Assembly (NCBI GenBank): GCA_018417955.1
Contig: JACTVC010000004.1
Span: forward strand, 1,674,001-1,738,000
Reading direction: 5' to 3'
DNA: 64,000 nucleotides
Source of the DNA: Laccaria trichodermophora
Taxonomy: Eukaryota; Basidiomycota; Agaricomycetes; Agaricales; Hydnangiaceae
The notes beneath the pieces are model-generated. The model was not told the origin of the DNA. It saw only the letters and a list, made by a program, of their open reading frames with translations, and did no database searches. Shown here in pieces: positions 1 through 64,000 of this stretch; the first letter of the stretch is position 1; the number at the start of each line of letters is the position of its first letter. Made by a program: the position numbers and the translations under genes.

Positions 1-2171
1 GTTATTCACATTCCTGATCAACCAGGGGCCATGGTTGCTCCATTCCATGCCTCATTTCCTGACTTCATAACCAATCCCAAACGTTGTGCTCCTGAGTGTT
101 TTTCTTCTAACCACTTTTCATTCCCTGCTTTGGATGCTTCAGAGGGTCATAAACTGCTAGCCCTCAAATGTTTGGAGAAGATGAATGGGTCACTGAAGTA
201 CAACATGTGCGGAATCCCCAAAGAATTGACATTGTCACAAATAGGCAGGGCCAACTCTCCAGAAAATGTTGGCAAAATCTCTGAAGCACTCAAATACTCA
301 TGCACCTATTGGGCTGTTCATTTTGCAGAGGTCAAGGTGTTTGACACCATGCTCGTTGGCTCTCTTCATGTTTTTCTGCATGAACATCTTTTGCACTGGA
401 TAGAGTGTCTCAGCATACTGGGTGAGCTGCAGGCTGCATTGGAATCACTGAGTACCATAGTCACTGTTTTGTCAGTAAGTTATTTGCCAGAATGAAGGAG
501 AAAACATTGTGAGGCTAATAAATTTCTGATTTACAGGTATGCAAATTCCATGACTTTACGTTACTTGTTCACGATGCCTGCCAGTGTTTACAAATGAACT
601 TTGAAGCTGTCCAGAAACATTGCATGGAGATCTATGAGTCTGCACTTATTTGGATCCCAAGGAATTCAGTAATACGCAAAACCTACGTTGCAGATGTCAG
701 GAGAGTTCCAAAAGTGACTCTTGGATTATCTGACTCATGGGACTCTGCAGAGTTGATTATGCAAAATTGGTCAGAGGTGATGTCAGTTGCATTCTCACAG
801 GATGGCAGCCAAGTTGTCTCTGGATCAGATGACAGAATAGTCCGAATTTGGAATGTGATGACAGGTGAGGTGGAGGCTGAGCTGAAGGGCCACACAGATT
901 GGGTGATGTCAGTTGCATTCTCGCAGATTGGCAGCCGAGTCATCTCTGGATCATATGATGAAACAGTCCGAATTTGGAATGTGACAACAGGAAAGGTGGA
1001 GGCTAAGCTGAAGGGCCACACACACTGGGTGATGTCAGTTGCATTCTCACAGGATGGCAACCATGTTGTCTCTGGATCGTATGACAGAACAGTCCGAATT
1101 TGGAATGTGATGACAGGAAAGGTGGAGGCTAAGCTGGAGGGCCACACAGATCGGGTGTGCTCTGTCAGATTCTCACAGGACAGCAGCCATGTTGTCTCTG
1201 GATCATATGACAAAACAATCCGAATTTTGAATGTGATGAAGGGCAAGGTGGAGGTTGAGTTGAAGGGCCACACAAATGTGGTGAACTTTGTCATATTCTC
1301 ACAGGATGGCAGCCGAGTTGTCTCTGGATCAAGTGACCACACAGTCCGAATTTGGAATGTGAAGACAGGCAAGGTGGAGACTGAGCTGAATGGCCACGCA
1401 GGTTCAGTGAACTCTGTTGCATTCTTGCAGGATGGCAGCCGAGTCATCTCTGGATCAAGAGACCAAACAGTCCATATTTGGAATGTGACTTTAGGCAAGG
1501 TGGAGACTGAGCTGAAGGGCCACACAGGTTTGGTGAACTCTGTCACATTCTCGCAAGATGGCAGCCGAGTCATCTCTGGAGGGGATGACAAAACAGTCTG
1601 AATTTGGAATGTGACAACAAGCAAGGTGGAGACTAAGCTGAAGGGCCACACTGGCACAGGTCCAGTGAGCTCTGTTGCATTCTCACAGGATGGCAGCCAA
1701 GTTGTCTCTGGATTGTCTGACAAAACAGTCTGAGTTTGGAGTGTGACGACAGGCAAGATGGAGGCTGAGCTAGAGGGCCACACAAATTTGGTGACATCTG
1801 TTGCATTCTCACAGGATGGCAGCCGAGTCATCTCTGGATCAAAAGACAAAACAGTCTGAATTTGGAATCTGACAATGGGTAATTCTCAATCAATGCTTAC
1901 CTCAGACATCACATTGCCTGACAGCAGTAGGGTGAATAAAACTGCCCCTGGGGACTTCCGCATTTTCTATCCCTTGCAGCAACCTAAACTCACTATGAAT
2001 TCCTCTACCCAGTTATCAGATAAGGGTGACTGGATAATGGCCAACATCCATGACTGCTGTATCCCCTCTCAATATCACAACTTTAACTGTTCCTCAATTT
2101 GGGGCTCCAAAATATGTTTGGGGTATGACTCTGGCTGCATAGTTATTTTTGATATAAATGCAGCACTATGA
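1..2171 (+). pseudogene. NACHT-WD40 NLR-like gene, 3-prime part, three in-frame TGA codons
   Basis: The reading frame is open from base 1, so the N-terminus and the NTPase P-loop lie outside the window. Codons 1-158 match the helical region that follows NACHT in agaricomycete NACHT-WD40 proteins. A phase-0 intron (GTAAGT at 475, AG at 535-536, 62 nt) joins this to the linker and then nine WD40 repeats of 42 codons (about 770-1870). Repeats 1-5 carry CGA (Arg) at one fixed position. Repeats 7, 8 and 9 carry TGA there (1599-1601, 1731-1733, 1857-1859). The frame then stays open through a conserved non-repeat C-terminal tail to the stop at 2169-2171. Family role, by knowledge: fungal STAND proteins whose repeats sense ligands in non-self recognition or cell death. 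I infer a pseudogene, or a protein truncated within repeat 7; UGA readthrough cannot be excluded. The repeats are highly alike, as in rapidly evolving fungal NLR arrays. Confidence 0.85.
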
Positions 2172-3099
2172 ATAGTATCAATGTGTCCTCACATGATGCC
2201 TGTCGCCTGCCTTGGGAAAACTTGCCATCGCCTTGGAAAACTTACCATCGCCTGGCATAGTATTACCATCTCCAGCTCCTTTTTGCTAATTCATTGTCTT
2301 GTTCAAATGTTGTCAGTGCCTCCAACCCATTAAGCATGAAATTAATCCAAATATGTTGTGGGCATGAAAGTAGAAGGTACTGGGCTTGAGTGGCTGAGTT
2401 TGACCCTCTGAATGATTAAGTGAACAAATTTACAAAGATAGAAATGAGAGAAACACAACTAGAATCCAACAAGCCATCTGAGTTACCTTGTAATGGTAGT
2501 TGTAATTTTCTCAACGTGCCCCACTGCATTCAGGTAATCCTCCTACTTCGTGTCTTGAATCCTGCCCTGGTCCTTCCATGTCACTTCGGTGCAGAGGATA
2601 TCTTGTCATCACACTACCAGCAGGGGATGCCCAATAGACCGGAACTGTATGAAGCAACACAGGCCGGTCAGACATATGAGATTGCCTGGCCTGTGGTAGG
2701 GTAATTATCATGATTTGAGCTGCCATATTTGGCACAGTATACAAGAAGAACAACTGGGTATGGCAAAATAGAGACTTACAGCTCAGAGGAGTTGAACTGG
2801 CAAGGATTAACTTTTTAAATGTTTGGAGGTGAGTTCCACTTCATTTTTACTTCATTGGATGATTATGAACATACAAACCTCGTCGGAAACACATCCCACT
2901 TGCGAAATCCCTGTCGGCTCGTGTGGGTGATGAACAGAGGGGAAGATTGAGCTGCCGATAGCAGCAAAGCGTAATGCTCAGGGCCATTGTCTACATCTTA
3001 CCTTTTGCTAAACGTAAGGTCAACTTGATCCCTTAGATGAAGGACGAAGCAGGACGTACCTTTGAAGAAATAACTTCCAGAGAAAGAGCCTCAAAGAGG
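2172..3099. other. Intergenic stretch, no supported gene
   Basis: I see no gene here. Short ORFs around 2420-2750 overlap on opposite strands and show no family features. Near 2200-2270 a short imperfect repetition of a TTGGGAAAACTTGCCATCGCC-like phrase is visible. Confidence 0.5.
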
Positions 3100-3444
3100 T
3101 TGTTACATCTGAAGTAGTGACGACTTCCCATTATGTTGAAGGACGGCATTTTGAACTCTGCTGAGAATGCAATTAGCTTTCGAATTTAAACTGGTGTAGT
3201 GCATACCCATTGGTTCTCACGAAGAGTGCCAGTGTTTTGGTGGATGGTGGGGGTAGGAGAAGGGACAGACAGACAATGAGGGCAACATCAGACAATACTC
3301 GCCTCTGATCACAGTGGATAGTTCAAATTGTGGAACAAGCACAGAGTGATAAACACACCTTAAAAAAAGTCTGCTGGCTCTGCCATTCTGACACTGTGAC
3401 ACCCTGAACGTGTAGCATCCACTCTAAGGTGGTGAACTTTTGAG
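3100..3444 (+). repeat. Dispersed repeat, related to 33.86-34.18 kb
   Basis: This segment aligns by eye with 33862-34175 in the same orientation. Shared landmarks include CGAC..CTTCCCATTATG, GCAATTAGCTTTC, AGGGCAACATCAGAC, CTGCTGGCTCTGCCATTC and CACCCTGAAC.TGTAGCA. The match reaches the target site of foldback element E1 at 3437-3444. The segment therefore belongs to the same repeated block as the NLR-flanking duplications further right. Confidence 0.7.
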
Positions 3445-3589
3445 CACTAGTCCCTACCACTTCTTATCATAAAACACTGGCAACTGCCAGCACAACGATT
3501 TGTTAATTGCCTAGGTTTTTTATGAAATGAGATAACATGGCAAAGCATATGAAATGTATCTCATTTCTTTCAAGGTATTGTTTCATTTC

Positions 3590-3865
3590 TATTTCATTTC
3601 TGTTTCATATCTATTTCATTTCTGTTTCATATCTATTTCATTTCTGTTTCATATCTATTTCATTTCTGTTTCATATCTATTTCATTTCTGTTTCATATCT
3701 ATTTCATTTCTGTTTCATATCTATTTCATTTCTGTTTCATATCTATTTCATTTCTGTTTCATATCTATTTCATTTCTGTTTCATATCTATTTCATTTCTG
3801 TTTCATATCTATTTCATTTCTGTTTCATATCTATTTCATTTCTGTTTCATATCTATTTCATTCCT
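3590..3865 (+). repeat. 22-bp minisatellite in the E1 left arm
   Basis: About a dozen near-perfect copies of TTTCATTTCTGTTTCATATC plus TA form a 22-bp period. Less regular relatives continue to about 4200 and recur inverted at about 7090-7560. A 22-bp period is not a multiple of three, so every frame is open. This explains the low-complexity Phe/Ser/Ile ORFs here. Confidence 0.9.
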
Positions 3866-6162
3866 GCTTAGCACTATTTTTCATTCCTGCCTGGGCTATT
3901 TTTCATTTCATTTCTGTTTCATATCCATATCATTTCTGTTTCATATCTATTTCATTTCTGCCTAGCACTATTTTTCATTCCTACCTGGGCTATTTTTCAT
4001 TTCATTCCTGTTTCATATCCATTTCATTTCTGTTTCATATCTATTTTATTCCTGCATAGCACTGTTTTTCATTCCTACCTGGGCTATTTTTCATTTCATT
4101 TCTGTGTCATATCCATTTCATTTCTGTTTCATATCTATTTCATTCCTGCCTAGCACTATTTTTCATTCTGCCTGGGCTGTTTTTCATTGCTTTCCCAGGG
4201 TGATATTTTTGGTATTTCATTGCTGCCTAGAGCTATTTTTTTTCTTTGCCTAGGGTAATAACAGGGTAGGAATTGTCAGGGTCTTTTGCATTGTTGGAGT
4301 GTGGTCACATGACCAATTACCAAAAATGGTCAAAAATGAAATTTGTAGTCCTACACTGTAGCTTCCTGAATCTGTTTGAATTAGATTCTGAAGTGCTCCC
4401 ATTGTGGAGATATGAGGTAAAGGAATTTCAGAAGTGTCACATTTCTTTTTTGTTTTTTTGTGTTTTTTCCATGAAAACAAAACCAAACAGCATGATTTCA
4501 GTTTATTTAGAAAGAAAGGGCTACAATTATTGTATCATGGGAAAAATGACCAAAAAAGGAAGGTGCATGCCCTAGAAAAGGAATTAGACTATAAGAGTTA
4601 GATATAGACTATCAAGTTTACTGATAGACTACAAAAAGTCAGATTTAAACAACACAGTTTACTGATACACTATAAAAGACTACAAAAGTCAGACTTAGAC
4701 TACAAAGTTTGCTGATAAATTACAAAAGACTACAAAAGTCAAACCCAGACTACAAAGTTTACTAATACACTACAAAAGACTACAAAAGTCTATAGACTAC
4801 CAAGTTTACTGATATATAGACTACAAAAATGTCTACAAAGTTTACTAAGACACTACAAAAGACTCCAAAAGCTTGGACTTAAACTACAAAGTTAGGGTTA
4901 AGGTCAAAATTGATACTAGAAAAGTTTGTAGTGTGCGCTTTTTCATTAGAAAATTGTGTAGTGTCTGCTTTTTGAGCATACAAAAGTTTGTAGTGTCTGC
5001 TTTTCAAGACTACAAGTTGCCATGTAGTTTGTGGTGTCCTTGATCCTGTGTAAATTATGGGGATGAGGTTGAAGGATTAACATTCATTTAAAAGGTTTGT
5101 TGTTGACATGTAGTTTGTGGTGTCCTTGACATCATGGATTGACCTATTGCCATTGCTGCAGCATTGGTTTTTTACATTATGCACAAGTTGTCTTTTACAT
5201 TAGGATCAAAGAGCTGTATCAAAGTTGACCATGTTTGGGACAGGCCAGTAACTATCAATGTGAAAGCAGACAGTGTGAAAGCCAACTTGGTCATGATGTC
5301 AAGAACTGGTGATGTCATGTCAATCTTTCAGCCATATCCCCACATGAACTTATAATTATGTTTTTGGATAGGACAGTAGGTATCAAGGCTTAGAATGGAC
5401 TTTCCTAATGTGAAAGACAACTTGTGCATGATAATGCTGCAGCACTGGCAATATGATGGCAATCCTTCAACCTCATCCCATAACCTACATAGGGCCAAGG
5501 ACACCATAAACTACATGTCAACCACAAACATTTTCAAATGAAAATGCAGACACTGCAAACTCTTTTGATATTCTTTAGTGGTCAAAAAAAGTGGACACTA
5601 CAAACTTTTTTCTAATGAAAAAGCAGATGCTACAAACTTTTCTAATGACAAAAAGTGGAAACTACAAACTTTTCCAGTCTGAAAAAGTGGACAGGACAAA
5701 CTCTTCTAATGGCTCTCATACTCTCTTTTGCATAGAATTCCTCAAACTAAATGGAATACATAGGGTCCCTGCAGTGGATCTGTATATTCCCTAGCCATTT
5801 TCCCATCAAATATGTGCCATGTATGGGATGGATGGCCATAGGGCTAGGTTGACTTTGGATAACCTTTTGGTCCTAACCCTAATTATGTAGTCTAAGTGCA
5901 AGGTGTTGACTTTTGTAGTCTTTTGTATTATCTCAGTAAACTTTGTAGTATAGGTCTGACATTTTTGTAGTCTATCAGTAAACTTGGTAGTCTATAGACT
6001 TTTGTAGTCTTTTGTAGTGTATTAGTAAACTTTGTAGTCTAAGTTTGACTTTTGTAGTCTTTTGTAGTCTATCAACAAACTTTGTAGTCTAAGTCTGACT
6101 TTTGTAGTCTTTTATAGTGTATCAGTAAACTGTGTAGTCTAGTCTGACTTTTTGTAGTCTAT

Positions 6163-6648
6163 GCCCAACTCTGGAACAGAGGAGAGTTTTGTCAGAATGA
6201 TAAAACATGTTCCCTGCCAACTGTCCTGTGATGGCACTCCCACAAATTTTGGGTATGTTCCATTGGTCGTTCCTGTTTTCGCTGATGACTCACCATAATG
6301 CTCTTTCCTTCGAGCACTTGTTTGTATTCTCTTTTGCTGGTGAACGTTTGAACTACCATACATACCAAGTTCTCATGGCCTATAACGTTACATTCCCGAT
6401 TCTGGAACAGAAAGAAAATGCTTGACTGTGCTGGCTTACCATGAATTTCAGCTTGTTCTGTTTTTTGTAACTTGTTACAACCTTTTGGTAAGGGTCCCTA
6501 AAGCCTTGGCTGGCCTGTGAGGAGCGAACTGTGTTAGTGGTTCAGTGACAAGCAGGCCACTAATAGTAATATGAAACATTATTCAGGTGGGATGTATAAA
6601 TTACATTATTTCAGATGGAGTAAGGGACTGGTGCTTTTGCCACTAAAC
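6163..6648. other. Segment unique to the right arm of E1
   Basis: Aligning the two arms, the left arm runs without a break where the right arm has about 486 extra bases between GTAGTCTAT (ending 6162) and ATATCTAACTC (from 6649). About 18 arm bases are missing at the junction. I see no target duplication or terminal repeats. A 72-codon plus-strand ORF (6207-6425) and an overlapping minus ORF are present but not recognisable. This could be filler DNA or a captured host fragment. Confidence 0.5.
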
Positions 6649-7686
6649 AATATCTAACTCTTATAGTCTAATTCCTTTTCTAGGGCATGCACCTTCCTTT
6701 TTTGGTCATTTTTCCCATGATACAATAATTGTAGCCCTTTCTTTCTAAATAAACTGAAATCATGCTGTTTGGTTTTGTTTTCATGGAAAAAACACAAAAA
6801 AACAAAAAAGAAATGTGACACTTCTGAAATTCCTTTACCTCATATCTCCACAATGGGAGCACTTCAGAATCTAATTCAAACAGATTCAGGAAGCTACAGT
6901 GTAGGACTACAAATTTCATTTTTGACCATTTTTGGTAATTGGTCATGTGACCACACTCCAACAATGCAAAAGACCCTGACAATTCCTACCCTGTTATTAC
7001 CCTAGGCAAAGAAAAAAAATAGCTCTAGGCAGCAATGAAATACCAAAAATATCACCCTGGGAAAGCAATGAAAAACAGCCCAGGCAGAATGAAAAATAGT
7101 GCTAGGCAGGAATGAAATAGATATGAAACAGAAATGAAATGGATATAACACAGAAATGAAATGAAAAATAGCCCAGGTAGGAATGAAAAACAGTGCTATG
7201 CAGGAATAAAATAGATATGAAACAGAAATGAAATGGATATGAAACAGGAATGAAATGAAAAATAGCCCAGGTAGGAATGAAAAATAGTGCTAGGCAGAAA
7301 TGAAATAGATATGAAACAGAAATGAAATGGATATGAAACAGGAATGAAATGAAAAATAGCCCAGGTAGGAATGAAAAATAGTGCTAGGCAGAAATGAAAT
7401 AGATATGAAACAGAAATGATATGGATATGAAACAGAAATGAAATGAAAAATAGCCCAGGCAGGAATGAAAAATAGTGCTAAGCAGGAATGAAATAGATAT
7501 GAAACAGAAATGAAATAGATATGAAACAGAAATGAAATAGAAATGAAACAATACCTTGAAAGAAATGAGATACATTTCATATGCTTTGCCATGTTATCTC
7601 ATTTCATAAAAAACCTAGGCAATTAACAAATCGTTGTGCTGGCAGTTGCCAGTGTTTTATGATAAAAGTGGTAGGGACCACTCTTT

Positions 7687-8106
7687 TGAGGTGGTGCTCT
7701 CCCAACGCTCTCCGTTGTGCAGCACAAGTGCAGCATTGGTGCAGTGTACAAGATGATGACTGTGATGATTCTGTGACCACAGTGACGAGAGGTAACTGGG
7801 GTTAGAAGAGGCACATGGAAGTTTGGGTAGCAAACACGAAAGACTGTTGTAAGCTCTGTATTCACTGGGGTTGTACTGAGATATACGGGGGTCTTTTATA
7901 TATGGTAGGCAGAGAGTCATGGGGTTTGCAATAGGAGGCAGTGACTAAGGCTGGTAGATGGGAGCACATGGTAAGTGGGTTGGATAGGTAAGCTATGTGA
8001 AATGTCCAAGGATAGTGAGATGCATAAGTGTCGAGAGAGGGGTTAACAAACGTGTGGGCACAAGGCTTGGGTACGGATGTCGGGCAGGAGTGTCATGTGC
8101 GTTACA
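7687..8106 (-). repeat. Gypsy 3-prime LTR (probable)
   Basis: On the minus strand this begins TGTAACGCACATGACAC just after a purine-rich GGAGGG, downstream of the polyprotein stop at 8231. It holds a TATA box in mid-LTR position. The end is placed at CA (complement of TG at 7687-7688), next to the E1 insertion site. I could not pair it with a 5-prime LTR, so it rests on position, the TG start and the TATA box. Confidence 0.55.
7895..7903 (-). promoter_or_regulatory. TATA box of the gypsy LTR
   Basis: TATATAAAA on the minus strand, followed by AGACCCCC, sits in the middle of the probable LTR, about 200 bases from its start. Its sequence and spacing fit an LTR core promoter. Confidence 0.5.
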
Positions 8107-8230
8107 TACGCCCTCCAGGGATTCCTTGGGAATTCCTAACCAAAGTAGGAGGAAAATAAACGAGTGTCAAGAAGGAGAGTCTGAGTTGAGTGAATTGGAA
8201 AGGGAAGAAGGGGTATTGTGAATGAGGAGT

Positions 8231-9179
8231 TTAAGGCATGGAGGAGTAGGCGTGTGTGGCTGCAAGGAGCACTTGGTCGTTCTTCTTCTGGATGTGAGTG
8301 GCTTTGGTGGCATTGAAGTGCTGTTGCTGTCTCTGGAGGGTTTCAGCAGCATGCCATAATAAGTTCTCAACGACTTTGGCACATTTGGGGGTGAGTCTGT
8401 CAGGCTCAGGTTCAACGACGAGTGGGGTGAACGAGGTGGAGGGGAACTGGCCTGAGGATGAGGAAGAGGAGGATGAGTAGGAGGAGTCATAACCCTCTGG
8501 AGCTGGGCACTTTTTGCCTCTGGGTTTGTGCTCAGATCCGCATGTGGGTTTACTAGCGTGGGGTGCAGTGCCGATGTCCTCCGCTGTGATGAGGAAGTCC
8601 TCAAGGGTTACGGGGTCGCCATTGAGGTCAAACTCCTGGGTCTTGGAGTCATAGGTGGCAAAGCGGATGGGGTTGTCTTCAATGTGTGTGTTGAAGACTT
8701 CCGCGAAGTCGTTGTAGCCAGTGGGAAAGGCGAGGGGGACTTTGCATCGACAAAGATCCATGTTGGTCAGGTGGAAGTCTGAAATCTGCCCAGCGTGGAA
8801 GAGGTATTTCTCGTTTTTGAGGGGATCAGTGGCGAGGAACTGGGTGCAACTGAGGTGCTTGATTTGGGCCTGTTCGATGGTACAACAATTAATTTTGGGC
8901 AGCTTCTTCTCTGCAGCGACATCAGGGACAGGGTCGCAGGGTTCTGTGATCGGTGGGGCATTGGGGATAATGATGTCATCATCAGGCATCGTGGTGAAGA
9001 TAGATGAGGTGGACGAGCAAGTGAAGACTTTGAGTAGTGAGCGGAAGGCAAGGGAAGTGGAGGTTCTGAGTTGGCTAGGGATTTGAAGGGAGACTTTATG
9101 GGGGCTGGGGGTTTGAATAATTTCCAAATGGCCAGTGAAGATCTGAGGCTCATCTACAGGAGGTTTCCCATGTCCTTTT
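8231..9179 (-). pseudogene. Gypsy polyprotein C-terminal extension
   Basis: The frame is open for about 310 codons. It begins with a proline-rich phrase (..GKPPVDEPQIFTGHLE..) that in related mushroom chromoviruses follows the chromodomain directly. It continues through an acidic stretch with a serine run and a basic GKK patch, and ends at a stop near the LTR. Element A separates it from the chromodomain at 10702-10905. I know no enzymatic function for this tail. In other copies of such elements it is the last part of the Gag-Pol product or a separate small ORF. Near 8600 a second frame is open to 8167, so the exact end could be frameshifted. Confidence 0.6.
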
Positions 9180-10701
9180 CAGTACTTTACCATCCCCCAC
9201 ATAATCCACATGGACTCCACTGGATTCCACTGGATTCCACTGGACTTCACTGGACTTCACTGCATATTGGCAATATCCACAAAACTGGACTCCACTGGAC
9301 TGCAAGCACAAATCTGGACTGGACTGGACTGCAAATCACAAAACTGGATTCCACTGGACTCTTCCAACACAAAACTGGACTCCACTGGACTGGACTGGAC
9401 TAAGTTAATTCAGAACTCCTGAACTTAGGTTTCAAAACAAAAAATTAAATTGAATTATATTTACAACATTCTATGTTACAGGGAGGGGGGGGGAGAAGAA
9501 GGAAAAGAAAGGGGGGAGGGAAGGGAAAGGGAGGGGGAAAGGAAAGGAAAGGAAAGGGAGGGGGAAGAGAGGGATGGAGGGGGGAGGGAGCAAGGAAGGG
9601 GGGAGAGACTGGAGGGGAGAGGTGGTGGTACTGGGACCTTGTCACCGCTCCATGTTGGCACGCTGTCGGGTGGGAGTGGGCACTCGTGGTTTTTCGTGGA
9701 CATGTGTTGGGTTTGGGCGCTTGTTGTTTTTGTGGGCGCTTGTTGTTTTTCGCATGTGGTGGGGGTGGGTTTGTGTGGACGTGTCATCATGTCGCATCAT
9801 CATCGTGGTGTGTCACATTGTTGTCCTGGCATGTTGTGTCGTCATCGTGGCGTGTCGTTGAGGGGTGGGTTTGTGTGGATGTGTCATCGTGTGGTGTTGT
9901 CGTCGTGGCATGTCGTCCTGGCGTGTCGTGTAGTCGTCGTGGCATGTTGTTGACATGTCATCGTGTCATGGGTGGTGCGGGGTTGCTGTACCGTTGTCCT
10001 GGGGTTGTCGGTGGCTGTTGTGGTGAGAACGGAGTGACGGAGTGGGGGTACACACATACCATTGGCCCATGACATTGCCACGTCATGGGCACTGTTGGGC
10101 GCTGACCTCGTTCCACGTCCTGCGTTCCTTGTGTGTTGGCATAGGCATCGTTGATGTGGGCGTCATTGGTGTAGGCGTCGTTGGCGTGGGTGTGGGCAGC
10201 ATGGGCATCGAGAGGGGTGTTGAGAGGGCAGTGAATGGGTGGTGGTGGTGGAAAGGAAAGAGATGGTCACAGAAGTGTGACCATGCCACAAACAGGAGAC
10301 GTGACAATATGGCACACCCTCAAGTAAGTCACGTAACCTCACCCCACAGACTGAACAAAATCATGAATCCTTATTGCAGCTATCACTGACCCACACTATA
10401 TGTAAATCATAACCTTTCTATTCATTGATCAATGAAATTGTAAGTATAGCTTGTTTATTGTATAGTCTATTTTTGCTTTTTTAGTAGTATTCATATATAA
10501 TAATAATAATATACTGGAATGACTGGACTCCACTGGACTCCATGAGACTCTGACTGGACTCATAGTCCAGTGGACTGGACTGGACTGGACTGGACTGGAC
10601 TCCAGTGGACTGGGCATTCTGCCAGCCAATTTGGCCTGGTAAGAGGGCCACTGGAATCCACTGGAGTCCATATGGATTATGTGGGGGAGGGTAAAGACCT
10701 C
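9180..10701. mobile_element. Element A of the CAGTAC/GAGGTC family
   Basis: The left tip is CAGTACTTTACC and the complement of the right tip is GAGGTCTTTACC. Both are followed by (A/C)TCCCCCACATAATCCA and then iterons of the type TGGACTCCAC (9204-9410 and 10510-10680, mutually inverted). The inside holds an AT-rich spacer, a G/A-only tract of about 140 bases (9480-9620) and a mosaic of GTGG, TCGTGG and GTCGT units. No transposase is present. Unlike B and C, no matching 8-bp target duplication is visible (GTCCTTTT against CAATTCAG), so one flank may have been altered. It splits the gypsy pol between the chromodomain and the C-terminal extension. Confidence 0.75.
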
Positions 10702-11846
10702 CAATTCAGAGATATTGGAAGCACCAAGGAGATCCAAATACACAGGTATAGCATTTAAGTGCGAAATACGATTATAGGGGAGCCAAGTGATGTTGCCAGC
10801 TTGCCAGAGTACCTCAAATAGGGCGTTTTCCTTGGACCCAGAGTGGGAGAGGATTTTATCCATGGCCCACTCACCCTCCAAGCTGTCACCAAGGGATAGC
10901 TGCACGTCCAGACGGCCAGGAAGAGTTTATGGCAAATTCAATAGCAGGTAGTTTAGCCACCCAGTCTGTTTGCTTATCATTAATGCATTGCCTGAGCATC
11001 TGAGTGACGGTTCAATTGGTGCATTCAGTTGAGCCATCCATTTTGGGGTGATAGGCACTGGACATCTTAAGCTTTGTTCCAATCAGCTTGTGAAGGTGCC
11101 CCCAGAATATGCTGGTGAACAGGACATCTCGGTCACTGATTATGTTCCTTGGGAGCCTGTGAAGTTTGTATATTTCTTCAAACATGAGTTCTGCAATTTG
11201 ACGAGCATTGTAGTTGATTCTGCTCAGAATTAAATGCACCATAGCTGTTAATAAACAAATGATCACAGTGATGGCATTGAAGACTCCGTCGCAGTTCTTA
11301 GATTCCAGTAAGGGTCCAACAAAGTCAATTCCGATGGAGTCCCAGGGTTGGCTTGGTATGGGTAATGGGTTCAGTAATCCATAGGGTTTCTGATTACTGG
11401 GTTTGCTGCATTTACAGGTGGTGCATGTCTCGCAGAACACTTTGGTGTCTGAGACTAAGTCCTTCCACCATATGTGATCCCGTAGGTAGTCCAAAGTTTT
11501 GCTGGTGCCTAGGTGGGCGAGAAGAGAGTGCGCCTTGGATATCACGATTTCGCGTGCGCTTCTTCCACCAATCAGCATCTTGGGAATGCAAAGTGTCTTC
11601 GCTTTTTCAGTCTTTTTCTACTACAAAATTTTGGTAGTCCTGTGGCTTATCAATTATAGCTTTGAACAGGGGGTCCTCAATGTATCTCCCTTTGAGTTCT
11701 CAAAGGAGATCAATCCCATCATGACTTCTGGACACCATGTCTACGAGTGAGGGGAATTCTGATGGGATCGGTGGATCTGATGGTATCTCCGAGTTCTTGA
11801 TGTCATCAGATCTAGGAGCTGAGCTATTTTTGGCACGCGGTGGCAA
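10702..11846 (-). pseudogene. Gypsy integrase and chromodomain
   Basis: The open part 11578-11012 carries the integrase zinc finger (His17, His22, Cys49, Cys52 of this ORF) and the catalytic triad Asp85, Asp149 and Glu185 with the usual D-35-E spacing. Upstream, 11846-11579 is readable linker from RNase H. A TGA at 11012-11014, just after the catalytic Glu, sits where Arg is expected, and the preceding residue is Cys (TGC) where Arg is also usual; both fit C-to-T change at CpG. Further on, 10905-10702 encodes a chromodomain-like segment (EGEW.MDKILSH.. then WLPY). Chromodomains target integration to heterochromatin in this family. Not functional in this copy. Confidence 0.75.
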
Positions 11847-12261
11847 TCAAATTGTGAGTTTTTCACTTGTGGGCACTGTTCTGTTTGGGTTTTCATTTGT
11901 GTTCCCATTCCCGCCCTCCTTTCGTTGTTGAGGGCCTCTGACAACAAAATGGCCCTTCATCCTTGCTGCGAATTCTTTTGATGTCTCCAGGTGACCTGTT
12001 TCTGCTCCAAGCGGTGGATCTTGTGGATGATGCTGTGCTGCTATGTGTGCTTCAATTCCAGTCAATATGGGCATCGCAGTGTCCACCAACTTGGCGCCAT
12101 CGTCGTCTGCCTCGCTTTCTGTGCGTACAGTGCCTGGGTTATCCGCTGAATAAATCCTTGACAGTGCATCTGCCACTACATTTTCAGATCCCGCGATGTA
12201 CACGACATCAAAATTAAATTCACTAATTTTCTCAATCCATCGAGCCTGCCTGCCTGACAAA
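11847..12261 (-). pseudogene. Gypsy RNase H, C-terminal half
   Basis: The segment starts at SGRQARWIEKISEFNFDV and contains the typical ENVVADALSRIYS motif that ends the RNase H region of Ty3/gypsy Pol. It is separated from its N-terminal half (16043 onward) only by E2. The target duplication TTTGTCAG (minus strand) encodes the shared Leu-Ser at the joint, so removing E2 restores one uninterrupted protein. The stretch after DALSR is a variable linker. Confidence 0.8.
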
Positions 12262-15200
12262 CACTAGTGGCTACCACTTTTTATCATATAACCTAGACTT
12301 AAGCCTACAGACAACAATCTATAACACTGAGATTTTTATGAAAGGCATTTCAATACATCAGCCTAAGCCTTTCAATCATTAAATTGCCTGGGATTTCTGA
12401 TGAAATCTGAGAAATTCTCTATGGGCATTTCATAAGTCTGTCAAGCCATCTCAATGGCGGTTTTTCAATAGATACTTTCATTGTGATTTTTCATTGATAC
12501 CTTAGAATATTTCATTGTGATTTTTCCAATGTATTCCTGGGCATTTCATTATGATTCTTCAAATATATCCCTGGGCATTTCATTGCTATTTTCTAAATGT
12601 ATCCCTTGATATTTCATTGCGATTTTTCAAATGTATTCCTGGATATTTTACTGCTATTTTTCAAATCTATCCTTGGGCATTTCATTGCGGTTTTTTGAAT
12701 GTATCCCTTGATATTTCATTGCGATTTTTCAAATGTATCGCTGGGCATTTCTTTGTGATTTTTCAAATGTATTCCTGGACATTTCATTGCTATTTTTCAA
12801 ATGTATCCCTGAGCATTTCATTGCTATTTTTCAAATGTATCCTTGGGCATTTCATTGTGATTTTTCAAATGTAACCCCAGATATTTCATTGCTATTTTTC
12901 AAATCTATCTTTGGATATTTCATTGTGATTTTTCAAATGTAGCTCTGGGTATTTCACTGTTCCAAATATAGGAATGGTGTATAAGATGTCAGGTACTGCT
13001 TTCAGGGTCTACAGTATATATATAAAAGAGGAAATATGATTGGATATGACCAAAAAGTGGAGAAATCAAGATAAGAATGACAATACAACTAGGGGTCCAT
13101 GCAATGGGTCTCTGGTGGAGTGGTCACATGACCAATTTCCTAAAATGGTCAAATCCAAAGTTGTAGCCCTGCTTTGTAGCTTCCAGAATCTGTTTGAATT
13201 ATGTTCTAAAGTTTACCTGTTGTGGAGATATGAGGTAAAAGATTTTTCTCACCACCGTGTTTTCTTTTGTTTTTTGCCTTTTTCTCCATGAAAACATCAC
13301 CAAACAACATGAGTTCAACACATTTAGAAAACCAATAGATGGGGCTACAATAGTTGTATTGTGGGAAATTTGACCCCAAAAGGAAGGCATATACCCTAAA
13401 TGGGAAATTGACTCTGACTGACTACAAAATGTACTAATGGACTGGAAAACATAACAAAAGACTACAAAAGTCAGACATAGACTACAAAATTTACTGATGT
13501 CTGCCTTTTTCACTACAAAAGTTTGTAATGTCTGGTTTTTGAGACTACAAAAGTTTGTAGTGTCCGCTTTTTTCACTACAAAAGTTTGTAATGTCTGCTT
13601 TTTGAGACTACAAAAGTTTGTAGTGTCTGCTTCTTGAGACTACAAAAGTTTGTAGTCTGCTTTTCTGACATTGAGTTTGTTTGAAGTGTTCTTGACTATG
13701 TAAAGGACCATGGGCACGTGGTTGAAGGACTGAGTTCAGTTGACTGTTTGCCATTGTTGCATGTACACATTTGCTATCATGTACTGTCTTTTCACATCAG
13801 TGGCTACTGTTCTCTTCAGATGTTGTGCTTTGAAGTGTATTCACCAAATGGTAGATTGTGTTGTATCTGAATCCTGAATGAATATCATAGACAGCCTTTG
13901 ATCATTCACTGGTGGTACTGTCAAGACAATTTGCAGGCAAGACTGGCTAGGGTGAATGACTGAACAGTCATACTAGCTCATGATTTGGGAAGACTGAAAA
14001 AAAACTAGTGACACTTATTGAACCTAGGCAGATGTAAGGCAGTGGCTCAAATTCTGAAGGTAAAAGATAGAATAGCCACTTCCTATCTGAAGAGAAATTA
14101 TAGTCTCCACTAATGTCATAGACATGACATGACAGCAAATGTGTACATGCAACAATGGCAAAAAGTCAACTGAACTCAGTCCTTCAACCATGTGCCCATG
14201 ATCCTTTACATAGTCAAGAACACTTCAAACAAACTCAATGTCAGAAAGCAGGCTACAAACTTTTGTAGTGAAAAAAATGGACACTACAAACTTTTGTAGT
14301 CTCAAAAACCAGACATTACACACTTTTGTAGTGAAAAAGGCAGACATCAGTAAATTTTGTAGTCTATGTCTGACTTTTGTAGTCTTTTGTTATGTTTTCT
14401 AGTACATTAGTACATTTTGTAGTCAGTCAGAGTCAATTTCCCATTTAGGGTATATACCTTCCCTTTGGGGTCAATTTTCCCACAATACAACTATTGTAGC
14501 CCCATCTATTAGTTTTCTAAATGTGTTGAACTCATGTTGTTTGGTGATGTTTTCATGGAGAAAAAGGCAAAAAACAAAAAAAAACGCGGTGGTGAGAAAA
14601 ATCTTTTACCTCATACAGTCGAAACCCTCATAACCCATGGATCAGATAACCCATAACCCCTGAAATCCCATGCCATTTTAGATCCACTGAGTTGGTGGGC
14701 AGGGATTTGCATACCATAACCCATAAGTCTGTGATAATCCATAACCCATAGCCCTTGGTGGGCAAAACCCATAGGTTTTTGGACCCTAAGTTAGGGTCAT
14801 ACCTACCAAAAATGGTCATAGAACCCCACATTCTTCACTGTTTTTTCATGACACTCCAATGAATTTTTATTTACATTAATCAAATCTACCACAACACCAA
14901 ATTTATTGACCTGCTGATCACCAAATTCTCTGAAATCAACTTGCAATGCCCCTCCTCCCCAGATCAAGCTTCACTTGATCACGGAGTCAACACTGTTGAA
15001 TAGAAATACATCAATGATGACTTGCTCCAATGGTGCTGATTGTTTTACTTCCAGTCCAGCAAACAAAGAAAATTAGATTTTCTTGAGATTTCCATGACTT
15101 TTTTGAGCACTTATATTTTTTGCACCCCCTCCAACCCATAACATCCGAAAACCCATAGGCTGGACTGTCCACGGAAGGGTATGGGTTACGAGGGTTTCGA

Positions 15201-16042
15201 CTGTATCTCCACAACAGGTAAACTTTAGAACATAATTCAAACAGATTCTGGAAGCTACAAAGCAGGGCTACAACTTTGGATTTGACCATTTTAGGAAATT
15301 GGTCATGTGACCACTCCACCAGAGACCCATTGCATGGACCCCTAGTTGTATTGTCATTCTTATCTTGATTTCTCCACTTTTTGGTCATATCCAATCATAT
15401 TTCCTCTTTTATATATATACTGTAGACCCTGAAAGCAGTACCTGACATCCTATACACCATTCCTATATTTAGAACAGTGAAATACCCAGAGCTACATTTG
15501 AAAAATCACAATGAAATATCCAAAGATAGATTTGAAAAATCGCAATGAAATATCTGGGGTTACATTTGAAAAATCACAATGAAATGCCCAGAGATAGATT
15601 TGAAAAATAGCAATGAAATATCCAGGAATACATTTGACAAATCACAATGAAATATCAAGGGATACATTTAAAAAACTGCAATGAAATGCCCAAGGATAGA
15701 TTTGAAAAATAGCAATGAAATGCCCAGGGATACATTTGAAAAATCGTAATGAAATGCCCAGGAATACATTTGAAAAATCACAATGAAATATTCTAAGGTA
15801 TCAATGAAAAATTCCAATGAAAGATACAAGGTATCTATTGAAAAACTGCCATTGAGATGGCTTGACAGACTTATGAAATGCCCATAGAGAATTTCTCATA
15901 TTTTATCAAAAATCCCAGGCAATTTAATGATTGAAAGGCTTAGGCTGATGTATTGAAATGCCTTTCATAAAAATCTCAGTGTTATAGATTGTCGTCTGTA
16001 GGCTTAAGTCTAGGTTATATGATAAAAGTGGTAGCCACCAGT
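12262..16042. mobile_element. Foldback DNA transposon E2, same family as E1
   Basis: The 8-bp duplication CTGACAAA lies at 12254-12261 and 16043-16050 and fits nTnnnnAn. The left tip is CACTAGTGGCTACCACTT and the complement of the right tip is ACTGGTGGCTACCACTT. The arms (12262 to about 13800, and about 14100 to 16042) are long inverted copies rich in repeats of the form TTTCAAATGTAT(T/C)C plus GGGCATTTCATTGCG, followed by ACTACAAAAGTTTGTAG-type units. A unique centre of about 300 bases lies between them. It shares with E1 the segment around GTCACATGACCAATT and TGTGGAGATATGAGGTAAA. It interrupts the gypsy RNase H gene and carries a MITE in its right arm. No transposase gene is present. Confidence 0.88.
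14616..15203. mobile_element. TA-flanked MITE (Tc1/mariner-pogo type) inside E2
   Basis: CAGTCGAAACCCTCATAACC at the left end and its near-complement ending GGGTTTCGACTG at the right end form terminal inverted repeats. Both ends are flanked by TA. The intact opposite arm of E2 has the uninterrupted site CTCATATCTCC, so insertion duplicated TA. Tips starting CAGT and a TA duplication are typical of the pogo/Fot side of the Tc1/mariner superfamily. At 588 bp with no long frame it is non-autonomous. Variants of the phrase CCCATAACCC recur inside. Confidence 0.85.
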
Positions 16043-17893
16043 CTGACAAATTCTTCTGATTCAGTAAGTACTCTAGTCCCTTATGGTCTGTGATCCATTT
16101 GAACTGTACTCCTTGCAAGATGTCTCAGTGTCTGAGCATATCTTGTGCACAGGATAGTTCTGTTGTGCCGAGTTTAACTTTGCAGAGTAAAATGCGGCTA
16201 TCTTTGCGGTTTTCCAGTCCACACCCTGACTGACCAGGCCAGCCACGCCCATAGAACACCCGTCGGTTACCATCCAAATTTGGGGCGCATCAGGGGTGTA
16301 TTCAAGTGGGATGCGGTTGTGGCCCCTGGCCGCCTGAACGAGTGCCTTCACATCCTTGAAAGCATGCTGCTCAGTGAACTCCCAACGGAAAGGCACCATA
16401 TCACTGGTAAGCCCATGAAGTACTCCCATTGGGATTCTGACATTTGGGATGTCCTCCGCCAGATAACCCACTGAGCCCAAGAACCTGCGCAGAAGATCAC
16501 AATTCGTTGGCATCTTCCAAGCCAACACCGAATCGACTTTGTAGGGGTCCATGTGGATGCCATTGTTGCTAACAATGCATCCTAGAATTTTCATCTCTGG
16601 GCACAGAAAATATAACTTTTTCTTGCTCAGGTATAATTTTTCCTGGGTAAGGATGTCTATGACCGTCTTAACATGGTCAACATGCTCTTTAATCGAGTCC
16701 GAATAGATGATGATGTCGTCAAGGTATACATCCATGAATTGCCTGATGTAAGGGGAGAACAACTGGTTCATCAGTGCTTGGTAAGTCACTGGAGCATTGC
16801 AATCCCCCTGCTGAATTACATGGCAGATCATATTACCATCTGGGGTGGTTGTAGCCATGCAGTGGACGTGTTCTGGCGCGATGCGAATCTGCTCATAAGC
16901 GTCCTTGCCATCCATCATGGATCGAAAAGGTTTTCTTGCTGCCCTTTGCAGAATTCCTTCCAGATCTGGCAAGGGCGACATCATTTTGTGCATATTATCG
17001 TTACACACATGCAGATCGTACACCGTCCTGAGCAAAGGTGGATCCTCAGGCTTCCTTGGCTTAATTACTAACAACATTGGTATAGTGTTCAAGGCATTGG
17101 TAATTTCCCAGCGGTCTGTCTTCAAATAGGCATTCTTTTTCTCCAACCATTGGGATCTCAGAGCCTCAGGGCAACGCGAGGGCCGCCAGAGGTAAAGTTT
17201 ATTCTCGTCTATTAAGGGAATAGTGTGGTTGATTATTCTCAGTGGGGAGAGCTCAGTCTCGCCCGCTTCTTTGCTCAGAGGATCCGCATAATCTACAAGG
17301 AACTTCCTTGCTCTATCGATTTCGGAGTTTTCAATCGCAACTGCACATGAGGCGATCGTTGTGACAGAGATTCCTTCCAGGGGGAGAGCAGTGTCGCAAC
17401 CCACCAGCACACGGGTGGGGTTGAAACCTATGCAGACCTGGTGTTGGTACAGCCAGGGAGTGCCCAGGATCAAGTCATAGTTTGAAAGGTTTATAATAAC
17501 AAAGTATCGTTTTTCATTGATCTTCTGGTATTCAAACTCAACATTTGCTCCAGAATTTATTTTGGAACATGACCCTTGTACCACCAGCTGGAGTCCAAGG
17601 GGTGAGGTCAGTTTATCCTTCTTTACTTTTAGCTGATCCACGATCGTAGAAGACATGAAGTCTCCAAGCAAGCCCAAATCGAGGAGTGCCCTAGCCAGCT
17701 GTCCATTAACTCTGGCAGTGATAACCACGGGTTTGGGAACCTTCCTACTGCCATCCTTTGTTACAGCTGCATTCCACTGAACAGCAGGATATGTCCCACA
17801 GGGGACCTGTAATCCATTCAACTCTAGGCATGGGGACGGGTCCTTGTTCCATTGATCGATCGTTCCTGCTGCTGGTTGATCTGAGCCAAGCAA
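16043..17893 (-). pseudogene. Gypsy protease, reverse transcriptase and N-terminal RNase H
   Basis: A 606-codon frame (17893-16073) encodes an aspartic protease with the active-site triplet reading Asp72-Leu73-Gly74, then reverse transcriptase with Asp328 (MDGKDAYEQI) and YLDD at 390-393, then RNase H with Asp544 (VTDGCS). Retropepsins need D-S/T-G. Here TTG stands where TCG (Ser) is expected, a C-to-T change at CpG that would inactivate the protease. After Thr/Glu near codon 590 the frame shifts, and RNase H continues in another frame (QGVQFKWITDHKGLEYLLN, 16118-16050) up to the E2 insertion. It acted in processing and cDNA synthesis; this copy is dead. Confidence 0.85.
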
Positions 17894-18735
17894 GCACGGA
17901 GCGGAGCCATTTCCTGCATCATCATCAGGATCTCGGGGGCATTTATCAGGTACGTAGCACGTGTTCCTGATCCTTTTGCGTAGTTGACTTTGTGTTTGTT
18001 TATGAGTTGGTCCTCGTACCAGCAGGACAGATTGAATACAGGAATTTCAGCCATTCCTTGTGGGAGGTGAGTGGCTATCCCCCATTGATGGTCTAAGATG
18101 ATGAAGTTGTCTTCATGCAGGTGGTTGATAGCTACAAAAAACCTCTGGGACAGAGGCATGTCATGAAATTCGCTATCAAAGGAATAAGGTACACCTCACC
18201 GCAAGGTATGAGTGATTTCTCGCTCCAACACATTCCCCATAGTCAAATAAGGAATGTTGTGATCGTCTATTAGTGGCGGGTTGCTGAAGCTAGAACATCA
18301 CATGCTGTACCATCTGCCAGGCATGAAGTCAGGTTGTCTAACTACCTCTATAGGTAGGTAATGACAGGTTTGTTGATGCCAGTCGTCGACTCGATACTGT
18401 CCATCCACTATACATTCAACATTGAAGCAATTATCAGGGTGTTGCAGGAAGTTTGCATCACCAGGATATGGCTCTGAGGCTTCTAGGATCCATTCAACTG
18501 CCTCCCCCAGGACATCATCCATAGGTGTATAAATGTGCTCATCCCAATCTGACTCCATGCTGGCGTCTGACGAGCTCTGGGTGTCTAGATTGGGAATGGA
18601 CATGTCTTCGTTGTCCCAGTCTGAATCAGAGACAGATTGTAAATCAGGTAGGCTGTCTTCTGATTCTGAACCGCTAAAATGGCAAAGTTGAGGCTCATCA
18701 TTTCCCATTAGTTGTTCAAATAGGGATGTGTCCAA
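17824..18735 (-). pseudogene. Gypsy segment between gag and protease
   Basis: Two open stretches (18735-18298 and 18159-17824) in different frames connect gag to the protease. The first is acidic and serine-rich (SDSDWDNEDMS.., SSSDASMESDWDE) and ends in a small aromatic-rich module (DWHQQTCHYLP..PGRWYSM). A similar module stands near the end of gag (FRLGEWYSRR), so it may be an internal duplication. The second stretch leads into the protease with a short Gln-rich coil. No catalytic motif. Stops and frame changes between them mark decay. Confidence 0.5.
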
Positions 18736-18912
18736 GTTGATGTCATCCAGGTTAAATGGGATGTTTGGGTAATGCCTAGTGCAGTACCAATTGGCTAAAT
18801 CAAAGTGAGTGTTGGTTAAGATTGATTTATCAATTCAGAGTGCATTGCCATTGCCAAATTCCTCATCATAGATGACATATTTGTTAACGATGTTGCCGTG
18901 AGTCACAAAGAA

Positions 18913-21643
18913 TCATGCTTCAGGATCCACATCCACATCACTGGAGAGGTATAGTGTTGAGATTCCACTGCATAGAACGTGCATGGCATTATCACTATAA
19001 GCATCACCCATTGTCCACTTCCAATCCAGCTTCGCGAGTTTTTTAATTCGACGTGACTGCCGACGTGAGTACCATTCGCCAAGTCGAAAATACTCATTTT
19101 CTAACTTGGAGGTAGGTACCACACAAATGCCTTTTGTTAAATGGTCTACAATACAGTACCAGCTTGGGTTGCTGGTGCGATTGACACTAAAGCACTGGCA
19201 GATGCCATTATTGCCCAACGCGCTACTATCGCCTGGGTAAGGCTGCATTATATCAAGTACATACTCTGACGTTAGAGCTAAGGCATCCCCAAGCGACGTT
19301 CGCCTGGGCAAATTCAGGTCGTTGACTATCCAGGAAGGTTCATTTCCTATCCACTCTGTTAGATCTGAGCTCAGCCAACTAATTTCGCCAAGCTCTAGCA
19401 AATCGATGGCCTCTGCCTCGTCCAATTCAAGAACTTCAGGCTCAAGCTCAATGTTGTAATTAGTGAGTCCTGGTGGTTTATTGTTATTACCACTGGATTT
19501 GACGGAATTTCCCAGTGGGCAGTTTCGGGACATGTGTCCTGTTTTTTTGCAACAGAAGCAAGATCCCGAGGCAAGCAATTCCGCCTTTTCTTTGTCGCTT
19601 AATCTGGGCATGGTATTTTCACGCTGGAAATTACCAGGTTTAGAGTTCTTCCATTCCGTTTTACGGGATGAATTATTTTGATGGGAGCTTCCTCGTGGCT
19701 GTTGGGACTGGAACCTGCTGGTTCCCCTCTGAGAACTATTGTTTCTTTGTCCCAACGGCGCTTGAGAATTTCCCTTCTGGAAGTTACTCGGGGTTCCCGA
19801 ATTTCTATGCTCTGTAGTTCTCTTGTTCTGAGAATTCCCACTGTTCAGGTGGCTCCCATGAGTCCCTGAATTATTTCCCCTTCTCTGTGGGTCAGGTACT
19901 GATTCAGATATCTCAATGGTTTCCGCTCCATTCTGAACATCTTCCCAATCAGACATTTCGGGGTTATATCTGTCTCGCCAGAGTGCTCTCTGGATGGAGC
20001 TGTGAAGTCCATTCCAAAGTTTAATAACTTTTTCACGGTTGTCAATCACTCCAATCATGTTGAAGAGTTCCTCCAGTTCGTAAGTGTATTCTGACACGGC
20101 TTTATCGTTTTGGAAACATTTTTTAAATTTTTGCCTTTGTGCCATCTGGTAATTCACTGGGAAGCAATAGTTAAACATCTGTTCAAAGAAGTCTCATAAG
20201 GACCAGTCACGATAATTCATTGAGACCTTTTGGGTGTAATAATTGTAAGCTTTTCCTTTCAAATAATACGAAAGGACAAAGACTTGTTTATTCTTATGAA
20301 CTTTGCCAGTGGTGACGTACTCTGTTCCTTCTGTGACAAAGCGATGATAGGTGCGTGCATCTGCCACACCATCATATTCTTTGGGTGGGATAGGCTTTAA
20401 TCCAGACTTACACGATCTGGATTTAGATCGCTTATGTTTGCCAAATGTTTGTGGTGCGATTTTCACTTAGTGCACTTTTTAGTGTGAGGTCTGTCTTGCG
20501 AACTGTTGGAGCTAGCGTCGCTGGACTCACTCAAGGAGGATGGGCTAGATTCTGATGAGTCTGATGAATCTGTGTCAGGCTTTTTCCGACGACGACAGGA
20601 TCGTCTGTCCACGTTGTCAAGTGCTTGACCCAGGTAACTTTCAGGGGCGATTTGGTTAACTGGTTGACTATCTGCGTTATGTGTAACTTTTTCAAGACGC
20701 TCGGTCCGCTGGTCATTTACTTTGGAAATGTGTCGTTCTGTTAAATCTGCCATAGGGGTTGGCTCCCTACGATCTTTAGAAACCTTGGAGGGTTTTTTCT
20801 TTCTCTTGTGAGTTGTTTGCTTGGGTGCAGGGTCTTTATCCTCAGAACCCAATCTTGCAGGGGTTTCTCTGTGAGGTTCTTTGAAGGACTCAAGAGCCGC
20901 GCACTGTGCGTCAATATCTAGATCTTCATCGTCTAGATGAGCTGTGCCCCAATTCCAGGGATCAATGTTTTTACCCTTTGGAAGGGAGGGGCCCTCACCG
21001 CGAGAGGAGGAGGAGTCTGCCCTTTGGCGCGGCTTTTCCTGGATTTTCTCATATCAGCGCAAGATTTGCTTTTTCTGCACCGCCGTGAGCCGTTCTTCAG
21101 CTCTGTTGATTACAGTTTCTTTTTCTGTTATCACACTGTTTGCGTTCTTATTGACAGTAGTAAAATTTTTATTTACTTTGGTATTGCTAAGGGAATCTAG
21201 GCTACGAACACGCCTAGGTGCCACTTTAATCCAGGGATTGAATCTCGGTCACTTGGTTCACTTGGCTCTGATAAATCAGATTCACGATCAGGAATGACAT
21301 CATCGTTCCTGAAAGTGACACCAGCCAAAGCTGGGATATGCTCTTTGGCTGTTGTGTTCAACACTTGGGCTTTTGGAGGAATATGCCAAAGCGTTCCTTC
21401 CTCACTGGTTAAAACCGGCGAGGAAGGTCTGGAGGCTGCCACCTCGCTATAGGAGCGAGGGGGTTTCTCCTGTGTATCTGCCAAAGGGGTAGAACCTGTG
21501 GAAGCCACCATCGGCGAGCTCTCCTGGGTTATCTGTGAACCGATAACATTAGTGACTAAATTAGGGTTGGCGGACGTACTGTTCTGGGTAGCTAATCCAG
21601 AACACGGTGCGTGCGCTCGGGTCTGGGAATGAGTAGTAGCCAT
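18913..21643 (-). pseudogene. Gypsy gag, broken by stops and frameshifts
   Basis: The start codon at 21643-21641 lies directly beside the target duplication of element B. The N-terminal part (21643-21197) is Ser/Pro-rich. A one-base shift near 21235 leads into a second frame (about 21220-20463) that is basic and serine-rich. A TGA at 21054-21056 and another shift near 20465 precede the capsid-like core, which a TGA at 20194-20196 also interrupts. The longest open piece (20178-18913, 421 codons) holds the helical core and one CCHC zinc knuckle (CFCCKKTGHMSRNC), the nucleic-acid-binding motif of nucleocapsids. Both TGA codons sit where CGA (Arg) is plausible. Role in a live copy: particle assembly and RNA packaging. 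Confidence 0.8.
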
Positions 21644-21652
21644 AGAAAATAA

Positions 21653-23607
21653 GAGGTCTTTACCTTCCCCAGGTTATTCCATATGGAATCCATGGAATCC
21701 ATGGATAATTCCATATGGATTCCATGGAATCAATGTTGGCTGAGGACCCAGCCAATTTCTGATTCCATGGACATGATGGATTCCATATGGAATGATCCTG
21801 GAATGGTCATGGAATGATCCTGGAATGGTCATGGAATGATTAATTCCATATGGACTCCATATGGATTCCATTGGATTCCATTGGATTCCATATGGAATGC
21901 AGGCATATCCACATTTATTCCATGGAACAGTCCATATGGATTCCATGGAGCAGTTCATATGGATTCCATGGAAGGAATTAATGACCATTATACCATTAGA
22001 ATACATACTCGAGTATAGATATAGTGTCCTTACTATATTTAAGTAAAAAATAGATTTTGCACCTGAGAGAATTGAACCCACAACATCATGAATGGAAGCA
22101 GCACTGTAACCACCTGAGCCATACTGGCTTTGTTATAGGGTAAACTAAAGGTCAATATATAGCGTCGTCGGTCACGTGGCATCTCAAACGTGACAGCTAT
22201 GGCTGTCGCGTTGCCACGTCGCTTCTTCCTTTCACCATCACCACCACCATCCGTCCCACCATCTCAAGCCACGACTGCCTGCGCCAACGACATCGACAAC
22301 GCCGACAACAATGACAACAACAACATTGACAACGCTGACAACAACAACAACAACAACGTTGACAACGCCGACAACAACAACAACAACAACGCTGGCGACA
22401 ACAACAACAACGAAGCCGACGACAACCACGGATGGGTGGGAACGAAGGCGAGCGGAAGGCCAGGTAAGCCAGCAGCGTGGCAACCAGATGACGGACGACG
22501 ACATTTGTCATCGTCCGTCATTTTATTCCACCCGCGAACAAACCACCCCATCCACCCATTGACCTTGCTGACCCCAAAGCACAGGTGCCACGTCGTGACG
22601 TGGCAGATGCACCACCACGAACGGCGCACCACCACACCACACCGACGTCAACGACCGCCCATGCAGACAACACGACCACCCACGCAGACAACACGACCGC
22701 CCACGCAGACAACACAAAGACGACGCAACGACACGAAGATGACGCAACGACACGAAGACGACGCAACGACACCACGACGACGTGATGACATGAAGACGAC
22801 ACGACCGCCCACGCAGACGACACGAACACAACGCAACGACACGAACACAACGCGACCGCCCACGAACACAATGCGACCGCCCACGAACACAATGCAACCA
22901 CCCACGACACGACCGCCCAACGGCAACCGAGCCCCCCCTCCATCTGTTGCTCCCCCTCCCTCTGTTGCTCCCCCTCCCTCTGTTGCTACCCCTCCCTCTG
23001 TTGCTACCCCTCCCTCTGTTGCTCTCCCTCCCATTTCTCCCCCCCTTCATCACTCCCCCTCCCATTTCTCCCCCCCTTCATCACTCCCCCTCCCATTTCT
23101 CCCCCCCTTCATCACTCCCCCTCCCATTACTCCCCTTCCATCCATTCCCACCCCTCCCTTCATCACTCCCTCTCTCCTCCATCACTCCCTACACCCTCCC
23201 CCCTCCATCACTTCCCCTGTCTTCCTCCTCCCTTAAATATTGAAAGTAGTAAAAATAAATTGTGTAGTCTATTCAATACATTTCAATTTTTCCTGCTCAG
23301 CTATGACCATGGAGTAAAGAAACCATGATTCCATAATGTGGACTTAGGAATTATTCCATAAAGTCATTCCATGTGGATTCCATATGGAGTCCATATGGAT
23401 TCCACCCTAAAAATGGTATAGGACATATGGAATAAAGTATGGAATCCATGTGGAAAAAGCATGGAATCCATCCACCAAAAGTATGGAATCCATCCCCCCT
23501 TTCCATGGAATCCATCCCCCCTTCCATGGATTCCATCTGGAATTTCTGCAGTCCACCCCCCATTCCATGGATTCCACATGGAATAACCTGGGGAGGGTAA
23601 AGTATTG
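21653..23607. mobile_element. Element B of the CAGTAC/GAGGTC family
   Basis: Exact 8-bp duplications GAAAATAA lie at 21645-21652 and 23608-23615. The left tip is GAGGTCTTTACC and the complement of the right tip is CAATACTTTACC, so the element is inverted relative to A and C. Subterminal iterons are TTCCATATGGAATCC and ATGGATTCC units (21670-21980, 23340-23590). From left to right the inside holds a tRNA-like module (22054-22134, minus), a CAACGACAACAAC mosaic, CACGAACACAACG/GACGAC repeats and a C/T-rich tract (22930-23230). This is the reverse complement of the purine tract and GTC order in A and C. The Pro/Thr/Asn-rich ORFs in it are composition artefacts. No transposase. Confidence 0.88.
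22054..22134 (-). other. tRNA-like (A-box/B-box) module inside element B
   Basis: On the minus strand, TGGCTCAGGTGGTTA resembles a tRNA D-arm with A-box and GTGGGTTCAATTCTC a T-arm with B-box, at tRNA-like spacing. The acceptor ends do not pair well, so I do not call a working tRNA. It may be a pol III promoter-like or SINE-derived piece. Element C has a comparable module at the same relative place. Confidence 0.45.
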
Positions 23608-23615
23608 GAAAATAA

Positions 23616-23735
23616 AATGGAAGGGGTATTGGTTGCCAGTAACGGGGGTTCGGTTGATCAGACCAAAGGGGTCCAGAAGACAGGTGATGGAAAAGAGACA
23701 AAACGAGTTGGTTTTGTAGAGCTGGGTTTAGTCAA
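23616..23735 (-). other. Probable gypsy 5-prime leader
   Basis: This short stretch lies upstream of gag once element B is removed, and joins to the gag ATG through TTATTTTC. It would be the untranslated leader with the primer-binding site. A candidate TGGCAACCAATACC is present but I cannot assign its tRNA. No LTR matching 7687-8106 follows it. Confidence 0.35.
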
Positions 23736-23885
23736 AAATACTGTACTAATACGACGCACGTCTACCGTACGTCAGGAGACTTGCGACAGGCCCAGACGGT
23801 ACGGTGACGGTGCCCGTCTGACAGACCCGTCTATCCGTCTAAGATGGACATGGTGAGCAGCCCTATTTCCCTGATGCAGGTGATA

Positions 23886-24265
23886 CTGTACTATTACGAC
23901 CAACTCTTCATGCCCCTTGGGGCGTGACACCTTTTAACCATCTCTTCGTCACTTCCATGTCCCGTGTGATGCGTGACGAAGAGTTTTGCTCTTCATTTAC
24001 CATATATCCTGTGGTGTATTGGCCCTGTAACCAGTCAATTTTTTGACACAAAGGCAAAGACGTGTTCCTCAAGTAGAAAACAGTTCAAAACATGCCAAAT
24101 ATGAGGTATAAAGTACATGACACCGCAGGTCCGAAAAAAAAAGGCTATTTTAGTTTGGAGAATTTCTCTTCAAAACTTGGTGTGATGCGTGACATCACGC
24201 CCACTTCTCTTCATTCAAACCCCTTTGTGATGCGTGACGTGAAAGACATGGTCGTAATCGTACAG
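23886..24265. mobile_element. TA-flanked MITE
   Basis: The left end CTGTACTATTACGACCA and the right-end complement CTGTACGATTACGACCA are inverted repeats, each flanked by TA (23884-23885, 24266-24267). The phrase GTGATGCGTGACG recurs three times inside, once near each end and once in the middle. At 380 bp with no coding frame it looks like a non-autonomous Tc1/mariner-type element. Another copy of the tip, TACTGTACTAATACGAC, lies 145 bases to the left at 23738, next to GACGG-rich sequence, and may be the remains of a second insertion. Confidence 0.6.
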
Positions 24266-24634
24266 TACAGTTGACAGCGTGTACTGTTCTTCTCCTGGTG
24301 ATGTTGAGTTGAGCTGTCGATCGCGGTTCACCAGCCCATTGAAACTCCAGCCAGTTCATGCTCTGCGTTGACGCTGTCCTATCACGTAACACATGTTTCA
24401 CGTTCAACATACATTGTAGTCCGACACAGTGTCGCCAATCGTTCACTTCAACAACAAAATCCGACGTATTCAACTTTTACATGATCTTCTAAACCTCTCG
24501 TGCCGTCTAATCAATCTCGAAACCTTTACTCCACTGTGAACGAGATGCCTTTGTCTTACCCTTCGAAACTTCAAGTTCTGATTGCGTAGAGACGTCTATG
24601 TATGCTCTTGCTTTGCCTCTTTTCTCGATGAGAG

Positions 24635-25131
24635 TTAACGGGTTGCGTTCATAGGTTTGATGACATGGCAGTTGGGCCTGTTCTCCAAAGCATCCACGTC
24701 ATGCTTGCGGGGACGCCGTCCAACGTCTGCCGGGGGTGAGAGGCACTTGTAGCAGATTGTGATTTCTCGCCGGACTGACCAAGCTCTTAGTGGCGACGGG
24801 CAACAAAACATACAGTGCACTTAATAACAACACCACCATGTACCTTCCAGAGAGGCCAAGTGGAGGAGGGCCATGACAGCCCGAACTACGAGGAGCAGCT
24901 CTGTCGAAGGGGTGATCATTTATAGGGCAGTACATATATAGACGTAGGCAATGCTTTTCGTAAAATAACAACGAGGATACAGTTAGAAAGGAGAGCCGGA
25001 CGGAATGGTGCAATGGGGCGTGACAGAAGAGCAGTGCTAGTGAACTTTTGAAGGACCAAACGTTCCTCAACCTCCCAATCAAGCTCAAGGTCAAACACAT
25101 CCTCAAATCCCCCTCTAATCACCTTCCTCAC
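24635..25131 (-). pseudogene. Membrane-segment gene fragment, copy 1
   Basis: The minus frame 25106-24699 contains one clear hydrophobic helix (MVVLLLSALYVLLPVATKSL). The same helix recurs in copy 2 at 37410-37003 (MAMLFLCALYVLLSVATKSL), where it is followed by a Cys/Arg-rich tail. Frames around it differ between the copies, which suggests decay. I do not recognise the family. Confidence 0.35.
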
Positions 25132-25335
25132 CCGCGTTCAGCGTCAGCGAGGCTCAGATCGTTAGTCCAAGCACCGTCGAGCAGGGCCAGGAGTTCTTCA
25201 ATTTGGAGGATGAGCTGCCTGTTCGAAAGGCTGGTGGACGGATCGGTGCACCTGGTGGCAGTTTCCCAATGACAGGAAGGGTTGATTGTGAAATGTGTCG
25301 ATGAGCACTGTCAGACGCAGACGCGGAGGTCCAGC

Positions 25336-26222
25336 TCAGATTGAAAGAGGACCGATTACGACGTGAATCCGAAGTTCCTCCATCCGAGTTCGAGTGAGTG
25401 CTGCTCGTTGACTTTTGCGCGCGCAGACACCTCCGTCGAGATCAGCATCTTCGACGTCTTCTGCTGGAGGAGGGGCGGAAACAAAGCTCCCGAAACCTTC
25501 TCTCGATTGCTGGGAGTGGGATTGCAAACGAGAGTGAGACCCAGACGAAGACGTAGCGCTTAGCTGTCGTCCCCCCACCAGCCCCAGCACCACTAGGCCG
25601 CTTCAGCAACGCCAACCCACCACTCCCCTGAAACCCTTCAAATTCCTCCCCATCGCCAACCACACCAGGCTCTTCATCTCCTCCCTCGCCTTCCTCCGCT
25701 GCCTCCTCTCTTCTTTTTCCTTGAGGCGCTTTAGCTCTGCTTCGGCTGCTTCCCAGTCTTAGAGAGGGAGATTTGTTGGATGGTGGATATGTCTGATGGA
25801 GCAGCGTCGAAATCAAAGTTTGGGTAGTTAGCGCTGTTGTAGGCGTGCTGCCACTACTGCTGCGGTGAGGACGACGGAATAAAGGCGCATCCTCAGCGTC
25901 ATCGTCGGGGTATTGGATAGGTAGTCGTCAAAAGACGTCAAACCCGAAGATTCTCATTCCGCCCGCCCTCAAAGACTGGGCCGTTCGTTCCCATCCCCCT
26001 TTTCTTCCTCCTTCAGCAGCGATTGAATTGCAGTATATGCGTCTCCCCTCGTTCATTATCAGAAGAGTCCACTAGGAGACACTGCTCGTCATCGCGCGGT
26101 GGGATGGGGTTGACGGCGGGGTCGTATGGCTGTGGCCGTTCTTCTCTTGATGATGACGAGTTGGGCCGTCGGTTGGTGTGTAGATACCAGAGGACGAAAC
26201 GGGGCGGAGACAGGTCATGCAT
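25336..26222 (-). pseudogene. Ser/Arg-rich hypothetical gene, copy 1, frameshifted
   Basis: Compared with the more intact 238-codon relative at 38599-37883, this copy is split into three frames (26222-26013, 25816-25442 and 25593-25336). The recognisable order is an acidic Asp-rich stretch, a Lys/Glu/Arg-rich helical stretch (..KGKRREEAAEEGE..) and a Ser/Arg-rich stretch (GVCARKSQRAALTRTRMEE). It resembles low-complexity hypothetical proteins common in agaricomycetes. No catalytic motif. Confidence 0.4.
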
Positions 26223-28604
26223 AAGCCCAAAGCGATTTAGGCCATGTTGGTGTTGTCATGTGGCAGGAGCGTTTGTTGGGTTGAGAAGTGGAGGGATATT
26301 TGAAGGGGATGTGATTGTGATAACCCGCAACGTTGTAGCTTCAATGCCCCTCAAAGGACGTGTTGTCATTGTACATAGCCCTGCGGAAAGTGAGGTCAGA
26401 TTGATCCGTTGAACAACGGGTGAAGCGGGGCATACCTCCGTACCCCAGGAAGAACGTCGAAAGAGATCGTGTGTGAGGTAAGGAAGGAGAGAGAGGGTAA
26501 GCACCAGCCTTGGTTGAGAACAGGGGCACAACATCGCAAAGGATATCCGATAGCCGTTGTGTGTACTGGCGCATGGGAGGTCTGAGTACCGAGACTTAGT
26601 TTACGTTGTGAGAGACAATGACGGCGATAACACACCTGAAAAAGATTGCTGGGCCGCTTCTTTCGATTCGCAACGTTTTCAGCGTATCAACTGTACGTCT
26701 CCATAGCAAGGTGACGCCAATCTTCTAAGCCGGTTGCAGTCATCGACTCCGAATCCACAGCGCTGAGATGGTGATCACCATAAGTTAGACCTGATTATTG
26801 AAGTATAGAAACAAGATACGTACTTCACGACCTTGCTCGCTTGACGAGCTGACGCGACCCGTCGATAGTGCGGGTCCTTGAGTACATCGTTGACGGTGGT
26901 GGAAAGAGACGCGAGGAAAACAAACGTTGGTCAACACGAATTTGTTTTTGTCCTCGACCACCATTCATCATCTCCAGCTCGCACATTAGTACCTACCGTT
27001 CGCTTGCCTCGAATTTACACTCAAATTTTTGTTGACATGTGAGACTCAAGGTGTGGTCGACACTCGCTGAGGTGAACGCAATCTGTCATTGGCAATTGCT
27101 CCTTGATTGTCAACCTAACAGAGGAATTGAGAGATCACGCTCACGCACAAGCTACTAAGCTGGTAAAGGTTTTGGAAAGTCCACCGCACGAGGGATATCC
27201 GATACCGGATGGGTCTGAGGCAGCAGTACGTATCTCTATTCATCCAGCTACTTCGCTTATAACCCTCGTATCTCTCCATCAGTGAGGCTAAGTATGTCGG
27301 CTCCCTCGCATTTCACAAACGCTTCTCCGCCGTAATCCTCGTCCGCGGATGATTTGGAAACCCCATCGCCACAATCAACCCCCTCCCACCGGTGAAATTA
27401 GAGATCGACGAGAAATGGAGAGGGGGTTAGGCTACGCATGTCACTGTCTTGTTGCTGAAGGTTACGGTTCGTGCCCTGTTTCATTAACTTTCTGAAAAAT
27501 GCCCATTACGCGTTCAGGACGACGAACGATGGAGCGCAGGTCTTCACGGCGCAGAGGAGAGGCTAGTCGTGCAACGGTGAACGTGTTGCGCTGTTGGTTC
27601 GGATGACGCTTCGCTTTGGAAAGCACCATTACCAGAGGGTGGTTCATCCATTCGTACCAACTCACTTCTGCGGCGGTCGGCTGCCCTGTGTTTCGTGACG
27701 ACGTCCTCCTTTCGTCCGCATTTATATCTCAGCACTCCGCGGCACCACCAGCGGCTCACCTTAACGACAACAATCCAGCAGTGATGCGATTCTCCATGTG
27801 CTGTCAAGCTCATGCCGAACCTTGGACCAACTCCAAAACGGCACAACTTACTATCAGCGGTGGAATGAGCAGGATCGGAGCTCTACCCCGGGTGGAGCAT
27901 TACCACGAGAGTATTTGTTGCTCTTGGTACGACATGATTGCTCTCTTTGAGCTAATCGATTGGTCTTTGTAGGATCCGTGACGTGGCGAGTCCCTGGCAG
28001 CGAGAAACCGAGAGCAGACTTGCGACGCCATCCTTCATAGCCTGCCGCAGGGCTACTCTTCCCTCATTCAGCTAAGGCCCTCTTCGACGTCAAGTATCGT
28101 CCTACTGCGCACGAAGTATAACCGACGCTCGTGCGGATTAGTGACAACAACACTTGGGCATGGAAAGCCGGGAGGGCAATTCGAGGATGAGTGACTGGAA
28201 AGCGACGGGAAACGAGGCGAGGTTCTGCTGGTCGACATAGACACCTGGTTTAGGATGCTGGGTTAGGTACGTCCGCTGGTCTTTTCCCTTTCTATATACT
28301 TGATATTCTAGTATCGGCTCCAGGCTATATTTGATGTTGTATTGTATATGTGAAATAAAATGCCGCACTCCCTTCTCTTCGTCCCTTTCAGTCCTTTGGA
28401 CTACACTGTCTGCTTTTTATTTCTCACACACATCCACTGATCGCGCTTTTTCTGGCGTCTCCTTCCTGAGTTGGCGCCCAACCACGGTACGGTGCTTCTT
28501 GGGTCCAGGCCTCGACCAGGAACATCAGCTGACCCCATGGAGCGGTCCGTTACGCATTTTGAAAATTGACGCCGCACCGCATTGCCTCTCTCTTCTGAAC
28601 CACG

Positions 28605-31600
28605 ATGTCTGATCTTAATCGCCCCCGCGAAAATCGTTTGAAAGGAAAGTTCAAGGGATTGCTCGGTCGTTTCGTTGGCGCAGATCGCTCACATGATGAA
28701 CGCCCTAGCGGTTCGAAATTGGAGTCACTGATCCCCATGCCTGCGGATAGCATCCTGACGGAATCTAGGTCAATGTTCACAAGAGTGCCTGAAGTTATGG
28801 GAGAGGGGACATCTCTGGTGTGTTTGCAATGTGCTGCCAACAAGTTTATCAGCTCATATTTGTCCTCGGGAATCCTTGAACATAATGCAGGGAGCTCACA
28901 ACTTTCAGGGAGCTCATAACTTTGTTATGAACGATCCCACATTCTATGACGTGTGTCATTTGTGAATCATGGCATTTATGAGACTGACCAGACTTTTTCT
29001 CAAGATTGTGGTTCATGAACATGCCAGCAGGGGTCAAGATGATACAATCCTTGCTCCCCAAGGGCCAAATTCAAGTGCTCTATTTACAGGTCGTGAGTAT
29101 ATTCTTCAGAGGCTGAAGGATTACTTTGCACCTCAAGATGAAGGGGGGGACAGAAAGTCATTCTTGTTATATGGCATGGGAGGTATTGGAAAGACACAAA
29201 TTTGTTTGAAGTTTGTTGAGGAGATGGCTGGAAGGTAAGTTTTTTCAGACATAATATTTCTGATTTTATGACAAGTGCATGCAGATTCTCCCACATTTTT
29301 TGGATTGATGCTTCTTCTGAGGATACTATTGCTCTTGCTTTGAAGGGTCTCTGTTCTCATCCTGAGGCTAAAGCTGCTGGTATTTCTGTGTCCTCCATGT
29401 CTGCTCTTAGCTGGATTGCATCTCTGCAGTGTAAATGGCTGCTGGTGTTTGACAATGCTGATGGTGCACCTGAAGTTGTAGAGAAATTTGTTCCACTTGG
29501 TTCTGAGGGCAATATTCTGGTTACCAGCAGAAATCCATCTCTTGGGCGTGTCACATCTTATGAAAACTCTCTGGAGGTTGATCAGATGGCTGAAAAAGAA
29601 GCTATAACACTCCTCATGAAAGCCAGCCATCTAACTGAGCTGCCTAAAAAGATTTACATCATAGCTCAGCAAATTGTCAATGAGCTCTGCTGCTTGCCTT
29701 TGGCTGTTGATCAAGCAGGAGCTTCCATTGAAGCTGGTCTCTGTAGGATTGAAAATTATCTTGAGCATCTCTCTCAACATAGGAACAAGCTTATGAATCA
29801 CCCTTCATTTAGGGGGGCATCTCAGTACAATCGTACAGTTTATGAAACATGGGATTTGTCTTTTAATGAAATTGAATCAAGATCAAACAGGGAATCTGAT
29901 GAGCATAGTAGAGCAGCTGCTCAGGCTGCTATTCTTATTCTTGAGACAGCTGCATTTCTACATCATGAGAATATTGTTGAGGCTGCTTTTAGAAAGGCTG
30001 CTATGGAATTCTCTGCAGGAGATCACAGTGAACTGGAACAAAACATCAAAACTTGCATCACCCAATTGCTTCAATTGGAAGCAAATCAGTGTTGGAATGA
30101 ATTCTTCTTTAATGAAGGAATTAGAATTCTTATGTCGTTTTCTTTGATCAAAAGGGGCTCAACCCCTTCAGGAACCTATGCCATTCATCCACTGATGCAT
30201 CAATGGAGTAGAGATAGGATGTCAATGTCTCAAAAAAGGTGCATGACACAGGTGTCAAGATTTATCCTTGTTAGCTGTATTACAAGAGAAATGACAGCTG
30301 AGAACATTGCATTCAACAGACTTCTTTTACCACACATCAAGGCCAATTACCAGTTAGAGAAGGAAAATGGCTTCAAAAGAGTGTTTGATGATGATGAATA
30401 TTCCCAATTCAGTTATGTATTCTACCAAAATGGAATGTGGAAAGATGCAGAGGATCTTGAGTATCAAATGGTAGAAATGAGGATGAAGAAGCAGGGGATG
30501 AAACATCCATCAACATTGACCAGTATGGCAAATCTTGCAGTCACATATTCACACCAAGGAAAACATGAAGAGGCTGGGAAGCTGCAGCTGAAAGTCCTGG
30601 ATCTGGATACAAGGGTGTTGGGGCCAGAACATCCTGATACATTGACCAGCATGGCCAATCTTGCAGAAACATATTCACACCAAGGAAAACATGAAGAGGC
30701 TGGGGAGCTGCAGCTGAAAGCCTTGGATCTGCGTACAAGAATGTTGGGGCCAGAACATCCTGATACATTGACCAGCATGAATAATCTTGCAGAAACATTT
30801 TCACACCAAGGAAATCATGAGGAGGCTGGGAAGCTCAAGCTGAAAGTCCTGGATCTGCGTACAAGGGTGTTGGGGCCAGAACATCCAGATACATTGACCA
30901 GCATGGCAAATCTTGCAAGTATCCATTCAGAGCAAGGGAAATATGAGGAGGCTGGGGAGCTGATGCTGAAAGTCCTGGATCTGCGTACAAGGGTGTTGGG
31001 GCCAGAACATCCACAAACCTTGACCAGCATGGCAAATCTTGCAGTCACATATTCACACCAAGGAAAACATGAAGAGGCTGGGAAGCTGCAGCTGAAAGTC
31101 CTGGATCTGGATACAAGGGTGTTGGGGCCAGAACATCCTGATACATTGACCAGCATGGCCAATCTTGCAGAAACATATTCACACCAAGGAAAACATGAAG
31201 AGGCTGGGGAGCTGCAGCTGAAAGCCTTGGATCTGCGTACAAGAATGTTGGGGCCAGAACATCCTGATACATTGACCAGCATGAATAATCTTGCAGAAAC
31301 ATTTTCACACCAAGGAAATCATGAGGAGGCTGGGAAGCTCAAGCTGAAAGTCCTGGATCTGCGTACAAGGGTGTTGGGGCCAGAACATCCAGATACATTG
31401 ACCAGCATGGCAAATCTTGCAAGTATCCATTCAGAGCAAGGGAAATATGAGGAGGCTGGGGAGCTGATGCTGAAAGTCCTGGATCTGCGTACAAGGGTGT
31501 TGGGGCCAGAACATCCACAAACCTTGACCAGCATGGCAAATCTTGCAGTCACATATTCACACCAAGGAAAACATGAAGAGGCTGGGAAGCTGCAGCTGAA

Positions 31601-32372
31601 AGTCCTGGATCTGGATACAAGGGTGTTGGGGCCAGAACATCCTGATACATTGACCAGCATGGCCAATCTTGCAGAAACATATTCACACCAAGGAAAACAT
31701 GAAGAGGCTGGGGAGCTGCAGCTGAAAGCCTTGGATCTGTATACAAGAATGTTGGGGCCAGAACATCCTGATACATTGACCAGCATGAATAATCTTGCAG
31801 AAATATTTTCACACCAAGGAAATCATGAGGAGGCTGGGAAGCTCAAGCTGAAAGTCCTGGATCTGTGTACAAGGGTGTTGGGGCCAGAACATCCAGATAC
31901 ATTGACCAGCATGGCAAATCTTGCAAGTATCCATTCAGAGCAAGGGAAATATGAGGAGGCTGGGGAGCTGATGCTGAAAGTCCTGAATCTGCGTACAAGG
32001 GTGTTGGGGCCAGAACATCCACAAACCTTGACCAGCATGGCAAATCTTGCAGTCACATATTCACACCAAGGAAAACATGAGGAGGCTGGGAAGCTCAAGC
32101 TGAAAGTCCTAAATCTGCAAACAAGGGTGTTGGGGCCAGAACATCCAGATACCTTGACCAGCATGGCAAATCTTGCAGTCACATATTTTGGCCAGGGAAG
32201 ATATGAGGAAGCTGCAGAGCTTCAAGTAAAGGTTATGGACCTGCATAAAAGGATTTTGGGGCCTGAACATCCAGATACTTTGACCAGCATGACAAATCTT
32301 GCAGGAATATATTCAAAGCAAGGGAAATATGAGGAGGCCGAGGCACTGGGGCTGAAGTCTGCATCTGAGTAA
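28605..32372 (+). CDS. NLR1: NB-ARC-TPR protein
   Basis: Exon 1 starts at ATG 28605 with a basic N-terminus and ends at a GTGTGT donor (28818). A later exon (acceptor at 28890 or 28908) contains GAHNF.MNDP, a phrase typical of agaricomycete NLR N-termini, but meets a TGA at 28963-28965. The NB-ARC frame opens at ATG 28969: P-loop GMGGIGKT near 29173-29196, then a phase-2 intron (29235-29284, 50 nt), then Walker B LLVFDNAD and the sensor region TSRNPSL. A winged-helix-like region follows, then 15 TPRs of 42 codons (30525-32369) with kinesin-light-chain-type consensus. By family knowledge these are STAND ATPases that oligomerise on ligand recognition and trigger defence or cell death. The start is uncertain: either 28605 with an unseen splice around the TGA, or 28969. 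NLR2 at 41062 is its duplicate. Confidence 0.82.
30525..32036 (+). repeat. Three tandem 504-bp units of four TPRs each
   Basis: Units start at ATG 30525, 31029 and 31533, and a partial fourth starts at 32037. Each is exactly 504 bp, or four 42-codon TPRs. The units differ by only a handful of bases (for example CGTACAAG against TATACAAG near 31739). The four TPRs inside one unit differ much more from each other. This is a recent higher-order amplification. Confidence 0.92.
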
Positions 32373-33159
32373 ATAAAGTTGAAATAATCTTTTAAAGGTC
32401 TGTTTTTTGCCCCCCCCCCCCCTAAACAGGTAACCAAAGACACTTATTCCAGGATATGATAACATGTTTTTACAATTAACCAGACAAAGGCCTGTCAAGA
32501 ATTAAAAATCTATGCTATGAACTTCAGAGAGAAAAAATGGTGTCCAAGTTGGGTTGTTCTGCATGAGGAAGGAAGAGGTAACACTTTGAAACCATTAGTG
32601 TAATGGGGGATATTCAGAATACAAGCTTTCTATTTCAACACAGAACTATCCCCCCTTATTTTCTCATAAATAACATCTGGAATCGGAGAAGACAAAAAAA
32701 ATTCTGAGATCCTAAAATCCCTGAAAGAACAAACAAAAAAAATGAAAATGTGGTGGGTCATCTTCAGAATATATACAAGCTTTTTATGTACATACCTCAC
32801 TCTTCTGCTCTCCCAACTGAGCTATGTTCCCTGTAAAATAATGTTGGTGAATATTGCAATTAGTAGTAGAGTTATAAGAAATGTTAAGATTTGCGACACT
32901 ATGCCGAAGCTTGACGAGGCCGCGATGAAGGTAACTTGTACGGAATGACATACAAAAAAACAAAAGCATACATAAGAATACATCAATCCTCCATCCATCC
33001 AGTATATAATATTAAGTGTATAAGCATATAAAAAGCAGTTGTGGTTGGGGAGGGGTATATGCAATATCTAACAGATCCAGAATAAAAAAGAGGACGGGAT
33101 ACCCGAAAAAATATAAGTAGGTCATGCGCACTCACACCCCATCTCCATCTGCATCTCTC
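32373..33159. other. Spacer after NLR1 with poly-C run and tRNA-like scrap
   Basis: A run of 13 C lies at 32410-32422. A phrase near 32630 (ATTCAGAATACAAGCTTTCTAT) recurs in longer form at 32762. At 32806-32822 the minus strand reads AGCTCAGTTGGGAGAGC, a perfect tRNA D-arm with A-box. No pairing acceptor or T-arm follows, so it is a fragment. No gene supported. Confidence 0.5.
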
Positions 33160-34200
33160 ACCCAACCCTCATCCCCCTGCCTAGCCAAAAACGCACCGAA
33201 ATCCCTAGTCCTCTTCCCCCATCCCCACCGAAGCCTGTCATTGGGAATCCGCCACCACCGATCCGACCAACTGGGAACCCACCACCTTCAATCTGTCCTA
33301 CAGGCAGTTCATCATTTTCCAAATTAAAGAACCCCTGTCCCTGCTCTTTGACGGTGCTTGGACTGACGATCTGAGCATCGCTGAACACGGGCGAGGAAGG
33401 TGATGTGAGGGAGGGTGATTGGGAGGATGTGTTTGACCTTGATCTGGATTGGGAGGTTGGAAACGTTCGGATTTGGACTTGGGGTTGCCAGGGTTGAGCT
33501 TGGGGATAGGTTGGTGGGATGGGGTGTGATGGTGAGCTCGGTCAGACACAGCCGCGGAGGTACTGCTCAACGAAGACCGATTATGACATGAATCTGAGGT
33601 TCCATTTGAGTGAGTGCTGCTCTTTGATTTCTTGCGTGCGTAGAGGCTTCCATCAAGATCTGCCTCTTCGTCGACACTCACAATGTGAGAGAAATATCAT
33701 AATGACAAGATAAGATTGACAAAGCCCATCTTCAAAACGGTTGGACTCCAAAGGGCGACTCTGCAAATCTTGAGTCTCAAGTTGGGAGGAGGGTGTCCCG
33801 ATGGAGAGGAATACAGTGGGATGTTCATGTGTAATTGTCGATAATGGGGATTCAAGTCGTTACAGCCCAGGCGGAAGTGGCGACGGCTTCCCATTATGTT
33901 TTTTGAACTGCTAAAAATGCAATTAGCTTTCAATTTTAAACCGATGCAGTGTACCTGTTTGTTGTCGAGGACAGCACCAGTGTTTCGATGAATGGTAGGG
34001 GAAGGAGAAGGGAGGGGCGGACGATGAGGGCAACATCAGACGATGATTACAGAAATTAGTTCAAATTGGTCGGAACAAGCATGGCGTAATAAACGCACCT
34101 TACATAAATGAAGCCTGCTGGCTCTGCCATTCCTACACCATAACACCCTGAACATGTAGCAGCCACAGAGCAAGTCTAAGGTGCTGGCTTTTCGACATGA
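33160..34200. repeat. Partial, rearranged third copy of the duplicated block
   Basis: 33215-33470 is the reverse complement of the stretch at about 25070-25270 (and 37600-37810). 33500-33690 matches 25300-25460 in the direct orientation. The order is therefore rearranged by inversion of one segment. 33862-34175 also matches the dispersed repeat at 3100-3436. Around 34240-34320 the phrase CCTCGACCACCAT, found at 26953 and 39446 in the other copies, recurs. Confidence 0.65.
33298..33681 (-). pseudogene. Ser/Asn-rich gene fragment in the third block
   Basis: The N-terminal half of this 128-codon frame (DLDGSLYARKKSKSSTHSNG) matches the minus-strand fragment at 38147-37695 (DEGLYARKNSTSGTHSNSNG). 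The C-terminal half comes from the inverted segment and reads proline-rich. It is a gene remnant of unknown function. It is useful mainly as a marker of the rearrangement. Confidence 0.4.
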
Positions 34201-34580
34201 AACTTTGGTGAAGCTACAAAAGACAATGACAAATGTTGATCAACAACGCAACCTTGTCCTCGACCACCATCTCCACCATGAACTTTCTCTGCTCCATATT
34301 CAACTTGAGTTCAAATTGACTGATCAATATTGTCCTTGACCACCACCCTCATCTACGCACCATCTTTTCTAGCTCCTTACCTATCGTTAGCGTGTCTCAG
34401 CTACAGACTCAAGGTCACTTGGACAAGATATTCACTGGGACTTTGGGCCAAGCAAGAAGATCTGGTTCGCTATTCCTCTTCATATACACCATTAAACATG
34501 CAAGTGAAGTTAGCATTGGGTACAAGATCTAATGGATAGTTAATGTACGAGTGGCCTTTGTCTTACTTTGTTCTCCATTC

Positions 34581-36311
34581 CAGTACTTTACCCTCCCCCA
34601 TGAGTTCCGGTGGACTCCAGCAGACTCCCATAGAATGTCGGAATTCCATCCGGAGTCCACCGGAATGGTAGGAATCTCAAATTCCAGTGGATTCTGCCGG
34701 ATTCTGAATGGAATTCCAATGGATTCCGCTGGAATCTGAATGGAATTCCAGAAGACTGATTAGTGCTGATCAGAACTGAGCTAGAGGTCAGGTGACTTGA
34801 GCTGTATTTATTGAAGTCAGAAATTCAAACCTCCTTATGAAATTCACAAGTGAATTAGATCAAATAATGATGAATTTCAATTATAATACAAAATATATTT
34901 AACTACATACAGTGTATACTAGAGAGGGAGGGGATGGGCAAGGAAGGGGCAGGAAATGAGGAGGGAAGGGGGAAGGGAAAAGGGAAAAGGAAGGGGGGGG
35001 GCACAAGAATAGGGGATTGACAAGGGAAGGGGGAGGGAAAAGGGAAGGGGGATGGAAAAGGGAAGGGGGAGGGAAAAGGGAGGGGGAGGGAATAGGAAGG
35101 GGCAGGGAATAGGAAGGGGGAGAGAAAAGGGAGGGGGAGAGAATAGGAAGGGGGAGGGAATAGGAAGGGGGAGAGAAAAGGGAGGGGGGAGGGAAAAGGG
35201 AGGGGGCTTGTCGACGTCATGGGGGCTTGTCGACATTGTCCATTGACATGGTTGTCGTCGTCCTCGTTGTCTGTTGAGGTGTGGCCATCGTCCTCGTCAT
35301 CCGTTGAGGTGTCGCCGTCGTCCTCGTCGTCTGTTGTCGTCTGTTGACATGTGGCCGTCTTGTCATTGGTGACATGTTGTCCGTTGATGTGTCGTGTTGT
35401 TGTCCTCGTCCTCGTCCGTCGTCGTGCATTGACGTGTGGCCATCCTTGTCGTCGCTGACGTGTCGTCCGTTGTCGTCGTGCATTGACGTGACGTGTTGTT
35501 GTTGTTGTTGTCCGTTGTCCTCGTCTGTTGATGTGTCGTTGTCCGTCATCCTCGTCTGTTGACGTGTCGTCGTCCTCATCGTCCGTCATTGTCCGTTGAC
35601 GTGTGGCCATTGTCGTTGTCGCTGACGTGTCATTGTCCGTTGTCATTGTTGTGTTGTTGTCCATTGTTGTTGTTGTGTTGTTGTCCGTTGTCATTGTCGT
35701 TGTTGTCATTGTCCGTTGGCATGGGTGCTGGTCGCGGTGACGGTGGTGGTGGTTGTGGTTGTGGTTGTGGTTGTGGTTGTGGTTGTGGTTGACAGCAAGA
35801 TGCTGATGGTGACGCCGGCAAACACCGTGACTTGTTTAGGAAGGTGGGTGTGAGGATGGGTTATATAGAATAAATGTTGCCAGGCTTTTAACAGCCATAT
35901 GGTGTAGCAGAAATATTGCTGCTCAGAATTCATGTGATATTTCCTGAGGCTAGAGTTCAATCCTCATGCATCCACTTATATTATTTATAATATAATAACA
36001 ACAACAAATATTGGAATTCATTGGAATCTGTCAGAATCTGTTGGAATTTGACTGGAATATATTAAATGTACTTTCCATTGGAATTCCATGGAATCTGGTT
36101 GGAATTCCAATGGATTCCAATGGAAACTGTTCTGGGAGGCTCCCAGATTCCAACCATTTCCACTGGATTCTGTTGGACTCCATCGGAATTTCCATGGAAT
36201 TGGAAACCAGAATGGCTGAGGCTCCAGCCAACTGGTTTCCATTGGAATTCCATGGAATTCCGACATTCCACTTGGAATCCGCCAGAACTCATGGGGGATG
36301 GTAAAGACCTC
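34581..36311. mobile_element. Element C of the CAGTAC/GAGGTC family
   Basis: Exact 8-bp duplications CTCCATTC lie at 34573-34580 and 36312-36319. The left tip is CAGTACTTTACC and the complement of the right tip is GAGGTCTTTACC, both followed by C/A TCCCCCATGAGTTC. Subterminal iterons are GGAATTCCA and GGATTCC units (34600-34750, 36010-36290). The inside holds an AT-rich spacer, a purine tract of about 280 bases (34920-35205), a GTCGTCGTCC/GTTGTCGTTG mosaic ending in a (TGTGGT)n run near 35755-35790, and a tRNA-like module. No transposase is present. The long His/Thr/Asp-rich minus ORF here is a product of the repeats. Confidence 0.9.
35892..35970 (+). other. tRNA-like module inside element C
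   Basis: GCCATATGGTGTAGCAG followed at tRNA-like distance by GCTAGAGTTCAATCCTC gives weak A-box and clear B-box resemblance. It sits just inside the GAGGTC end, the same relative place and strand as the module in element B. Not a foldable functional tRNA by eye. Confidence 0.4.
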
Positions 36312-36319
36312 CTCCATTC

Positions 36320-36800
36320 TGACAATTTATATCTACTTCATTCAGTGACACTCCCATGTCCTGCTGGCGTATTCTGCCCATGTCGGTTGTTCCTGCCTTT
36401 ACGTGACTCAGAGACACAATCGAGTAACCTATATCTGCTGCCCAACACCCACTGCTCGAGGGAGGGCGAGCCCTGGGGCCTGAAGCTTTGAAGGCCTGAA
36501 GATTATTTTTTGGATTCGTATGGTACATCGATGGTGTATCGCCTTCCAAGTGCTAGTTTCCTGACAATCCATTTGTCAGTGTCATGCCATCCCCTTTGGC
36601 TCTATTCACGCACATCAGGGAGACGTTCAGGTCCCTACGACAATGTGCTGAGAACAACTTGTAGCATGAGTTTTTGATGAGGCACAGAGGAGAAGGTAGT
36701 TGCACCGCAGAGGGGTCAACACGATGTTGTATGAGTGCCATTACCTCAACAACCATGCCCCTACTAAGACACTTGTACTTCCAGAAACGACGCCGAGGGC
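36320..36800 (-). other. Spacer left of block copy 2 with two unrecognised minus ORFs
   Basis: Minus frames 36807-36553 and 36549-36289 follow each other and may be pieces of one decayed gene. The first holds FWKYKCLSRGMVVEVMALIQ and a cysteine-containing stretch. No family recognised. Removing element C joins this region directly to 34.57 kb. Confidence 0.35.
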
Positions 36801-37002
36801 GGTTCACTAGCCCATTGAAACTCCAGCCTGCCCATGCTCTGCGTTAACGCTGTCCATTGATCAACAGATGTCCCACGTTCAACATACATTGTAGCCCGAC
36901 ACAGCGCCGCCAACTGAACAAAACAACATCCAACATATTCAAATTTTTTGTGATCTTCTAAACCTCTCGAGCCGTCTATTCTTGAATCTCCAAACCTTCG
37001 CT

Positions 37003-37410
37003 CTAAGTGAACGAATGCCTTTGTCTTACCCTTTGAAATTCAACTTTCTGATTGCATAAAGAGACGTTTATGTATGCTCTTACTTCGCCTCCAATTTCTC
37101 GATGACAAGCTAACGGGTTGCGTTTCATAGGCTTGATGACATGGCAGTCGGGCCTGTTCTCCAAAGCATCAGGATCATACTTGCGAGAACACCGTCTGAC
37201 GCCTGCTGGAGGTGATGAGCCAACATCGATGTGAGAGGTACTTGTAGCAGGTCGTTCGTTGTGATTCCTCGTCAGAGTAACCAAGCTTTTAGTGGCGACG
37301 GACAGCAAAACATACAGTGCACAGAGGAACAACATGGCCATGTACATTCCAGAGAGGGCGAATGGATGAGGGCCATTAACAGTTTGAACTATGAGATGCA
37401 GTTCTGTCAA
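37003..37410 (-). pseudogene. Membrane-segment gene fragment, copy 2
   Basis: A 135-codon frame with one hydrophobic helix (MAMLFLCALYVLLSVATKSL) near residues 23-42 and a polar Cys/Arg/His-containing tail. The helix and part of the tail (DALENRP.CHVIKPM) recur in copy 1 in shifted frames. The family is not recognised. It may be the end of a small membrane protein gene. Confidence 0.35.
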
Positions 37411-37694
37411 AGGGGGTGATCGTGTATAGGGCAGTATCTAGACATATTCAATACTTTTCTTAAAGTAACGACGAGCATATCAGTTAGAAAGGAGAGCCGG
37501 ACGGAATGGTGCAATGGGGTGTAACAGAAGAGCAGTGCCAGTGAACTTTTGAAGGGGTACCTACTTCCCCAACATCTCCCAAACCCCAACTCCAAATGCT
37601 CCTCAACCTCCCAACCAAGATCAAGGTTAAACACATCCTCACAATCTCCCTCCCTCGTATCACCTTCCTCGCCCGCGTTCAGCATCAGCGAGGC

Positions 37695-38599
37695 TCAGAG
37701 CGTTAGTCCAAGCACCATCGAGCAGGGCCGGGGGTTCTTCGATTTGGAGGATGGGCTACCTGTTCGAGAGGCTGGTGGACAGATCGGTGCACCCAGTGGC
37801 AGTTTCCCAATGACAGGAAGGGTGGATTGTGAAATGTGTCGATGAGCACTGTGAGACGCAGAGGCAGAGGCAGAGGCACGGCTCAACGAAGAGTGATTAT
37901 GACGCGAATTCGAGGCTCCTCCATTCGAGTTCGAGTGAGTGCCGCTCGTTGAGTTTTTGCGCGCGTACAGACCTTCGTCCGGGCCTGCATCTTCGACGTC
38001 TTGCTCTGCTGATGTTGGAGGAGGGGCGGAAACAAAGCGCCAAATTCTCCTCTCGAATGCTGGGATTGAGAGTGGGAGTGGGATTTGGAACGAGACTGAG
38101 ACCCGACGAAGACGTCGCCGTCGTCCCCCCACCATCCCCAGCGCCAACCCATCACTGCCCTGGAACCCTCTCCGTTGCCAGCCACATCTACCTCCACAAG
38201 CCTCCCCATCTCCTGCCTCGCCTTTTTCCGCTGCCTCCTCTCCTCCTTACGCTTCGCCTCCGCCTCGGCTGCTTCAGTACCTTTAAAGATGGAGATTTGT
38301 TGGATGGTGGGTATATCTAAGGAAGCGGCGTCAGAGTCGAAGGTTTGGGTAGTTAGTGTCGTTGTGGGCCTGCTGCCACTGCCGCTGCGGTGACGACGGA
38401 ATAGATGCACATCGTCAGCGTCATCGTCGGGGAATTGGATAGGTGGTCGTCCGAAGCGGTTGAAACCGAATAACGTTATCCTTCGAGATTTCGCATTCGC
38501 ATTGGCCTTGGACTTCCGTTTCCCTCCCCTTCTTCTCCCTCTTCCACGGTTCGAATACAAAGAAGGCGCCTCCGCCCGCTCGTTATCCGAAGGATCCAC
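37695..38599 (-). pseudogene. Ser/Arg-rich hypothetical gene, copy 2
   Basis: A 238-codon frame (38599-37883) runs through a basic Arg/Gly-rich N-terminus, an Asp-rich stretch (PDDDADDVHLFRRHRSG), a coiled, Lys/Glu/Arg-rich helix (EAEAKRKEERRQRKKARQ) and a Ser/Arg/His-rich region. An overlapping frame (38147-37695) continues with Ser/His-rich sequence that is conserved in the third block, so the real product probably shifts frame or splices near 38.0 kb. Copy 1 is broken in several places. Low-complexity nuclear-type composition; no function assigned. Confidence 0.4.
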
Positions 38600-41061
38600 T
38601 ATGATCCACTATGAGACCTTTCTCGTCTACGGGCGGGGGATTGGGTTGGTGGTGGGGTCGCATGGCTCTGGCCATTCTTCTCCTTATGGCGAGGTGTGAC
38701 GTCGATTGGTGTGCAGATATCAGAGGACGACATGAGGCGAAGGCAGGGCATGCATGAGCCCAATGCGATTTGGGTCGTGTCGGTACATGGGAAGGGTCTT
38801 GTCATTTGGCAGGAGAGCTTGTTGGGTTGGGAAATGGAGAGAAATATGAAGAGGACGTGATTGTGATCACCCGCAAGGGCGTAGCTTCACCGTCCTCACA
38901 GGACGTGTTGTCGTTGTACAGGACTCTGCGGAAAATGGGGTCAGTTTATCCCGAATAGCGGATGAAGGAGGGCATACCTCAGAGATATACCCGCATCCCA
39001 AGAAGAACGTGGAATGAGTGACAAGATATAGGTCTATTCGCGCATTGAAATGAAGGTCTGAGTACCCGGCCGAGATTTAGTTGGCGTTGCGGAAGACAGG
39101 ATGGGGATACATGCCTCGCAAAGGTTGCCCGGACCACTTCTCTCGATTCTCAGCGTCTTGAACGTATCAACTGTACCGCTCCAAAAAAGGTGCCTACAAT
39201 CTTCGAGGCCTGATGCAGCCATCGACTCCGAATCCGCAGTGCTAAGATGATGATCACCGCAAGTTAGACGTGATCATTGAACTACAGAAACAAGATACTT
39301 ACTTCATGAGCGTGCTCGGTTGACGAGCTGATGCGACTCGTCGATAATGCAGGTCCTTGCGCACATCGTTGACAGTAGTGGAAAGAGACGCGTGGAAAAC
39401 AAACGCTGGTCAACACGAATTTGATCAACGTTAACGTTCTTGTGCTCGACCACCATCATCATCTCCAAGAAATCTGCCTACCGTTCGCCCGCTTGGGACT
39501 TACACTCAATTTTCTCGTTACATATGAGACTCTGGTCGACACTCGCTGAGGTGAGCTCAATCCGTCAATGGCAACTGCTCCTTGATTGTCAACTCAACAT
39601 ACTAAGCTAGTAAAGGCTTTTGAAAGTCCACCGCACGAGGGTCTGAGGCATCAGTACGTATCTATTTGTATTCATCCAGCTACTTTTTCGCTTATAATTC
39701 CCGTCTCTCTTGATCAGTGAGGCTATGTCGGCTCCCTCGCATTCCGCAAACGCTTCACCGCCGTAATCCTCGTCTGCGGTTGACCCTGTTGCGGCAATCG
39801 ACCACCCCAAGTAGGATGAGAGATCGACGACAAACGGAGAGGGAGCCTGGTTGTAAGTATGGTGGCTACGGATGCGAAGTTTACAGTACGTGCCCTGTTT
39901 CATCAACTTTCTGCAAAATGCCCATTACGTGTTCAGGACGACGAACAATAGACCATAGGTCTTCACGACGCAGAGGAGAGGCTAGTCGTGCAAAAGTGAA
40001 CGTGTTGCGCCGTTTGCCATAGTTCGGATGAAGCTTCCTTTCCGTCACCAGGGGGTGGTTCACTCACCCGTACCAACTCACTTCTGCGGAAGTCGGCTGC
40101 CCTGTGTTTCGTGACAACGCTGTCCGTTTTTCCGCCCACTTATATCTCAGCACTCCCCGGCTCCACCACCGGCCCACCCTAACGACAACAATCCTGTGGT
40201 AATGCGATTCTCCATGTGTTGTCAGGCCTATGTCCAATCTTGGACCAAACCAAAAACTGCACGACTTACGATCAGCGGTGGAATGAGGAGATCGGAGTCC
40301 TACTTCGGGCCATGGAATTATTGAACATTACTACGAGAGCCTTTCTTGCTTTTGATACGACATGACTGCTCCTTCTTGACAATGAGCTAATTCTAGTCTT
40401 TTGTAGGATTCGTGACGTGGCGAGGCCTTTCCAACGAGGAACGAAGATCAGCCTTGCGTTCCCATCGTCCGTCGCCTGCCGCAAGGCTACTCCTCCCTCA
40501 TTCGGCTGCGGCACTCTTTAATATCCTCCTACAGCGCATGAAGTACAACCGACGCTCGTGCGGATTAATGACAACAACACTTGGGCATGGAGAGCCGGGA
40601 GGACAATTCGACGATGAGTGACGGACATGGAATCAAAGCGACGGGAAGCGAGGCGAGGTTCTGCTGGTCGTATTAAACACCTGGTTTCGGATGTTGGGTT
40701 AGGTACGTCCGCTCGTCTTTGCCTTTCTATATACTTGGTATTCTAGTATCGGCTCCAGGCTAGATTTGATGTTGTTTTGTAGATGAAATAAAATGCTGCA
40801 CTCTCTCCTCCTCGTCCCCTTCACTCCCTTCAAGTTGGATTACAGTGTCTGCTTTTTATTTGTCACACATGTCCGTTGGCCGCGCTTCTCCTTGGCACTT
40901 GCTGACTTGGCGCCCAACCACGTTACTGCGCGTGGACCTCGGAGCGCTGTTCTTGAATCCAGGCCTCTCTTATCAGGAACATCAGCTGACCCCATGAAGC
41001 AGTTCGTTACTCATCCTGAAAATTGACGCCGCACAGCATCGACTCTTGCTTCTGAACCACG

Positions 41062-44000
41062 ATGTCTGATCTTAATCGCCCCCGCGAAAATCGTTTGAAG
41101 GGAAAGTTCAAGGGATTGCTCGATCGTTTCATGGGCGCAGATCGCTCACATGATCAATGCCCTAGTGGTTCGAGGTTCGTGTCGCTGAACCCCACACCCA
41201 CAGATAGCATCCTGACAAAATATAGCTCGACGTTTACAAGGGCGCCTGAAGTTACGGGAGAGGGGACATCTGTGGTACGTTTGCAATTGTGCTGACAAGT
41301 TTATCAGCTCATTTCATTTGTCCTCGGGAATCCTTGAACGTACTGCAGGGAGCTCACAGCTTTCAGGGAGCTCATAACTTTGTTATGAATGATCCCATGT
41401 TCTATGATGTGTGTCATTTGTGAATCATGGCATTTAATAGACTGACCAGACTTTTTCTCAAGATTGTGGTTCATGAACATGCTGGCAGGGGTCAAGATGA
41501 TACACTCCTTGTTCCCCAACGACCCAATTCAAGTGCCTTGTTTACAGGTCGTGAGGATGTTCTCAAGAGGCTAATGGATCACTTTGCACCTCAAGGTCAA
41601 GTAGATGGTTCCAGAAAGTTATTTTTATTGTATGGTATGGGGGGAATTGGGAAGACACAGATTTGTTTGAAGTTTGTTGAGGAGATGGCTGGAAGGTAAG
41701 TTGCTCCACACACAATATTTTTGATTTTATGACAAATACACATAGATTCTCCCATGTTTTCTGGATTGATGCATCCTCTGAAGATACTATTGATCTTGGT
41801 TTAAAGGGTCTTTGTGCTCATTCTGAGGCTAGAGCTGCAAATATCTCTGTGTCCTCCATGTCTGCTCTTATCTGGATTGCATCTCTGCAGTGTAAATGGC
41901 TGCTGGTATTTGACAATGCTGATGGTGCACCTGAAGTTGTGGAGAAATTTATTCCACCTGGTTCTGAGGGCAATATTCTGGTTACTAGCAGAAATCCATC
42001 TCTTGGGCATGTCACATCTTATGAAAATTCTCTGGAAGTTGATCAGATGTCTGAAAAGGAAGCTATAATACTCCTAGTGAAAGCCAGCCATCTAACTGAG
42101 CTGCCAGAAAATGTTTACATCATGGCTCAGCAGATTGTAAATGAACTCTGCTGTTTGCCTCTGGCTGTTGACCAAGCAGGAGCTTCCATTCAAGCTGGTC
42201 TCTGTAGGATTAACAATTATCTTGAGCATCTCTCTCAACATAGGAACAAGCTTATGAACCACCCTTCATTTAGGGGAGCATCTCAGTACAACCGTACAGT
42301 CTATGAAACATGGGATTTGTCATTCAATGAAATTGAATCAAGGGCAAACAGGGAATCTGATGGGCATGGTAGAGCAGCTGCTCAGGCTGCTATCCTTATT
42401 CTTGAAACTGCTGCATTTTTACATTATGAGAATATCATTGAGGTTGCTTTTAAAAGGACTGCTGTGGAATTCTCCAAAGGACATCATGTTAAACTGGAAC
42501 AAAATGTCAAAACCTGCATCACCCAATTGCTTCAGCTGGAAGATGATCAGTCTTGGGATGCATTCTTCTTTCATGAAGGAATTAGAGTTCTTCTGTCCTT
42601 TTCTTTGATCAAAGGGTGCTCAACCTCTTCTGGAATCTATGCCATTCATCCTTTGGTGCATCAATGGAGTAGAGATAGGATGTCAATGTCTCAAAAAAGG
42701 TGCATGATGCAGGTGTCAAGATTTATCCTTGTCAACTGCATTACAGAAGAGATGACAGTTGAGAACATTGCATTCAACAGGGTTCTTGTAGCACATATTA
42801 AAGCCAATTATCAGTCAGAGAGGGAAAATGGCTTCAAAAGAGTGTTTGATGATGATGAATATTCCAAATTAAGTTATGTATTCTGTGAAAATGGAATGTG
42901 GAAAGATGCAGAGGATCTTCAGTATCAAATAGTAGAAATGAGGATGAAGGAGCAAGGGATGAACCATCCATCAACACTGACCAGCATGTCAAATCTTGCA
43001 AGTACCTATTCAGACCAAGGAAAACATGAGGAGGCTGGGGAGCTGAAGCTGAAAGTTATGGATCTGCGTACAAGGCTGTTGGGGCCAGAACATCCTGATA
43101 CATTGACCAGCATGGCAAATCTTGCAGTCACATATTCACACCAAGGAAAATATGAGGAGGCTGAGAAGCTGCAGCTGAAAGTCTTGTATCTGCGTAAAAA
43201 TGTGCTGGGGCCAGAACATCCATCAACATTGACCAGCATGGCAAATCTTGCAGTCACATATTTACACCAAGGAAAATATGAGGAGGCTGGGGAGCTGAAG
43301 CTGAAAGTCCTGGATCTGCATACAAGGGTGTTGGGGCCAGAACATCCATCAACATTGACCAGCATGGCAAACCTTGCAGTCACATATTCAGATCAAGGAA
43401 GATATGAGGAGGCTGGGAAGCTGCAGCTGCAAGTCTTGTATCTGCGTACAAGGGTGTTGGGGCCAGAACATCCATCAACATTGACCAGCATGGCAAATCT
43501 TGCAGTCACATATTCACACCAAGGAAAATATGAGGAAGCTGGGGAGCTGAAGCTGAAAGTCCTGGATCTGCATACAAGGGTGTTGGGGCCAGAACATCCA
43601 GATACATTGACCAGCATGGCAAATCTTGCAGTCACATATTCAGATCAAGGAAAATATGAGGAGGCTGAGAAGCTGCAGCTGAAAGTCTTGTATCTGCGTA
43701 CAAGGCTGTTGGGGCCAGAACATCCAGGTACCTTGAATAGCATGGCAAATCTTGCAGTCACATATTCAGGTCAAGGAAAATATGAGGAGGCTGGGAAGCT
43801 GCAGCTGAATGTTGTGGATCTCTGTGCAAGGGTGTTGGGGCCAGAACATCCAGATACATTGAGCAGCATGGCAAATCTTGCAGTCACATATTCACACCAA
43901 GGAAAACACATGGAGGCTGAGGAGCTGGAACTGAAAGTCCTGGACTTGCGTAAAAAGGTGCTGGGGCCAGAACATCCAAATACTTTGACCAGCATGGAAA

Positions 44001-44272
44001 ATCTTGCAACAACATATTCACACCAAAGAAAACACATGGAGGCTGAGGAGCTGGAGCTGAAAGTCTTGGATCTGTATACAAGGGTGTTGGGGCCAGAACA
44101 TCCAGATACCTTGACCAGCATGAATAATCTTGCAGTCACATATTCAAAACAAGGAAAATATGAGGAAGCTGCAGAGCTGGAAGTAAAGGTTCTGGACCTG
44201 CATAAAAGGATTCTGGGACCTGAACATCTAGATAATTTGACCAGCATGAATAATCTTGCAGTCACATTATGA
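41062..44272 (+). CDS. NLR2: NB-ARC-TPR protein, C-terminally truncated
   Basis: Duplicate of NLR1. Exon 1 starts at 41062 and ends at a GTACGT donor near 41276. The next exon carries GAHNFVMNDP and the same in-frame TGA (41421-41423) as NLR1. The NB-ARC frame starts at ATG 41427 with P-loop GMGGIGKT, has a phase-2 intron at 41696-41745 (50 nt), then Walker B LLVFDNAD and the TSRNPSL sensor region. Ten full 42-codon TPRs and the first residues of an eleventh follow, ended by TGA at 44270-44272 inside the repeat. The TPRs are single units without the 504-bp higher-order copy of NLR1, so the two sensors differ mainly in the repeat domain. Role as for NLR1, by family knowledge. Confidence 0.82.
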
Positions 44273-44574
44273 GTCCACCCAAAAGGGGGAATCATATATA
44301 ATCACAAAAGAGCTGGTGTGGACACATATTCCAAAATCCCATCATGATTGTAGCCATGGGAAGATCAGATATGCCTTAATTTGAAACACCACCTTTATAT
44401 TACGACCTTTGACTTAAAACAGGAAACATTATGTAAAACACTTTGTCTTCACTGTATGTCATATTTCTTCCTATTCACATTTCTTTTCTTCATGTGTTGT
44501 ATGCATGTTGCTTGATAGAATAGAAGACTGCTGTATTGCTTGTTATAATCTACTTAAATATACATTATACATTT

Positions 44575-45100
44575 TCAATTTTCTGTTACAAACTCTGTGA
44601 TGTTTGACATGAATTCTTTGTTGTTGTCTATGTTGTCTTGCACTGCTCTTATTTCTTCATCAAACTCACCATAAATTCCTTTCATGTGTGCACTCAACTC
44701 ATCTAGCTTCACAATAGCATCTCTCCACATGTATCTGGCTATGACATATCGTTTCGAAACCATCTTTGCTTTCTTTACTAGTTTCGAATATGTGATGTTG
44801 CATAAATGTTCAAGTCCTGTCATTTTGTTCTTGCATAACACTTGAGCAGCTGATTGACAATTTTTAGTTATTGTCCATTGTTTCTACAGAACTTTTGTTG
44901 ACTTACTCTGAATGTTGCACAGTTCATCCATCACCTTGCAGTCTGTACGTTGGTAGGTATTGATCACTTTGTCAATGTCATTCATGGCTCTTTTTAATGT
45001 TTTCCAGTCAAATTCCAATTTTCTTTTTGATATAAGTTCTATTGAATTGAGGACATCTTTATGCAGCTTTTAAGTATTGAGATTCCTGGTGGGCAGGATT
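44575..45100 (-). other. Small helical ORF pair, possible spliced gene
   Basis: The minus frame 44841-44575 is a charged, helix-rich 88-codon stretch (..RDAIVKLDELSAHMKGIYGE..). Upstream, about 45080-44915 encodes a similar helical stretch (LEFDWKTLKRAMNDIDKVIN) ending near a possible GTAAGT donor (45-base gap with an AG before CTGCTCAAG). They may be two exons of one small gene. It lies directly downstream of NLR2, convergent with it. No family recognised. Helical bundles next to NLR genes can be partner effectors, but nothing here proves that. Confidence 0.35.
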
Positions 45101-45170
45101 GATTAAGTAATATTTAAATTTTCATATGTTGTGGAACAGATTACATCATACATTTAAAGATTCATAGGTA

Positions 45171-45640
45171 TCAGTCATTTGATTATGGAATTTGTTGTGG
45201 AATCTAAGCTCAATATCGACTGGTTTCTTATGAAACAAAGCATTGACTCTTTCATTGAGTCTGTGTTTGCCTTCAAAGACACTGAAAACAATGCAGGCAT
45301 AATGCATGAATTTGTCAATGATGAGTCTTCTGTTCTTTACAGTGAAGTATAGTGATTTGAATGAATGTAGGCAATGAAATAGATGGGGCTGAATTTGCTT
45401 GCCTTCTGAGTCACGTTTTATCAGATGTCAGGCTCAAAGCAAAGGCCATGAGCATGTGTTCTCAATGCATCAAAGAAAAATGGGAAATCATGATTGAAAA
45501 ATTGGAGGATCTGAAGCACTGAATGAATTTCAAGAGGAGGTAGTAATGGCTAAGGAGAGTGAAGATAAAGTCGAAGCTTGGCTTCAGGTTGTTTTTGATG
45601 ATGCTTTGACCATGCATGACTGACTTTCAGTTGAAGTTTA
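45171..45640 (+). other. Two short plus-strand ORFs, unrecognised
   Basis: 45179-45349 reads MEFVVESKLNIDWFLMKQSI and on to SSVLYSEV. 45363-45524 reads MNVGNEIDGAEFACLLSHVL and on to EKLEDLKH. Both have good codon texture for this window and helix-rich composition. They could be exons of one gene or remnants. No motifs recognised. From 45640 to 46035 I see nothing. Confidence 0.3.
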
Positions 45641-46035
45641 AGTGTTGAAGTTTAAGTGTAGGTTACATGGTATAGATTTGTATTTGTTATATTGCATTGT
45701 ATTTCCAGCATTTCAATCCATTCATCACTGCTCTTTTTCTTTAGTATTCATGTTTGTTTTATATTCATCCACATGTGAATTGCACATTTTGTCACTGTAG
45801 GCAGGTGGTTCGTTACAAGCTAGTGTAGACATAAGAAGGCTCCCCTCTTTGAATCTCCTTCTTTGCCTTGCTGAGGGGGGTGATAGACAGGTTCCATGAT
45901 ATCCAACTTCTCATGTACACAATGCTGGGCTAAAGCGAATATGGATGGTGTGAATGCAGTCCGATTGAGATTTTCTTTCTTCAGGCTGGCAGTATTTAGA
46001 TCATGGATGAATGCCTTTGCTTGTAGTATCCTTTT

Positions 46036-46582
46036 TCACTGAGCAGGCTGGGGTATATAATGCTGTTCCTGGTTTGATGTGGATTGTGATTTACTGAGCA
46101 AATACCAGATGACAGGTGCCTTTCTTAGTTGAGTCTGATCAGGCTGGTCAAAATTTTTCAATAGTCTGTTGAATACTGGCAACCTTTTCATGCCCATCAG
46201 ATTTGGTTGGGTTGAGATGGTATAGAAACACACTGCATCCCAAAGATCTTGTTCCACATATGTATGGTTAAAGATGTTGATTGTATTTTTGATCAATGCC
46301 TTGGGGTTTTTGGGATGTTTCTCAGCAGCAGACAAGATTACCAGTTTGGCAATGTGTTGAGGCATATAGAAAGTCTGATAAAGAATGCTTGTATGCTTTT
46401 GAGGGCTTCTCTGACTTATAATAGTAATAGTTGAGATGGCACCCAGACGAAGGTACAGAGACTCATCTTCATTTTCCTCTTTCTGTCCTTCATCCTTGTC
46501 TATATCACTCAGTTTAGCCACCACATAACCAGTCTCGTTGAACACTTGATCTTTCCCATGGTCTTCCTTCACATATATCAGT
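46036..46582 (-). pseudogene. Unrecognised gene cut by the KDZ element
   Basis: A 178-codon frame ends in PQPAQ and a stop at 46036. Toward its N-terminus it contains an acidic stretch (DIDKDEGQKEENEDE), then a structured part (YMPQHIAKLVILSAAEK.., DLWDAVCFYTIST). Reading upstream, the frame meets a TGA right where the CpG-rich sequence of the neighbouring element begins (about 46583). The upstream part of this gene is thus missing at the join. I could not find it right of 59.9 kb. Family unknown. Confidence 0.4.
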
Positions 46583-46583
46583 C

Positions 46584-46607
46584 ACTACGTCACGTACCAA
46601 ACGTAGT
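46584..46607. repeat. Perfect 7-bp hairpin at the KDZ left border
   Basis: ACTACGT (46584-46590) and ACGTAGT (46601-46607) are perfect inverted repeats around a 10-base loop CACGTACCAA. They sit where the flanking gene frame ends. It may be part of the element tip. The right-hand partner was not found. Confidence 0.4.
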
Positions 46608-46963
46608 AGCCGGACGTGACAATGAGTCGTAATGAACGGGCCAGCCGGTCCCGGCCGGACTTTCCAAAACATCCCTTTACCAACGGACCAGCCAGATGCT
46701 TCTAAATGGCTTGCGGGACGGCGTCTCTTCCCGCGGCAGCTACCTACGGCAGCCTTCTGGGTGTCCCGTCGGCACCACACCAATAGTACATAATGACCTA
46801 CTTTCACGTTGTAGCTAATTGTATACTTCCACCTCAAATCTACTTGCTTAACCCCACAGCTGCTGGTCAGCAAAGCATGCCCGCTAAGGGTGGAACCAGC
46901 AGGTTTACATGAGGCCGCTCACTCGATCAAAATCTTTGTGGGTGACCTTCACATATTACCACC

Positions 46964-48351
46964 ATGGAACATGGGGTTCTTCAAATGACTCAGGAAATTG
47001 CACAATACCTAACAACCAAATTTCAGGCAATACTCCATCAAGATCACGACATGCATGTATCTTTTCCTACTCACTGGAACCTCAACTTCCTCCATGAGGT
47101 TGACCAGATAGCTTTGCTCCTCGTTGAGGCCGTCCAAAATCAGGGTAGGATCTAAAGCCATCCCACTCCTCGTCAAAGTTTCTCATCGACCAATCTAGTG
47201 CAAACCTCTTGGGATGCTAGCCGTTATTGCGATAGCATTGGAACTGCCATGAATGGCACGCAGCCAGCCGCAGAAGAAAAAATCACTCGAAGATTCCCTC
47301 CAATCTATGAGCCTCCAGTGCATGCGACAGAGCCTTTGGTGGTCACCGACAAGCACGGGAATGGGCTCGTTTGGTACCTGCCACATTTGATCACAGAACA
47401 GCGTCAAGTAAGTCAGTGCCGATGGCGCACATGCTGTCGGGGTTAGGTCGAATTATGCCGTCGGCGCATGCAGCCGTTTGTCGATGCCGCAGGGTTTAGG
47501 TGCCGGAGCGGGGGAGTTCAGCATGACTGACCAGGCCTGTTACAGATCGCCATGTGGCAATCCCTCTGGACACTAGAAAGTGTCCTCAAGATGGATAGTA
47601 AAACAACAAATTGGAGACTCAAGGCAAACAATTTTCGGAATCCCTCCTCTTGTCAACTTAAACCCGGGACTGTCAGTTTGTCTCCAGCATGGTTCCAGCA
47701 AGGCCATGAGGTTTGCTTTTAACCTTCATTGATTTACATACTAACACAGTATACAAACAGTCCTCTGAGTATAAGATGGAAGTAGGAGCTCAGATGAAGG
47801 CTGACACCGCCGGAGCACAATGGCAATTCAAGATGCAGGAATCAGCAGCTTTCATTGGTGCCATCCTGAGTATCATTCATCCTCAGTTATTTCGTCAAGG
47901 AATTGAAGCCTTCGGCGTTCTGGCGGCACATGGTGTGGACTTTGTTGAGGATGAAGCACAGCTGAGGCAAGCACTGAATGTTTGGACATCCCCATTCAGT
48001 GCTCTCTCAGTCATAACCAACCGAGTCACTCCTTTACATCGTGACACCAAGGGACGAAATGAATGGTTTGATTTTCTGGTCGCCCTGGGGGAGAATGATT
48101 CCCTTGGAACTATGACTTTTCCAGGCTTGGGTGTAACTGTGGAATACAATCCCGGAACCATGATTGCAATCACAGGTAAGGTTGTCAGACATGGTGCGGA
48201 GTTCCAAGGTGGGGAGAGAGCATGCATCTCATACTACATGAGGAATACAGTGCATGACCGGCTGGGCATACCAGCGGGGACATGGATGAACTTAAAGATA
48301 TACAAGGAACAGGAACAGAAGGAAGCAGATGATGTTTTGAAATATAACTAG
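46964..48351 (+). CDS. TET/JBP-family 2-oxoglutarate/Fe(II) dioxygenase
   Basis: Exons 46964-47144, 47199-47407, 47546-47710 and 47761-48351 join in frame through introns of 54, 138 and 50 nt. The last exon carries the fold: the iron-binding His-x-Asp at HRD (48037-48045), the distal iron-binding His in KVVRHGAEF (48190-48192) and a 2-oxoglutarate-binding Arg in GERACISYYMR. The frame just before reads NRVTPLHRDTKGRNEW, the family signature. The N-terminal exons include VLWYL-like and PGTVSLSPAWFQQGH segments seen in mushroom members. Family role: oxidation of 5-methylcytosine (to hydroxymethyl and further forms) in nuclear DNA. It lies at the left end of the KDZ element, convergent with the next gene (98-base gap). 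Its second intron contains a CCGTCGG word. The start at 46964 is the first good ATG; an extra 5-prime exon is possible. Confidence 0.88.
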
Positions 48352-48449
48352 AAGGCAAGATGTCATTTACAAGATATGCATGTACAGATTCACTAGAATA
48401 TAAGTCCTGCCTCAGTACAATCACTTGTGCAAGGGGGTAGAAAACTTGC

Positions 48450-49686
48450 CTAAGCAGCGTCGCTGTCAAAGGCTGAACCTTGACCATCAGAGCCTTCACT
48501 CATTTCATAGTCAGGATCTTCTGCAGAATCTGAGCCTGAAGCATCCCAATCAAGATCTGCAGATGACACCGGGGATGGGGGCGCTAAATCAACAACCATA
48601 CCATCTAGAGAGGGTCCCCGCGGTGCATGCGGCGGTTGCAGCGGAGTCCCCCGCGGCACTCCAAGTGGAGAAAGTCTCCGCGGCACGGCGTACCCAGGGG
48701 ACCGCGGTGGCCCCTCGGACGGAGTAGATCCCCGCGGTGCGATTGATGGAAGCAACGGCTCCAACGATGGACTGGCGGTTTCTTCTACCACAGATAGTGG
48801 AACCTGGGGTTTTGATGGTGGAGGAAAAGCTTCACCGTGAGGTAGCAAGTAAGGCAAGAATTTGTTTTTTGGCGGGTTATTGCTCAGCCATGGGCGGGGT
48901 GGGATAGGCAAGTCTGCCGGAATGTCAAGGCTCAGATCACCCTGGTGCACCTTTTCCAACAAGGCTTCCAAAGTTCCTATGCGCCAACGAGCTGCCTTCC
49001 TTGCATCCCTCCAGTTTGCCATAACTACCTCAATTCTAATGAGAGCACTCTGTAGACACTCGAAGGCGCGTGCCGCGGATGCACTGATGTCTCGAGGAAT
49101 CGGTCCCAAGGGACGTGATTGTGAATCAATACTGAGAGGCTAAAAAAGAGTGCATTAGATAGAAGTTGAATGAGAGTATGGAAACCAAACCTGATCAACT
49201 AATTGTAGCCAAGCATCAAAGGCCTTCATCTCTTCCTTGGAGTAAGGTTTGGGAAGGCAGGGGTTCTCTTCGGTGTTCCACCAATCTGTGTGGTAGGATG
49301 AAACGATGCGGCTGGGGTCATCGGGATATGTGGTATTGGGGAGGAGGTCCAGGGGTGGCAGTATAGCGAACTCTGTGTCTTGGACATGAGTTGCGTGCAT
49401 GAAAGAACTTACCCAAGCAGGGATTTTGACAACACTACCATCAGCAACATGATAGCCGATGGCCAATGCCAGTCTTTCCTGCATATAAAACAACAGATGA
49501 ACATATTCACTGTCAAAGACAGGTGAAACTTACACCCTCTGCACGGAGACCCTTTGTCCACCACATGTGTTTCTCAGGGGATTCTGTCCAAGAGTCTTCC
49601 TTGTCTTCAAAAGCTTGCCAAGCAGCTTTGCAACGCGACGAGAAATAATAAATGAGCCATTGTCCTTGCAAGAGAGATGGCGGCAT
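48450..49686 (-). CDS. KDZ-element partner protein with acidic tail
   Basis: Three exons join in frame: 49686-49534, 49478-49191 and 49139-48450, with introns of 55 and 51 nt. The N-terminal part has Trp-rich, folded-looking sequence (MPPSLLQGQWLIYYFSSR.., KHMWWTKGLR, then ERLALAIGYHVADGSVVKIP). The middle has a helix (AFECLQSALIRIEVVMANWR) and the C-terminal third is Pro/Ser/Asp-rich and acidic (DPDYEMSEGSDG). The CCGCGG word encodes PRG or similar several times in the C-terminal third. It sits between the TET gene and the transposase gene, on the transposase strand. I recognise no catalytic motif. By position it may help transposition or bind chromatin; that is inference. Confidence 0.6.
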
Positions 49687-49956
49687 GGTAGTTCAAAGGT
49701 CGCAACTGATAACCATTGTTTCTAATCTGATCGAGAGCAATGTGGTCATGTGATCCACACATGGCGGTGATGGTTACAACGCCGCGGGGAAACAATTGCA
49801 AGAATGCCGCCAGACAGGCGCCGCGGTGCAGCACGGCGATGCCAGTGCCGACGGCGTTATAAAATTGGTCCCGACGGTGTGATAACGGCGGAGCGTCATC
49901 CCGCCCGATGTACACTGCTGGCCACAGTAATAGGACCAATAATCATTGAAATACAT

Positions 49957-52900
49957 TCATACTAGAGGGATTACTTGATAATGAAAGTTTGCAATGGAAA
50001 ATCGTTTGTTGGCGTCTTCAGCAAGCCTCATCCAGATATCCATCTGCCCCTCAGCGTAGCAGACATGGCCATCCTTCCCTTCACCCCTAGCTAATTCCCT
50101 CCATCCTGCCCATTTCCTCGTCTGGAATAAAAAATATCTCGTAACCCATTCCATCTCGTGTGATGTTATATTAAATTCTTCTCTCCAACGATGATATCGT
50201 GCTCGCGCACGAAGCCAGTTCACCCTGTGAACTGAAAAAGTTTCATATTAGAATTCAAGCTGGACCATGAATGTTAGGACCCACATTCAACCATTCTGGA
50301 ATTATCTTCCATGTCGCCAGAAAGGTCAGAGCCCCAGAACCAAGCAGGCCGCATGTTACGTTGCCCGGGAGCATTGGGATCTGCAATGGCAGTGTTAGCT
50401 TGCATGTCCTTCACCTCCAATGGTTTGTAAAGAGTCCCAATGGTTCTGTCAGGGTCCCCTAATTTCTCCAATGCTCTCACCGCATGGGCATAAAGCAATC
50501 TGTGATGATGAAGCACTCTCCCAACAGATTGTATCCCCGCCCAGGCTCTTGTTTTCTTCACCTTGCTTTTCTTGATCTTTCGGAGTTTCTTCGAATACTC
50601 AAACGAGAGATTCGCGATCGACACCTGAACACCCTGCAGAGCATCATTGGCCTGACCTTGTCGGAGTTGATACTCTTTCCATAGGAGTGATTCCAACTGT
50701 TTGGAATGCAGCATCGCAGCTCCGAAAGTAGATGGCAATGGAATTTTGACATGTTCAACGGCTTCAGTGGCTGACCGAGTGGCAGCAAAGGCACGACTGG
50801 CCTTAGCCAGAGCAATCTGTTCCAAGGTCAGTTGGCCCGTCGGGCACCCCGCGGCAAAGGTAGCCGTCGGGCCTGTGCCAGTATTATCAGTAGGGAGTGG
50901 ATCATCGATTTGGAGCATGTCATCCATGTCAAACTCTTCAACAAGAAGGGTGACATTCTCAGAGAGAGACTGTTGAATATTTTGACCGATGAAATTCCAT
51001 GCCGTCCTGTTGAACGTATCCACACGGGACCTCAGCCTCTCCCGTTTCTTGGCAATCTCAAGTTTTTGAGCGGTGGTCGGGTTTGAGCCAAGCCTTCGGA
51101 TGAAGCAACGAAGATCAATCCTTTGAGGACGTGTTAGTGCTGCGTCATGTTCCACATGAATGATGAATAGAGAACTAACTGTGATTCTTCAATTTTGAGC
51201 CCTGTAGCTATCCACGATGTTTGTCCAGTTTCCCCTGTTGCAGCAGCTTCCTGCTCCATAAGGTCCAATTGGACATCTGCAGTTGACTTGGGAGCTGATG
51301 AACAATTATTTAGCCAGGATCAATGAGAATATCTCAGGGATAAGTTGCAGAGCACCCGCGGCAGCAGTCCCAATGGGAATACATTGCACCGTCGGCGACA
51401 CCTTTATCCCCGTTGGGCCTGCCGCCGGCGGCGGGCAGCAAGATAGCCGCGGGACCCTCCAGAAAACGGAATGGAAAAATGGAGGACTTGCCTTCATAAT
51501 TTGCTGGTTTGGCTGGTTCCATGATATCCATAGCTTTCAGATTACCTCTTTCCCGTTGTTTTTCGGCATGCCTAATGTCCTCAGTCCACTTTACAACATC
51601 TGAAGGCAAAGCGGAGTGATTCAATTGCTCAAAGTACTCCTGGCTGTCCACCAACCCCACGACAGACTTCTTGTACTTTGAAGTAACTGAAGAAACAATG
51701 TTGACCATTTTATTCCAGTTGCTGTAATTCATATGGTCGTCAAGAACTTCTGACCTGTGGGCCAAAGTGGAGGTCCGAGTACTCCGGGAAATGTCATTAA
51801 GTTGGGACCACAGAGATTCCAGGATCTCACCGTCAACCATCCCAGCACCTGGAATGAAGGAAGTGGCAAACCTGAAGAGGCATTCATCCCGATGACCATG
51901 GACGTGGAAGAGACCGATTGCAGCAAACAGCTGCAACTTTTCCGGAAAAGAGAGGAAGGGGTTCTCAGAAATTCTCTTCCAGAGGTGGACATGGTATTGA
52001 CACATCACATCATATATCACCATTACCTTTCCACCTGCATCCAAGTTCATTGTTTTTAGTGCCTCACACAATGCATAGTCAATGTTCATTTGACGTTCGC
52101 CCTTTTGAAAATCAACCACACTTCCCGGAATGAAGGCACCGGATCTAGCACATGCAAAAGCAGCAATGCCAGTCACATCACAACCTGCATGATTTTGACT
52201 TGCATTGTTGACCGCCTGATGGTTGGTACAAGTAGACTTCGGCTGGCAAAAAAAATGAGCGATCTAAATGCAAGTGTATGGGCAGTAATTTCTTCCCGCG
52301 GCTGGCAAAGCCCACCGAATGAGCCCGCGGCAGAGAAATGCTCCGCTGCAGCTGGCAGCCCGCGGTAGATTGAGGAAGCCCGACGGCAGCACTGGTTCCA
52401 CCTGATTTCTGCCCGCGGCAGGTATGCGACCTGCTCCGCCGCGACTTGCCGGCGGAAGTGTAGCCCGCGGTAGACCAAGGCACTAGCCGACGGCAACGGT
52501 AGTTCCATTTGCCCACCTCGGGTGGGGCTATTGCAAATGGGCCGCGGGAATGGGAGGAACGTACTTACTTGGGGTATTGCAATTGGGTGGGCAAGGTAGC
52601 TTTTGTATCGTGTCTGGTTGGTCATCATCCCCTCACCACTGGTCAATGGGACATCATCCAGTGGATTTTTCTGCTTCAGGTGATCAGCCGAGAAATTTCC
52701 GTCTACACAGATGAACCTAGTAAAAACATCTCTGATAAAAACTTTACTTCAGTAATCTCAAAGCCCCTTTGAGTGAACAACATACTGATCTGGTTCCTCT
52801 TTCCAGTTGTCTGGTAAGTTGGTTCCAGGTTGGGGACAGGAAGCACAGCCATATGCCATTTCTCCAGCTTTAGGTATGCGGTCCTCATGTCCAAATCCAA

Positions 52901-54472
52901 ATGACTTTCGAAGCTCCATGTTCCTCCATTGGCGGCTGACCCGCATCAATTCTCGGTATCTGTCCTTGGAACAATGTGGAAAAGAGGGTATGAACAGGGT
53001 TCAGCTTGAGTCTCTGCGTGCAACTCACCGGCACTGATTTGGGAAATGTAGGGCATGTTAACCGTCGAAGTTTCAGAAAATATTGGTAACAGGAACTTTT
53101 GCAACACAAGTTAGTCATACGGAAATCATCCAAAACTCGGAATGTGAAGACGGTCCTGATGGAGGTGAAGCTGCTGGGAAAGAGCCTTTCCTGTAACAAC
53201 TGCTCATCCCTTGGTCGTGCAGAAGGGCACATGCAATAGTGAATGGGAAGATGATGAAGGCCATTGGTGTCAACAACTGTTATGAAAGGATTACCAAGCG
53301 TATCTTCGCCAACAGGCTGAGGGGGGGTATCGAAGCCTTTCATCCTTTCATAATACTCATTGGTGGCATGGTCGGTAACATTCTCAGCAGCATCATCATG
53401 AAGGTCTTGATCGGAACTTTCTGACTCCACATTGTCGACGTCTTCAGAGTCATAACCTTCATCAACATCTCCTTCTCCCTTGTCATCACCAAATAGCTCC
53501 AGGGCAGCCTTGCCCAATCGGATATTGAGGTCTGGAATGTCGGTACCTCCACCACCGCCGTAGTGAGTGTCCACATTCGTACCTCCGACGGTGACGCTTT
53601 CCAAGCCATTTTCCTCTGGGGAAGTGACTGGTCCCGCGGCCATCAAGTTCCTTGCCGCGGGGCTATCATCTGACCCGACGGTGAGAGGATCGAGGATTGT
53701 TTCCACGCCGCGGGCGGGGGCATCAGTGGAATTCGTCTGCCCGGCGGCGGTGGCTCCACCTCCCGCGGGGCCAACAATCCTAGAAATCCACCGTTGGTCT
53801 TGCCTGGAATTCTCTTCCATTTCAGATTCTGCCAATCGTGGGCAAGGATTACCACCATGGCACAGATTGAAAATCAATCCAGTTTCCCAGAGAGCACTGG
53901 TCCTGAAAAATTTCCCATTCCAACACTGTATCCTGTGGGTATGAAGTCTCTTGTGCCCAACCCGGCAGCATCCGCGGCAGAGGAGAGGTTGTGAGGAGCA
54001 ATCAAGACAACGAAAATACCCCCGTTGTTGGTTACATTCAGCACAAATCATCAACGATGGTGGTGCTTCTGTTTCCAGCATGACATGGATGTGACGATCC
54101 CGAAGGGCCTTCCAGTCTCTAAGATAGTCATTCTGTGTCTGCAGTAATTGGAGCATGGTTGCAGGAGAATCAAAGGAAGATCTAGCCCACCTTTCCCGAT
54201 GTTCTTTGATGCAGGGGGATGACTGTGGCATCTTGGTCATACCCTTCACCAAGATCGTTGATCTCTTGGGCAGGAGTTGGGAGCGTGGCAGCTGCAGGAG
54301 TTGTCGTAGGGAGGTCTGCCTCCATGCGATGGTATTTGACCTTTTGAACTTGCCCCCGGGCTGTTTTACGAATGGATGTCTCCACCTGAAGGGGTTCGTC
54401 CAGCATATCAATGGGAATCTTGAAGCGACGCATGTTGTGATTGAAGCAAGGGAGCGGCCAATTTCCTGACAT
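49957..54472 (-). CDS. KDZ transposase with CxC2 cysteine cluster
   Basis: A multi-exon gene read right to left. The N-terminus (54472 or 54433) reads MRRFKIPIDMLDEPLQ. After a frame change near 54.25 kb comes the CxC2 zinc cluster (CAECNQQRGYFRCLDC.. CRGCCRVGHKRLHTHRIQCW, 54060-53850). A long acidic spacer follows, then the second CxC2 half (VVDTNGLHHLPIHYCMC..) ending at a GTGAGT intron near 52.98 kb. The RNase H-fold core follows: CVDGNF, a 326-nt intron (52568-52243), VVDFQKGERQMN, VMVIYDVMCQY, GLFHVHGHRDEC, VDGEILESLW. The C-terminal helices (WAGIQSVGRVLHHHRLLYAH, WFWGSDLSGDME) end at 49957. The Asp and Glu residues in VDGNF, IYDVM and EILESLW are the likely catalytic set. One intron near 51.5 kb uses a GC donor. 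Role: cut and paste of KDZ elements. Confidence 0.85.
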
Positions 54473-55383
54473 TCAGCGGTCCCGCGGCGATGTGGCTGTC
54501 CAGCGGCACCTGACACGGGCAACCTCATGTTGTCAATGTGCCCCTGGTATTCAGAATCCTTCTCCAATACACTCCGGAGGCTTTCTGTTCTGTTATACAA
54601 TACCTTTAATCATTGTTATTACCTCGCCGGATGTAACGGCAATGTCGTAGGCTTTGGGGGGAGCTATCGGGATGGTACTCCCCACCTTTCCACAGTCCTA
54701 TCCGTCGCCAGTTGTCTGGTTAGTATAACAGTGTGTAAATTACTGTAGACCTGCCAGTCAGTAATAGAAAAAATTTTCAGTATGCCCGGCACACACTTAT
54801 AAGGGAGGGAGGGCTGAAATAATAGTTGTGGTAGGACGGTGATCCACAAACATTTCAAGGCCTGCTAAATCCCTCCCATACTACTTCATACACATCATCT
54901 TAGCTCATAATGAGCATCACTGGATACTCCTTTTCAGTGTGAATGAAATGGGGCTTGTCCGGGCACATGTTGTTATAGAGGAAAAAAAAAGAATCATTAT
55001 TTGTAGTTGAAACCAAGATAGAATGAAGGTTTCATAAAGGATATTGTCATTAGATGCTGTTTTTTTAGTTGCGATTGGAAAACATACCTTTTTCATTTCA
55101 TTCTTGCAAGAGAATCATCAGAGTGAGGCATAGATTCGCATGGTCTATGTAGCGTGCGTCAGGAAGTAGCATTGGCTGAGTGCGTCGTTGGGCGTCGGCA
55201 TGCATGGTCTGTGCACAGTCACCGACTGGTCCCTGAATCCTTCGCATCACCTTGATTTGGCAACGGCGGTAGGCACCGCGGCAGTGTGCCTTACAGGTGT
55301 CCGGTAAATTTATTGGATGGGCCTCGTTGTCCCCTGCCTTGTCAAGTCATTGTCTCCAATCTTGCACTCCCAATCGTGCATGA
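54473..55383. other. Divergent promoter region of transposase and AT-hook gene
   Basis: This is the only long spacer inside the KDZ element and would drive the minus-strand transposase gene and the plus-strand gene at 55384. It holds one CCGCGG (about 55278) and repeated TGC..GGTC and GCGTCG phrases near 55140-55210. No gene seen. I cannot place a TATA box with confidence. Confidence 0.4.
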
Positions 55384-58008
55384 ATGGTGTCCCCCCCTGG
55401 GCGTCCACCCAATGTACCACAGACACAACCCCGCCGTGGTCAGGCAGCCTTTTCACAAGAAGAAGAGACCATTTTGAGAGAGTTCCTTGACGAGTTTAGA
55501 AGCAAGAAGAAAGAGCAGAGGAAAGAGTTGCTCATGTACAAGATTTATAGGCTCATAAAGGCCGCTGGTCCAGAGTTGACTCCGGAAGAGTGGCGAGACA
55601 GGAAAAAGGCAAGTACCATCCCTCGGTCCCTCAATCTGGTAATCAGGTTATATTGTATTGTAGAAAGTTAAGGAATGGTACTACAACCATGGACGACGTC
55701 CTCATGTGAACCGGTACCGATACATCAAGCCTATTTCCTGGAAGTATGTGGTGGCTCATCTTAAACAAGAAGAAGTGTACTTGAAGGTTAGAGAGCTGGC
55801 AGGCGGTTCGCCACCAGGATCGAAAGCTTTCCTGTCCAAGTATCAGACTGGTTTGAAGTACATTGTTGAGGGGTTGCCTCCAATGGAGAAGAGAGTATAT
55901 GAGGCAATGGCAAAAGAGTGGAGTGAAGAGGCCCCTCCGGCGGATGTCCAGAGAAAGTGAGTGACCGACGGAGCTCTTCGTCCCGCGGGAGGTCCTCATG
56001 TCAAAATGCAGGCTATGGAAACGGCATGGGGCATCAATGTTGAAAGAGATGGATAGGGTTAAGAGCCATCATCTCGGACTCATGAGTTGGGGAATGGAAA
56101 CCTATTTCGATGAGAAGGGACATGCTCGGTACATTTGGAATGACCACAGTGACGAGTTTGGTGTCCCCGACGGCGCCCAAAAATTTGAGGTGATGTTCAA
56201 GGAACAGGTGCTCGAGGTATCAAAGGCGTGGATCACTTACTGTAAACAAATCAAAGGTATGATACGATGTCTACCTATCATACAAGCAAATTTAACTTGT
56301 CACTGTAGACTTGATGGCCAATGTCCCTGCTGAGAACAGAGCGGTCATCCAGGACCGCGGCAAAAAGAAAATACGTTTGCAGCTGGAAGGAGATTTGCCT
56401 ATTCTCCCTCCTCCACCAGTGGGTGGTCACGAACATGCTGAAACACTACAGGCTATGATTAGGGAATTTATCACCATCCACTACCACCTTGCCTGCGGCA
56501 AAAAGACTCCGACCCCTTGGACTTCTCTTGCCACTCATCAGTTGATCTTGTGGGACACACAGATGTGGCCAGCTGGTGTGATGGTCCGGGATCCCAGTAA
56601 AATTGTTCTCAACGACTGCCGAAAAATTGTACAGTTATGGAGAGAAAGACAGTCTGAAGGTGGGGCCAAAGATACATTCAAGTTCAAATTTTATCCAGTG
56701 GGGGATGGAATACAACCTGCCATTTATAATACCCAGTTGGAGACTTTGCCAACTTCTGCGGCGATTGACACCCCGACGGTCCCTCGAGCTCTTCCCAGTC
56801 CCACACCGTCGGAGGGGGCATCGACACCCGCGGCACATGAATGCCCGACGGCCTCTCAATCAGTTTCCCATCCCATGCCGTCGGAGGAATCCACCCCCGC
56901 GGCGAGGAGACCTCCGACGGTGGACATGCCAAGTTCCCACACTTCACTGCCAGATACATTTTTTCAAGGAAGAGTTACCCCCATGGGGCCTCCTGTCCCA
57001 TCCATTCCAACCCCAGCCATCACCCCAGAGCCACAGACAGCTCCATCGGCTAGGGCCTCCACGCCCGCGGCAGAAGAATCTCCAACAATGCAAACTATAC
57101 CGACACAGGTTCTGCCATCCATTCCCACCCCAGGCATTACCCCTGAGCATCTGTCAGCTCCGACAAACACCCTAGTTAGTGGTCCCCAAGTGTTGACCAC
57201 CCAGGCAATAGGGAGAAACTGTGGGGACGACAAAGAGATGGAATCTGACCCCACCCCTAATAAACGAACTTTCACCCATGAACCTGAGAGCGATCCCTCT
57301 ACAGATGAGGATGGTGGAAGACGTGGGATACAGGCTCGCTTGCAAAAAGCCTTGGAAGCCCAATCACCTGAGAGAGGGCCGGAGGAAGATCATGAGGATC
57401 TGCCGCCAAGACTTGGAAGAAAGAAAACAAAAAGTCTCCCTGGCAAGAAGAAAAGGAAAACTAGGAAAGCGTCGAGTTTACCGAATCAAGACAACCACTC
57501 AACCAACAACGATGACAACCCAGCAGAGGAGCACCAATTGCCCTGCCGGAAGAAAAAGCCCATGCGACCAATCAGCCCACACTCGCCGTCGGATAGCACT
57601 CCCATCGGCGGTGTAGCGCCGCGGGGAAGAAAAGCCAGAAAGACACATGCGACAGAGGAAGACTTGTGTCCCTCACCCCCTGGAAGTGATGAAGATGCAC
57701 CAGAAGAACCAAGATATAGAAAACGAGGGGGCAATCGCCCGGCGGTCAAAAGAACGGCTAATGTCAATCCAACACCTACAATTCCTCCTGCTGTTGGACG
57801 AAAACAACGTCCGCGGCCAATCAAAAAGGGTCCCGCGGCATCGATTGACAATGATCAGAATGGAGGAAATGACCAACAACAACGTGATGATGAAGATGCA
57901 ATGTTTACTGTGAACCGACGATCGGGTAGGCCGCCAAAGCCAAAATATAACCTGGCACCCCCAGCGCAATTAAGGCTGGAAAAAGAACGTGAAAGAAGAC
58001 TTGGATAA
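55384..58008 (+). CDS. KDZ-element nuclear protein: DNA-binding-like N-terminus, AT-hook C-terminus
   Basis: Four exons join in frame: 55384-55608, 55664-55956, 56012-56256 and 56309-58008. The introns are 55 nt (GC-AG), 55 nt and 52 nt. The N-terminus (FSQEEETILREFLDEFRSKK.., VKEWYYNHGRRPH) resembles a SANT or homeodomain-type helical DNA-binding module. A second folded region follows (MLKEMDRVKSHHLGLMSWGM.., YIWNDHSDEFG; then WTSLATHQLILWDTQMWP). The last 350 residues are Pro/Ser/Thr-rich, then strongly basic (GKKKRKTRK), and end in an AT-hook-like RRSGRPPKPK. Intron 2 contains both CCGACGG and CCCGCGGG, and the exon-4 Pro-rich part is full of these words. Similar long proteins of unknown function occur in mushroom genomes. 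I infer a chromatin- or end-binding cofactor of the element. Confidence 0.68.
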
Positions 58009-58272
58009 TTTCATAGACAGATATATGGATTCTGAACATGATGCTCAATTCAATGCATCGAACAATGTAGATGTTTTTCTTCAACAGAGAACATGATGCT
58101 TATTTCAATGAAACAAAACAATTCACATGGAAAGGGCATTATTTTTTGAAAGGTAACAAAATATATGTATGTTACATGAAAGAGCAGGTAGATACATGAG
58201 CACAAGATGGGGGGAGGTGACGGTGAGAGAAAAGGCCAGAAGACGAGACAGTCCATTCACCCTTGCACCAAC

Positions 58273-59821
58273 TCAAGCAGTCTGTTGGTCTTCGACAGGG
58301 GCAGGGTCTGCAGTCCTGCCGCGGGGTACCCGACGTTTTGGAGCAGCACGTTTCTTGGTGGGAGCCTTCTTTTTCTTCTCCACAGGACCTGCTTCTTCAT
58401 CTTTGTTGTGCTTTCTCTTGGTCCCCACAGCAGCTTCATCCTCTTCTGAAAGTGGAGACATGGGCTCCTCCTCGCCGTCGGGCGTTGCTACCGAGGCACC
58501 CATGGGGGCGATAAGACCGCGGGTGGATGAGCGATCGCCGCGGGGGAGGATGGGTTTCTCGCCGTCGGGGAGACCGTTGGGAGATATTTGTGGGCCGTCG
58601 GTGGGGTCCTCAGTGTCGCCGACGGGGCGGATCCCAGTCTGGTTGCTGGCGCCGCGGGGCTGACCGTCGGGGGACACACCTGGTTGGCCGTCGGTGTCGC
58701 CGACGGGGGAGATCCCAGTCTTGTTGCTATCGCCGCGGGGGGAGCTGCCAGCGTCGCCGTCGGGGACTTCACCACTCTCGCCGCTGCTGATGAGGGGTAG
58801 GATGGAAGATGACTCTTGAGGGGCAGATGCTGCTGACGTCCCATTATCAGTCCCCTGTCTATGGTCGGGCTGATCAACCTCCATCCTAATACCCTGGGCA
58901 GTGACCTCCACCCGTTCAAGTTCTTCTACCCCTGGGATGTTGCTGCTTTGACCAGCCTGTGAATTTTGGATGGGGGTTGGGGAACGTGAACCCTTCGCTA
59001 TGGTCTCCAGGTGTTTGGCCGCGGGCAGGTGCTGCTGAATGAGCTTGGAAATTCGATTCCAGTCATCCTGCATTTTCTGAAGAATAGCAAGGGGTGGATC
59101 CCCCGCCGCGGCGAGTGACGAGTGGCCGTCGGCGTCCAGACTGCCAGAGTTTGGCAAGGGCTCTTCGCCGATTGCGTCCTGTAGGCCCTGTGGAACCCCC
59201 TGCAAAGCCTTCAGCATGTCTTCCATCATCTCATGCATAGAATTTCCCAGCACCGCAAGTGCCTCCATTACCGAGCAGGTCTTCAGCTCGACATATGCTG
59301 TGGTCGTTTTCTGATGTTGTCGAATCTTCCGAACTTCACGCTTCATCCGATCTTCAGCGTCCTCAATGGCTTTCCTGAGCTCTGCCTGGCCGTCGACTAC
59401 CTTCAAAGCCAGTTCTTGACATGTCTTCTCTAGGTCGGCCATCTGAGTCTTGACCTTTGACTGGTCGTCATCTATTATCATATTCAGTCAAGGTATTACC
59501 AACGGTGAAAATCAACTTACCGTCGGGCACCCTTGCACCGCCCGCGGCGCGAGCTGTACCACCTGCGCCCGCGGCACGACTGGTACCGCCCGCGCCCGCG
59601 GCACGACTTGACCTCTTGGGCTTGGTGTGAAACTGAAGGGCTGGTCGGGACTTCTCGACGAAGGCGTGAGTGCGAGATGGTGGCGGAGAATATTCGGGGT
59701 ACGCGGGAGAGTGTTTGTAACGTGGTGCCGCGAGGCGATACCGCGTTGAGAATATCCTGTGACCCAGGAACTGGGGCGCGGTTACCCGGCGCAGGACTCT
59801 TGTATCCCGGAGGGGAGGCAT
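58273..59821 (-). CDS. KDZ-element coiled-coil protein with PRG/PDG/PVG repeats
   Basis: Two exons: exon 1 from ATG 59821 to about 59522 (Arg/Pro-rich, ending RVPD), then exon 2 from about 59470 to the stop at 58273. Exon 2 opens with a heptad-like coiled coil (DLEKTCQELALKVVDGQAEL.., EDAEDRMKREVRKIRQHQ), then a helical segment (SMHEMMEDMLKALQG). A long disordered part follows in which the CCGCGG/CCGWCGG words always fall in the frame giving P-R-G, P-D-G or P-V-G. It ends in a basic, Lys-rich nuclear-localisation-like tail (EKKKKAPTKKRAAPKRR). No enzyme motif. It is convergent with the AT-hook gene. It may be a structural partner; function unknown. Confidence 0.62.
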
Positions 59822-59839
59822 AAGGCTGCCTAGCCGTAC

Positions 59840-61074
59840 AGAAGAGGGGTGACTCCGTCCACATGTAATATATGATGTGGTGGCAAAGTGAGTATTATTT
59901 GTTACAAACGCAATGCTATACAGAGTGAGGCAAATAGGAGTAAACACGATGGTTCTAGGTCACGCAAGAGTGTATACTACCACGCCGTTACAAAGCCCCC
60001 CCGTGAGATTGAAGCATCGTCTTGACCTACAGGCGGTTCATCCATGATTTTTACGTCCTCCTTCGCGTCGTCAGTAGTCTTTGTCTCTAGTCTCCTTCAC
60101 GGCATTGAATGGTTGCTTAATGGGACCAAAACAGTCACTCAAGGACTCTTCATATTACATAGTCACTCCTTCGTTGACATCCATGAGCCAAGGGTCATTC
60201 ATGGTCAGGGGGTTACTAGACCGCGAAGCTATAGTTAGCATCGAGTTGTTCAGCCTTGCCACTGCTAGAGGGTCTGCCATCGCAATGAGAGAGGGGATCG
60301 ATGGTTGGCAGGGGGAGGATGAAGTTTCTTGTGGAAGTTCGGCCTTTCCACGTAAAGTACTCGATGCCGAGGAAGTAGCAACTAAGTTTATTGACGCGCC
60401 TACGTTTGGAGGGCGTAACGTGATTGATAGTGATGGAATCTTGGCTGATGCAGACAGAGTGATCGCTACTGACTCTGTTACGAGGACGCTGAGAGTAAAA
60501 CAGTTTGGCAGTAAAGGATAGGTCGCCACTCTGGAGATTCCCCATAACCCGACTGGATCCTGTGTATTTCTTGATGAGAGCCACGTATAAACTATGTTCG
60601 CGCCATAAGGCGGCGAGGCAATAGTAAATACTATAGCGATCCTCTAGTCATGGGAGTATAAGGGTTCGTCGGTAGAGGAGGGACTAGTTTCGTTCCACCA
60701 GTGGATGAGGGAGACCTGAAAGGATGGAGAGGTAGAGTTCGATCGTGTGCATGGGAAGATAGCTCGGGTGATGACCAATGGTACAACGGACGGTGATGAG
60801 GGGGAGGAGATTGGGGGCAACAATATGATGGTCGGTTTCCACAATGAGGATGAAGGGTGTGAGGATATCGTCGCCTCGAGTATACTGATACAGCCAGTGA
60901 TTGATAACAAATCCGGGTAGTAGGGCACCTAATACACTGATAATGTTCTGGCAAAAAGGAGGTTCGGCGATAGTCTTGAGATCGCCAATGTTCTCGACAA
61001 GTCAACTTGGGTGCTGAAGACTCGGATCCAGCCAGAAGAGTCGGTCGCGCATTCCTGAAGCTTAGAGTTTGTTA
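59840..61074. other. Right flank of the KDZ element, unrecognised
   Basis: No CCGCGG/CCGWCGG word occurs here. A 147-codon plus ORF (60081-60521) overlaps minus ORFs of similar length; none is recognisable. 60.63-61.00 kb reads on the minus strand as hydrophobic stretches (for example NIISVLGALLPGFVINHWLY) in a frame broken by a stop, possibly the tail of the neighbouring element. I see no clear boundary of the KDZ element in this part. Confidence 0.35.
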
Positions 61075-63999
61075 TTAGAACCCTTTCCATGTGTGAGACT
61101 TCATCCGCTGATTTATCGGGTTCGTAGTCACGCCCGCCACAGCAGGATTGGTTTCCGAGGGCGGAGCGGCAGGCTTGTCAGTTGCGTTCCTCATTAAATT
61201 GTTAATCTTCTCATTGAAGTTTTTGTCGGAATCGCCCATTCCGTTCAATTTATAATGGCAAACATCTTTACCATCCCTATCATAGTCATTCAATTCGGAG
61301 CGGAAGTGAGGAGGCTTATCGTGGAAGGGAAGTTCTTCCGATCTAGTAATTGGGGCTCCTTTCCCTGGGTCCTTCGTTCTAGGTTCCATTTTATTGCAAA
61401 TCCGGTACAGTCGTGCACAGCGAGTCTTGACCGAATTTGAGTAAACTCTTCCTGGGGAGGTTCGTTTGTAGGTGACAAGGTCTGCAAAAGATCTGCTCTC
61501 CCTTGAAGTCTTCCTTGATGATAGATGGCTGCGATTGATTTCCATCCTAGACTGAACACGGTTATTAGTTATCCGTTCAGTAGGTACAGCGTCGGTCCTA
61601 GTAGCAGAGCTGATCTGGGCTTCTAGAGCTGCGTGCTGATCGCGCTTAAGAGAGTCGATTTCGCGCATGACGAAACATGAGATATTTTCCTTTAAGTACC
61701 ATCGGCCCTGATATCCTTCCAACCCTTTCAACTGTACACCTAGATAGAAGTCATCCGTTCTCCCTACTTTGGTTTTAGGATTTGGTGCCCCTAACAGAGT
61801 CAGTTGTAACCACACTAAGACACAATCAAGGGACCCTCGTTTTCCTCTAATGCCTTCTTGAGTGTCTAGATCCGTTATCCCCCTAACTTCTAACCGGTAT
61901 TGTTCACAGCATTGTAAGGGATTTAAGTCCTCGCAGGCGGACACTGTCGGGAGGACTTGCTCGCTCCACGGGGCACTATGTAACAATTTGAACGATTGGT
62001 AGGCCTTGAGCACCTTGCAGAGATTATTTGTCTTCCTATCCGTCTCTAGATTTATTCGTAATAGACAGCTTATGCGACACCATTTTCCAGAAACTGATCG
62101 AATTGTCGACAAGTTCAACAGAATGGCATAGGATGGTTGTGAGGGAATTAGGAAGGGTCTTAAAGCGCTCCTCATTTTAGTGACTTTATTCAAGGGAAAC
62201 CAGCAGATCAATCTCTGTAGTCGCGCTTTATAGCAGCGTGATTCGGTGATTGTGCCTTCAGCCTCGTATATCTGTTGTAGCGCGTAATTGATTCGAGAAT
62301 TCTCCGACAGTGTACGCCGCCGAGCTTTCTGGCATCTGACCTCAATAAGGTGTAGTAGAAGTCTGTCAAGCCTTCCTTGATAATGATTCGCAGGGATTGT
62401 CGTTTTTCCGTCGAGTTGCATTCCAATATAGCAAGAGGTCAAGAAGTCGTCTGTTTTGTAACCTACGGCGAAATCCTTGCACATGCCAATCAAATCTACA
62501 ATCATGGATGGTTGTGATTGTCTTGCCTGCATTTCATTTGTTGGCATAGCAGATGTCTTGGTCCCGTGAGAGTCAGTCCAGGGATTCGTCTCGGGAAACA
62601 GCAGGAAGTCTCCTTGTTTCATCGAATTGATAGGTCTCTTAACCCAGGTTAATGTATCGCTGAGCTTGCTTCCGACAATACGGACGTTCAAGACATCCTT
62701 AAGGTTGTCTCCCCACCATGCTGCGCAGAGGGCAGCTTTAGGAGCTACAGCCTTAAATGCTCGGTTCCTCACTTTATTCATGGTGTCTAGTCCTATAGGA
62801 GCGCTGCTGTTATTCAACGGAGAGTCCTGAGGAGGTAATTTTAAATTTTGTGAGGGAGTATCGACATTGAAATGGTTTGAACCAATTAGATGTACAATCC
62901 TAGTGAGACCAGGGTAGGCGGTAAGGACAGCCCCCCAAGCAACTATTTGTCGGTTAACTTTTTTGTAGACTCGCGCCCGTCTTGGGGCTGCGTGGTCAAA
63001 GGTCGAGATAATTTCTTGTCGTTGATTAGCTTTCTCATAGACTTGCGCCCGTCCTAAGGCTGCATGGTCAAAGATTAAAGTAATTTTCTTTTCGTAGACT
63101 CGCACCCATCTCAAGGTTGCGTTGTCAAGGATCGAGATAGTCTCCAGATGTCGGTTAACCCTTTCGTAGACTCGCGCCCGTCCTGAGGCTGCGTGGTCAA
63201 AGATTAAGGTAATTTCCTTCCCATCTAAGAAAGGTGGAAAGGCGACTAGGGTGGTTTCCGGCGTAGCCCCCCATCCGTTTGTTTGGTTAGCTTCTCGTTC
63301 CCCATGTAACTTAACAACCAATTGAAGCACTTTGTCACTAGCCTCTCGCGTCGCTTCCGACCTGGTATAGTCAGGGGTTCCCAATGGGAGGTCCTTTACG
63401 TGTCTAGTTTCGTCTTGTCGTAGGCTGGTACCTAGTAGGGATAGGTTTGTAAGGTCTGTACGCAACCTGTGGGTTTGATCCGCTCTCAGGAGACTTGACA
63501 TAGGGGCGTACGCATGGGTGTCCTTGGTCTGTTCAAGGGTGATTTCTGAGTCCGCGCACCACTGCCATTTAACACGTCCGTTTAGGAGGTCGAATAGAGG
63601 TGCTGCGATCATAAGGTAGGGGAGGATGCCAGGGCTTGGGAGGCAAATGACCATTTCGATGGATTTCGGTAGATTGGTCATTGACGCGGGACGAATGAAA
63701 ACCGTATTAGTCTGAGTCAACCTTTGGTGAGTTGACAGTCCAACTTGTCGTGAGACCTTGTGTCTTAACAGCCAAATGGAGGAATAGCTCTTGTAGTCCT
63801 TCGCATTACTCCATAAGGAGCTTCCCGAAGTGACTATGACTTGTAATGGCCTATCTGGGCTGTCTGAGAGTCCTTCCCACCATTCTCTAACAGTGAATCT
63901 TTGCGAGAAGATCCATTCGCCTCTAAGGCCGAACGATATTCTTCGAGCCTGCCAAAGTTCTGAGAGGTGAGGAAAGGTGCTCTTCCTTTCGAGATCTTC
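61075..63999 (-). pseudogene. Ty3/gypsy-like Pol fragment in a 975-codon open frame, runs off the edge
   Basis: The frame is open from the window edge (63999) to the stop at 61075. The first third is recognisable as degenerate Ty3/gypsy Pol: KVSRQVGLSTHQ and AAPLFDLLNGRVKWQW mark the end of reverse transcriptase, and FLDGKEITLIFDHAA the RNase H region. The DHAAL-type motif with its following RARVYEKVNRQ appears four times (about 63190-62940). It then continues into the linker (WGAVLTAYPGLTRIVHLIGS). The remaining two thirds I cannot assign; no integrase zinc finger or DDE triad is visible. Basic and Cys-containing segments occur (RCYKARLQRLICWFP). It may be a diverged element or an old copy without stops. 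Catalytic RT residues would lie upstream, outside the window. Confidence 0.5.
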
Positions 64000-64000
64000 A

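Follow-up and report, generated by a model that had tools for sequence, protein, structure and literature searches.

A dense CCG-(0 or 1 base)-CGG word saturates a Kyakuja-type, TET-carrying transposon of Laccaria trichodermophora and may be its family-specific recognition site

A TET-carrying transposon in the genome of Laccaria trichodermophora is saturated with a short palindromic word, CCG and CGG separated by zero or one base, which occurs throughout its exons, probable introns and non-exon tracts, is rare elsewhere in the genome, and takes another spelling in a sister element. We consider it plausible, with our judgment evenly poised, that this word is a family-specific recognition site read by a protein that the element itself encodes, and that it likely serves anti-silencing. 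The stretch of DNA analyzed here, referred to as the window, comprises 64,000 nucleotides (C34:1674001-1738000); all searches were run against the single assembled genome of this species (59.03 Mb in 77 contigs).

Exact-word counting between positions 46731 and 59601 of the window yielded 43 copies of CCGCGG, 29 of CCGWCGG and 7 of CCGSCGG, 79 words in all, in agreement with a sequence-only reading of this DNA that had estimated at least 40 and at least 25 copies of the first two within 13 kb. The remaining 51 kb of the window contains five copies (3 CCGCGG and 2 CCGWCGG), not the three isolated ones which that reading had noticed. The preference for the full word is strong, as 43 of the 50 CGCG tetranucleotides of the stretch sit within CCGCGG. 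Genome-wide, CCGCGG occurs 5449 times and its reversed word 8015 times, and CCGNCGG occurs 7000 times against 9627 for its reversed control; because both counts fall below their controls, the two words are rare outside the element. At genome density about 1.2 copies of CCGCGG would be expected in 13 kb, and the density in the element exceeds that of the genome about 36-fold for CCGCGG and about 23-fold for CCGNCGG.

The host of these words is, to judge from its protein domains, a TET-carrying KDZ transposon, probably of Kyakuja type as against Zisupton or Dileera. It has a KDZ transposase domain (Pfam PF18758, E 3.4e-36), a CxC2 domain (E 6.3e-23) and, between the left end and the transposase, a Tet_JBP gene (Pfam E 3e-18). 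Its features are as follows.

46570..46787, plus strand: left end, starting with CA and holding the first two words (46731 and 46766); found by genome search and common to ten other loci.
46964..48351, plus strand: putative TET/JBP dioxygenase gene, with start and introns placed by eye; Pfam Tet_JBP, E 3e-18.
48450..54600, minus strand: CxC2-KDZ transposase gene region with several exons, taken as probably one gene; Pfam KDZ and CxC2.
48618..48737, no strand: word cluster in an exon, 5 CCGCGG; word count.
49782..49877, no strand: word cluster in a variable non-exon tract, 2 CCGCGG and 2 CCGACGG; word count and sister comparison.
51356..51452, no strand: word cluster in a probable intron, 2 CCGCGG, 1 CCGTCGG and 2 overlapping CCGSCGG; sister comparison.
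52296..52547, no strand: word cluster in a probable intron, 6 CCGCGG, 2 CCGACGG and 1 CCGGCGG; sister comparison.
53585..53768, no strand: word cluster in the variable portion of the CxC2 exon; sister comparison.
55402..58008, plus strand: putative AT-hook gene, exons joined by eye, with RGRK at 57622 and GRPPK at 57925; translation and pattern search.
55957..56009, plus strand: probable intron (53 bp) within the AT-hook gene, carrying CCGACGG plus CCGCGG; sister alignment.
58273..59625, minus strand: coiled-coil gene, truncated by an LTR insert; word count and translation.
59626..59992, no strand: 5' LTR (TG..CA) belonging to the young LTR retrotransposon that interrupts the element; 100% identical to C34:1744544-1744910.

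The exon, probable-intron and non-exon clusters agree with the earlier description of words across exons, introns and spacers. Within the genes, the KDZ exon at 51493-52176 has no word, the TET/JBP gene has CCGTCGG at 47458, outside its exons, and the main exon of the AT-hook gene (56311-58008) has 14 words, 13 of them past residue 150. The coiled-coil gene has 16 words in its main exon (58276-59481) and further ones in its 5' part (59520-59601). Some words of these last two genes fall in imperfect repeats. Among named relatives, the one closest to the AT-hook protein belongs to L. bicolor (91%). A match to CcTet (7vpn, E 1e-27) was obtained for the TET exon, in which the H-x-D motif and the later H and R are conserved; this nearness to CcTet, with its conserved residues intact, counts in favor of a recognition site linked to TET activity.

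The boundaries 46731..59601 proposed earlier need revision on both sides. When positions 46561-47060 were searched against the genome, 12 other loci began to match at query positions 8-10, and for this reason the start of the element is placed at 46570; the CA found there fits the termini of TET+ Kyakuja elements. On the right, the LTR retrotransposon cuts the element at 59626, and 59626-64000 has no word. The positions of the two LTRs put the inserted retrotransposon at about 11.3 kb. Beyond the insert, outside the window, word pairs reappear at C34:1747053-1748148, including four spaced in 48-bp steps, followed by a partial reverse match to the left end (query 40-99) at C34:1748297-1748355, so placed that the element would measure about 16.5 kb without the insert. 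A search for inverted repeats between 45.0-47.3 and 59.3-61.2 kb gave only short chance-like matches, as is to be expected with the LTR retrotransposon on its right side. Rfam and plasmid searches gave no match.

The abundance of the word is not accounted for by base composition, which we rejected as a cause on the basis of Markov simulations of orders 1-3. For CCGCGG in the element, simulated means were 1.7, 2.7 and 15.9 at orders 1, 2 and 3, with a maximum of 25 among 300 order-3 simulations against 43 observed; for CCGWCGG they were 0.9, 1.0 and 2.3, with a maximum of 7 among 300 against 29 observed. The sequence-only reading had named an equal frequency in ordinary GC-rich genes, or an explanation by base composition, as grounds for abandoning the idea, and the genome counts and simulations gave neither.

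Exon words are read in different frames, as had been noted earlier: as P-R-G and P-D-G in the coiled-coil gene, and as P-A-A, P-T-V and P-S in the AT-hook gene. A synonymous-codon shuffle holding protein and codon usage constant (1000 shuffles of 7 exon stretches) gave a mean of 10.1 words and a maximum of 18, compared with 49 observed, by which codon or peptide repeats were excluded as the cause. This result supports the earlier proposal that what seems to be maintained is the word in the DNA and not the protein it encodes. Flank comparison across the 79 words gave a median best identity of 15/30 against a null mean of 14.4, with 12 of the 79 having look-alike flanks (at least 18/30). Since the flanks are mostly unrelated, a single longer repeat is not the source of most words, and spread via duplication of longer units was discarded for most of the 79. 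Spacing gave a mixed result: among 52 successive distances below 60, the periodogram peaks near 11 bp, at a height that 493 of 20,000 nulls reached; 28 of the 52 lie within 1.5 of a multiple of 11, a count equalled by 12 of 20,000 nulls; and the 17 non-exon distances have no period (R 0.3). As the outcome is mixed and the non-exon distances are aperiodic, we make no claim of helical phasing.

A comparison with a sister KDZ-TET locus, L054 on contig C15, revealed the word in another spelling. The two elements share 66-75% identity in separate blocks, and 10 kb of the sister contains 31 words, comprising 22 CCGSCGG, 9 CCGWCGG and no CCGCGG (1.8 expected). Five of its ORFs hold 14 words, against a synonymous-shuffle mean of 3.6 and a maximum of 9 (1000 shuffles). 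Between the first and last matched blocks, nine tracts cannot be aligned, and these hold 34 of the 39 window words and 19 of the 26 sister words of the compared stretch; words thus avoid conserved sequence in both elements. Seven of the nine tracts carry words in the window, six of those seven also in the sister, and the other two are empty in both. The spellings in these tracts (CCGCGG, CCGWCGG and CCGSCGG, respectively) number 22, 8 and 4 in the window and 0, 7 and 12 in the sister. In the sister, two CCGCCGG take the place of the CCGACGG and CCGCGG that the 53-bp probable intron carries in the window. Column for column, about 7 of 46 window words coincide with a sister word (by eye); we prefer the per-tract counts because an aligner may follow the words in poorly aligned tracts. 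P0007, a protein related to the coiled-coil one (51%), shows P-D-G and P-G-G in the region where the window has P-D-G and P-R-G, peptides that, in this protein comparison, fit the same shift in spelling. A motif type that differs between related families was thus found, for one sister compared over 10 kb.

The left end of the element is shared by ten other loci, which match it at 87-97% from query position 8, 9 or 10 to 227; two further loci match less well (C12 at 78%, C56:1458994 partially). Within about 4 kb of the ten left ends there is no Tet_JBP match (all 92 of 92 candidates scored, 76 matches in the genome), and no KDZ or CxC2 near them among the matches listed (150 of 355 KDZ and 150 of 210 CxC2 candidates scored). 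Matches at both ends at five of these loci (C3, C6, C20, C56 and C77) span about 3.5-4.0 kb. These loci resemble non-autonomous copies in which the word persists and the genes are missing. Close pairs of CCGCGG and CCGTCGG (gap 11-41) occur 52 times genome-wide against 29 for the reversed-pattern control, and by our own sorting 39 of the 52 belong to the element or to loci sharing its left end: 12 before the insert, 6 after it and 21 in the left-end-sharing loci, with the other 13 scattered. Eight of the ten loci have such pairs (C1, C3, C6, C20, C21, C34:2598-2599 kb, C56 and C77), and the genome-wide pair list has none at C23 or C34:2070 kb. In six (C1, C3, C6, C21, C56 and C77) the pair lies in the same 42-base span as window positions 46731-46772; because the left ends there are 95-97% alike, those words are present by descent. 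Word steps of 48 bp are confined to the short loci and to the far side of the LTR insert. The close pairs in the element and in these short loci, together with the re-spelled sister, strengthen the earlier suggestion of a mark by which the element recognizes itself, in that the words behave as a mark of the family.

A dense and private palindromic site, present in the full-length element and its short relatives, maintained by the choice of codons and spelled differently in a sister, is the trace that a sequence-specific reader would be expected to leave. Under this interpretation, the transposon would saturate itself with CCG-(0 or 1 base)-CGG, and a DNA-binding protein that it encodes would recognize dense groups of the word, thereby locating members of its own family, whether full-length or stripped-down. 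The reader would then bring or orient the TET dioxygenase of the element, leading to demethylation, or open chromatin over the entire element, and the host genome would be spared, the word being rare there. Spellings may diverge between sister families through joint change of reader and word. Anti-silencing appears the likeliest use because the word-rich element carries a TET gene. Candidate readers, suggested by the predicted proteins, are the cysteine cluster of the CxC2 exon, the AT-hook protein and the coiled-coil protein. The first is the sole cysteine cluster found in the element and is kept in the sister. A Zn2Cys6 or CXXC reader was discarded, as neither pattern occurs in the six frames of the element. 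Searches for known domains and structures gave nothing above cut-off in Pfam (two AT-hook-gene exons and three relatives) or in NCBIfam (five ORFs) and no match in the PDB (one exon), and AlphaFold modelling of the AT-hook exon yielded no usable fold, with low confidence throughout (mean pLDDT 38.8). The missing Zn2Cys6 or CXXC pattern and the AT-hook exon without a usable fold count against a recognition site.

The main rival, which we consider unlikely, is that the words are sites for the transposase complex in end pairing and excision, the internal ones acting as decoys or assembly aids. It would suit the pairs found in the conserved left end, in the short loci and in the array past the LTR insert, as well as the cysteine cluster that lies in the transposase gene and is kept in the sister; yet end pairing requires only the ends, and the words extend throughout 13 kb, into exons far from them. 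We give almost no credence to an artefact of base composition or of repeated Pro-Ala or Pro-Arg-Gly peptides: some words do fall within the imperfect repeats of the coiled-coil and AT-hook genes, but the shuffle, Markov and flank tests are all contrary to it and the words also occupy introns and spacers.

Two further explanations concern CpG methylation. The words could be relics whose CpGs were shielded by TET or by a methylation-free state, reflecting a context preference of the enzyme with no reader. The CpG observed/expected ratio in the element outside the words is 0.54 (0.53 in the left flank), with TpG and CpA in excess, which speaks for such shielding; but protection could hardly by itself raise words to about 36 times their density in the genome, fixation extends to the outer C and G, and the sister has no CCGCGG despite better-kept CpGs (ratio 0.82). 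CpG-decayed forms of CCGCGG are also rarer than expected (10 against 23), although this does not extend to CCGWCGG (20 against 12.9, not depleted); decayed CCGSCGG forms in the sister are in excess (26 against 8.7). Altogether we regard relics as highly improbable. We think it just as improbable that the words are targets through which a host repressor or methylation system silences the element by its dense CCG/CGG pairs: dense short motifs can in principle recruit silencing and the words are CpG-rich, but selection should purge such sites, and instead synonymous codons keep them and the sister retains words in the same tracts. The CpG decay outside the words, combined with the shortage of decayed CCGCGG forms, speaks in favor of a recognition site read by an element protein. 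For such a site, the undepleted decayed CCGWCGG, the excess of decayed CCGSCGG in the sister, the roughly 7 of 46 column matches and the unclear phasing are adverse observations.

Short element-specific motifs that are bound by an element protein and linked to methylation occur in other transposons, as in the TnpA sites of CACTA/En-Spm and the subterminal repeats of hAT elements; those sites are subterminal, whereas the Laccaria words are found throughout the genes. The geometry of CCG-N-CGG half-sites recalls the everted CGG sites of fungal Zn2Cys6 proteins, in which spacing sets specificity; these mark promoters, whereas the Laccaria words mark a whole element that is without a Zn2Cys6 pattern. 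TET/JBP expansions with KDZ elements were reportedly described in 2014.

The closest likeness is to VANC and the VANDAL transposons of Arabidopsis. Passages of PMC5735166 describe VANC motifs as mainly non-coding and often in tandem repeats, with motif density mattering and types differing between subgroups; passages there and in PMC10398659 describe a VANDAL-encoded anti-silencing effect that spreads over the element. Both systems have a private, dense short motif that is rare elsewhere and varies in type between subgroups, and by analogy an element-encoded protein may exert anti-silencing in Laccaria as well. The two systems also differ: VANC motifs have one orientation and are often tandem repeats, whereas the Laccaria word is palindromic, contains CpG and has mostly unrelated flanks; it also enters exons by synonymous choice (49 exon words); and the candidate anti-silencing enzyme is a TET dioxygenase, unlike VANC.

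TET+ Kyakuja elements of Agaricomycetes, with KDZ transposase and TET, are described from Laccaria bicolor in passages of Kojima 2025 (PMC12730594), with CA..TG termini, no terminal inverted repeat and a 7-bp target site duplication; our element resembles them in its KDZ transposase, TET and CA left end. The same passages suggest that AG-type TETs act without target specificity, which speaks against the word-based specificity proposed here, and mention VANDAL solely as a further example of a transposon controlling its own silencing; the main text makes no mention of CCG words, CpG or subterminal motifs. PMC8889193 has no mention of CCG words, Kyakuja or KDZ. Among the papers listed on Kyakuja, Dileera and Zisupton, on transposon TET/JBP and 5hmC and on CCGCGG motifs, titles and abstract openings contain no description of such a word, subscription papers lying outside this scope.

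Somewhat doubtfully, we extend the proposal to a private address code, in which each fungal TET family would have its own palindromic CCG/CGG word across genes and spacers, a coevolving reader would direct the TET, and short copies would be served in trans; this would constitute a second, independently evolved sequence-specific anti-silencing system beside VANC in plants. If true, it would explain how transposon-borne TETs, of which the genome has dozens, could work on the DNA of their own elements and yet not strip methylation from the whole genome, and coding sequence itself could carry the self-address of a transposon. The proposal also offers a testable set, consisting of a named word, candidate readers, a re-spelled sister and natural short copies without the TET gene.

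The sequence-only reading had suggested counting the words genome-wide and in other KDZ copies; their rarity in the genome held, but many KDZ loci lack them. All 30 of the 3.7-kb pieces around the best-scoring other KDZ matches, some of them near-identical copies, are without any word, so that an extension to all KDZ copies does not stand. Among seven 10-kb KDZ-TET loci, strong enrichment in words is confined to the sister described above; L056 carries 16 CCGCGG but no CCGNCGG, L057 is weak with 13 words in all, L058 and L060 have 5 and 4 and no clear word, and L055, which is CpG-poor, and L059 have 0. The many KDZ and KDZ-TET loci without the word count against a recognition site. L059 carries TCGGCCGA five times, dispersed, and TCCGGA and CGGCCG occur in 59-bp arrays at a further KDZ locus. 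Spellings beyond that of the sister may exist in these loci, and we offer them as suggestions only, because L055, L057, L058 and L060 are weak or wordless.

Other close pairs vary in their genome-wide frequency. CCGCGG-CCGCGG pairs number 67, fewer than the 100 of the reversed control, an observation that also counts against a recognition site. CCGCGG with CCGSCGG gives 54 pairs against 33, six of them in the element and none, in the genome-wide pair search, in the short loci. Close CCGNCGG pairs number 303 against 65 in the control, and contig C8, also related, has at least 10 such pair places (10 of 50 among the matches listed) between 79.6 and 94.3 kb.

The Kyakuja-type element, a TET-carrying KDZ transposon, is interrupted beside its coiled-coil gene by an LTR retrotransposon, identified by LTR match:

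Window 59626-64000, continuing to C34:1744910 on the same contig: LTR retrotransposon

Its two LTRs are 100% identical to each other, and the retrotransposon is young.

Four inverted array pairs in the window resemble non-autonomous transposons with subterminal word arrays:

Window 3579-4188/7067-7550: inverted array pair
Window 4626-4814/5963-6160: inverted array pair
Window 12476-12960/15474-15845: inverted array pair
Window 13479-13664/14253-14346: inverted array pair

These pairs hold repeated words of their own, TTTCAT and ACTACAAA, the latter also topping the 8-mer ranking in two KDZ-TET loci (L059 and L060).

Another repeat type lies in 2-kb bins of low CpG observed/expected ratio, namely 0.23 (1-2000), 0.08 (30001-32000) and 0.06 (42001-44000):

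Window 776-1873, 30502-32338, 42974-44267: 126-bp (42-aa) tandem repeats

Our guess is that these are probably WD40/TPR repeats of NLR-like genes.

Of the 54 close CCGCGG/CCGSCGG pairs listed genome-wide, about 20 have their two words at a constant span of 35/36 bases. Example places from the 54 are:

C34:1113660, C19:490386, C21:319508: CCGCGG/CCGSCGG pairs

The fixed-span pairs, some of which fall within other KDZ-TET loci, are a further, different repeat family.

Palindromes TCCGGA and CGGCCG occur in arrays on other pieces of the genome:

L044 129-756 and 1857-2327; L011 1-400; also L042, L049, L050: 59-bp tandem arrays

A KDZ transposase (C1:5308143) adjoins those of L044/L011.
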